Assembly: GCF_026210795.1 (NCBI RefSeq) | Contig: NC_089442.1 | Coordinates: forward strand, 4,058,501-4,122,500 | Reading direction: 5' to 3' | Length of the DNA: 64,000 bases | From: Rhizophagus irregularis | Lineage: Eukaryota; Glomeromycota; Glomeromycetes; Glomerales; Glomeraceae | Shown here: positions 1 to 64,000 of the stretch, piece after piece | Layout of the letters: every line of letters begins with the position of its first letter | Numbering within the stretch: position 1 is the first letter of the stretch | Notes under the pieces: model-generated | What the model was told of the DNA's origin: nothing | Seen by the model: the letters and a program-made list of their open reading frames with translations, nothing else | The model's database searches: none | Made by a program: the position numbers and the translations under genes

Positions 1-44
1 AAGTCTTTTTATTAATTCTAAATTTTTAACTAATTTGTTTTTAG

Positions 45-3000
45 CGTTGTACTGAAGGCGTATGGATGTCATTAGGTAATTTTTAAAAAATATATATTTT
101 TTTATTGATATTTTATTAACTTTTATTATAGTAAATACACAAGAATGTATCTATGTTGCGCTCGACTTTGAAGGATTAAAATCTCTTGAAAGAACTCCAC
201 AAGAAGGTATATATCTCTTACAATTCATCCCTTTTATTATCAACTAATGAGAATGTTTATTATCCTTAGATATGTTTTTAGCACTCTTTAATACAGTTGT
301 TTCAAATCTTATTCTTTTTAAAGTAAATATCGTCTGTTTTGCTAACCCGCTTTTGTTTTACATGTTACTAATATGAATAATAAATTATTTAATTCCAAAG
401 AATCAATTTACCATAAATAGAGATATATCAATGTTTCAAAAATTTCAAGATGGTGCAAAATTATTTGAGTCCGATCCAAAGATATTTCAGGTAAATCATG
501 ATTATAAATAATTATTTAAACTATAATATTAAAAAGTCATTGCCCATTAATTATTATAGGCAAGACTTTGTGTTATCATTAAAGACGTGCCTAAAGTAGA
601 TAGAAATGGTATTACTAGAGAGTTTCAATCGAAATTTGATCAATTAGTTTCAAAGGTAATTAAAAAATTTTATTTGTCTATTTCTTTAAAAAAATAAAAC
701 TAATTGAATGTTTTAGGAAGGTGAAGATAATTTTATTACAAGAATGTATGGAAATGGATTGGATATTATACCTTGGCCTGTTTTTGGTGATACCGCATGG
801 TTTAAAAAGTTATCAATATTTAAAACAACTCTGGATAAACTGGAAACGAAATATGAAAATGCAAGAGCTTTCTTGCAAAATACAAAAGTAATCATGGCTA
901 AATTGAAGGTTTGTGTAAACATTAAATAAAGATAATTAAAAAAATATTCTCATAATTGGATGTAAACTTAGATATGTGATTGGGGTTCATTGGACGAAAA
1001 CCTCATACAAATTCGCGTTGCAACATTAAAAAGATTATTTCCAATCGCTGTTTCTTATGGTATAGAACAAAAAGATTCTATCATTGAACACCTTGTGGTA
1101 AATTTAAATTTTATTTAATGCACACAATATCTGATATTAAATTCTTGATGAGAGGTATATCTAATTTTTTATTCAAATAGAATCACGATTCTGGAGAACC
1201 AATTGATGACCCAATAATTAACTTATGTGACGTTTTGAATAACTTGGAAAAATCAACTAAATTATTACCAGACTCTAATATCTGGTTATATGATAATAAA
1301 TATGAAACTTGTATTCAACTTTCTAATAAATTAAGAAACTATTTTGAAGAAATTGTTCAACCACGAAGAGAATCATCTGATGACAATGAATGGTTTTCTA
1401 ACCTTGATAGATTCTTTAAGTATATTATTGGTCGTCGAACTTCACGTGTTCAAAATTGGTATATGCAAAATACTGCTAAATTTCCACAAGATAACAGTGA
1501 TGTTGTTAATGGAAAGTATGAAATGGAGCAAGAAATAAGCAAACTCTCACTCCTATGGACCTTGTGTGGATTAACATGCCATCAATGTGGTTTGAAATGT
1601 GTCAAAAATCGGGATCACAAAGAAAATCATGACTGTTTAACCGATCATAAGTGTCATTTTTTTTGTCACTTTACTGAAGCCCATAACGACAATTTAATTC
1701 CGAAGTGTAGTCACAAAGCTGGACATGAAGGAAAACATGCTTGTGACAAAATAAGCCATTTATGTGGTAAACCATGTAGTCTTGATGATAAGCGCAATTG
1801 TCAAAAAGTTTGTTCAAAGGAAATTGAACATGATGACGATGAACATTTATGTCAATCAAAACGTCACTATTGTGGAAAAGATTGTTCATTATCAGCATCT
1901 ACCCCAAAAGGAGTTTATCAATGTCCAAATAAATGTATTATATCATATGAAGAAGAACACGATTCGCATCGTTGTGAGAATACAATTTGTCCAATTCAGT
2001 GTCCAATTCCGAATTGCAAAGAAAGATGTCAAAGTGATGATCATTTTCATGCTTTTTCCGAGGTTAATCATTTTTGTGGGTATGTATTATTATGATTATT
2101 TTCATTATTTTTTCAAATAAATGTCATTAATTAAAAAAAAAAATTTTTTTTTTGATTTAAGGAATGAGCATCAATGTCGTGAATTATGTGAAGATAAAGG
2201 TATATGTCAAGTGGTAACTGAACCTAAAGAGCAAGAAGAAACTTATAAAGGTTTAGTCGAAGAAACTTCCATTACATTTACAAAGGTACAATTTAATGCA
2301 TATAAAGTTCTAATTTTTATAGTTGGTATAATACAAAAATGTATTAAAGTTTTGTTATTTATAATAGTATATTCAGTTAAGTGAAAGATTAAAATGTAAT
2401 AAAAAGATTCCTCCAAATGAATTTAAACATACTGGAAAACATACGCATAAGGAAAATGGATTTCATTATTGTGATACAAAATGCCAGTTTTGTGAATATT
2501 ATGTATGTATTAAGAAATTATGTTTAATTATTTAATTTCATTTTTTGGTAATTAAAATATTAAAACTATAAAAAATTAGTGTACATTACCCTATGGACAC
2601 ACACAACAAACTCATGACACGAGACATGGAAATATGACACAAACTGAATTTACAGGAGAAGATAATGAGTTTGAATATGCAGGGTATGATATATTGATCA
2701 TTAAAAAATAATACAGTAAATATGATATTTGTTTTTTTAATTAAGATGTCTAATTGTTAGATATAAATTAAGAGTTGGTGATCAAGGAACATTTGTTCTT
2801 TGCAATTTAGTGAGTTTTACATAATTATAAAGTTATAATTGATAATTTCCTATTTATGTTGATTTTTTTTTTATATTAGTTTTGTAAAGATTTAGGTAGA
2901 CATCGTCATATTGATTACTGTCAAAATGCCGAAAATTGTAAATTGGGGAATCAAGGTCAAGATATACAACACATAAATGGTAATCTATAAACCCTTTTGT

Positions 3001-4374
3001 CCTAAGTGAACTTATTTACTTATTATTATTATTATTATTTATCAGAGAACGTTTTGCCTAATCCCAATGAGCCGAAAGATTTCATTTCTCACAAGCTTTT
3101 CTGGAAGCGAACAGGCTTCAAAGGTACAACATATATAAATTAATTACTCTATCGCCTATATATACATATATCTTAACTGTTTAATATTTTCTAAGATCCT
3201 TATTCCGTTCAAGATCAACAAGAATTTGAAAAATGCGATTATGAATGTCCCGACGATAAGCATCATAATTCTGATACTAAATTTTGTGAATTACAACTTT
3301 TCCATGCTCCACTCAATCCAAGTTCAAGCCCTCCAATCAATTATGGATATATATCTTTAGATGGACATCATTTTAATTGTGAAAATCCAAATGCTGCTTT
3401 TCACATTATTTTGGTCTTGGATCGTTCAGCGTCTATGAGTATGCAAGGTATTAAACCGATTCCAGGTTTTCTAATTTATGACGACTTAAAAAAGAAACAT
3501 AATAATAGGATTGGCGCAGTTTATCAGGCGGTAGTATTAAATGATATTTAATTATTTATCATTATTTTTATTGATTAAATTTATTATTAATATAGGTATA
3601 CTCATTTATGGACGCACGTAGAAATTCTGCTCAAATAACTATTCCTGATAGTATTTCATTAATCTTGTTTAACAATTGGGTATTTAGTTTTACACATATC
3701 AACATTTAAAATTGGACTTGCATTTATTTAAAAGTACACGCTAATCATCAAAATATTACAGTCTAGCGTTCCATTTGAATATCAAGATTTAACAGATCCG
3801 AAAGTTTTGTTAAATTCAATGCTCCAATACGAAGCTTGGTTAGGAACAAATTATGATAGTGCAATTACGAAAGCTGGATCTTTGATTGAAGCTCATTTTG
3901 ATTCTAAAAAGTATGTTCTTTCGAATTTGTTAAAATATTAAAACTTTTCGGTATAACTTATTCTTTTTAAATTTTCTTTTAGAACAAATGTCATTATATT
4001 TTTATCTGATGGAGAATGCTATATTCCAACAAATCAACTTCATGCTATTTGTAAACAAAATAAAGAAAAAGGGTATTTTGTCATTTTTTTTTTTAATAAA
4101 ATATGTTAACGATCTTATTTTTTAATTAAAAATCCTTGGAAATTTCAGATCTCCATTATATCTTTATACAGTATTATTTGGCAGCGATTCGCATAGTGGC
4201 ACTTTAGAAGAAATGGCAAAAATTGCACAATCTTATCATCCACAGAATTCATCATCCGATTCTCTACGATGCCAATTTACTCGTGTTAACGATGCAAATA
4301 AATTAGTGATTCATTTTACTAACGTAGCAGAAAGCTTAAGAAAACACAAACCATCTTTGCTAAAGAAAGTATAA
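45..4374 (+). CDS. Giant GTPase/zinc/VWFA protein, copy A (3' part, 5' end outside window)
   Basis: Partial gene cut by the left edge. Exons I place by GT/AG and by comparison with copies B and C: 45-75, 132-206, 270-322, 401-490, 560-655, 717-908, 972-1097, 1181-2079, 2162-2285, 2368-2502, 2580-2683, 2761-2809, 2880-2979, 3046-3123, 3196-3530, 3596-3679, 3762-3910, 3983-4072, 4149-4374. The first exon holds the G2-like RCTEGVWMSL and the second the G3 segment ALDFEGLKSLE, so only the P-loop exon is missing. Exon 1181-2079 encodes the Cys/His-rich metal-binding region. Exon 3196-3530 starts the VWFA domain with the MIDAS DRSAS; later exons carry GTNYD and FLSDGE, also MIDAS positions. The stop is TAA after LLKKV. 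All exons read open, so the copy is probably functional. Orientation is opposite to copies B and C. Function is unknown; a nucleotide-driven oligomerising or adhesive sensor is inference from the domains. Confidence 0.85.
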
Positions 4375-5569
4375 TAATAAGTACAATAGTGCCATTAGTG
4401 GATAAATTAGGTTTAAAATTTTCAATTATTGTTTCCGTGCGAGAAAAGCTGCCACCTTTTCCACAACAAGTTACATTGAGTTAAATTTAAATAAAATAAG
4501 AACTTTATTAAATAAAATGCGTTGCTTGGTTTATTATTATATAAAAATTATAAGATACGAATTTGGGTTAAATTTATTGGGTTAAAATTATTACATTGTG
4601 AAAATAAATTCTAATATAAAAATTAATTAATGTCTGAACGTAAGAACTCTTTTAAAGTTACTTCTTATATAACTAATTTAAGAGTACTTATTTTAGGGTT
4701 ACAGTCAAACCTCGTTATATCGAACTCGCGGTTCAAGGGCAAAAGTTCGGTATATAGAAGTTCGGTATGTAAATTTTAATTGTCACGTGATTAAAAAATA
4801 TTAATTTTGGCCAGAAATTAAGATTTAACAGATTTAACAATATAAATTATGTTGAAATTTCAACCACGTTCTCATATGATGTCTGAAATTTGTAAATGAA
4901 GAAATTATAAGATTACCTATAGACGCGTTGAAATATAAATTATTTGCTATATGATATTATATTTTAATGTTACGAATTATGAAAAGAAACAACATAATCT
5001 TTATAATACTTTAATTGGAGAATTCGAGTTAACGTCCGTAATTTACTCGGACTAAAATTAAGTGATCTCGATTCATTATAAAGAAAGAAATTCTCATAAT
5101 AGAAACTTAAAAAATAGTAAATCTAATCCCGCCTATTATTGGATTTTAATTATTTAATTAATCCATAATATGACAAGTCGAGTCGACTCTAACTCTGTAA
5201 CTCGAGTTAACTCTCAAGAATTTTTTGACTCGTCCCCAAGCTCAATAAATCATTTGATGCCCATATAAATCCTTATTTGTAATATTAAATAGACCACTAA
5301 TCTTTTTGCAGCTTTTATATTGATTTAATTTAAAGCTCTATAATTATGTAGTTACAGTATAGTACGATATAGATTTTCATAAGTTTAATATTGCTATATC
5401 TCATGCGTGTATCAATTTATTTTATTTAGTTTCGGACAATACACTATATTGAATCAAATAAAATTTATTGTATGCACTCTTCCGACATATCAAAATTTGA
5501 TGTTGAATGAAAGTAATATTAAGAAAAGTGTTATATTATGACAAATAATTACGTATCGTGATTATCATT
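4375..5569. other. Gene-free stretch downstream of copy A
   Basis: No credible coding sequence. It contains a single pogo/Tigger-like transposon end near 4702 (separate entry) and a patch near 5170-5240 rich in GACTCGAGTTAACTC-like palindromic pieces that I cannot assign. Confidence 0.5.
4702..4770 (+). mobile_element. Possible solo end of a pogo/Tigger-like element
   Basis: CAGTCAAACCTCGTTATATC follows a TA dinucleotide at 4700-4701 and is followed by repeated AGTTCGGTAT pieces. Pogo/Tigger/Fot elements typically begin CAGT..AACCTCG(A/T)TAT(A)ACGAAC next to a TA target. I found no opposite end or transposase, so this is at best a relic. Confidence 0.4.
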
Positions 5570-6192
5570 GGGTGCGTTTACAAATTCATTTAGATCGGAT
5601 TTATATTGGATTGCCGATCCATTTGAATTAAATCAGATTCTTATAAAATCCGATCTGTGTTTACAAATACGGGTGTCGGATTTTGAATTTTTGTATACCA
5701 CCTTAACACATTTTAGTTTAGACCTAAAAGTTAAATAATAATGAATATTCAAAGACGTTCTTTGTTTGTTTCAATTATATATTTAATTTTTTTGGACCAA
5801 ACCATGATTTTTTTTTTATTGTTTTTAAGGTCCGCCTTAGTAGAATTTTGCGCGTTATTATTTTTATTAAAAGTTTCACTGTCATGAAGTGTTGTTTCCA
5901 TTATTTAAACGAAATATGAAAGAAAATTTAACATGAAAAAAAAATTTCATCAAAAAAAAAATTATATAGGTGGGTCATAGGGGGTAAACATGTGGTGGTA
6001 GGTTGGTGGATAGTAGTACCGGTATGTTTAATCGTGGGGTACACCATGGATTGGAAATTTAATAGTAAAATCCGATCTAAATGAATCAGGTTGATCAACT
6101 CAATTCGATCCAAATCGATTTTGTAATTTGTAAATATGGATTGGATTGAGGCGTCGGCTCAATCCGATCTAAATGAATTTGTAAACGCACCC
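5570..6192. mobile_element. MITE with perfect 31-bp terminal inverted repeats
   Basis: The outer ends at 5570-5600 and 6162-6192 are exact reverse complements over 31 bases, starting GGGTGCGTTTACAAATTCAT. Further inside, GGATTG and GATC-rich motifs recur in both orientations. There is no coding capacity. Both ends abut ATT (left TCATT before the repeat, right ATTGTCATT after it), so a 3-bp target duplication is possible. This is a non-autonomous DNA transposon of a superfamily I cannot name from the ends. Confidence 0.75.
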
Positions 6193-6224
6193 ATTGTCAT
6201 TATGAACCTAAATCAACTCTCCTT

Positions 6225-7354
6225 CTCGAAAACTTATTAGAAACGAATAATATTGAACTAATTGAAGCAAGTGAAAAAGAGTATAGAATGATGAAGGAAA
6301 AAAGAAAAGAGATGCAAGAAATATTAAAAGACAATAACGTAGTTAACACGATAAAATATAATTTCGAACTAATAGAGGAAGGTTTGATCGTGAATGAATA
6401 TAACTTAATTTGGAATAACAAATTAATAACAGGAGGTTTTAGATCGTGGAGAAAATTAGTTACGAATGCAATATGGAAAAACGAAATCCTAAACAGTGAG
6501 AAACTGGAAGATTTATTCATGTACAATTATAGTAAAGAATTCGATTGGATAACAAGTCTAGAATTTATTAGTAATCGAGTTAAATTCTCACAGAGACAAT
6601 GTGGCGATAAAGATACGAAAGAACGCTCGTATAGAATTAAAAATTTACTCAAAGAACAACCCACTTATAAAACTTTATATAGAAGGAATACTAACAAAAT
6701 AGATACAGATAATTGTATACGATGTGGGAAAAAGGTAAAAGAAGATTGGGAACACATATGGTTATGTGAAGATAATGAATTCTCAATCGATGAAATTATA
6801 CGAGAATCACCATATAAATTAGAACAAATTTAATCGATTCCAATCAAAGTGAAGAACTTGAAATATTAAGAAACTATAATTGCGAATTTATCAATATAAT
6901 AGAAAGTCCTTCAAGAATTCTTCTGGGGAAAAGTAGAAAATGGGAATTGATAAGAGGGATATATAACGCAAAATTTAACGATCTATCAAAAGAGAAAAAA
7001 GTTAAAGAAACTATCAAAAAACTTTGGATCTTCACGTACGAGGAAATAAAAAAACGAATATGGATTCCACGATGCGAAGAAATCAAAAGACTGGAAGAAA
7101 AAGCTCAAATTAAAAAAGTAGACTTAAGGAGGAAAAGAGACGATAAGGAAACAATAACAAAAGAATATCGGGATGAAGAATTAGAGGAAAAAATAAAAAA
7201 ACCAAAAACAAAAGAAAAATTAGACAAAATAGAAAAAATAAAAAAACACAAACAAATTAGTTTAGTAACGTTAGATAAAATGAAAGGATCGATCACAGAC
7301 GGTATTAATATAGCTAGATCTTGGGATACAATAGTTAAATTAGCGAACGTTTAA
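6225..7354 (+). pseudogene. LINE reverse-transcriptase ORF, C-terminal zinc-finger part, one frameshift
   Basis: Frame 6225-6833 encodes a basic protein ending with CIRCGKKVKEDWEHIWLC, a CxxC...HxxxxC zinc finger like those that end many LINE ORFs (zf-RVT type). The reading then moves to another frame near 6835 and continues through WELIRGIYNAKFN and IWIPRCEEIKRLEEK to a lysine-rich coiled-coil-like tail that stops at 7354. The polymerase and endonuclease parts are missing because of 5' truncation. Identification rests on the zinc finger and the flanking target duplication; the exact LINE clade cannot be told from this piece. Confidence 0.65.
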
Positions 7355-7555
7355 TTATAGATAGAAATATTTTGAATTTTTTTTTTTTTTTTATTTTACA
7401 CGTTAAATTTTAGATAGATTTAGTTATAGTTCGATAAATACTTAGTTATAGGGTTTGAAAATTTCAAGCTCTAGGTGTTTAATTTTAAATATGTAAATTT
7501 TGTAAATTAACATAATTAATAAAACGCGTTACTATTTAAAAAAAAAATAAATAAA
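6225..7555 (+). mobile_element. 5'-truncated LINE retrotransposon copy
   Basis: The insertion lies between two copies of the 16-mer TAAATCAACTCTCCTT (6209-6224 and 7556-7571), the target-site duplication. It ends in an A-rich tail with (AAAT)n at about 7538-7555. The reading frame is open from the first inserted base (6225), as expected for a copy truncated during target-primed reverse transcription. The encoded part is only the 3' end of a reverse-transcriptase ORF. Confidence 0.85.
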
Positions 7556-7734
7556 TAAATCAACTCTCCTTACCCTAACCCTAAGCTACTCCAAACAAAC
7601 ACTATTATAAAGATAACACACCTAACCTACAATTTTGTTTGGCTTTTTGAAATTCGTAAGAATCTAGAAATTAAGATAGAGGAATGGATGTATTTATTAT
7701 AGGTAAATAGAGTTTTGCAATTTTTATGAATATG

Positions 7735-9330
7735 GTTTAAAATACCTTTGAAGCCTGTTCTCAGAAAAGTTTATGAGAAATGAAAACTTTTGATCTATCA
7801 GAATTAGGTTGAACTTGTTTTATAATTTTTATTGTTATTAATGAAAGTTTCGACTAAGAGATAAAGTAATGAATATAAAATATCAAATTTTTACAATGCT
7901 AATATCGACTTATATAAATGAAATTTTTTACAAATATACAATACATACGAAATATCCACAGAATTGACATTTTGCTTTACAAAAATGAAACCCGTTTTCA
8001 TTATGTGTATGTGTTTCAAATTCAACATCCTAACCACTAATAAACATACTAATAAAAGGAAATCAATTAAACTTTAATAACTTTATACATTAAAATTATG
8101 CCTTTGTAAACGTTCCTTGAAATGTTTTTTAAATCAAGTACTACTTTACATATACCTTCATCTTCGAATAATTAATGACATTGATGCTCATTCCTTGAAT
8201 AAGAATGAAAATGATCTTTGACATTTTCTTTTGGCAACTTGGAATTGAACATTGAATTAGACAAGTTTCATTTTCACAACGGTGTAAATCGTACATTTAT
8301 TTAGGCAATGATAATCTCCTTTTACGGTGGTATGTGTTGATAATTTTCTTCACGATAATGACGTTGATTGACACCATCAGGATGTCCTATTTCTTTTAAG
8401 CACATATCATTCTTGAACGCGTGAAATGCGACGCTCAACAAACGTAATTTAAGAATTTAACAAAATTTTCAAACCACTTGTTTTATTTCATCAGACATAT
8501 CTTCTCGTGATTGTAAAATTTTTTCAAAGTAATTTCTTAAATCTAAATGACTTTATATGAATTTGTGACTTATTATACAAATAAATTGTAGGAATTCTAA
8601 TAATCATTTCATCACTTTTTTTTACAAATAAACTATCTGAAGGACTTAGTATATTTGATGGAAAGTTACAAACTGTCGGTCTAAATTTCTGATTTATAAG
8701 GTTGAATATACGTGCGCGTCCATTTTTTTTAAACAAAAACAATATCCTTAATAAATAAGATGTGTTGAATATTCGGGATAATATCACAATACTATGGCAG
8801 TAACTGTATATTTTTAAATTAATAGTAATTAATAAACGATAGAACTTAAAACATAATTTCTTAAACTCACCCTATTTTTTTGTATCAAATATTTTCTACA
8901 GAAAATAAGTTAATATTATTTTTTATTTATATACACTAAATCATAAACTTGAAAGTCAGTATGTAATATGTATTATTATTATACAATAGTAAAGGTCTAT
9001 AAAAAGTTTCAATAAAATCATCAAATCATTTTATAATTAATAAATTAAGACTAATCCATCTTGATATTTTTCTCTTATTCTATCTAATCTTTCTAATAAT
9101 TGTTTATTGAATGAAATTCTAGGTGATTTTTTTTTTATGCTATTGGGATTCTCCAATTTTGGTATTTTTTAAAGAAATTATTTAGAATTTCTTGTTTAAT
9201 ACTATTAAACTTTCCAAAACATAGGTGAATTAACGAGATTTTGTACAAATTAAATATTTGACATGGTTTTTGACATTTTAATAGAATCTTTATTTATATG
9301 TATAATGCTTGATTTAGTAAGAAAGAAAAT
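7735..9330 (-). pseudogene. Decayed fourth copy of the giant GTPase/zinc/VWFA gene, G domain deleted
   Basis: Segments in the same order and orientation as copies B and C are recognisable. Bases 7735-7830 match the exon before the VWFA domain (SHKLFWER-like). Bases 7950-8030 match the exon ending CEYY. Bases 8090-8500 match the Cys/His region. Bases 8524-8790 match the propeller-like exon (GRARIFNLINQKFRPTVCN against GRARIFNLVNQQFRPAVCN). Bases 9050-9280 match the helical exon ending EKYQDG. The sequence passes directly from Cys/His-like DNA (up to about 8520) to propeller-like DNA, so the whole G-domain exon set is gone. Stops and indels are frequent. This is a dead relic. Confidence 0.75.
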
Positions 9331-10055
9331 TCATAATAGTTGAATACCAAGTTGTATATATTTTTACTAATATATACAGAGGTATTAATATATTAATACC
9401 TCTTGTTTAAGACTATAAAAAGTGACACTGCTCGAAAAAATTTACCAGCGCCAAAATGTTTGGTATAAATTCTACGTTATGGATGGAATTTTCGTGCGCA
9501 AACTTGATAATAACTAATTATGAATTTGCCCAGTTATGGAAGCGTCACAGGCAGAAAGGAGGAATTTGTGGGGACACAGATTTGTCTCGCGGGAAAGGTT
9601 TGTAGTGCGCGAAGGCTAGTTTAGGGCAAGTGGTTATTTTGGGATAGAATTGTTTCTATGATATTTTATTATATCGGTATGAGGGGTTTATATGAAGGTG
9701 AGAGCTCTGGCTGGAATTTAAAGATTATCATTATTTAATCTAATAGACAACTTCAAAATGGGACAAATCCTAGTCCTGACCCTCATTTGCGCTTTAATCT
9801 CTAAGGTCATTTTTTTTTAAAAAAAAGTTATAAATTACCAAATTTACCAAATTACAGAATAAAATATCGCGACAAGAAATCGGATCATGGAGTTAGTGTT
9901 GATAACATTAGTGTAGATAGTTTAAACAAATATATTAATAATTTGTTTGAGCTCACATTGGGATTGTGATTTTTAACATGTATACGACGCGGTCGACGCG
10001 TTATGTGTGCTTGAGAATTTTTATTCTATTTTTGCGTAATTCCGGATGAATAAAA
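9331..10055. other. Gene-free stretch
   Basis: AT-rich sequence with short GC-richer patches around 9540-9620. I see no gene, RNA or clear repeat. Confidence 0.4.
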
Positions 10056-10292
10056 TTATAGTCGAATAAATGAGTGAAATCTCAAGTTTTTTATCCAACA
10101 AGACCCAACTCTCAAAGATGATTTGGAATGACTACGTATGGATCCTCGTAATACCAAACATATCTTAGAGCAAATCCCATTCTCTTCACAGAGTTCCTTT
10201 TGATCTGAACATGCATCAAATTTTACCGGGTCTTTATGAAAGTGTTTTACATGTTGCTCATGTTGTTTGCCTTGTATTTCTAGCAAATCCAA
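10056..10292 (-). pseudogene. Possible small relic of the Cys-rich exon of the giant gene family
   Basis: The minus-strand reading contains KHFHKDP followed by CSDQKELCEENGICSKI, which resembles the exon after the main Cys/His region in the intact copies (for example EHQCRELCEDKGICQVV in copy A). The surrounding residues are not recognisable and no neighbouring exon is found. It may be a fragment of a more divergent paralogue, or chance similarity. Confidence 0.35.
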
Positions 10293-13189
10293 ACTGTGGA
10301 TAGTAGATGTCGAGTTCTAGTCCTCGAGGGTGTTCATTCTATTTATACCACCTCGCTCTTGTGCAATATTTTTTGCTAAGTCAATATTATATCGTGGTTT
10401 AGTGGTTTACCATATTTTTGGACTGAGGTACATTTTTGGCCTGACCTTTGACAATAAGAACATCCTTAGGCAAAGACCCTTTTTTTGGGTGCGACGATTT
10501 TCAACTGCATACCACGGGCACTAATGTTTTACTATTAGTGAGATTTGCAGACCATAAAATCATAAATGATCCAAAGCATGGGTCTTACTATTGACATATT
10601 TTTCGGAAAGATATTCACCTTCTCTATTATCGTGCGCAGAACAGGTAGCATGGTTACACACTATTTCTTTAGCAATATCTAAAATTAATTTTGCCATTAA
10701 TATTTTATACCATTTTTCACGAATGTGCGCGTGTTAGCGTGTAAATGGTCCCATAATATAAATTTTGCTAAGAAAATTTTTTATTAATACAGATAAAAGA
10801 TAAATACAAATTTGGGAATCTTCCCATTATACAAGTGAACGAAGTGCTAAATAAAATAAATACAACTTCGCCCGTGATATACAGTATGACGAATTTTTAT
10901 ACTAAGACCTACGATCTATCTACAGTATCTGATTTTTCCGCAAGATTGCTCAATTACCTCACCCTTTTTATTTCCCTCTCGTTACTTACAGTAGCAGCAG
11001 AGTCTGACTTTTGCGCCTCCTCCAATAGCCAAACAATGTGGCTGAGAACTTTACAACGACCACCAGTTCCGATAATTTGAAGCTTGGCTTATCTTCGAGC
11101 ATTCTATGAAATAAAATTTTCAGCGTCAGTGACTATTCCAAAAACTTTCCCAAGCATCTGTTCATTAGCCTTGCGCTTACGATTTAATGGGACTATATCG
11201 TTTGGAAATAAATATTTTATTGGCTAAAAAAAGGCATATCGAGAAACGTACCTTTAATTTATATCTAATTTTAAAATAAATGTAAAGAAACTTTACTAGC
11301 AATCACTTTTATTTGATTTCCATATTTGTTCACTTTTGAGGATACTTGGCTATACGATTTGTCTTTTAAGAAGTTTCTGAATTATACAGTATACTTAAAG
11401 TTATATGATTCTTTGACTAATAAATGCACCTTTTAGTATTATATCGTTTTAAAGGTAAAAATTGAAAATTCGAATTAAGTAGTAATTATAGTTTAGTTTG
11501 TTCGCCAATTTATAAACATACTAGTATAAAAGAATATTTTTATTTACCTTTAAAAATAAATAATTGTTTTTTTCCTTCGAAATAGTACAGATTTTTACTT
11601 AAAATCACCGGGAGTGATTATCCCCGTTGGCCAGAATTATCAATTTTTACCGGCACTATATTTTTTAATGCTGGTCGATCGTCATAATTTCAGTCACCGG
11701 TGATCATCACCCGGTGATGGTTAGAAAAATTCTTTATTTTTTTTATCTATTACTCTACTACTTTGATTTTTTTTTCTTTTAACCAACTATATTCCATCAT
11801 TTGCATTATGATAATATCAATTTATTATTTATTGGTCTTGCATAATAGAAATTTTTGTCTTCGTGACAAGAGGCAATTTCTATGATAATTTCAAAGCACT
11901 TAAATTTTCGTGATAGATTCATGAAACGCACATAATGAATTTACAACTCCAGATCCGTTGTGATAAAGTCTTTTTAATAAAGCCTGTTGAGATATTTGAA
12001 ACAAATGCTAATTATAAAATATTTATTTTATGAAATATTATAGCACAAAAAACCATATATACTAAATAAACTTAAAACAATATTCTATTATTAATTTTAA
12101 TTTACTGATTATTATAATTCAAAACTCTAGTTGCAGTATTCTCTAAAATCGTAATAACTTTTATAACATTATCTTTCATATTTTAAGCAATATAACAGTC
12201 TATTTTTGTAATTACTGTGTTTTTATTATATTTCAAATATAGGACTGTTTTTTTATCATACTTTAATCATCTGTTTGTTGAAATTGTCAATAAAGAATCA
12301 AAGAATGTTATGCACGATTCCCTAATTATAATGACATTGTTAAAATCCATAAAAATCTATAATTTGATGGCTAAATTCAACATGACATAAGAATGCAACG
12401 GAAATTTAAGACATATAGAATATTAAATTTATGCGATTAATTTATCAATATTTTGAGTTTAGACAAATCCTCCAGTCAGACGCGACGCGAAAATTGTTCT
12501 CATAATCCATATCTTTTCTTTACCACCACGTACTTCTTCGTTATCTACCTTTTTTTTTTCCTTTGGTTTCAACTCGTCCTCCTAATTGTCAAATAATATC
12601 CGTTCACATAGAAAATTGGAGCGAAGAAAATTTCTTTTCTCTCTCTCATCCATCGCTCAAAACTTACAAATCTACTTTCTTTCAGCGCGACTTAGAGGAG
12701 TGATCCTCGAAGGTAATGGTCTTCTCCATTGAGTTTGGCCCCACCAAAGCTGGAGAAAAAAGGTGAAACAGTTGAAAAAAAAAATAATTGCTTCACTATG
12801 GTTCACAACAATAACTGGCAAATTTTTTGCCAAGAACTTGTTGGGTGTCGGTCCAATAATTTTACAGAATAATCACGTGATATTGTCAGTTTGCTCATTG
12901 AAATATGTTCACTCGGTGATAACTGAGAAAGGGCTGATATAATCCAAATCACCTTGATCATATCATTTTATGTGTATATATTCCTAAAAATGTATTATGA
13001 TATTTATTAACGTTATCCTTTTATGAATGTGACAAAAAATTTTATTTTATTCAAAATTCTCTGCTTTCTTTATTAAAATATGAATTTGTTCAGAATTATA
13101 TAAAGTTATAAATCGTAACTTGTATAATTTGTAAAATGATGAACCTCCTTTTTAGCATACCCACCGTCAAATTTTATAATGTATTATTA
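10293..13189. other. Gene-free stretch between relics and copy B
   Basis: About 2.9 kb without a convincing gene. Around 11600-11720 are several ATCACCGG-type palindromic pieces (for example CACCGGTGATCATCACCCGG), possibly the remains of a small inverted-repeat element. The rest is AT-rich and featureless to my reading. Confidence 0.4.
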
Positions 13190-16100
13190 CTAATTAAGAT
13201 TTTTCTTTAACAATGCGGGTTTGTGTTTCCTTAAACTTTCCGCAACACCAGTAAAATGGTTAACTAAGGTTACTTCGTTAACAGTACGAGTGAATTGACA
13301 TCTAAGAGCACCAGATGATGAATTCTGTGGATGATATGATTGAGCAATCTTTGCCATTTCTTCTAAAGAATGACTACGCGCATCACTGCTGAACAATACC
13401 GTATAAAGGTATAACGGAGATCTAAAAATTTTGATAAAATTAGTAAAAATTATATTTGTCTATGTCTTGGAAAAAAATGAATAACATTCACCCTCTCGTC
13501 TTATTTTGTTTGCAAATAGTATGAAGTTGATTAAATGGGACGCCACATAGTCCATCAGATAAGAAGATAATGATATTCACTCTAAAGTAATAGAAATAAA
13601 TATAAATTATACTTGAAATTATTTCTAAATTAATGCAAAAATCTAAACATACTTCGTAGGATCAAAGTAAGATGTGATCAAAAATCCAGCTTTCTGAATT
13701 GCAAGATCATAATTTGTCCCACCACGAGCTTGGTGTTGGAGCATTGAATTTAACAAATCTTTCGGGTCTGTTAAATCTCGATATTCAAATGGAACGATAA
13801 CCTGGGATTATTTTGATGATTAGCGCGTCTTTTAAAGTAAGTATGAATTTAAATTAAAATATTGATAAAAGTATAATTAAAAAAAACCTCATGGTCAAAT
13901 AATATTAATGAAATACTATCTTGAGTAGCTGACATTTGGTTTTGATTTGTTGTGGCGGAATTTATACGCGCGTCCATAAATTGATAGACCTGAATAGAAA
14001 TTTAAGTTTATAGAAATCATTCAGTAAAACTGAAAAACTCATGATTATTTCTTACCGCTTGATAAACTGCCCCAGTCCTATTATTATGATTTTTTATTAA
14101 ATCATTATAAATTGGGAAATTTGGAATCGGTTTTTTATCATTACAGCTCATAGATCCCGAGCGATCCAATACAAAAATAATATGAAAAGCAGCTTCGCGT
14201 GTACTCGGATTTTCGCAATCAAAATGATGCCCATCTAAAGATATATATCCATAATCATTTGGAGGATTTGAACTTGGATTGAGTGGAGCGTGAAAAAGTT
14301 GTAATTCACAAAATGATTTAGTTGGAGGGGGGGCATTTGATCCTTGAGACTTATGATGCTTTTCATCAGAACATTCGTGATCGCATTTTGTAAATTCTTG
14401 TTGTTCTTGTACAGAATAAGGATCTAAATATAAAGAAAATATGTTAAAACTGTTAAAATTTATTACATTAAAGGAGCGAGCACGTAGGAATTAAATTATA
14501 AATGTTATACCTTTGAAACCTGTACGCTCCCAGAAAAGTTTGTGAGAAATGAAATCTTTTGGATTATCAGGATTAGGTTGAACTTTCTCTAAAATTAATC
14601 AAATAATTAGCAAATAATAGGAAGAGTTCAACAAAAATAACAAAAATTGAAATTACCATTAATATGTTGTATATCTTGACCTTGATTCCCCAATTTACAA
14701 TTTTCGGCATTCTGACAATAATCAATATGACGATGTCTACCTAAATCTTTACAATGCTAATATAGAAAGGAAAATTTTTTGGGATTAAAGTAGGAATTTA
14801 TTAAATTTTATAATTTATGTAGTACTTACCAAATTGCAAAGGACAAATACTCCTTGATCTCCGACCCTTAATTTATGTCTAATAATTTAGAGATATTACC
14901 AATTAGTATTATTAATATACCAACATTAATAACTTGCTAATATTGCGAATGAATGTATTAACCCTGCATATTCAAATTCATTACTTTCTCCAGTGAATTC
15001 AGTTTGTGTCATATTTCCATGTCTTGTATCGTGAATTTGTTTATGCCCATAAGGTAAAGTACACTAATTTTCAAATGATTATAATTGTTGGAAATAAATT
15101 AAATATAAATATAGGTTTATGCCTTTTTTTTTTTGGTTAATACATACAAAATATTCGCAGAATTGACACTTTGCATCGCAAAAATGAAAGCTATCTTCCC
15201 CATGTGTGTGTTTCCCGGTATGTTCAAATTTATTCGGAGGAATTTTTTTGATACATCTTAGTCTTTCATTTGATTGAGTATACTATTGGTTATATTCAAA
15301 AGTCAGTACATTTTTGTTTCAATAGTATCAATTTACAGTAATATATACCTTTGTAAATGCTATAGAAGTTTCTTTGACTAAACCTTTATAAACTTCTTCT
15401 TGTCTCTTAGGTTCAGTTGTTACTTTACATATACCATCGTCTTCGCAAAATTTTTGACATTGATGTTCGTTTCTTAATATAAAATTTGAATTCATTTTTT
15501 TAAAAAAATAAATAAAAATAAATGGAATGAAATAGCAAGCGGACAAGTCATTACACAACATACGTACCCGCAAAAATGATCAACTTGTAAGTCGGAATGA
15601 AAATGATCATTACTTTGGCATCTTTCCTTGCAATCCGGGATTGGACATTGAATTGGACAAGTTTCATTTTCACAACGGTGTGAACTATGTTGTTCTTCAT
15701 ATGATATAATACATTTATTTGGACAATGATAATCTCCTTTTATGGTATGCGTCGATAATGAACAATCTTTTCCACAATAGTGCCGTTTTGATTGACATAA
15801 ATGTTCACCGTCATCATGTCCAATTTCCTTTGAACAAACTTTTTGACAATTACGCTTGTCAATAAGACTACATGGTTTACCGCATAAATGACTAATTTTG
15901 TCACAAGCATGTTTCCCTTCATGTCCAGCTTTGTGACTACACACTGGGATTAACCTGTTGTTGTGGGCTTCAATAAAATGGCAAAGGAAGTGACACTTAT
16001 GATCGGTTAAGCAATCATGATTTTCTTGATGATCACGATTTTTTACACATTTTAAGTTACATTGATGACATGTTAATCCACACAAAGTCCAGAAAAGTGT

Positions 16101-19100
16101 TAGTTTACTTATTTCTTGTTCCATTAAATAATTTCCATTAACAATGTCACTATTATCTTGTGGAAATTTGGCAGTATTTTGCATATACCAGTTTCGGACA
16201 CGCAAAACACGACGTTCAATAATATATTTGAAAAATTTGTCACAGTTTGTGAACCACATGATATCATCTAATGATTCTCTTCGTGGTTGCACAATTTCTT
16301 CAAAGTAACACCTTAAATCTTCAGAAAGTCGTTCAAAAGATCCATTTTCTTCATATAACTGGATATCAGAATCTGGTAGTAATTCAATAGATTTTTCAAA
16401 GTCATGTAATATGTCAGATAAGCTAACTACAGGGTCATCGATGTGTTCTCCAGTATCATGATTCTATTAAAATGAAAAGTATTCAAAAAAACTTCCAGTT
16501 TATAAAAAGTTGAAATGTAAGTAGTAAATTAAGATCGTTTACCGTAAGTTGTTCAGTAACAGAGTCTTTTTGCTCCAAGCCATAAGAAACGACAGTTGGA
16601 AGTAATCTTTTTAATGTTGCAACACGAATCTGTATGAGGTTTTCGTCCAATGAACCCCAATCACATATCTAAGTTTCAAATATAAAAATTAATCAAAGGA
16701 AAAAGAATTTCAGCATTAAGACGCATTGTTTACAACCTTCAATTTAGCCATGATTACTTTAGTACTTTGTAAGAAAGTTCTAGCATTTTCATATTTAACT
16801 TCTTGCTTATCTAACTTTTTGTTAACAGTAGATAAGGTTTTAAACCATGCAGCATCATTAAACATAGGCCAAGGAATAATATCTAATCCTCCTTTGTACA
16901 TCCTTGAAATGAAATTGTCTTCGCCCTCCTAAAAAATTGAAACAAAAAAAAAACATAAAAAAAACAATTAAAAAAAAAAATAGTGAAACAATAATGAAAG
17001 ATCAATATACCTCCGAAACTATTTGAGAAAATTTTGATTTAAATTCTCTAACAATTTCATCTTTATCATTTTTGGGTACATCTTTTATTATAATACATAA
17101 TTTTGCCTAAAATCATTAAAAACCATTAATAAACTCAATTTTTTTTTTTGAAAGATTATAAAAAATGTTTAACTAATACTTGAAATATTTTTGAGTCAGA
17201 CTCAAATAGCGTTGCGCCATCTTGAAACCGTTGAAACATTGTTGACATATCCCTATTTATCACAAATTGATTCTGTTTGAAGTTATAATTTATATTAATA
17301 ATAATTTGATAATAAAAAGTAATAAATTACTAAAAATGTCTACCTTAAAGAGTATGAGATTTGATACGACTGTGTTAAAAAGTGTTAAAAATAAATCTAA
17401 AGAAAAAAAATTGGTTATTCCAACTGGCTCGTTAAAATATAGTTTTGTGTATTCATAATAAAATTGTAAATATACCTTCTTGTGGAGTTCTCTCAAGAGA
17501 TTTTAAGCCTTCAAAGTCAAGTGCAACATAAATATATTCATTTGTATTTACTACAAAATAATAAATTGGTAACTTTCGATAAAGGAACTGAAGTACAGAA
17601 CATAAATAAATTGATTAAAGCATTACCTAACGACATCCATACACCTTCAGTGCAACGCTAAAAAAATGAAAAAATAGGTTTTATTAAAAGATTTTTTTTA
17701 AAAAAGGGGGGAACATTGTATTTACCATCGCAGAACCGTCAAAGGTAGTTCCAACAAGATGATTTAGCATGAATGATTTTCCACATGATTGTTCGCCCAT
17801 ACTAGAAACAACTTTAATTTTTTTATCCCCAAAATGTTTGAAAATTCCCTCGTACCATCCAAAAGAGATGTTTTTCGTTATACTATCTACATGATGACCA
17901 TAACCATCATCAAATTCAACCTGATCAATCTCATTCGAAGATAATCCATCCCTAAGTGGCTGAAATAAATTATTTTTTGCGACAGCAATTTGTATAGGAA
18001 TTAAACAACAAAGTTGAATAACCCATTCGCCCAATTCATATTCTGTTGAAAATTTTTCCTGAAACTTCGCATTTTCAATATCAAGTTCTTGGAAAGTAAT
18101 AACTGAGGTAGAAAACTTTTTTAATATCGAGGCGGGTTTTTTTGTAGAACGTTTCAAATTTTCAAATATTTCGATGATATAATCTTCAAATTTATCGCCG
18201 TATTTTTCGATATCATCAACAACATCATCTAAAACTATTTTTAAACTAAGAGGACGATTTTGTCCAGGATCAATACAATTTTCAACTGGATACTTATCAA
18301 ACATTAATTTATAGGCATCAATAAGACCATTTAGTTTTGTCTTAGGTTCAATACGGAAATCGGTCCATTTATCAAATCCATTTGATGGTTTAGAATTACC
18401 GGCAACCTTTAATTTTGTGTCCGAAAGAACTTTAATTATACTGTACTTTACACCCATTATTACAATATTTTCGCCAACTTGAACACTTCTTTTAAAGTGT
18501 GTATTTTGCCCTTCAATAAGAGAAGGATCAATTAATTTCACACGTCCGATAGATTGTCTTTGCGTGCGTTCTTGAAAACGATATTGAGTTTTCTCAAGTG
18601 TAATTTTGATTATTGCAGAGTTAAACCATCCATTTTGTAAGTCAAGTGACATCAAATGAGTTTGGCATTTATTAATACAAGTGAATTCTAAAAATTCCAA
18701 ATATCGAAGGTTCGGTGGTAAATCAATTACTATAAAATAAAGTAGTAGAAAAAGTTAAGCGTAATTTCATATTAAGTTTAAATATATATAACAAACATTT
18801 AAAAATCACGTACTTTTACTAACAGAATCTCCAAAATTCGAACAAAAATAAACATAGGCACGGCATAGTTCCTTAACATCATTGACATCAGCTTTATCAG
18901 AAGTCGATTCAGTTTCTTCTTCGCTTTTTTCACCGCTTTCATCATCACTATCAGTAAGGTTATCAACTGCTATGTTTTCTTTTGTGAATGCTACAATGCA
19001 AGAGCCATCAGGGGAACTTAAAACGTTTACTGTATTTGACGGAAGATTACAAATTGCCGGTCGGAATTGCTGATTCACAAGATTAAAAATACGTGCTCGA

Positions 19101-22100
19101 CCACTTTTTTCAACAAAACACAATTCCTCAGTATCTTTAATAAAGAGGAAATATTTTATATTTGGTATATTATTATTATACCACTGCAATAACTGAATAT
19201 TTGCATTACGTCCGTACAAATTTGACCGATTATCACCAAAAGAAAATACATTTAACTATTTATTTTTTTTTAAAAAAAAAATTTAATTAACAAGAAAATA
19301 TTTAATTAATAAATAACTAGTCTTATTTTTTTTTCTTTGATAAATACCTTAACTTCTTTTGTATTATATATAGCAATTAATTCTCTTGGCTCATTAATTG
19401 CCATAAGAAAATTGTCATCTATATTCAATGTTTTAAACGTTTTAATTGAATACGATTTAAAATTTTGTGCTAATCGTTGGGCGGTATCAAAGAATATTTC
19501 AATTCTTTTCTCTTTTTTATTGTAAAGTACGAGAAGAAATTTACGATTATCGAATTGAGATATTTTTCTGTAATTATAAATAATAATATTAATGTTATTA
19601 TTAACATTATTAATGTAATAAAAAAATATTATTTACCTGAAATCGTAAACTGCAGGATCAATTTGAAAAGTGATGCCACATTGACGCGAAGACAAAATAG
19701 GAGTTGGTATATAAAGTTCATTATCTTGAATTTGTAATACATCTGACTGTTCTAATGATGTCTCGTAAATAGTTATTTTTAATTGATTTGGTTGAGTTGT
19801 TTCTAACTCGTGAATTAAGCGGAATGACTTTCCATACCGATCATCTGTTAAAAAAAGAAGATTGGAGTATTATAAAATTTTAGATAATTGATTAATCATT
19901 GATTTACCTGTAGTAACATTTAATATATTCAAACGTAGGGGTCTAAAAATAATCATAATGATTAATCACTTGAGAAGATACAATAAATTAATCATAATTT
20001 CATATAACTAACCCATCATGATATTTTTCTTCTAATTTATTACAGATTCTTTCGAATTCACGATTCTCAATTTCTTTTCTTTCTCGAGAATATTCTTCAT
20101 TTATTCTATCCATTAATTGTTTGTTAAAGGAATATTTTGGAACAATTTCTCTAACATTATCTGGGAAAGTGTCTCTTTTCCACTTTTGGTATTCATTCAA
20201 GAAAGTCTGCACTACTTTTTCTTTTATATCGATAAATTTTCCAAAAAATCGAGAATCTATAAGGTCTCGAACAAACTCAGAATCTGGTTTGTTTTTGGCA
20301 AAATTTTTACATTTCTCCTCAATTTGATTTATGCGTGAATAATCAAATGTAATTTTCTCTCGGATTGTGGATAATATAGAAAAAAAGAGAGATTGTCGTT
20401 CATATTTTTTAACTAGTGCGTATATATCATTCTCTTTATCAACAAACATATTATAAAAATCTTGAATTGCCGATTCTGCAATTTTTCCTGATTTGTCGTT
20501 ATCTGATGATAAGTTGAGAACTTGAAATAAGACAATACATGCTAAAGCATATCTCTTTTTCAGCTTATACCAAGCTTGAGAATTAATTTTAATTTTTTCT
20601 TTAGTTGTCTCTTCGATCTTGGGATATTTTGATTGAATTCTGTTAACATCTAAATGTAACATTTTTTAAAAACATTAATAGTAAATATTTTTGAATTTTC
20701 GAATCTTAGTTATTTCGGAAAGTATATTATTATTACCTTCTTCACTAATAATTTCATCTTGTTTTTCTTGAGAAACGGAGTTTCCGCCATTAATTTTTGA
20801 CTCGATTATACTAAAAAATTATTTATGATTATAAAAAATTTCAACATTTTTATATATTTCTTATTGCAATACCTGTAAGAATCTTCTAATTTCTTCCATG
20901 CCATCTTGGAAATGATCTCTGCATCTCTTTTCACTGCATCTTTTTCTTGATTTTTCTTTACTTCTATTTGCAATTTCGCAACGGCTATTGCATCATGAAA
21001 TGGTTTTAAGAGTTCATTCTCTGTTTTGAATCCGTTGTTAATCAACAATTCCAATTGTTTCATATCCATTGATTCACGATTAATATATAAACTACGTCCT
21101 TGAAGCTTTTTATAAAGTTCTGTAGAAACAGTCGAAAGTACACTCGCCGAAAAAGTTAAGGTGCTTTTACTTAATGTTTTAGCTGTTTTCATCATCTTGC
21201 GAGTTACAAATGATTGATTTGTTGTTGATTCGACCACTATTATAAAAAAAATATATATATTTTTAAATATGTATCAAAACTTAAAGGTATTACAAATTAT
21301 GTAAATTACCAATTGGACATAATGGTACATCATCTTGTATATTGTTATTTATTTCAGTTTTGACGTTATCAGATAAATTTACCTATAATTAATAATTTAG
21401 ATTAATTTTCAAGGAAAAATTTAATTTGCAGTATAATAAGGCTACTCAAAAAGAACCTCAAAGCCTGGATGAATTTTAAAATCTTCTTGTTCTTCTTGAC
21501 TTTTCTTAACTTCAAATTCATAGCTGGCGCCATCATCATCGTCAGAATCGACATCGGAATCGTCTAAATGCCAATCAAAATTTTCCAAGTCCTTATCACT
21601 CATAAGGCAAATCTGATTGTCGGTAAGCTTTGTCAAATATCTACAGTATTTGATAAATTGTAATTACGAACTAAATTACCACGTGGATAAATCATCAACT
21701 CATAAAATACCTATGAAGATTAGTCATGTTCTTTTTATGTTGCGGAGAAGCATTTTCCTCATAACACCCTGTTTCAGGCCAATGAATAACTAAGCCTAAA
21801 TCTGGATTTACAACTAATAAGTAAATACCCGGACGTAAGGAAGATTGATTTGCATTGTTCGTGGAAGATTGAGGAACTATAAGCAAATCGTGTCTAAATG
21901 ACAAGGATAGTTAATATTCTTTATTATAATTAATAAACTAATTTTTTTTTTCATTGTGAATAAATTACATACATTTGTTGGTTAATAATATTTTTATTTA
22001 ACAATAGTTTTGCAATCAAAGTATGATTTCCGTAACATCCAACAAGACGAAACGAAATCGAATTCAGTTTTGTAAAGTTAATGTCAGAAATAGACTTAAA

Positions 22101-23097
22101 ACTGTATGGAATCATATCGTTGCATAGCTTCTTTAAGGAGTCCTTAGAGATTATTATTTTGTCCACTAAATAAATTACAAAATGTGTCATGATATGCAGA
22201 AACTAGCAACTGCTAAATAATATAAGAACATACCAAGTCCATTCGAACCGTCGTCCTTACATAAATCTAACAAGCGATATAACCCGGGAATACATTCAGC
22301 CAAGTCTTTACCATATTTAATTTTGGTACTCGAATAATTTTTATTTTCGAGAATTTTACGGATATTTTCCTTAGAATCAATTTTATTCTTAATATCTCCA
22401 AAATTAACTTCTACCATCGAACTGTTATTAAAATGAGCTGATCTTGATCCAATTGTTGAATCAGAAGATTTCTTTTGCATCTCAGTTTCATTTTTGATAG
22501 TGAATATGTCCGTATTCGTTATTTCGTCAATGCCTATTGGAATTACATTTTGGTCCCGAGATTCTTTTGACAAAATTCCATCAGCTCGGAAATTTATAGC
22601 ATTTTCATAAATTTGATGATCGTTTTGAGAGTTTTCACTGGAAAAACTCATAATTTTATTAAGATCATGAGAGATTAAGTTATCATTATTCTGAACTTGA
22701 TCTGAGAGTCTTTGATCTTCCGATCTTTGCATGTTACTACTGTTAAAAAGATTCATATTCATACTCATAATTTGATTTATATTTTGCTGAAGTAAATTAA
22801 CCGATTGGTTTTCGACGTCATTATTTACTAATTGAGGCGAAGGAGCTTTGATTTCATTTCCATCCTGTATATTTGAAAGATTTTTATGTTCGATGTTGGT
22901 TTGCTGTTGCTCTAAAGGAATGCTTGCAGATGGTAATAAAGGATCGATAAGAATAGTAGAGTCATTTATGTCTTCATTTTCCTGATATTCTTATGAATGG
23001 AAAAACAACCAAATTTAATATCACATGTTATCACATGATTATTATCCAAATTCTTACCAAAATTATCGGGAAGTTGGGCAGAATTAGTGATTTGCAT
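13190..23097 (-). CDS. Giant GTPase/zinc/VWFA protein, copy B (complete, about 33 exons)
   Basis: The start ATG at 23095-23097 opens a short exon (MQITNSAQLPDNF) with donor GTAAGAA; the stop is at 13190. Main exons: 22234-22989 (Asn/Gln/Ser-rich, disordered), about 21237-20873 and 20650-20012 (helical), about 19254-18814 (propeller-like, with an acidic insert), 18730-17727 (ends with the G1 P-loop GEQSCGKS), about 16463-15570 (Cys/His region), 14424-14057 (VWFA start, MIDAS DRSGSMS) and 13416-13190. Small exons between them carry RCTEGVWMSL, the DFEG motif and an IIKDVP segment like the RD motif of GBP-type GTPases. The family resembles GBP/VLIG G domains of the dynamin superfamily. All exons I checked are open. 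The gene is tandem with copy C, 997 bases apart. A TATATAAA lies about 75 bases before the ATG. Function is unknown; a cytosolic GTP-driven assembly or recognition role is inference. Confidence 0.85.
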
Positions 23098-24094
23098 AAC
23101 TGAATTTCTTGAAAACCGAAATAGTTAAAATTTCGGTTAAAAGGATTTCATTCTGAAGATAAATCCTTTATATAAAGTTTTTTTTATACGTTATAACTCA
23201 TAAAGTTACTCTCCCCTCAAAAATTTCTCATGATGAGCGGTTAATAGTCACTACCAAGTAGAATAGATACGATTGTTTGAATTCATTAAATTAATACGCT
23301 TTTAAAAAGAAACTGATATCTTACAACAAATTTGGTTACCAAAAATGATCTTTTTTATTATTAGATTATTTTATGACTAAAATTTTCGCTTTAGGCTTAG
23401 TTAATACTCGTAACATAAACGCGTCTAAAACAATTTTTGCCCACACTAAATAAACTAATCACTTTTGGAAAAAATTACTTGCTATTAGCTTTAAATGATC
23501 AAATTTATCAAATTATTACTATAAGTTGCTTTGATAATCTAGAAAAAAAATTTAAATCATGACTCATTGTTGTTTCCCAATTCGACAAAAAAAGGAAAAC
23601 CTTTATCATTCAATGATATAATCTTCCCGACGAATAAGATGAAATTCACGTACAGTTTATAGCCGAACAATATATGAGTTACCCACTAGTTACCCTACCG
23701 AAAATTATATAATTGTGGAGTTTGGTACTGTGATTCTTCATGAAACAAATTTGCTAGGCCATATTCTTTTTTATTCAATATGTTTCAATAAAGATCGACG
23801 GGCTTAAAAAAAAATTACTGAAAATTCCTTGAATATTATAATTTTAAACTAAACTATCTCATTTTCAATTTCTTCAAAAATAATAATAATTCGTGAGCAC
23901 GTAATTTCGTACGAAAAATTTCAAAGAAAAAATGTCATCGAAAAATATTCTACGTTCTAACAGTGAGTATTATAACATTATTCTTTAAAAGGATTAAAGG
24001 GATACAAAAACATGAAATATGTATTCTATCAAGAAAATATCTGAATAATTCTAGAAAAATTTGCTTGAATATGTTTAAGAAATAAGATTCTTCT
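23098..24094. other. Spacer between copies C and B, holding the promoter of copy B
   Basis: There is no gene. On the minus strand TATATAAAGG lies at about 23168-23177, roughly 75 bases upstream of the copy B ATG. A 9-bp stem (AACCGAAAT/ATTTCGGTT, 23114-23138) lies in the presumed 5' leader. The distal part is AT-rich and would include the 3' end of copy C's transcript. Confidence 0.5.
23168..23177 (-). promoter_or_regulatory. TATA-like box of copy B
   Basis: TATATAAAGG on the minus strand, about 70-75 bases before the start codon. Copy C has TATAAAT at a similar distance (34168-34174), which supports a conserved core promoter. No transcription start is visible from sequence. Confidence 0.4.
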
Positions 24095-27000
24095 CTAACT
24101 CTTCTTTAACAAAGCCGGTTTATGTTTTCTTAAACTTTCTGCCACCCCAGTGAAATGATTAACTAAATTAACTTCATTAACAGTACGAGTAAACTGACAT
24201 CGTAGAGCTCCAGATGAAGTATTTGCAGGATGATAAGATTGTGCAATCTTCGCCATTTCTTCTAAAGAATTACTTTGTGATTCACTGCTAAATAGTACCG
24301 TATAAAGATATAACGGAGATCTGAAATTTTCAAAGATAACTCGGTTTAATTAAAAAAAATAAATTTTCTTTATTTTAGAAAAAAACAAAATAAATAAAAT
24401 AATAAATTACCCCCTCGTTTTATTTTGATTACAAATAGTATGAAGTTGATTTGCTGGAACACCGCATAGTCCATCGGATAAGAAGATAACGATATTTGCT
24501 CTAAAAAAAAATCATTATATTGAATGAGTAATGAGTACCTATATTTTTAACCTACAAAATTTCAAACTATTACTTTGAATTATCAAAATATTTTGTAATC
24601 AAAAATCCAGCTTTCTGAATCGCAAGATCAAAACTTGTTCCGCCGCGAGCTTGGTGTTGGAGCATTGAATTTAACAAATCTTTTGGATCTGTTAAATCTC
24701 GATTTTCAAATGGAACAGTAACCTGCCATTTATTGATTTACTTTAGTAATAAAAACAAATATGAATTAAATTCAAATATAAAATTAGAAACCTCATGGTC
24801 AAATAAGATTAACGAAACACTATCACGCATAGCTGATGACAATTGATTTTGATTTGCCCTTGCAGAATTTATACGTGCTTCCATAAATTGATATACCTAT
24901 ATTAAAAAATTTACTTGTTTAAAATTAAGAAAGGTCTTGCAAAATCATATACTTAATATTACCGCTTGATAAACTGCACCAGTCCTATTATTATGATTTC
25001 GTATTAAATTGTTGTAAATTGGAAAGTTTGGAATTGGCCTCTTGTCATTGTAACTCATAGACCCCGAACGATCCAATGCAAAAATAATATGAAAAGCGGC
25101 TTCACGTGTACTTGGATTTTCACAATTAAAATGATGTCCATCTAAAGATATATACCCATAACCGTTTGGAGGATTTGAACTTGGACTGAGCGGAGCATGA
25201 AAAAGTTGTAATTCGCAAAATGATTTAGTTGGAGGAGGAGCACTTGATCCTTGAGATTTATGATGCTTTTCATCGGGGCATTCATGATCACATTTTGTAA
25301 ATTCTTGTTGTTCTTGAACAGTATAAGGATCTAATATCAAGTAAATATATTAATTAATAAATTATAAATACACGTATTAAAATAATTAATAGATACTAAA
25401 AATATTTTTTAATATGCACCTTTGAAACCTGTTCGCTCCCAGAAAAGTTTGTGAGATATAAAATCTTTCGGTTTCTCGGGATTAGGTTGTACTTTTTCTA
25501 AAATTCATTAGATCGTTAATAAATAACAGATAATTAGACAGTAACCTAAAAAAGTGTTATAATTACCATTAATATGTTGTATATCTTGCCCTTGCCCTTG
25601 GTTTCCTGATTTGCAATTTTCCTCGTTTTTGCAGTAATCAATATGACGATGTCTACCTAAATCTTTACAATGCTAATATAGAGAAAAGACAAATTATTTT
25701 AAAGGAAAATAATTGTAATATAAATAATTTAGAAATTTATATAATACTTGCCAAATTGCAGAGAACAAATGTTCCTTGATCACCAACTCTCAATTTATGG
25801 CTAATAATTGAATAATATTTAATAAAAAAAACAAGACATCATGTCTGATAGATTTTCTTTTAATGTTTGATATTTCATACCCTGCATATTCAAATTCACT
25901 ATCTTCTCCTGTGAATTCAGTTTGAGTCATATTTCCATGTCTCGTTTCATGAGTTTGTTGTGCGTGGCCATATGGTAATGTACACTAATGTTAGAAATTG
26001 TTAATTATGATTAAAAAAAAGAAAAAAAAATATGAAATAAATATAAAATTGCGTAATACACACATAATATTCACAGAATTTACACTGTGCATTACAATAA
26101 TGAAATCCATTTTCCTTATGCGTATGTGTTCCAGTATGTGTAAATTCATTAGGAGGAATCTTTTTATTACATTTTAATCTTTCACTTAATTGAATATACT
26201 ATTACAATAGAATATACAAGAATTAATACATTTTTATATTATACATTAATAACTTTATACGCTCTAAATTATACCTTTGTAAATGTAATAGAAGTTTCCT
26301 TGACTAAACCCTTATAAGTTTCTTCCTGCTTTTTAGGTTCAGTCACTACTTGACATATACCATCATCTTGACAATCTTCACGACATTGATGCTCATTACT
26401 TTAATAATCAAAAGATTTTCTTTAATTAATAACATTTTAAAGAAAAAAGAAAAGATTACAATAATACATACCCACAAAAATGATTAACCTGTAAGTCGGA
26501 AAAGGCATGAAAATGATCATCACTTTGACACCTTTCCTTGCAATTTGGAATTGGACATTGAATTGGACAAATTGGGTTTTCACAACGATGCGAATCATGC
26601 TCTTCTTCGTATGGTTTAATACATTTATTCGGACATTGGTAATCTTCATCTTGTGTATGTGTTGATAACGAACAATCTTTTCCACAATAATGAATTGTTG
26701 ATTGACATAAATGTTCACTGTCATCATGTCCGATTTCCTTTGAACAAACTTTCTGACAATTGCGCTTGTCATCAAGACTACATGGTTTACCACATAAATG
26801 GCTTATTTTGTCACAAGCATGTTTTCCTTCATGTCCAGCTTTGTGACTGCATTTCGGGATTAAATTGTCGTTATGGGCTTCAGTAAAGTGACAAAAAAAA
26901 TGACACTTATGATCGGTTAAACAGTCATGATTTTCTTTGTGATCCCGATTTTTGACACATTTCAAACCACATTGATGGCATGTTAATCCACACAAAGTCC

Positions 27001-30000
27001 ATAGGAGTGTGAGCTTGCTTAATTCTTGCTCCATTGCATACTTTCCATTAACAACATCATTATTATCTTGTGGAAATTTAGCAGTATTTTTCACATACCA
27101 ATTTTGAACACGCAAAACGCGACGTTCAATAATATATCTAAAGAATTTTTCAAAATTAGCAAACCACTCTCTATCATTAGATGATTCTTTTCGTGGTTGC
27201 ACATAATCTTCAAAATAACATCTTAAATCTTCAGAAAGTCGTTCGAAAGACTCGTGTTCGTCATATAACTGGATATCAGAATCTGGTAATATTTTAGTAG
27301 ATCCTTCGTAGTCACTTAAAATATCAGATAGGATGACAATTTGATCATCAATTGGTTCTCCAGAATCGCGATCCTATTGAAAAAAGAATAACATAAATAA
27401 TTCAATTTACATATTTCAATACAAGCAAAAACGTGTTACCATAAGTTGTTCGTTAACAGAATCTTTCTGCTCCAAACCATAAGCAACAACGGTTGGAAGT
27501 AATCTTTTTAGGGTTGCAACACGAATCTGTATAAGATTTTCGTCCAATGAACCCCAATCGCATATCTGAAGTATACATATACAAATTAATAATTTTTATA
27601 TCATTATTATTTCGTTAGATGTTATATAAAATCTACAAACCTTCAATTTAGCCATAATTACTTTCGTATTTTGCAAAAAAGTCCTAGCATTTTCATATTT
27701 TGCTTCTTGCTTATCCAACTTCTTATTAACTTTTGATAAGGTTTTAAACCATGATGCATCATTAAACATTGGCCAAGGAATAATGTCTAGTCCCCCTTTG
27801 TACATTCTTGAAATAAAGTTGTCTTCACCCTCCTAAAACATTATAATAAAATAAAATGAATGAAATGACCTTCCCCCCAAAAAACAATATTATAGTAATA
27901 AATATACCTCCGAAACCAATTGACTAAATTTTAACCTGAATTCTCTAACAATGTCTTCTTTGTCAGCACTAGGAACATCTTTTATAATGATACAAAGTTT
28001 TGCCTAAATAATCAATAAAAATATTAATAAACTAAATTTTTTTTACGGTTCAAGTCTAAACAATATTGTACCTGAAATATTTTTGAATCTGACTCAAACA
28101 GCGTCGCGCCATCTTGAAATCTTTGAAACATTGTCGACATGTCTCTATTTACTGCAAATTGATTCTGTTTTAAATTTTCAATTATGTTAACAAAATGTAT
28201 AAAGAACTAATGATTATTATAATAATAAAAAAATTATATTTAACCTTAAAAAGAATAAGATTTGACACAACTGTATTGAAGAGTGTTAAAAATAAATCTA
28301 ATATGTATTTACATGTAAGAAATTATTATTATTATAATATTATAATGAACACTTCAAAAAACATATATGTATAAATAATTACCTTCTTGCGGAGTTCTCT
28401 CGAGGGATTTTAAACCCTCAAAGTCGAGTGCAACATAAATATATTTCTTTGTATTTACTGAAAGATAAAAAAGTTTAATTTATGTTCTCAATTAAAATAT
28501 ATAAATACTTTTAAATTTACCTAACGACATCCATACACCTTCGGTGCAACGCTAAAAATTAAATTTAATTTAATAATTTTTAAGAGAAACATTAATCTGA
28601 TAATAATTAAAATTTACCATTGCAGAACCGTCAAATGTAGTTCCGACAAGATGATTTAGCATGAACGATTTTCCGCATGATTGCTCACCCATACTAGAAA
28701 CAACTTTAACTTTTTTATCGCCAAAGTGCTTGAAAATTCCTTCATACCATCCAAAAGAAATATTCTTGGCTATACCATCTACATGGAGACCATAACCATC
28801 ATCACCATCATCGTCAAGTCCAACATGATCATCATTCGAGGATAATCCATCTCTAAGTGGCTGAAACAAGTTATTTCTTGCTACAGCAATTTGGATAGGA
28901 ATTAAACAACATAGTTGAATGATCCACTCTCCTAATTGACATTTTGCTGAAAATTTCTTCTGAAATTTTGCATTTTCGACATCAAGCTTTTGAAATGTGA
29001 TAACGGATGTAGTAAATTCCTCTAATATTGATGTTGGTTTTTTTGTAGAACGCTTTAAATTCTTGAACATTTCAATAATATAGTCTTCAAACTTCTCGCC
29101 ATATTTTTCAATATCATTATCGACATCTAGTACTATTTTTAAACTAAGAGGACGGTTCTGTTCGGGATCAATACAACTCTCCACTGGATATCTCTCAAAC
29201 ATTAATCCGTAAGCATCGATAAGACCATTAAGCTTTGTCTTAGGTTCAATACGGAATTCCATCCATTTGTCAAATCCATTTTTTTGTTTAAAATTTCCAT
29301 CAATTTTTAACTCTGTATCAGAAAGAACTTCAAGAACACTATATTTTTCTCCCAAAATTACAATATGTTCTCCATTTTGAACAATTTTCTCAAAGCGAGT
29401 ATTCTTTCCTTCAATAATAGTATACTTAAAGTTTTTGTGAGAGACTTTAACGAGTCCAAGCGATTGTTTTTGTACGCGTTCTTGGAAACGATATTGAGTT
29501 CTCTCTACAGTAATTTTTACTATTATCGAATTAAAACATCCATTTTCCAAATCCAATGACATCAAGTGGGTTTGTAGTTTATTTATACAAGTGAATTGTA
29601 AGTATTCTAAGGATTGAATAGTTGGCGGTAAATCGATAACTATAAACATAAGAATAGAAATAATTAAATATTAATCTAATAATTTCAAAGCATTGTATAA
29701 GTGAATATTAAAATTTAATCGCAAACCTTTACTAACTGAACTTCCAAAATTTGTACAAAAATAAACATATGCACGGCATATCTCCTTAAGATCGCTTCCT
29801 CTATTAGTAGAATCCTGTTCATCATCGGTTAAATTGTCTTCCTCATCGGTTTCATTTTCGTCATTAGTAGAGTTTTTGACTTTTATTTTTTCTTTCACAA
29901 ACGCTACAATACAAGAACCATCTGGAGAACTTAAAACATTTGCTGTATTTGGTGGAAGGTTACAAACTGCCGGCCGAAATTGCTGATTTACAAGGTTGAA

Positions 30001-33000
30001 TATACGTGCACGACCACCTTTTTCAACGAAACACAGATCTTCGGTGTCCTGAATAAACAAGAAATATTGAATATCCGGAACCGCACCACTATACCATTGT
30101 AATAACTGGATGTTTGAATTTCGCGAGTATAAATTTGCTTGACCATCATTGAAAGAAAAAACGTTTAACTAATTTAAAAAGATGATAAATAGAAATTAAT
30201 TTCATGAGATTTAGAATTATAAAACCGTAAAACTTCGAAACTTACCACCACTTTCCTTGTATCAAATATAGCAATTAACTCTTTGGATTCATTTACTGCA
30301 ATAAAATAATTTTCATCCATATTTAATGTCTTAAATGGCCTATTTGAATAAGATTGTTTGAAATTTTGTGCTAGTTTCTGAGCAGTATCAAAGAATATTT
30401 CAGTTTTTGATGCTCTTTTGTTCCATAAAACAAGAAGGAATTTATGATTATCAAATTGTGATATTTTCCTATAACCAATATATTATTAGATTTTCCTTTC
30501 ATATTAAAACTAAAATTAAGGTAATAATCTTCTTACCTAAAGTCATAGACTTGAGGATCAAGATGAAATGATTGTCCACGACTATAATGAGAAGGTAAAG
30601 TTGGGTTTGGAACATGTAATTCATCTTCTTGAAGTTGAAGGATATCTGCCTGTTCTAACGATGTTTCATAAATTGTTATCTGTAGTTGATTTGGTTGAGT
30701 TGTTTCAATTTCATGATAGAAGCGATATCCGTTTGAAAACAAACTTTCAGAAACTAATAATAGTAAAATGAAAATAAACAAAATATAAATACACGTGCTT
30801 AATATATATTCAAGTTGATAAATTATTACCTGATATATTTCGTATATTTAGTCGCATAGACCTATATTACGTAATTTTTTATATGAGTAATATATAAAGG
30901 TAATGACAATTTAGCAACTAATGAATTAGGACTTATTTACCCATCTTGATATTTTTCTTCTATGACATTACAAATTCTGTCAAATTCGAAATCCTCAATT
31001 TCTTGTTTCTCTTGTTCAAATTCTTTGGTTAATCTTTCTGATAATTGTTTATTGAAAGAAACTCTTGGCAAAATTTCCTTAATGTTACTAGGAAAAGTAT
31101 TCTTTCTCCAATTTTGGTATTCTTCAAAGAAAATACCCAGAATTTTTTGTTTGATATCATTAAATTTTCCAAAAAACGGTGAATTGGCAAGATCTTGTAC
31201 AAATTTTTTATCCGACATGGTTTTGGATATTTTAATCGACTCCTCATCTGCACGATTAATGCTTGAACTAGAAAAAGTTATAATATCCAAAAAAGCCGTA
31301 AACAAATTAGAGATCCCTGAAAAAACTCCAGATGATTGTGGTTTCTCAGTATGTTTTTTTACTAATTTATGTGTATCAGTTTCTTCATCTACGAACATAT
31401 TATAAAAAATCTCTATTGTAGCTTCTTCATTGCTTTTCCCAGCATTTTTAGTCATTTTAAATATATCAACAACAATTATCGAAGTTAGTGCATATCGTTT
31501 CTTTAGTTTACCCCAAGCTTTGGAATTAATTAAAATTTTTTTATCAATTTGAGCTTCCATGTCAGGATATTTTCTACGAATTCTTTCTAAATCTAAATTC
31601 ATAATTGATTAATAAAATACATAAAATAGTTGCATAACATCGAAGACTTTAAATATATTTAATATATTACCTTCATCACTTATATGCTCATGTTCGGAAG
31701 ATTCTTGACCAATAAAATCTTCAAAAGGACTACAAAAAATAATACGAATTAATACTCAAATAAAATTAGAAATGGTAAAAACGACAAATACCTATAACTA
31801 TCGCGTAATTTTTTCCATGCCAAATTTGAAATGATCTCAATATCTTTACTTGTTTCGTCTTTTTCTTGGTCCTTCTTTTTATCATATTTCATCTTCGCAG
31901 CAGCTATTGCATTACGCAATGGACCTAAAAGCTCATCTTCCATTTTTAATCCATGTTTAATTAAAATCTCTAATGATTTCATGTTCATTGTTTCACGATT
32001 AATATGTAAATTCCGCCCTTTTAATCTTGTTTGTAGTTCTCGTTGAAAATCAAACGCAGTAAAGATTGGCGCAGCCGAGCGTAATTGAGAAGCTGTCTTT
32101 ATCAATTGTCGAGTAACAAACGATTGGTTTGTGGCCGATTCCACAACTAAATATAATAGATCAAATTAAAAAAATTTTTAAACCTCAAAGAAGCTACCTC
32201 CACTTTTTTTAAAAAAATTAAATACCAATTGGATATAAAGGTATATCATCTTGAATATTATTATTTATCTCGGTTTTGATTTTATCAGATAAATTCACCT
32301 TAATATGATGATTCATAAATTAGTTATTTTACAGGAAAAAATTTATTGCTACTATTAAACGTAATTAGTTTAAATCAAAACCTCGAAGCCCGGGTAGATT
32401 TTGAAGTCTTCTTGTTCCTCTTGACTTTTTTTGACTTCAAACTCATAACATGTGTCATCATCATCATCTGAATCAACATCAGAATTGTCCTTATTCCATT
32501 CAAAACTTTCCAAGTCTTTATCGCTCATGAGACAAAGTTGATGGTCAGTAAGCTTCGTCAAATATCTATAGTGTTTGAACAACGTCAATTATATATATCG
32601 ATTAGATCGTAACGAGACTTTGATGAAACGGATATAATTACCTATGTAGGTTGGTCATATTCTTCTTACGTTGCGAAGAAGCATTTTCTTCGTAACATCC
32701 TATTTCAGGCCAATGAACAACTAAACCCAGGTCTGGGTTAACCAGTAACAAGTATAAACCAGGACGTAAGAAAGATTTATCCATGGAAGATTGTGAATTA
32801 GCAAGCAAGTCATATCTATAAAATAAAATTAATAATTAATTACAACTGATGATTTTTTTTTAAAGAAAAAAAATATATATATATTTACATTTCTTTATTT
32901 ATTATTTTTTTACTTAATAAAAGTTTTGCTATTAAAATATGATTTCCATAACATCCAATAAGGCGAAGCGAAATCGTATTCAACTTCGTAAAGTTAATAT

Positions 33001-34103
33001 CAGAAATAGACTTGAAGCTTAACGGGATCATTTCGTTGCATAGTATCTTTAAAGAACCCTTAGAAATAATTATTTTGTCCACTAAACGTGGTAATAAAAT
33101 AAATGAAAATTTAATAGAAATCGTTTTATAATTTAAATTCACAAATAAATATAAGGAACTTACCAAGACCATTAGAACCATCGTCTTTACATAAGTCTAA
33201 CAATCGATATAACCCTGGAATATGTTCGGCCAAGTCTTTACCGTATTTAATTTGAGTTTCCAAATCAGATTTTTGAGCTTTAAGAACTCTACGGATATTT
33301 TCCTTGAAATCAAGTTCATTGTTAGCATCGTTTCCACCACTTTCTTCTATAATTGAACTATTGCTATTTGACCTTTTCGGAAAAGCGAAACTAGTCGACT
33401 GTTCTTCAGAAAGCACGCCTTTGGAAGAATTTTGATAGTCTTGTTGGTCATTTTGTGAATTATCACTTGAAAAAATATTCATATTCATAATTTGACTTAA
33501 ATCCTGGATTGGATCCGAAGGCCTGAAAGTTTGTTGTCCTTCCGATCTTTGCGAGTTATTATCACCGAAAGGATTCGTATTCATGATTTGACTTAAATTA
33601 TGCTGAGGTGATTCAATTGGTGATTGTTGATTTGCATCATCATTTGTTAATTTTTGAGATGGATTTCCACCTTGCACATTCGAAGAGCTGTTAATATCAA
33701 GTTGTTGTTGGTTTACGACGTTATTATTCACAAATTGAGACGAAGAAAGTTCGGATTCATTTGAATCATTTCCATCTTCCACAATCGAAGGGTTGTTGGT
33801 TATTTGTTGTTGCGCCAGAGTAGGATTTATAAGAACGGTAGAATCATCTATAACCTCTTGATATACTAAAAATGAAATGAAGGAATGAAGAAGGACACAA
33901 ATATTCGTTATCGGTTACAACATGCATAGCGTACACGTGATTCATTTCTAAAATTCACAGTTACGGTAATAAAATTTTGAATCATCCATTTACGGATTGA
34001 TTTTTAATAACATTCGTGATTTATTTTTCATACTGTATAAACTTTTGTCGAAAATTTTTATTAAACTCTTACCAAAATTATCGGGAAGACCAGGAATGTG
34101 CAT
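24095..34103 (-). CDS. Giant GTPase/zinc/VWFA protein, copy C (complete, about 33 exons, about 2,450-2,500 codons)
   Basis: ATG at 34101-34103 (MHIPGLPDNF), TAG at 24095-24097. Exons I can place: 34073-34103; 33164-33865 (Ser/Asn/Gln-rich); about 32145-31794 and 31590-30940 (helical); about 30467-30247 and 30166-29733 (propeller-like: NYFIAVNESKELIAIFDT, LCFVEKGGRARIFNLVNQ, SSPDGSCIVAF); about 29638-28620 (ends with P-loop GEQSCGKSFMLNHLVG); then small exons with RCTEGVWMSL, DFEGLKSLE and the IIKDVP-type motif; about 27360-26475 (Cys/His region, dozens of Cys and His in CxxxC and HxC pairs); 25330-24963 (VWFA start, DRSGSMSYND); last 24320-24095. The five MIDAS positions (DxSxS, T, D) are present. 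Introns are about 60-100 bases. The Cys/His core is closer to copy A than to B. The product has no signal peptide or membrane span that I can see, so it is probably cytosolic. Confidence 0.87.
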
Positions 34104-35372
34104 GGCGATAAAATTTTAAACCGACTTATAATAATGACGGTTAAAAAAAATTCTGTTAAAGGGACTAAATTTATATTGAATTTTTTTTTTATCTCCGAAC
34201 TCCGGAATCTTAAATTGATAATTACTAAAATCATTTCCGTAAAAGGTATCTGAAAAGGAGTAAAATTAGTTTTAAAATAAGAAAATTTAGCATCGTTGCA
34301 CCTGTAGAATTGCTTCATTTGGGGAACTGAATAACTGTTATATTTAAAAGTTTTACTATTGTTCGAAATAACCCAAAATGTTCTAATTAGCTATTAAAAC
34401 CGGTTGGTATCTTGGTTCTTATCAATCATTCTAATAAATTAAAATGGATGACAAGTTTCTCAATGAAAATAAAGTTTCTATTCATGATTTTATAAGACAA
34501 AATAAATTTAGATCAGTATCGTCATTGTATTACCATCATTGTCGTACCGTAATTGTTTCCAGATAAGGCAATTTTATGAAAATTATTTCTAATTATTGGT
34601 TCTTTGTTTTTTAAATAATAATCTTTTGCATAATAAATTGTAGATAAAGTTTATAGTCTATATTGATAAGCGTTCGAAATTGATAATGGTTTAAAATTAT
34701 TGAGCTCTAGTGGTGTACTAATAAACAATTCATCACGTTTTATGCCGGGTATTAAAAAAATTTTAGGAAGAAATTTTTTGTTTTTTTTTGAAGTATTCTA
34801 GATGGATGCTAAAACAAATTAAACATTTATATTACAGTCCCTGGCGAAAATAATGGCAGCGAGAATGCCGCTTCTTAATTTGGTCATAACTTCATTACTA
34901 TCCCGATTAGATTAATATTTGTTATACCAAATTGAATAATGGAATGATCATTAAAAAAGCAATAAAAAAAAGTAATTTCAAATATTGCCCCATAACAATT
35001 AAATCTGTTAACTTTTTCTTGAAGGAAATTTTTAATTCAACTGGAAATTTTTTGCATTTATGGAAGCAATACATCCTACTTTTAAAAATTCTTAATATTT
35101 ATTATTCTAAATGTCACAAGTGACGATCATTTCTCATTTTTTAATTTTTCGTTGAGAAAACCTTGGAATACGTGTATTTTTGACTAACCAAATAATTTTC
35201 TAGACTATTGATTTGCTTATTATTATAATAAATATATAAAATAATAGGTTCCATAATGTTTGAGGTGGTATGGAAATATATCTTTCAATAATGTGTTCTT
35301 CTTGTCCATTTTAAAGCCAAGTTATAATGTAAATTTTGGATTTTTTTGAAGCAAGATACAGATGAATATTAA
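34104..35372. other. Spacer upstream of copy C
   Basis: There is no gene. It holds a TATAAAT on the minus strand at 34168-34174, about 65-70 bases before the copy C ATG, and a Tc1/mariner-like terminus at 34835 (separate entry). The remainder is AT-rich. Confidence 0.5.
34835..35110 (+). mobile_element. Possible Tc1/mariner-like element end
   Basis: CAGTCCCTGGCGAAAATAAT follows a TA dinucleotide (34833-34834). Tc1-type elements often start CAGT..(T/G)GGC(A/G)AAAATAATGG next to TA. Subterminal text resembles such elements, but no transposase or second end is seen here. Confidence 0.4.
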
Positions 35373-35961
35373 TTGCCGATCCGCCTAAAAACGGCACTGC
35401 GTTACTAATAAAATTCGGGGATAATAGCGATAATAAAAAAAAAGCATTTTTTGCATCTCGCGCGCGAAATAAGTTTCACCCATTTTACAAACAGAAATAT
35501 CATAAAAACAATATTTTCTTTCATTTTATGACAAGTCATATTTGCCAAAAAATTTTATAATTATATTTCTGTAACTGGTTTTCTTCAACTTTCACTTGTT
35601 TTTAATAATAAAAATATTTTAAAAAAGCTTTTAAAACCAACTTTAGAAGCTAAAAATTATAGGTTTTTATTGTAAATAATGCAATATAGTAAAATGAAAT
35701 ATTGAAATTTCGTATATTTTAAGGTGTAAATCTGACGCGCGCGCATAGTAAACTCATTATTTTGCATACGAATGTATAACTTTTTTTTGCAAATTCGTTT
35801 TTTTCAAATATTTTTTCAGTATATCATATGATTTTTTTTTTATAGTCAATATGTCATCTATGAGAAATCCTTTTTTGAAGTTTGTGTTCTTAGCACAAAA
35901 TCGGCAAATTTAACCCCGAATTTTATTAGTAACGCAGTGCCGATTTTAGGCGGATCGGCAA
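35373..35961. mobile_element. MITE with about 48-bp inverted ends flanked by TTAA
   Basis: Ends 35373-35420 and 35914-35961 are reverse complements with one mismatch, starting TTGCCGATCCGCCTAAAA. Each side is flanked by TTAA (35369-35372 and 35962-35965), the target site of piggyBac-type elements, although the terminal bases are not the usual piggyBac CCY. The inside contains a second inverted pair built around CGCGCGCG (about 35460 and 35740). It has no coding capacity. Confidence 0.7.
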
Positions 35962-35996
35962 TTAAACAGAGAATTTCGTTTACTTATGATATGCGT

Positions 35997-36611
35997 TGTA
36001 ACACCTGAGCCCATAGAGAATTATGTTTGCCACCTCAGGTATTAACAAAATGACTCTTTATTAATAATTTAAATAAATACAATAATATGCTTGGTTTAAT
36101 AACATTAAATAATAAAATAAATAATTCATAACAAAATTCGTCCAATTTCTCTCTCTGTCCTTTCCAAAAGGTGATCTTCACGCCCTTTTATGTTTGTTTT
36201 TGTGTAACTAAATTCATAATTTCGATTCATGGATTTAAATTATTAAAGTATTTCCATTGTTTTAAAGTATTTCCATTATCTTAATTTTGTATCCATTTGA
36301 TCATCATGAACTCCTGAATTATGATTTATAATATTAACGTAGTGATCAACAAATTAATCACTTGACACCTCAGATCACTTGATTTCATCCAATTTAGTAT
36401 CTTTCGGATCTTCATTTATCCTTGAATCTCGTGACTAATAGTTTAAGGTCATCACAGACCAATTATCCTTGATTCTCATGACTAATAGTTTAACGACTTT
36501 TCGGTCCAATTAAAATAAAAATAAAAATAAGTTAAAATTTTATACACTAAGACTAAATGTAATACTGCGCCCCACAATTAATAAATTTACTAGGTATACT
36601 ACGGCATTACA
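35997..36611 (-). repeat. 3' LTR of the Ty3/Gypsy element
   Basis: 615 bp, same length and apparently the same sequence as the copy at 45871-46485. It ends in the TG...CA rule bases. Confidence 0.93.
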
Positions 36612-36642
36612 ACTATCCCGCATAAAAATTTAATGCCCACAT

Positions 36643-36714
36643 TAAATTTATTCTAAGAATCGAACTCGTGTCTCGAAGTGGTAGGTGCGAATTATACCAC
36701 TAAATCAAACATGC
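36643..36714 (-). pseudogene. Degenerate tRNA-Gly-like sequence inside the retrotransposon
   Basis: On the minus strand it starts GCATGTTTGATTTAGTGG, followed by an anticodon-loop-like CTACCAC, and later GAGTTCGATTCTT. A-box (TGATTTAGTGG) and B-box (GTTCGATTC) promoter motifs are clear, and the layout is that of tRNA-Gly. The anticodon stem and the 3' acceptor strand do not pair, so it is not a working tRNA. It lies between the integrase stop and the 3' LTR. Confidence 0.55.
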
Positions 36715-36951
36715 ATTGTCACTTGACTCAGTTGCGTTTTAAATATTCCTTTTTGCTGCGTCTACATCTGCGGTTTATCATGTGTTTGTTAAGTTTCACG
36801 GTTTTCCTCCCCGTACCGGATTTCACTTCGGTCTTTCTTAGGAAATTTTCATTAGTTTTTCCTATTTTCGAAAATTATTTTTATGTCATGTGATTTTATT
36901 TCACATGATTATAAATTATCTTTATTTTTCTAAGTCCGTTGATGATAGTTA

Positions 36952-38131
36952 TCATTTACTCATCGGTGTATGGTAAGTCTTTAATAATTCTCCATTTACA
37001 GGTATCTTCTTGATGACACCTTTAATATTTTTAATTCTATAAGCTCCATTCGGTAGTATTTCATGAATGTAAAATGGTCCCAACCATTTTGATTCTAATT
37101 TTCCCGATAGTTGTTGTGCTTTGGCTTTATCATAGAGTAGTATTTTATCTCCAATTCCAAAGGTGTGTTCTTTGATTATTTTTCTGTCATGATACTCTCT
37201 TTTGTTTTGTTTGAGATTTCAGTATTTGTTCTTTGGCTTCATGTCAGATTTTTGGTAGTTCTTCTAATAATCCAACTATTCTATCACTTAGGTTAATTTC
37301 TTTGATATTTTCATCCATTATTGTCCGTACATTTCTTCCGTATGTTAAATAAAATGGTCGAATTCTTGTTGAACTATGCTTTTTATTTCGGTAAGCAAAT
37401 AATATGGGTGCTATCCTTTGATCCCAATCATCTTTGGTTGATAATTTTGCTAATGCTTGACCTAATGTTCGGTTGAATCTTTCAACAAGTCCGTTTGTCT
37501 CTGGATGATAACTTGTAGAAAAATTCCATTTAATTTTGAATTTTTCCATTAATTCCTTAATCATTTCATTATTGAAATGACTTCCTCTATCACTCAATAT
37601 TTTCATTGGACATCCATAGTCTACAAATGATGTCTTCATAAATAAATTTTGATACTTCTTTGGCAGTTGCTTCCTTTACTGCTTTGGCTTCTGGCCATTT
37701 TGTAAAATAATCCATTGCTACTATGATGTATTTATTACCATTTGTTGTCGTGTTCAATGGTCCAACAAAGTCAATCCCGATTTGATACCATGGTTCTACT
37801 ACTTTAATTGGGTGTAATTCATTTTTCCCTTGTGGTTTTCCTCTTCTTCGACATTCATCGCATGTCCTTACATATCTTTCAACATCATTCAGCATATTTT
37901 CCCAATAATATTTATCTTTTAAATTATCATAAGTACTTTTGATTCCCATATGTGCCGATAATTCATGACTGTGAGCTAAATATAGTGCTCCCATCTTTTC
38001 AAAGTCTTCTATTATTCTGATGTTTTTACCATTTTTCTCAATATGCTTTTTACCATCAGTTACTCTGATGTTATCCTTAATCTCAACATTTTTAACCTCT
38101 ATTGGTGGTTTATCTCTATCTAATTCTATTA
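36952..38131 (-). pseudogene. Ty3/Gypsy integrase (frameshifted)
   Basis: It joins the viral-type cDNA to host DNA. Visible in order: the HHCC zinc finger (HSHELSAHMG ... CDECRRRGK), the first catalytic Asp in GIDFVGPL, the second in ILSDRGSHF, the Glu in YHPETNGLVERFNRTL, and the C-terminal GPY/F-type module (ESKWLGPFYIHEILPNGAYRI) ending MSK then TGA at 36952. The frame changes near 37625, between the first and second Asp, and again near 37244, before the C-terminal module. Upstream it is in the same frame as, and fused to, the kinase-like domain. Confidence 0.85.
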
Positions 38132-38735
38132 TTTTATTATATACTCTTTCCCAATCTGCGTCATTATTTGATATTTTAATATTAGCATATTTTTCTCCTT
38201 CGTAAATATCTTGACATTCTTTAAATGATTTCACCATCTCCATATATCTTTCTTCATCTAATAATGGGTATGATGTTTTATGTCCTTGATCCTTTTTCGA
38301 ATATTCTCTACCTTTGTAATTTTCCCAACATTTTTCATTTTCTAAAAATATCACTATTGATTCATCAATTATCCTTTTGCTCCTAAATACTTCCTTTTCT
38401 AATAGGTGGTTCTCATATCTTGTTATGTATCCTCTGTCGAATGATGGTGTTTGTTGATAAAAGTACTCACTATAGGGACTTTTATCTAATATTAACCAAT
38501 CCTCATTATCATGTTCTTCCATTCTTCTGTTGATTTGTTCGACAACTTCCTTCGAATTCCCATTCTATACGCCTTTCTTTGGTATTTTGTACTTATCATT
38601 GTCCTCTCTTCTCCTTTTAAAGGTGTTAAACCTCACACTTTGTCCTACTTTTTCAAATTCTTTTATAAGTTTATTTACAATGAATGTTTTTCCAGTACCA
38701 TCAACTCCACATATGATTATTATTTTAGGTCCCAT
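38132..38735 (-). pseudogene. Thymidylate-kinase-like P-loop domain inserted between RNase H and integrase
   Basis: From the ATG at 38733-38735 the frame reads MGPKIIIICGVDGTGKTFIV, with the Walker A GVDGTGKT at residues 10-17 in the form typical of dTMP kinases (GxDGxGKS/T), then helix and VRFNTF. An in-frame TAG (38565-38567) interrupts after about 56 codons. The same frame then continues through DWLILDKSPYSEYFYQQ, like the DRxPxSExxY segment of phage and cellular nucleotide kinases, and IDESIVIFLENEKCWENYKGRE, like the FL...R lid region, to LDEERYMEMVKSFKECQDIY. About 200 codons matches the usual dTMP kinase size. The domain runs straight into the integrase. The ATG overlaps the stop of the preceding small ORF. 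It might phosphorylate nucleotides for cDNA synthesis; that is inference. Confidence 0.72.
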
Positions 38736-38964
38736 TTTTACATAATTCTGATAATTTTAGCTTGTTTACTTTACTTAATATCACCTCTATTTGTAATATT
38801 TCCTCTTGAGTTTCCAATATTAATGGTCTTTCTTCACTATCTTCAAAATTTTTGGCTTTGAATTTATAGTTATAATTTATCCTGTTTAATTCCTTTGTTA
38901 TACCTTCTAAATTTTCGATTATATCCTTTATTTTATGATTTGTATTTCTTACCACTTGTTCCAT
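38725..38964 (-). CDS. Small helical ORF after RNase H in the Ty3/Gypsy element
   Basis: About 79 codons, starting MEQVVRNTNHKIKDIIENLE, rich in Lys, Glu and Leu and probably helical. It lies in a different frame from both the RNase H ORF and the kinase-like domain. Its stop overlaps the ATG of the latter (ATGGGACCTAA). It may be a linker of a once continuous Pol. I do not recognise a family. Confidence 0.45.
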   Translation of the reverse strand: MEQVVRNTNHKIKDIIENLEGITKELNRINYNYKFKAKNFEDSEERPLILETQEEILQIEVILSKVNKLKLSELCKNGT

Positions 38965-39005
38965 TCTTATTTTTGAAAAGTAACTCTTTTACCCATCTAT
39001 TTATA

Positions 39006-40187
39006 TTATTCTTGATAAGGCATCTGCGTTTTTATTTTCTTTTCCGGTCTATGGGTTATTTCAAAATCATACTGTTCCAATTCCACGACCCATCTTGATC
39101 TCTTTCCTTTCGGTACTTTTGCAGTCATTAATCCCTTCAAAGCTGCATGGTCTGTTACTACCTCAAATTTTCTATTGATCAAGTATTTATGGAAATGTTG
39201 TATTCCCCATACAATTGCATAACATTCTTGTTCGGTTATTGGCCATCTCTGTTCTGTCCCGTTTAAACTTTTACTGGCATATTCTATTACGTATTCTTGA
39301 CCTTTATCATCTTTTTGAGCCAACACTGCCCCTAATCCTATTCCTGAAGCATCTGTAATTAATATAAATTTCCTTAACCAATCTGGTTGTCTCAACACCG
39401 GTTCTTCGGTTAATTTCCTTTTTAATATTTCTAATGCTTCATGTTGTTTGATGCCCCATTCAAACTTTTCATCTTTTCTCAATAAAGATGTTATTGGTTT
39501 TACTATTTTTGAAAAATCTTTAATAAATTTTCTATAATACGTACATAACCCTAATATTGACCTTACACCTTTTATATTTATAGGTGCTGTTAATTTTTGT
39601 ATCTTTTCAACCTTTCCTGGACTTGGTTTTAATCCATTTTTACCAACTACATGTCCTAGAAATTCTATTTCTGTTTTTCCAAATATACATTTCTTTAACT
39701 TTAGTATTAAACTGGCTTCCTCTAATTTTTCTAACACTAACTTTATGTGTTTTAGGTGGTCTTCAAAATTTTCCGAATATATCATTATATCATCAATGTA
39801 TACTATCACAAATTCATTTAGGTACTCTTTTAATACTTTATCCATTAACCTTTGAAAACTTGCAGGCGCATTTGTTAACCCAAATGGCATGACATTATAT
39901 TCATATAATCCTGCTGAGCATATGAATACTGTTTTCTCAATATCTTCCTCAGCCATTTCTATCTGATTAAACCCCGATGCTAAATCTAGACTGGTAAACC
40001 ATTTTCCTGAACTTATCCTTTCTAATTGTTCATCAATCCTCGGTAATGGATATGCATCTGTTATTGTAACTTTATTTAATTTTCTATAGTCGATGCAAAA
40101 TCTATAATTTCCCGACTTTTTCCCTGCTAAAGTCACTGGTGAAGACCATGGACTTCTAGATTCTCTAATTTTTCCCAATTTTAACAT
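39006..40187 (-). CDS. Ty3/Gypsy reverse transcriptase and RNase H
   Basis: It copies the element RNA into DNA and degrades the template. A 393-codon open frame starts in RT: RESRSPWSSPV, then FCIDYRKLNKVT, SLDLASGFNQI, VMPFGLTNAPASFQ, the catalytic YIDD at residues 130-133, and FLGHVV. It continues into RNase H with TDASGIGLGAVLAQ, the Glu of ITEQECYAIVWG and the Asp of VTDHAALKGL. The frame is lost just after HRPEK near 39045, where another frame carries the usual NADALSR ending. The N-terminal fingers region lies upstream in another frame (about 40200-40480), so the start given here is only the first in-frame Met. Confidence 0.92.
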   Translation of the reverse strand: MLKLGKIRESRSPWSSPVTLAGKKSGNYRFCIDYRKLNKVTITDAYPLPRIDEQLERISSGKWFTSLDLASGFNQIEMAEEDIEKTVFICSAGLYEYNVMPFGLTNAPASFQRLMDKVLKEYLNEFVIVYIDDIMIYSENFEDHLKHIKLVLEKLEEASLILKLKKCIFGKTEIEFLGHVVGKNGLKPSPGKVEKIQKLTAPINIKGVRSILGLCTYYRKFIKDFSKIVKPITSLLRKDEKFEWGIKQHEALEILKRKLTEEPVLRQPDWLRKFILITDASGIGLGAVLAQKDDKGQEYVIEYASKSLNGTEQRWPITEQECYAIVWGIQHFHKYLINRKFEVVTDHAALKGLMTAKVPKGKRSRWVVELEQYDFEITHRPEKKIKTQMPYQE

Positions 40188-40476
40188 CTCGTCAACCTCT
40201 TTTCTGATGAATTTACCTTTTTCATCATTTTCTTTGTACCCTTTCTTTGGGCTATTGGTTCAGTACCCCCTTTTAATCTGATTTCATGTTTTACTAGGTT
40301 TGTCCTATTATATTTTTCACCATCGTACTCAAATATATCCTTATATTTTTCTACTAATACCTTTAATTTACCTTTTTGTTCATTGGTTATGTCCCCTACT
40401 TTAAATTTTTCAGTAAATTTTTCATGGTCACTTTTGTGCTTCTTTATCGTCTCTTCAGTATCATTCTGACCAAGAC

Positions 40477-40884
40477 TTATACTTTAAAATTTTCATCTTC
40501 CTGACCTTCATGGTCATCTTCATATATGTTATACAATTCATCCTGGTATAATTCTTCTAATATTTCCTCTTCATCAAATGTTTCTTCAAACCCTTTAATG
40601 GTCCTTTGTGTGTATTTTACTGGTATATCCATAGTTTCATCATTCATTCTAATTATTATTGTTTTATCTGTGTAATCTATATTTGCTTTGAACATATCTA
40701 ATACCCCATTTCCTAACACAATTTCGTTTTTTCCTGAATCAATTACTTCAACCTTAATGGGTATTTCCTTATCCCCAAATTGTATGTATATTGTCGTGGT
40801 ACCCCTAGATGCTAATTTATCCTCATTTATCATCACACATCTTACTGTACTTGGTTCCTCGATTTTTAGGTCCATTTCATCCAT
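40477..40884 (-). pseudogene. Ty3/Gypsy retropepsin-like protease, active site frameshifted
   Basis: Protease-fold residues such as GTTTIYIQFGDKEIPIKVEV and EIVLGNGVLDMFKANIDY match the body of a retropepsin. The active-site segment should lie just upstream at about 40895-40925. There the frame shifts by one base within the expected catalytic triplet region, so a complete D(S/T)G is not read. The C-terminus is acidic. Confidence 0.65.
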
Positions 40885-41037
40885 TATCTGACTAGTTATT
40901 ACATTTACTGCTGCTCTCTATCAAACATTACGTCCTTTAATTCTTGGTTTATTATTAATTTACCCCTTAATGCAGTTAAGTGTTCTGCTTCAATGTTGTT
41001 CATTGATTCTTGTAGTCAATCTGTTTGTGATACCTTC

Positions 41038-41379
41038 TCATTCCTTCATAATATATTTTTCTTTGTTTCGCTCATATCTATAATTTGTGAAAAAGTTGCA
41101 TTTGCTCGTACTTTTCATATCCTCTAATACATTATATTTTGGTATATTTCTTTGAAATGCGCTTGTCCTATGAATACCTTCAACACGTTCATTTTTACAT
41201 TGTTTTGCATAGTGACCTCTTCGTCCACAATTTCCACACGTATTATTATTTCTCCTTCGCTTCTGTGCTTTCCTCAGACTTTCATCAGTGAATCCTCTTT
41301 TTGGTAATGCTGCTGCCCTTTCCTCTTGGCTTGCATATTTATTATTCCTTCTTCGTGCTTGTTCTTGGTCAATTTCCAT
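41038..41379 (-). CDS. Ty3/Gypsy nucleocapsid-like ORF with CCHC zinc knuckle
   Basis: It binds element RNA. It contains CGNCGRRGHYAKQC, a C-x2-C-x4-H-x4-C knuckle, preceded by a basic arginine/asparagine tract and followed by a tail of unknown role. A second knuckle (CYNCKQPGHYANEC) lies in another frame at about 41729-41771, so the element once encoded two. Confidence 0.75.
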   Translation of the reverse strand: MEIDQEQARRRNNKYASQEERAAALPKRGFTDESLRKAQKRRRNNNTCGNCGRRGHYAKQCKNERVEGIHRTSAFQRNIPKYNVLEDMKSTSKCNFFTNYRYERNKEKYIMKE

Positions 41380-41801
41380 ATCTATATCTCGATTACTTGA
41401 CCTATTTTTTATGTTACTTCTCGTTTATTTTTCCCCAGTATAAAAATCTTGATCAACATGGTTAAACGTTACATCATTATCTTCGATAATACGGGTCGTC
41501 ATAACTATATCCTTGGTCATAATTATCCTGATAATCCTGACTATCATAATCATATTGGTCATATTGGTCATTATAATTATCATATTCCACTACATTGAAT
41601 CCTCGATTATTGTTTTGGTGGTTTGGTGGTCTGTTATAGTTATTTGGTCTTCCATTATAGTTATTTGATCTTCTATTATAATTTTGATTATTTGGTCTTC
41701 CATAATTTCTTTGACCATTATTTACCCTACATTCATTTGCATAATGTCCTGGTTGTTTACAATTATAACATGCTACGATGCTATTCTTTGGTTTATTATT
41801 A

Positions 41802-42392
41802 TTATTGCGGTCTCTTTCTCCTCCAAGCTTGATTTACTAGTTTTACCTCTAATTTTTTAAACATGTCGGCAAGGTCATCCTCATAATTTTTCTCCAATGG
41901 TTTTTCAAATATATTCTTTGGCTTGTCGTCTTGTATATCGATTCCTTTTCTTTGGGTATTAATTGGTATATTAAGTGTTTTTCTCATTAATTCATTAGTA
42001 GCTTCCTCTTCTCTCCTTGCTGTATTTACTGCATCATTTAAATTTGCTGGGTTTTGTCTTCTGACTTGATATCCCAATGTTGGTGTTAATCCTTCGATAT
42101 AATTATCCACTTGTAATTCATCATCTAATGCATGGCCTCTGGTAGCTATCCTTAATATTTGCCTGAACCTTGTCGTATATGCTTCAACATTTTCATTTAC
42201 TCCTTGTGTTATTTTCCTTAATTCTAACATTTTCCTTTTTCTAACATCTTCCCTGGTAAATCTTTGTTTAATCCTATGTTTTAAATCATTATCATTATCG
42301 TTATCTTGCCAATTTACCAAATGACCATTGTTTGCTTCCTTCTTTTCATTATACCATTGTGCTGCTGCACCTTTCAAACAGGTAGCTGCCAT
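41802..42392 (-). CDS. Ty3/Gypsy Gag capsid domain
   Basis: About 196 codons, opening MAATCLKGAAAQWYNEKK and followed by LKHRIKQRFTREDVRKRKMLELRKITQG and VEAYTTRFRQIL. This is the retrotransposon Gag capsid pattern (AA..L.G.A..WY, then the YxxxFxxL-type helix). It forms the particle shell. The frame upstream (42374-43726) carries the earlier part of the same domain (DWVRQFETAFTAIG), so a frameshift near 42385 splits it. Confidence 0.85.
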   Translation of the reverse strand: MAATCLKGAAAQWYNEKKEANNGHLVNWQDNDNDNDLKHRIKQRFTREDVRKRKMLELRKITQGVNENVEAYTTRFRQILRIATRGHALDDELQVDNYIEGLTPTLGYQVRRQNPANLNDAVNTARREEEATNELMRKTLNIPINTQRKGIDIQDDKPKNIFEKPLEKNYEDDLADMFKKLEVKLVNQAWRRKRPQ

Positions 42393-43726
42393 TGCTGCTT
42401 GTCAGCTCCATTTACTCCTGCTGCTTTTCCTATAGCAGTAAATGCTGTTTCAAATTGTCTTACCCAATCGTTTATGTCTTCTTCTTCCCTTCCATAAAAT
42501 TGTGGCATACTAATTATTCCTCCAGCTACATTTCCTGCATCCTCAATTGCATTTGCTAATGGGTTGGCTGCGACTAATCCAGCCCAATTACCTCCTATAT
42601 CATGTCCCGTTGCTGCTAGTAAAGCCGCTCTAAAATCTTCCCTTACTTCAGCTCTTGTTGCTCCCATAATTATTGGTACTATTGGTGGGATTGGTGGTAT
42701 CGGTGGTGTTAAAGGCGTTTCAAATAAATTTTCTATATTATAATCAGATATTTCGCTTTTATCCTCAGAATTTGATTCTGAACTTTCACTTGAGTCAAAA
42801 CCAGGTCTATTTATAATGTTTTCTTCATAAGGTTCTTCAAAATTTTCATTGTTATCACTTTCATTTGGATTTAAAATTTCTCCATCTTTTCCAGATCCAT
42901 CTGATTTATTTTCAGACCCACCCGATTCTTCATCATCAGATTTATTTCCACTACTTTCACTATCCTCAATTCCAGCTTGCTGTTTTAGAAATTTATCTAA
43001 TATTCGCCTTAAATTTTTCTCCATTTCATTTTTATTTCCTTGGAATATTTCAATAAATTCTTGATCCAATATTTCTCCATCAGTATATCCCATACTGATT
43101 AACCTCAATAACTCTCCATTAGTTATTCCTATTTTATTATCATCACATATTTGTTTTAATCTTTTAACCCCGATATCAATTTCATTTTCGTCATTTTCAC
43201 AATCCCTACACTTGGTTTTTCCTTCGTCAAATTTATTGTTTATCCATCTTATTCCACATTCATTACAAAATGTGGTATTTTCATTTATCCATTCATATAA
43301 TTTTATCCTTAATTCTTTGTCATTCGTATCAATTTCCTGGAAATATTTTTCCATAAATTCCATTGTTAATATTATACTATTGCTTATCCTGAATTTTCTC
43401 ATTCTTTCTATTTCTGACACATTTAATTCGTATCCTAATTTTTCTAAGTCATCCTTTAATTCTAATAATTCTTTTTGTTCACAATTTTTACATTGTCCAA
43501 TGTCTGCTATCATATCAGGTAACTTTCTATTTCTACAATTTCCACATCTCAATGTTTCTTTTGTTAACCATTCATTTATTTCATCTTTTAATTTTTCATC
43601 ACTTAGTCTCATTAATTCGAAAAATGTACCTAAAAAGTCTTCTGTTAATATCAATTCTATCCTTATCCTTAGGTCCCCACATTCTTTGTATATCCTTGTC
43701 AGTGAACCTTCCACCCATTTCTTCAA
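42374..43726 (-). CDS. Gag extension with repeated zinc-ribbon modules
   Basis: About 450 codons. The first half contains an internal repeat of about 110 residues. A helical block (LTEDFLGTFFELM, LTMEFMEKYFQEI, LDQEFIEIFQGN) is followed by EW(L/I) and then two CxxC pairs (CGNC...CKNC, and CNEC...CRDC). The second half is acidic and Ser/Asn-rich, then PPIPPIPPIVPI, then the start of the capsid domain. The frame begins at a TTG overlapping the previous stop (TTGA), so it is probably reached from the upstream ORF by frameshift or was once joined to it. I know no named family for the repeats. Confidence 0.6.
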   Translation of the reverse strand: MKKWVEGSLTRIYKECGDLRIRIELILTEDFLGTFFELMRLSDEKLKDEINEWLTKETLRCGNCRNRKLPDMIADIGQCKNCEQKELLELKDDLEKLGYELNVSEIERMRKFRISNSIILTMEFMEKYFQEIDTNDKELRIKLYEWINENTTFCNECGIRWINNKFDEGKTKCRDCENDENEIDIGVKRLKQICDDNKIGITNGELLRLISMGYTDGEILDQEFIEIFQGNKNEMEKNLRRILDKFLKQQAGIEDSESSGNKSDDEESGGSENKSDGSGKDGEILNPNESDNNENFEEPYEENIINRPGFDSSESSESNSEDKSEISDYNIENLFETPLTPPIPPIPPIVPIIMGATRAEVREDFRAALLAATGHDIGGNWAGLVAANPLANAIEDAGNVAGGIISMPQFYGREEEDINDWVRQFETAFTAIGKAAGVNGADKQQWQLPV

Positions 43727-44598
43727 TTTTTCTTTTTAATGATTCCATCCGTCCATTCGACATCATCCTCTATTTTTATTTCATAATGTATACTACCATC
43801 ACTGTCCTCTAATTCATAACTTTCAGGACTATCACTTTCTGGGTCCTCAGGTTCCCTTGTAAATTGTTTGGTATCAATAAATCTTTGTCTTACTTTTGAT
43901 ACATATCTTATCCATGCATCACCTCCTTCTTGCGTGTCTGTCTCACATCTATTCTGATATTCTATCTGGAGTAATAATTCAATTACCTCTTCTTTCCTCA
44001 ACAGATCTTCTGTTTCTTCATATAATAGATCCCTGAATAACTTCATTGCTAACTTCTTAACATGTATTGCTTTCATTTCATTTTCCAATATCGTGTTATA
44101 CCAATCCCAAAATTTTTGAAATCTATTTTCAACATCCCAATCTTCTAAAATGTATCCATGTTCCATTATTTCTGGACATCCAATTAATCGATCAAATACT
44201 TCATTTTCTAAGTCTCCTTCAATACAATCCCTTACAATTACTACAATTATTATTCTCAATCCTTTTTCTTTCATTTTTGGTTGTTGTCTGTACCTTATTG
44301 ATTCAATTATTCTATCTACTATATTCCTACATTTTCCTTTATGTATTGTGTCCTCCCTTTCTCTATTGTCCATACTTAATAAATTCAACAATTCTTTATG
44401 TGTCACATTATTGTACATTAGTATTGTATCCTCAAATTTAAATAAAGCATCCCAAAATTTCTTGAATGCTGCCGATACTTCTCTTTCTATTGGGTTACAT
44501 ATTTCACATGCTAAACATTCCTCTGGTTCTATCACTCCTAGGTCATGTTCTTGTTTATGGTTTATATATCCAGCATTCCAAACATGGTACCATTCCAT
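43723..44598 (-). CDS. First ORF of the Ty3/Gypsy element, unidentified
   Basis: 291 codons from an ATG at 44596-44598, starting MEWYHVWNAGYINHKQEHD. An early CLACEIC pair may bind metal. The rest is helical with an acidic C-terminus (EDPESDSPESYELED). It ends with a stop that overlaps the next frame. It is the most 5' coding part of the element, in the place of Gag, but I recognise no family. Confidence 0.55.
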   Translation of the reverse strand: MEWYHVWNAGYINHKQEHDLGVIEPEECLACEICNPIEREVSAAFKKFWDALFKFEDTILMYNNVTHKELLNLLSMDNREREDTIHKGKCRNIVDRIIESIRYRQQPKMKEKGLRIIIVVIVRDCIEGDLENEVFDRLIGCPEIMEHGYILEDWDVENRFQKFWDWYNTILENEMKAIHVKKLAMKLFRDLLYEETEDLLRKEEVIELLLQIEYQNRCETDTQEGGDAWIRYVSKVRQRFIDTKQFTREPEDPESDSPESYELEDSDGSIHYEIKIEDDVEWTDGIIKKKN

Positions 44599-45122
44599 TT
44601 TTAATAAAATTCTCTAAAAATTTTCGCGTCTTTTACTTTTTATCCTTCTTTTATATTTTATTTGACCTATACTGGGCTTGCCTTTACCTCATTTGTTCAT
44701 TACTGAGTATGGTAGTTTACAGGTTTGTACAAATAAATTTATATTCCATAAAATTTTCCAACCTAAGGTTGAAGTGTGAATCCATATTTGATTTGTCCGA
44801 TTATTTGTTGTATTTCCAAGACTGATGTATCTTTCCTCGGTGTCAACAATTCATTTAATAAGTGGGAGATTCAAATCTCCCTCTTTCATATGCTCCTACT
44901 ACGCCTCTAATTCTATTATATCTTAAAATTTACTGTGCTTTGATAATCTTTAATTAATAATCTCGACACCTGTATTGACATTTTATATAATTTTACTACG
45001 CTACAAAATCTCTTATCATTTATATCCTTATTAATTTTTTAATAACTTTCCTTGAATATATTTGTCCAGCAAACATTATTTTAATTTTTGTTAACGTTAA
45101 TCATGATTTTTCTTGGGTACCC

Positions 45123-45267
45123 TCACACAGAATTGTTTTTGGAAGTTCACACAGAACTATTCTCAATTGATCACACAGAATACCTCAATTGAGTTCACAC
45201 AGAAAAAGCTCACACAGAACTATTCTCAATCGATCACACAGAAAACCTCAATTGAGTTCACACAGAA
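45123..45267 (-). repeat. Seven copies of a 10-mer in the retrotransposon leader
   Basis: TCACACAGAA (element strand TTCTGTGTGA) begins at 45123, 45147, 45171, 45195, 45210, 45234 and 45258. Spacing is 24 bases except for one 15-base step. The units between contain CTCAATTGA variants, and a 63-base piece is duplicated. The repeats lie in the untranslated leader upstream of the first ORF and may be an RNA or transcription control region. Confidence 0.85.
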
Positions 45268-45764
45268 TTACCCTACCATCGTATTTATAGTGTCGGTTTT
45301 TGGGTACACTTTTTATCCTTAACTTAACCTCAATTATTTATAAAAATTATTTTTAATCCTTAATTCATGGAACTTATTTACAATATTCTATTAAAACCCC
45401 TTCTAACTTGATTAGCCTCGCATTTCCCTTGATAATTAATTACTACCATGCATATTTGATTCATATGCATGGAAATTATTGTAATAATAATTTTTCATTG
45501 ACATATCAGCCGGTGGTCAAGTTAGATCAAAAATTATAATTTATGAACATTATTATATTTTTTTTTTTATACATTTATGGTCATACTTACCCAAATTAAT
45601 ACCTTTTACCCTGGTAACCATTATTTTCACGTATCCTTTAAAATATTTGACTTTATTTTATTAAAATTTAACGTTAATACACCTTAAATTCTTTTTAACC
45701 AAGACTTAGGACTTTTACTTTTATAATTCCTTAACTTCGTCGATCCTTTATTTGTAACTTCTAA

Positions 45765-45842
45765 TGATCACGTGGGGGTGATCATTTTCTTTTCTCAGAG
45801 ATCCTGTACTTATAACCTGTAGTGATCATGTGAGGATGATCA
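45765..45842. repeat. Duplicated TGATCA hairpins next to the 5' LTR
   Basis: TGATCACGTGGGGGTGATCA (45765-45784) and TGATCATGTGAGGATGATCA (45823-45842) are two related short hairpins. They sit in a roughly 58-base direct repeat that also includes CTTTTCTC(A/G)GAG. They lie just downstream of the primer binding site in the element leader, where packaging or dimer signals are common; the role is inference. Confidence 0.6.
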
Positions 45843-45850
45843 CTTTTCCT

Positions 45851-45868
45851 TTCTCGGAGCATGCACCA
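45851..45868 (-). promoter_or_regulatory. Primer binding site of the Ty3/Gypsy element
   Basis: Two bases inside the 5' LTR the element strand reads TGGTGCATGCTCCGAGAA, beginning with TGG as required to pair with a tRNA 3' CCA. It predicts a primer tRNA ending ...TTCTCGGAGCATGCACCA, so its acceptor stem would start GCATGCT. That fits a glycine-type tRNA (compare the relic at 36643-36714), but the match is inference. Confidence 0.6.
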
Positions 45869-45870
45869 CT

Positions 45871-46485
45871 TGTAACACCTGAGCCCATAGAGAATTATGT
45901 TTGCCACCTCAGGTATTAACAAAATGACTCTTTATTAATAATTTAAATAAATACAATAATATGCTTGGTTTAATAACATTAAATAATAAAATAAATAATT
46001 CATAACAAAATTCGTCCAATTTCTCTCTCTGTCCTTTCCAAAAGGTGATCTTCACGCCCTTTTATGTTTGTTTTTGTGTAACTAAATTCATAATTTCGAT
46101 TCATGGATTTAAATTATTAAAGTATTTCCATTGTTTTAAAGTATTTCCATTATCTTAATTTTGTATCCATTTGATCATCATGAACTCCTGAATTATGATT
46201 TATAATATTAACGTAGTGATCAACAAATTAATCACTTGACACCTCAGATCACTTGATTTCATCCAATTTAGTATCTTTCGGATCTTCATTTATCCTTGAA
46301 TCTCGTGACTAATAGTTTAAGGTCATCACAGACCAATTATCCTTGATTCTCATGACTAATAGTTTAACGACTTTTCGGTCCAATTAAAATAAAAATAAAA
46401 ATAAGTTAAAATTTTATACACTAAGACTAAATGTAATACTGCGCCCCACAATTAATAAATTTACTAGGTATACTACGGCATTACA
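45871..46485 (-). repeat. 5' LTR of the Ty3/Gypsy element
   Basis: 615 bp direct repeat of 35997-36611. The element leader begins at 45870 and runs leftward, starting with AG and then the primer binding site TGGTGCATGCTCCGAGAA. Confidence 0.93.
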
Positions 46486-50026
<3,541 letters not shown>

Positions 50027-50190
50027 CGAAAATCGAGAAAGCATTAAAAAAAAATTTTTATCATTACAACTATCATAAATGTAAAATAAATTATCAAGAT
50101 ACTCGTTTTATTTAATCACAGTCATTTATCTGATTATCAACTGATAGATAATCTCTCAAGAGATTCAATGACTTGTTCTTCATAATTAAA

Positions 50191-51874
50191 ATGTTATTAC
50201 GTCCTAATTATTATAGTGCTTTAGTTTTACGTTCTAGTCATTTACCAGCAAAGAATAGTTTAATTGCCTACCATAAAGCGTATCATCGGAACAATAAAGC
50301 CGACTTGACTGGTATGAAGACCAGACATATATGTTCTTTTAAATATTTCAAAACCTTTAGCTTCAATTAGTTCATATACTACTAGAAAATACAAAGAATT
50401 ATTATAGAAATGACCTTTACAAGCGTTCTTCTCCAAAGTATATAAACCGTTAAAATACTTTTTTTTTAGAATAAAAGAATTATTTTTCATATTTTATTTA
50501 TATTAGACTACAAAAGGAAGATTTTGATTATTTATATGGTCATTCAGTTGTATTACCCGCACTTGAACAAAAACGAAGAAAATTTCATCGATTATTCGTT
50601 CAAGAAAGCTTTATTTTCCGTAAAAAAGAAAGGTATAATTTTCATTTATCAAATATTTTTCATGATTTATAAAAATTAATTTTAATTTAAATTTAGTCGA
50701 ATCATTCCTGAAAAGATTCTATCATTAGCAAATGAAGCAAATATTCCAATCGTGAAAGCGGCAAAAGATGAATTAAACAAATTATTAAAGGATGACAGGC
50801 CACATCAAGTAGGATTGTGAAATTAATTCTTTCTATTAGCGTTGATAATTCACTGAATATGGTGTTTAAAACTTTTCAGGGTATAATTTTAAAAGCTTCA
50901 AAACTTAAACCCATAAAAATTGCATGTCTTGGGAGACAATCCGATAAAATGTATTAGAATATTTTGTTAAACTGTATGTAAGAAATTTTGTGCGTTAAAT
51001 TATTGATACTTGTAAAAAAATAATACATGCTAGGTATCAAGTCATCAAACCATATGAATCTCCTCTAAATATTTCGTATATTTCGTCAAATGGAACTCTA
51101 CCCTTTTGGCTTGCACTTGATCAAGTTGTTGATCCACAGGTTAGGTTATTTCAACTGTATGTAATTATTTCATTATTCACTGTCGTTTAACATCAGAACG
51201 TTTAATTTGTAGAATTTAGGCGCTATTATTAGGTATGAAATAAAGAATTATTAATCTATTTTTTATAAAATAATATTAACGCATTTTTATTAAAAAGATC
51301 AGCATACTTTTTCGGTGTTAATGGGCTTGTTTTATGTTCAAAGAATAGGTTTGACTATTTATCTTTGATTAAAACCTAACGTGTCTAAGTGTTTAAAAGC
51401 CAAATTTATATATTATAGTGCACCATTATCCGCGTTCACATCTAAAGCAAGTTCGGGCGCTTTGGAACTTATGGATGTTTATGATGTTGATAATCTAGCA
51501 AATTTTTTAAATTGTTCATCACAAAATAATTGGATTATATATGGAGCAGTATCAAATTTTAATAGTAATAATTCTAATAAGAATTCTATATCTATTAATG
51601 AATTAAATAATCCTTTATCAAAACATCCCGTGATTTTAGTTATTGGAAGTGAAGGTAAAGATTAGCCATGACTTTATACTGTATATTATTTATTATATAT
51701 ACTTATACAAAAAATTTCTTAGGAACAGGTCTTCGTTCAAATATTTTGAATACCTGTCATTATTTATTGCATATATTATCACCAAATACAAAGAAGTCTA
51801 AATATATAGATTCATTAAATGTAAATGCTGCTACTGCAATATTATTGCATGGATTTTTTAGTAGTAAAATCTAA
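50191..51874 (+). CDS. MRM1: Mitochondrial rRNA 2'-O-methyltransferase, TrmH/SPOUT family (MRM1-like)
   Basis: It methylates a ribose in the large mitochondrial rRNA using S-adenosylmethionine. Exons by reading frame and GT/AG: 50191-50311, 50371-50437, 50507-50632, 50697-50808, 50880-50950, 51034-51139, 51213-51232, 51298-51348, 51419-51654, 51723-51874. The N-terminus (MLLRPNYYSALVLRSSHLP) is basic and hydroxylated, like a mitochondrial presequence. The substrate-binding region has YLYGHSVVLPALEQKRRKFHRLFVQE. The SPOUT motifs follow: LALDQVVDPQNLGAIIRSAYFFG (motif 1), ILVIGSEG-TGLR (motif 2) and LNVNAATAILLHGF (motif 3), forming the knotted cofactor site. A Ser/Asn-rich insert lies before motif 2. 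The gene begins 164 bases after the PFK2-like gene on the same strand. The small second exon is inferred from frame continuity only. Confidence 0.85.
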
Positions 51875-54800
51875 CATTGTTAACTACATATAACAAATAT
51901 TATTATAATTTAAATTATAAAATATTAGGTCTTATTTGTTAAATAATAATGATAATTAATAGTATATATGTAAAAGTGAGTCAGTAAAACACATTTAAAC
52001 ATCTATTTACTAATTGAATCTGACAATTCAAAATTTCATGATGCAAAAAATTATTTGAATCATTTGTTTTATTAGAAAATAAATATATAATCAATAATAA
52101 TATAATAAAGATATATAATTAGTAATTTTATTTTTTTCAGTATATATAACATTTGTATTATAATTTATAAATAAAGACTGCAATTCAATGTATATAATTT
52201 ATTGGCTAAGATATTATCATTTTTGGGTGCCAGAAAATAAAAAATTGATGTACTAATCATATTCTGTTTAGAAATGATCACAAGTTCTTTATTTTTGGAA
52301 AAATGTCATTGACAGAACTAATATAAAAAATGAATCTAAATACAACTTCAATGTGGTGTCAATATATTAATGAACTATACTTGTACACTTTTTCAGTGGA
52401 TCCTTGATAAATATAATCTCTTTGCTGAATTTCATAATTTTCAACTGTCAACCATTCAAGAAATTGAAAAGAACCCCTTTCTATCCTTTAAAACTGATTT
52501 TTATAAGATTTTGTAAGTATTGTATATAATAGTTATTGGTTAGGAGAGTAAAATATCGGTCATCCCAAAATATTTTATCCACCATAACCAATAACTAGAT
52601 TATTGTGTCAGTCACACAAAATTATGCTATTATTATAGTAAGAGTATATAAAAAGTATAACTAAATTGCAAATAAGAGAAAAATATCAATTATTTAGCTA
52701 TCAACAAAAAATATCAGTCCGTCAAAATTTGCATAATCCTATTAGACTGACCAATAATCTGAATTATGATTATATTCACATTATACATAAAGTCATTAAC
52801 AACCTTATGATAAAATAGTTGTCTGTCCAATATAATGCTTATAAAACAGACAAAGCTGAATCATTTTCAGATTTGGTTACAATACTGCTTTATAAGTTAA
52901 TTTCAAGCTCCTTTCCAAATTCCAGCTATTGAATGCATTCACACATATTCAGAAAATTTGGTGTGTAAATTTTTCAAAAGTTAATAAGTTGAGCAATCAA
53001 GATGATATAAAAAAATTTGTGGAAGTCAAATTATTTTATGTAACTAGTAGTATTAAAACATCATAATTAATGTAATACTACTAAATTTAATGAATATCTT
53101 TCTTTTTATAGTTTACTTCTGAGTTCCAAAACTAATAATGATATTTGTTCATGGAATATTACACAATTTACTAAAAGAAATCTTTCGCGATTCAAATTTT
53201 GAATTGGTCTGGTTTCTGAGCTTGCTGTATAATTAGTTGAATCATATAATTCAATGTCTAATTTAAATAAAAGGGCGAACAGCAAGAGCACTTCCTCAAA
53301 AAGCCAATGTTGTACTAATAAAGAAAATTTGTGAGGTAAAAAACCAGATTTTAAACTCTTGAGTCTTGATAAACACAAATAATGAGATTCTTTTTAGTGA
53401 AGTTAAACCACCAAAATATAAAAACTCATCTTTATTAGTTTCTTAAGATCTTGTCAAGCTAGTGAACTTTCAATCTAGTACTTTGGATGAGTTAATTAAA
53501 AAGTATGGAAATAAAGTTAGGATGACATCCTTTGGAATGTGAGTTTATGGTAAATGCTTAGATTTGGTTTAGATTTTTATACATTTGCTAATACTAGGAT
53601 CCCAAAAAATACATAAAAAGGTCACATTTGAGTTTGCTTAAAAAGAACTAAAATTTTTATGAAAATCTCTTGACTTTTTTAGATATTGCCAGCCTAAATT
53701 TTATTGTTCATTTGATACTGGCCAGTATTATCATAATTCTGGCCCTGAAAAGTTGCTTATTTTAGGCCAAAATCTTGCCGATTATTTATGACCTCCATAT
53801 GTATTTTTCAAGGTCCTCTAACACTCGATTGCATTTATAAGAGTACAAATTTACATTTATCAAATAGACTTAGATTATGATGGATTATATAAGATGTATC
53901 TGGTTGCAGACATAGTTATACCCACTTAAAAATTCCAATTTATAAGTCTAATACCAATATTGAAAACATTTTACAATGTTAAAGTAAGTGACTATTGATT
54001 CACTCTCTTTGTAATTTGAAGGATTCTGTTTCTAAAGTTTTAAAAGTAATTACCTCTAACACTTCACCTTTTCTGTCTTGTTCTGATTATTGCAGATTAC
54101 TCCTCCTTAGTTGTTGGAAGAAATTCTAACCAAAAATCACATTCTTAAAATGTACTTCACTCTACAGAAGAGTTCTCTACTCTCTAAACTAATATTAAAC
54201 ACTATTAGTAAATTTTAGACAAAAGTTAATAAACATTTCTCTTAAATTTATGCACTATGGTTTGAGTGTTTACAATGTAATAAATGTGCGAAATTCATGA
54301 TATATTTGATTGGTTAAATGTCACAAGCTGAAAAATTTTATCATACCTGGCAGATGAAACAATTGCTAATTTGTCATAGATCATCTGTATATTGACAATA
54401 TTTCTTGTACATTTTTTTCGCTATATATACAGTATATTTGTAAGTTATTTGATGCCGAATACTAATTAAATATGGAATAATTCTCTTTGTGAAGAATCAC
54501 CGTATGAACCAGCCACAATGCTCATGTATGCAAATATGACCAAAATAAATTACTCTATTGCAGAATCATGTGAAAAATCTGCTATGCTTAGAGAGTCTTG
54601 CTAAGAAAATAATTTTAATATTTTCCCTTTTTTGAAGCTAAGCTTCAGGAAAAATATGGTTTGACTGTAATGATAGTCACTTGTCACAAGTTTGTTTCAG
54701 CAAGTCATGGAATTCAATAAAGCCATAATTATCAATTACCATAGATAATAATGGCTCAGATTCACAAAAAAGAATATGTCACCACCAATTTATGATGTTT

Positions 54801-55645
54801 GGTAGGTAGTAACAGAAAGAAGAATAAGGATCAGTACGTTAGTAGTAATATAATATGGTGATAAATAACTAATAATAAGGTAAACATGTATATATTAACA
54901 GTCGATACTGAATGATTATAAGCGATAATATATGATACAATAAATTAAAGTAGATCAAGTGGTGGGTGTATATAATTAATAATATAATGTATACAAATAA
55001 TCAATGATATATAAAAAAGAAATAAATAATATAATGATAATAAACGATATGAAACGATAATAAATAATGCGATAACATGTAATAAATTGTGTATAAATAA
55101 TTCAGAAGCAAATTGACAGGTTTATTTGTTAATAAAAAGAATATGATATTACTGCTTCAACTGGCACTCTGTAATATCCCGATATCTATCTTATAACAAT
55201 AAAATTAGACGAATTCAAACTAAAACTATCCCTTTTATCTTTAAACACCGGTCTTTTATATAACATTAAATTTTTAGGACAATTCTATCCTTCAGACATA
55301 ATCGTCTTTCGGCCAATATTGCCTTCTGGCCAATTGTGGCGATCTGGGCACATTTGTCTATACAGCCACTTATATTCAGCCACTTTATATCGCTAAGCTT
55401 CTGCTTTTTATCTAATCTATAAACAACTAAGAACGACTACAAGTAATATAACTAAAAATAACTAAAAATAACAAAAAGATAAAAATAGAATAAAATAAAA
55501 ATAAAAATAATAAAAATAAAAAATATTCTGTGACAAATACAACTCATTTAAGTACTTTTTTCATTTTTACTTGTTTATATCATTAACTATGAATGAAGTG
55601 AATTATCAGAGGGCATTTTTTTTCTTGCATTTCTGCCATCTGCTA
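51875..55645. other. Repeat-derived, gene-free stretch
   Basis: About 3.8 kb with short decayed coding-like pieces, for example 52390-52515 + (FQWILDKYNLFAEFHNFQ...) and 53475-53540 + (LDELIKKYGNKVRMTSFGM), each soon ended by stops. They look like remains of transposon ORFs, but I cannot name a family. Bases 54830-55130 are low-complexity (ATAATAA and GATAA runs). Bases 55480-55530 are (AAAATA)n. Confidence 0.45.
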
Positions 55646-55849
55646 TATAGATGCTGTTAAAATTCACTAATTACACCATTTCGGCATTTCGACATAAGCC
55701 GTAAATAATTCCGTACCCGTAATAAAATGCCGTAAATCGTAAATGCCGTAATGCCATAATACAGTAATGCCGTAAGTTTATATGCCATAAATAGACTTGC
55801 ATAACTTTATTTTTTAATTAAAAAAAATCAAAAAAAAAAATCTTTTTTT

Positions 55850-56180
55850 TTTAGAAACAGTCCTGGCAGATTTTCTGGACTTTCCGGTAATTGGGAAAGG
55901 TTTCCTTTGACGTTTATTTTTAAAAAACACCATTAACTTCATTTAATTATTTCTTTTTTTTAGGAACGGTTTTGATGGACTTCTTAGGCTTTTTGGTAAG
56001 TCAGGAAGAATTTTCTTTGACATTTATTTCTAAGAAATGACATTAACTTCATTTCTTTTTTTTTTATTTATTAGAAATTGTCCTGGGCTCCTGGCAGATT
56101 TTCTGAACCTTCCAGTAAATGAGGATAGACATTTATTTTTAAGAAACGATGTTAACTTCATTTCTTTTTCATTTTTTTTC
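55850..56180. repeat. Left subterminal minisatellite of the hAT element (about 3 units)
   Basis: Units of about 110-120 bases, each holding a CCTGGCAGATTTTCTGGAC-like piece, GGTAA, then TTTGACATTTATTT and AACTTCATTTC. Anchor motifs at about 55886, 55995 and 56115. Orientation is opposite to the array at 59150-59760. Confidence 0.7.
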
Positions 56181-56414
56181 TTTTTGGTATAATAAAAAAT
56201 TTTTTTAAAGAAAATAAGATTGTTGATTTTATTGTAATGAATTATTTAATATGACTAATCATAAAATGAACAATGAATAAATGAATTATATACTTTATTT
56301 ATTATAATATTTATTTATTTTATTTACTAATTAATGTTTGTTTACCTTGATTACAAATTAATGTTTATTTAATACTAACTATAATGTTTATTTTTACTAA
56401 ATATACTACATTTA

Positions 56415-58741
56415 CTACTTTACTAATTCCTCATCATCAAGTATTGCTTCAAAATCAATATCTGAATCCTTATAATCTACAAGTTCGTCAGATTGTTGAA
56501 TTCTTGAATCTGAATTTTCATCAATCTGTTCTCTAAAATCATTTAAGTTCATAATATCTGTCATAAGAAAATTATTATTAGTATCATCCTCAATAATTCC
56601 ATCATTTGAAGCCACATCATCATTTTCTTCCTCATCATCATCATCAGTAAAAAGATCATCATTATTTATCATGGCTGTAGTTACTTCTCGCAATGCAGTT
56701 TCAAGTTCATCTTCACTCAAATTACTGCTAGAAAATTTTAGCTCTACCTTCGCATTTGTGATGTAATATGAATGTATCTGAGCCATTGATTCAAGCCGAT
56801 TAATATCTAACCTAAAATATAAACTATTAATAAATTATATTAATATTAAATATTTTTTAAATTATATAAATAGCTTTCCTGTCATCCAATTTAATACTGA
56901 AAAGGCTCGTTCACATGCAGCTTGATGAGGAGTAATAGCAAATAATTTCAAAGCTAATTTTTGAATATAATTTTTTGGCTGTCTACATGTTGACCACAGA
57001 CCACCAAAGTTCAGGTGTATCATGTCCATCTTTATATTCCATATCATAAGGAGATTTCTTTTCGCAATATGATCAAAGTTGTGCTAGTAAAATTGTACAA
57101 CTATTTGTATTGCCACCAAATTTTGACCAAATTTTCATTGCAGTTAATGCCATTTGATGAAATATTTTATCTTGAAAACCATTATCTAAATAAATTTAAA
57201 TAAATAAATATATTAAATAAAATAAAAACAATAAAATAATTAAGTTTACCTTGATATTTTGGGTGAAGAAAAAAAGCAACAAGATATGTATCAGTATTAA
57301 ATTGTACCCAACGTTTATTAAATATACTAATACATTTTTTTTAAAAATCTAAATCCAAATAATTTGAAATTTGCTTAATTGCAACTGCCATCTTAATTAA
57401 TTCCATAAATATTGATACCATATTGCTTGCATTTGCTTCAATAGCCTGAACTGCTCTTTTAGCAGGTGCAAGAACTGCTCGAAGTTGCTCAACATCTTAA
57501 AAAAACTGACGATTTTGAAGAAGGTTTTTTGTTGAAATTGCATTATGAAAAATTTCAGGTTGAGTTTCAAGAATCTAAATTATGATATAAATATTAATTA
57601 TAGCTTTTATTTTAAATGTTTAATATTAACTTACATTTTTAAGATTATTTTCTAAATGAATAATCGAATCACAACAATCCCATGCAGTAGACCATCTTGT
57701 TTTTACAGATGTTTTTAAACCACCTCCTTTTGTTAAAGATTGAATAATATCTTCTTGAAGATGTGCACCTGCACGATATGATGTTTTAAAGAAAGTTATA
57801 ATTGTTTGACATTTTTTAAATGTGTTTTTTGCAAAATCCAATTTGATAATATCACTTGTAATAAGATTTATATGGTGTGCCATACAGCGTATTGATAAAT
57901 ATAAGGATACTTTTCAGAAATTAATCTTCTTGCCATTTGCATAGCTGATTCAGCATCTGATACCACAGCTGCAAATTTTTTTGGTCCAATTGTAGTCAAA
58001 ACATTTTCAATTTCAGTAGCATTAAAAAATCCAGTATGAGAATAAACTGATGTATCTTTTAAAGTATGAATATATTGCCTTTTACCTGGAGTAATTATTA
58101 TAAAGGCATAAATAGATCTTTCCAAAAGATCAGACCATCCATCAACCGCTATATATAATAGAATTAAAATTTAAAATATTAATTTATACTTTTTAATTTG
58201 ATATAATTTAAAATAAATTACCTAATGTTAAATCCTCTTCATATTTAAGTTCTTCTTTGATTTTTTTCAAAACTATTGCAGTTTCTTTATTCAAAATAGT
58301 TGTTGAAAGTGATGATCTTTTAGGAGGATTATAGGCAAAACAAAGACTCTGGACAAAATCTATAAAATAAGGATGATTAACGGTTGAGAATGGGATTCCA
58401 CAACAAACAAAATATCGAATTAATGCTTGATCAATTCTATCCTTTTTATCTGCATCAATTTCAGCTGCTGATGAATCTGTATCTAATTTTTGTTTTCTAT
58501 TTGTAGATGTAGATCCAATTGCTAACATCTCCATATATTCTGATTTAATAGCTAGTGGCACTTCCTTACAATATAATGCTAAATGTGATTTTAAAATTTC
58601 TGGTCTTCCTCTAGACCATGTTTGTATGCAGTAATGGCATTTAGCTGTATAATGACCACTATCCAATGGTTCTTTAATATAATGGTCCCAAACATGTGAT
58701 TCTTTACGACCTCTTTTGACTTCTGAAACTGTTGAACTCAT
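56415..58741 (-). pseudogene. hAT transposase (BED zinc finger, DUF659-like, HATC), broken
   Basis: The likely start is the ATG at 58741 (MSSTVSEVKRGRKESHVWDHY). Exon 58222-58741 has a BED-type zinc finger (CHYC ... H...C). The next exon starts at 58148 with AVDGWSDLLERSIYAF, the DGW segment carrying the first catalytic Asp, then FAAVVSDAESAM and, after a frame change near 57890, IRCMAHHINLITSDI and VKTRWSTAWDCCDSI. A stop at about 57496-57498 and frame changes near 57070 and 57000 follow. The dimerisation region reads LALKLFAITPHQAACERAFSVLNWM. The last exon is strongly acidic and stops at 56415. The order of domains is typical for the family, but several lesions make this copy inactive. Confidence 0.8.
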
Positions 58742-59149
58742 TTTTACAGCCACAGAGATTATGTAAAAAAAATGGGGTTCGCAGTTTGTAAGATTTATTA
58801 AATTCTTAAAAAAAAGATTATTAAAATCAAAATCAAAAGTCATGTTACCTTTATTTATTGTAAAAGTTTATGTAACACAAAAATATTTCATTTTCGAAAA
58901 TTTTTTTTACAAAATTAAGTTCTGACTCCTTCCCCTTCTAATCAGTTTTGTAAACTAACAACAATTTACTGTTGATTAAAAATAAAAAAAGTAAAATTTT
59001 ATTTATCTATTATCTATTATCACAAAGATAAAATATTACTTGTTGTCAATGTTTGATAAACAATAACTAGATCAAGTTTCTAAAAGAAATAGAAGTAAAA
59101 TTAATTAATGACATTTCTTGAATATAAATATCAAATAACTCCCCCCTCC

Positions 59150-59760
59150 TTATAAACAAATGTAAAGAAAACCCTCCCACTTACTAGAAGTCCAGAAAAT
59201 CTGTTAAAAACGTTTCTAAAAAAAAGAAAGGAAAAAAAAAATGAAGTTAACGTCATTCCTTAAAAATAAATATTCATGAAAACCCTCTTTCACTTACCAG
59301 AAAGTCTAAAAAATCTGCCAGGACCGTTCCTAAAAAAAAAGAAAGAGGTAACAAATTTAATATTATTTCTTAAAAATAAACATCTAAGAAAGCTCTTCCA
59401 CTTACCAGAAAATCCAAAAAATCCGCCAGAATCATTCCTAAAAAAGAAGAAAAAAGAAATGAAGTTACTATCATTTCTTAGAAATAAGTGTCAAAGAAAA
59501 CCCTTCTCCCATTACCAAAAAGTCCAGGAAATCTGACTAGCCATCAGGACGGTTTCTAAAAAAAAAAATGACGTTACTGTCATTTCTTAAATGCCAAAGA
59601 AAACTTTTCTCTCACTTACCAAAAAGTCCTAGAGGTCCAGATCTGTTCCTACAAAAAAGAAATAATAAAGAAACAAAGTTAATGTTGTTTCTCAAAATAA
59701 ATATCGAAGAAACCCTTCCCACCACTTACCAGAAATTTTCAGAAAGTCCGTCCTGAAATT
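59150..59760. repeat. Right subterminal minisatellite of the hAT element (6 units)
   Basis: CACTTACCAGAAA-like anchors at 59178, 59291, 59399, 59510, 59613 and 59723 give a period of 103-113 bases. Each unit also has AATCTGCCAGGACCGTTCCT-like and GAAGTTAACGTCATTTCTTA-like parts. It is the inverted counterpart of 55850-56180. Confidence 0.75.
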
Positions 59761-59990
59761 AAGAAAAAAAAATTTTTTTTATTATAAAAAAAAAATAGTT
59801 ACACAAGTAACACTTACGAGCAATTACGGCATATAAATTTACGGTATTACGGTGTTAAATTGAATTACGGCGTTAAATTAAATTATGGCATTACGGTGTT
59901 ACGGCATTTACAATTTACGGCTTTTCATTACGGCGTTACGTCATGTGCCGTAACTGTAAAAATAATTCCGACAGCACCTATAATCTGCTA

Positions 59991-61640
59991 AGCCTAGTCT
60001 TCTGTAAATCTACGAGTGTCAATGCGTATATATTAGCTTTGTGCTATTAATATTATATACTAAATTTCAAAGGGCCAGTTCTATGTTTTATTCCTCTCTT
60101 TAAATGAGTTCTACTACTGATCTACTCCAATATCTTGTATTAGCTTCATTTTTTACTTAGTTGGCCGGCCCTTTTTCACGTATTACTTTACAAAATTATA
60201 ATAAAAATTTTACTTTGAGTTTTTAAAACATATTGTGAATTTTACAAGTGATAGTATTTTTTTTTATAATCTACTGCATCATATTAAGGGCGTGCCAGAA
60301 ATCAGCTGATTTGAAAGGGCGGGGGTAGGGGAAGTATACATAAAACTGAAATTGGTCAAAATGGTCAAAATGATTTTGACTTGAGCCCCTCCAAAAGTTG
60401 AAATAGTCGAAATTATGTTATAATTATATGATTTTATAGTAAACAATAATATTAAAATTCAAAGTTAACTAATTCCGCATCCAGTAATTTGATTTTTATG
60501 ATCTTTATACGGTTGGATTCAGCTCATCAAGAGGATTTCAATGATATGTATTTTCATATCTGTAGCATCAATATTAACGGAGTTATTTACGATTAAAATT
60601 TGGTATTAAATAGTCTTATAATTTTTATAGTAAATAAAATTTTAAAATTCAAAGTTAATGATCTCCGCATCCAGTGATTCCATTTTATGATCTTTACGCG
60701 CTTGGATTCAGCTCATCAAGAGGATTCTAATGATATGTATTTCATATTTGTAGCATTAATATTGTCAGAGTTATTCACATTTAAAATTTGGTATTAAATA
60801 GTCTTCATATCGGCGAATTTGATTCATTGTCTAAATATGTTGAATTTTATACTAAAAAAGATGCAGCAAAATTAGGATGTGAAATACAATAACCAGATAA
60901 GTAGATTTAACTTTTAAAAAATACAATTTAACGTGATATAAATTTTGGCCAGAATTAGCATAATTTTGGCCAGAATTTAAAATTAATATTAATACAAAAA
61001 TGATATGAAGCCAATTCTAAATTATAGGTTTCTTAAATCAAGATGAACTTACATAAATTTAGATCTTTGAAATTTATTTTTTGTTTGTAATTACCATAAA
61101 AAATATTTAAACGTTAGCCAAATAAAAAGATATCTATAGACATAATAAAAAAATAAAAATGAATGTTTTTTACACTATCTTACTATCATAAAAAGTATCG
61201 TTTATTTATTTTTAAATTTGCAATTATTGATCTATGATTTGTTTTTTTATCTTTGGTAGTTTATTATAAAACTGATGAAGATTTTATTTAAAGTATTATA
61301 AAATATAGTAAATTTACATAAGTAAAATAAAGATTTTATGCCTTCGTATTATGAAAGTTAATGCATTAATATGTAACAGTTTGTTAATTGTTAGAGGCCA
61401 TATATTTAATATGAGGATAATTGCTATCATCGATAAATTGATGACATCTAAATCAAAGAAATAAAAAAATTTATTTCTATATGGTTAAAAAAATAAATAA
61501 AAAAGATAATAAGTTTATCCTTCTAACTAACAGAGCTTTAGCAAAAAACAAACATACAACTTATCTAAGGATTCCAGGTCCATTTCTAATATTTCTTTAG
61601 GTTTAATGACAATCACGTTTTTTATTACAATTTACTGTAC
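59991..61640. other. Gene-free stretch with a tandem duplication
   Basis: There is no gene. A 190-base tandem duplication occupies about 60430-60805 (separate entry). The rest is AT-rich. Confidence 0.45.
60430..60805. repeat. Tandem duplication, about 190-bp unit, two copies
   Basis: Units at about 60430-60617 and 60620-60805 share TTAAAATTCAAAGTTAA, CTCCGCATCCAGTRATT, GGATTCAGCTCATCAAGAGG and GGTATTAAATAGTCTT in the same order at offsets of 188-190 bases. Copies differ by scattered substitutions and small gaps, so the duplication is not recent. Confidence 0.85.
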
Positions 61641-63282
61641 ATAAGGTCCAGATGATCAAATAAAGCTTAAACAAATAAAATTTGAAACTTATGATGATAT
61701 ATATGAAATTAATTTTGGAATGTTGGGTAAAATAGAGGAAATGAAAAAAATTGAAGCAGTGGTTAAGTCTTTGGATAGGGGCCATATCTCAAGAGAAGCT
61801 TATCGATCTCTGGCACGAATTGAAGATCTTCCACGTGAAAATGTAATATGTGATTGCCGACAAAAAATCAATGCAGAAATGAAAAAAAAAGTTCTAATGA
61901 CTCTAGTTGATTTGTTACAACCAACTGCATTTGAACCAATTACAGGAAATCCAGATATTACTGATAGTACAATTATTATGAATATGTTGGAATCAATTGG
62001 CAAAGGAGGACAGCGCCGTATAACAGATATTTTAAATTACATTATACCATTATATATTGAAAAAGGAATTTTAATTCCTAGAAGATCAACTTTATATATT
62101 CGAATTTCAGGGAGATGGTCGTAATGTGGGACGCAAAGTAAAACACGTCATGATAACAATGACATTATTAAATGATCTAAATGGATTACAGAAACCAGAT
62201 AATCACTACACATTAGTTTTATATCCAGGTGCTGAAACATATGATTCTCTTAGAAATGCACTAGCTCCTTTAATTTCTGATTTAAATGTATTAAAAGAGA
62301 GAGGTTTTTATCAAATAGGTGGTAATCATTGGCCAGTAGAATTGTATTTCAGTTCTGATTGGAAATTTTTGGCAATTTGTTTGGGAATGAAAGCTGCTAA
62401 CGTACAATACTTTTGTCCTTGGTGTGATTGTAGCAAAAATGATATTATTACTACGTCAAAAACAATTAACAAATCAATGGATGATATTAAAATTAATTAC
62501 AAACAAATAAATGGCCACATCAAAGAACTATTATTTTATATGATACCACTACAAAATTGGGTAGTTGATGAATTGCATATTTTTTTGCGGATAACAGATA
62601 GATTATGGGAGTTAATGATTTCTGATCTTCGCCATGAAACTGCAGATGAAGAAATTTGGAAAGCCAAAATTTTATTGGAAATGCAGAGGCTTAACATATC
62701 ATTTCAATTTTGGCATGAAAAAAATACCAATAATTTATTATACACTTCGCTGATGGGTCCAGACAAATTAAAAATCCTCAAAGGATTTGATCTTTTTGCT
62801 GTTTTTCAATCAATAACGAGAGCTATACAAATTCGTGCTTTGTGGGATCAATTTAATGAACTATATCATTTAATGCAAGACAAGAAAACAACAGGCAAAT
62901 TTTTTCGTTATAAGGCCAAATCTTGGTTAGATGCATTTACAGCTTTTTCTACAGGACATCCAAATAGAAGTAATTTTGTTAGAGGTATGTATCGTGTCCA
63001 AGATATAACACCATACATTTATGTTTTATGTAATCATGCCGCAGAGTTTCTTGAAATCCATCACGAGTTTGGATTGGCTGCATTTTCATGTTCACCAGTA
63101 GAAAAAAAGAACCATATGCAGATGTGCCTTTATTTTCAAAATACATTGAAAGATGGGGAAATAAAAATTCATGAAAATGAGCAATCTTAGAAATGCTAGA
63201 GCATGAAAATTGGCAATTATATTTTGCATCAAATAAAGTTCCTAATTTTCTAAAAAAATCCAAAAAATATAGGTTACAATAA
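61640..63282 (+). pseudogene. Transposon-like gene with CPWCDC motif, frameshifted
   Basis: Three pieces belong together. Frame 1 runs to 62124 (GHISREAYRSLARIEDLP ... LYIRISG). After a one-base shift near 62108 comes 62126-63190 (DGRNVGRKVKHVMITMTLL, WPVELYFSSDWKFLAICLGM, AANVQYFCPWCDCSKND, NWVVDELHIFLRITDRLWE). After another shift near 63180, a tail ends KKYRLQ at 63282. The pattern GDGRxxG, a (G/S)DxKFLxxxxG segment and CxWC recurs in unnamed multicopy proteins of fungi and aquatic animals, probably transposases; that link is from memory and not tested. The D in SDWKF could be catalytic. The first exon may lie upstream of 61640. It is inactive as it stands. Confidence 0.55.
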
Positions 63283-63468
63283 TAGGATTTTATTTGTTTA
63301 ACAATAAAAAAGAAAAAAAATTTTTTGTGATCAAGTAATTTTTATTATGGGCAATTGAACTAATACTATATTTATGTAATTTTTTTTCAATTGATAATAG
63401 TTTATTCCATCGTTATCATAATAAAAACCTAATTACATAAGTTTATAAAATTTTCTTTAAATTTGACA

Positions 63469-63998
63469 TTAGTCTAAAAAAAAATGAAATTGAGCTGAAC
63501 CCGCTTCAAATTTATGGTTATTTTTGTCTCTACCTCCCGTCAACTTCCATTTAACGGTCATTTCTCCATTATAAACTAATTTTGATTTTAATTTTTTTGC
63601 ATTTTGATTATAACTGTTATTTTCACTTTCAGGCATATACAAACGAACAAAACTCAATTATCCTCCTCCATAATTGCGCTCACCCCAATTTTTGTCATCT
63701 AAGACTTTTCCAACTTCATCAAAGGCCTTTTCTCCCTTAAAGATACATAAATAAGAAGACCCACATGGAGAGTAACGCGTTATATGATTTCTAAAAATAC
63801 CAACAAAGGCATCTTCACTACAATGTATCGAAAATACTTGTTTCCCAACAGCAGTATGATGGTTTTTAAGACGTTTTTGTAATTCTTTAATTATAGCTTT
63901 TTTCAAGTGTGAAAGCTCGGACTCTGAAACTGGTTGAATATGTGAAGGAAGTGTATTGTAAGATACATGTTTTAATGTTTCGTATCTTTGTAGACCTG
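63469..63998 (-). pseudogene. Unidentified ORF, partial at the right edge, one in-frame stop
   Basis: The minus-strand frame is open from the window edge (GLQRYETLKHVSYNTLPSH...) through HSEDAFVGI-like text (VFSIHCSEDAFVGIF, YSPCGSSYLCIFKGEKAFDE) to a TAA at 63658-63660. It continues in the same frame as LSFVRLYMPESENN ... VKWKLTGG to a stop at 63469. One nonsense change may therefore split it, or the first stop may be real and the rest 3' sequence. It lies tail to tail with the transposon-like gene. I do not recognise it. Confidence 0.4.
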
Positions 63999-64000
63999 AG

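What the first reader, a model, noticed from the sequence alone, without database searches (positions are those of the whole stretch)
38132..38735. A thymidylate-kinase-like domain inside the Pol of a Ty3/Gypsy retrotransposon
Between RNase H and integrase, in frame with the integrase, sits a domain of about 200 codons. It has a dTMP-kinase-type P-loop (GVDGTGKT, residues 10-17), a DKSPYSEYFY segment like the DRxPxSExxY of nucleotide kinases, and an FLE...GRE lid-like region. Retroelements with dUTPase are known; I know of none with a nucleoside-monophosphate kinase. It could raise local dTTP for cDNA synthesis in a non-dividing hypha.
Basis: partly seen in the sequence, partly recalled or inferred. 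Interest (0 to 1): 0.88.

Follow-up and report, generated by a model that had tools for sequence, protein, structure and literature searches.

The report
Nucleotide-kinase domain in fungal retrotransposon polymerase
Several families of jumping genes in mycorrhizal fungi carry, fused to their copying enzyme or integrase, a well-kept enzyme domain that looks like one that makes DNA building blocks, which suggests that they help to feed their own DNA synthesis.

Summary
On the minus strand at 38735-38091, between RNase H and integrase of a Ty3/Gypsy element (LTRs 35997-36611 and 45871-46485), sits a P-loop kinase domain. The window copy is broken (TAG at 38567-38565). The host genome (Rhizophagus irregularis by its named matches) holds at least 151 matches to it. 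In three families it is fused to RT-RNase H; in the window's family it shares a frame with integrase.

Best reading: a captured nucleotide kinase that helps to supply dNTPs to reverse transcription. Fold, architecture and selection are shown; substrate (dTMP, other dNMP or nucleoside) and role are inferred.

The parts
38091..38735 (-). nucleotide-kinase-fold domain of Pol (window copy interrupted by a stop)
   Evidence: translation; profile matches of relatives; structure of relative P0006; 96.3% identical to the open copy L002 over 215 aa
38685..38708 (-). P-loop GVDGTGKT (residues 10-17)
   Evidence: Lys unchanged in all 42 aligned rows, 41 distinct copies
38565..38567 (-). TAG stop, codon 57, that interrupts the domain in this copy
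38457..38486 (-). DKSPYSEYFY motif (residues 84-93), at the place of the TMPK DR / dNK ER-S motif (recalled)
   Evidence: D, K, S, P, Y unchanged in all 42 rows
38304..38348 (-). FLE...W.NY.GRE lid-like segment (residues 130-144)
   Evidence: L, E, W, N, Y, R, E unchanged in all 42 rows
38725..38988 (-). short open frame between RNase H and kinase, no convincing Pfam match
39006..40259 (-). reverse transcriptase and RNase H
   Evidence: Pfam RVT_1 9.9e-41, RT_RNaseH 3.5e-36
40477..40917 (-). protease region (by alignment to copy L009)
   Evidence: Pfam protease on the L009 frame
41038..44613 (-). gag region, broken into several frames in this copy
   Evidence: Ty3_capsid on the gag of another family, L016; the frame 43726-44613 alone has no Pfam match
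36952..38090 (-). integrase, broken into three frames in this copy
   Evidence: open in L009
35997..36611 (-). 3' LTR, 615 bp, identical to the 5' LTR
45871..46485 (-). 5' LTR, 615 bp
35993..35996 (.). target-site duplication GCGT (left)
46486..46489 (.). target-site duplication GCGT (right)

Best explanation
A group of Ty3/Gypsy LTR retrotransposons of Glomeraceae carries a captured P-loop nucleotide kinase of the thymidylate-kinase / deoxynucleoside-kinase fold as part of Pol, between RNase H and integrase. In three of the four main families it is fused to the C-terminus of RT-RNase H, with or without a 60-aa linker. Shown: place, fold of a relative, conserved catalytic-type residues, purifying selection, movement between families as a module. 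Inferred: it is an active kinase, most likely on deoxynucleoside monophosphates (dTMP or a broader set), packed with the reverse transcriptase in the particle, where it tops up the dNTP precursors that limit cDNA synthesis in hyphae whose nuclei seldom replicate.
Against: No activity or expression data. The match to PF02223 is below its cut-off for the window's family (21.3 v 27 bits) and above it for P0006 (28.9), where KTI12, NTPase_1, MeaB and cobW profiles also pass their cut-offs; the only TIGR00041 score shown is 16 bits against a cut-off of 83. PDB sequence search matched the N-terminal, P-loop part only, FtsY first. The TMPK Arg of the DR motif (recalled) is Lys. TMPK and dNK tie structurally, and the profile alignment to the genome's dNK is better than to its TMPK. 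A few relatives have changed motifs: P-loop Lys to Glu in P0001, DKL for DKS in P0082 and P0109, P-loop Gly changed in L010 and L020. The window copy itself is broken.
Confidence: 0.62

Rival explanations
1. It is a deoxynucleoside (salvage) kinase: it phosphorylates dT, dC or purine deoxynucleosides rather than monophosphates.
Against: PF01712 found in only 3 of 20 relatives, best 3e-4, against 16 of 20 for Thymidylate_kin, best 3e-7; the position aligned with the dNK catalytic Glu (recalled) is Asn, followed by a basic KRRR run; GVDGxGK is TMPK-like (recalled).
Confidence: 0.2
2. It is a P-loop enzyme with another job, for example end-phosphorylation of RNA or cDNA, or an NTP-driven step in particle assembly or integration.
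For: AAA_28 and KTI12 profiles match 17 and 15 of 20 relatives, KTI12 above its cut-off on P0006; it sits next to integrase.
Against: The 50 rows shown by VIA-align are TMK, dCK, dGK and AbmG nucleotide or nucleoside kinases; families not listed are not excluded by that.
Confidence: 0.11
3. It is a catalytically idle structural or linker domain of Pol.
For: A few copies and relatives have altered P-loops (G to E in L010, G to R in L020; Lys to Glu in P0001).
Against: P-loop Lys, DKSPY and RE unchanged in 41 distinct copies and omega 0.088; a related copy does without the domain.
Confidence: 0.05
4. Chance similarity, an assembly artefact or a host gene fragment inside one copy.
For: The window copy is interrupted.
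Against: Many long open frames in several families, and relatives named from four species; confident kinase fold.
Confidence: 0.02

Closest known systems
dUTPase-bearing Ty3/Gypsy elements of fungi (PosPlaTy3 of Postia placenta, Tmt1 of Tuber) and rotifers (Juno, Vesta), and dUTPase retroviruses
   Same: a nucleotide-metabolism enzyme built into Pol of LTR retroelements at varying positions (PMC2864245 and PMC5408684, passages); help in non-dividing cells has been assumed for dUTPase viruses (PMC2864245)
   Different: here a P-loop kinase, not a dUTPase; no dUTPase matched in the frames that were scanned
Thymidylate kinase family (PF02223, TIGR00041, phrog_761)
   Same: fold, P-loop GxDGxGK, whole-domain match to phrog_761
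   Different: below the curated cut-off in the window's family; DK in place of DR (recalled motif); domain of a retroelement Pol
Deoxynucleoside kinases (PF01712; dCK, dGK, Giardia dAK)
   Same: fold, [DE][RK]SxYS-like motif (recalled)
   Different: weak profile match; Asn aligned with the catalytic Glu (recalled)
Bdelloid rotifer LTR elements with captured DEDDy exonuclease or GDSL esterase ORF3
   Same: enzymatic modules thought to be exchanged between retroelements rather than freshly taken from the host (PMC5408684, passages)
   Different: those are separate ORF3s and other enzymes; here a Pol domain

Membership tests
Ty3/Gypsy LTR retrotransposon | LTRs with target-site duplication, capsid, protease, RT-RNase H, integrase in the order PR-RT-RH-IN | tested here: met
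   window: LTRs and GCGT, RT-RNase H and integrase zinc domain; copies: Ty3_capsid, protease, RVT_1, RT_RNaseH, rve
Thymidylate kinase | TMPK-type fold over the whole domain | tested here: met
Thymidylate kinase | curated profile cut-off (PF02223 27 bits; TIGR00041 83 bits) | tested here: inconclusive
   P0006 28.9 bits, over PF02223, L002 21.3, under; TIGR00041 matches 19 of 20 at E<=0.01, but the only score shown is 16 bits
Thymidylate kinase | Asp-Arg (DR) motif binding the dTMP phosphate (recalled) | tested here: not met
   Asp-Lys in all 42 rows, 41 distinct copies
Thymidylate kinase | phosphorylates dTMP | not testable with these tools
   no assay
Deoxynucleoside kinase | PF01712 profile | tested here: not met
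   3 of 20 relatives at E<=0.01, best 3e-4; not among the rows shown for P0006, P0070 or P0014 at E<=0.01, while the genome's own dNK scores 1.2e-31
Deoxynucleoside kinase | catalytic Glu after strand 2 (recalled) | tested here: inconclusive
   Asn at the aligned place, in an alignment of remote proteins
dUTPase retroelement | dUTPase domain | tested here: not met
   no PF00692 at E<=0.001 in the frames scanned: L016 (all four), L009 (protease and RT), L026 (gag, RT-kinase, integrase, not protease), L022 (RT-kinase)

The most novel reading that the evidence does not exclude
A self-provisioning reverse transcriptase: the RT-RNase H polypeptide carries its own nucleotide kinase, so dNTP precursor phosphorylation is physically tied to cDNA synthesis, and the kinase circulates as an exchangeable cassette among Ty3/Gypsy families of mycorrhizal fungi.
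Probability: 0.5. Interest if true: 0.87.

Novelty: new variant of a known kind. Interest (0 to 1): 0.78.

Why it matters
Retroelements are thought to live on the host's dNTP pool; dUTPase is the known exception and only cleans the pool (recalled). A kinase under purifying selection inside Pol would be a retroelement that helps to make its substrate. It gives a testable case for dNTP limitation of retrotransposition, and the cassette exchange gives a natural comparison between families with and without it.

Tried and rejected
Chance or artefact: rejected by the open copies. A recently captured host thymidylate kinase: the host TMPK aligns only over 107 columns, and the genome's own dNK is 22% identical to P0006 over 164 aa. 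No close cellular donor was found: the profile search gave 138 proteins at E<=1, 120 of them listed, all at E 4e-35 or better; the Nudix-kinase protein P0112 is the only listed row with a Nudix domain. That search needs shared 5-residue words, so remoter kin may be missed. Phage donor: tblastn of P0006 against phage records gave no match. Viral contigs: two scans, 81 and 3 pattern matches, none confirmed. PDB by sequence: P-loop part only. Searches read other strands or frames and gave nothing.

Prior art, searches of the held open-access library: thymidylate kinase + retrotransposon + gypsy 0 papers; retrotransposon + Rhizophagus irregularis + integrase + gypsy 6; nucleotide kinase + retrotransposon + reverse transcriptase + domain 3; LTR retrotransposon + dUTPase + additional domain 4; retrotransposon + Rhizophagus irregularis + transposable elements + gypsy + long-read 15; deoxynucleoside kinase + retrotransposon 3; LTR retrotransposons + dUTPase + fungi + Ty3 8, 6 listed; retroelement + thymidine kinase + pol + captured + transposon 5. 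Judged by title and start of abstract, none announces such a domain. Passages found by term in eight of these papers: the word kinase does not occur in PMC6380549, PMC2864245, PMC6431247, PMC5408684 and PMC2774666; in PMC8647823 the kinase passages shown are about protein kinases, P-loop 0; PMC11075540 thymidylate 0, P-loop 0, one protein kinase; PMC11105155 thymidylate 0. Most subscription journals are not held.

Full report
Setting. The window lies in a 147-Mb fungal genome of 32 contigs; named matches point to Rhizophagus irregularis, Glomeromycota, Glomeraceae. A complete Ty3/Gypsy insertion occupies 35997-46485 on the minus strand: 615-bp LTRs identical to each other and a GCGT duplication.

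The domain. The integrase is also broken into pieces in this copy.

Copies. One search found 151 matches in the host genome (150 of 165 candidates scored, list cut). I aligned 42 rows of the domain, 41 distinct copies, the window's included. Most fall in four families; L014 and L044-L046 lie between them. A: the window's family, 600-aa kinase-integrase frame, RT-RNase H in a separate 493-aa frame. B (777 aa), D (779 aa) and C (704-706 aa): kinase at the C-terminus of RT-RNase H in one frame, a stop, then integrase. Between RNase H and kinase, B and D have a linker of about 60 aa and C has almost none. Of 90 RT relatives scored (of 363 candidates) 88 have the kinase within 1.5 kb downstream. 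Many other Gypsy frames of the genome, found by an RNase H profile, do not coincide with kinase matches (compared by eye).

Selection. Codon models give omega 0.088 for the kinase (39 sequences, 199 codons), 0.036 for RT (21 sequences) and 0.075 for integrase (26 sequences). Pairwise dN/dS of the kinase lies at 0.04-0.20 in the 17 of 18 pairs where dS could be computed. Only stop-free copies entered these estimates.

A cassette. Families B and D share RT and integrase, but D's kinase belongs with C. DNA identity of D to C is 84-93% over most of the kinase block (73% at its last window) against 46-80% upstream and 50-71% downstream of it, while RT and integrase are mostly closer to B. AU tests: RT rejects D with C (p 0.005), integrase likewise (0.0017), kinase rejects D with B (0.010) (17 copies each). 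A further family (L053, L054; RT 56-61% identical to the others) ends its RNase H frame at NADAMSRLI. In L053 no kinase follows: its DNA aligns with B up to the end of RNase H (82%) and again just after the kinase stop (73%), with 77 bp in place of 884; downstream of RT, L054 was not examined. Whether that family never had the cassette or lost it is open.

Distribution. Glomus cerebriforme is in Glomeraceae too. One metagenome protein has the kinase fused to a Nudix domain (P0112, 44% identical); in the host genome only its kinase part is matched over its length, apart from one decayed copy starting a little earlier.

Mechanism. Shown: architecture, fold of a relative, constraint, modular exchange. 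Inferred: that it is catalytically active, acts on deoxynucleotides, and supplies the reverse transcriptase. The closest precedent is dUTPase in fungal and rotifer Gypsy elements (PMC2864245, PMC5408684; passages); PMC2864245 cites the assumption that dUTPase lets viruses replicate in non-dividing cells. The Lys in place of the TMPK Arg, and Asn aligned with the dNK catalytic Glu (recalled motifs), suggest a kinase somewhat apart from both.

Novelty. My eight searches of the held library brought up no report of such a domain in a retroelement, judged by listings and passages. I rate it a new variant of a known kind: a retroelement with a nucleotide-metabolism module, of a new enzyme class.

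Noticed in passing
35997-46485: The two LTRs are identical, yet the aligned 8.6 kb differs from copy L009 by 157 mismatches and 34 gap openings and the frames are broken: most of these changes probably predate insertion, so a defective parent was probably moved in trans (inference; LTR gene conversion is an alternative).
   Followed up: partly
L016:6458-6600, L053:2092-2230: Between kinase (or RNase H) and integrase lies a short stretch conserved at protein level in another frame, in a copy with and one without the kinase; in L009 and L016 gag and protease are separated by a single stop. Suggests recoding or splicing in Pol.
   Followed up: no
P0112 (metagenome protein): A Nudix domain fused to a 44% identical relative of this kinase; its contig was not seen.
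   Followed up: partly
35369-35965: A MITE-like element with 56-nt terminal inverted repeats, 96% complementary, just beside the insertion.
   Followed up: no
13203-19803 and 24102-30706; 20-4370 inverted: Tandem duplication with a spacing of about 11 kb, 76% identical, and a third, inverted partial copy; of four of its frames scanned, one has a Pfam match, below cut-off (URGCP_GTPase).
   Followed up: no
45119-45267: Short tandem repeats with CACACAGAA between the 5' LTR and gag.
   Followed up: no
L033 (G000:C24:3288271): A host thymidylate-kinase-like gene whose P-loop reads GCEDTNTT, besides a normal-looking host TMPK on C13.
   Followed up: no
L029 (G000:C28:1224005): A 336-aa frame with a good deoxynucleoside kinase domain and an N-terminal extension.
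   Followed up: partly
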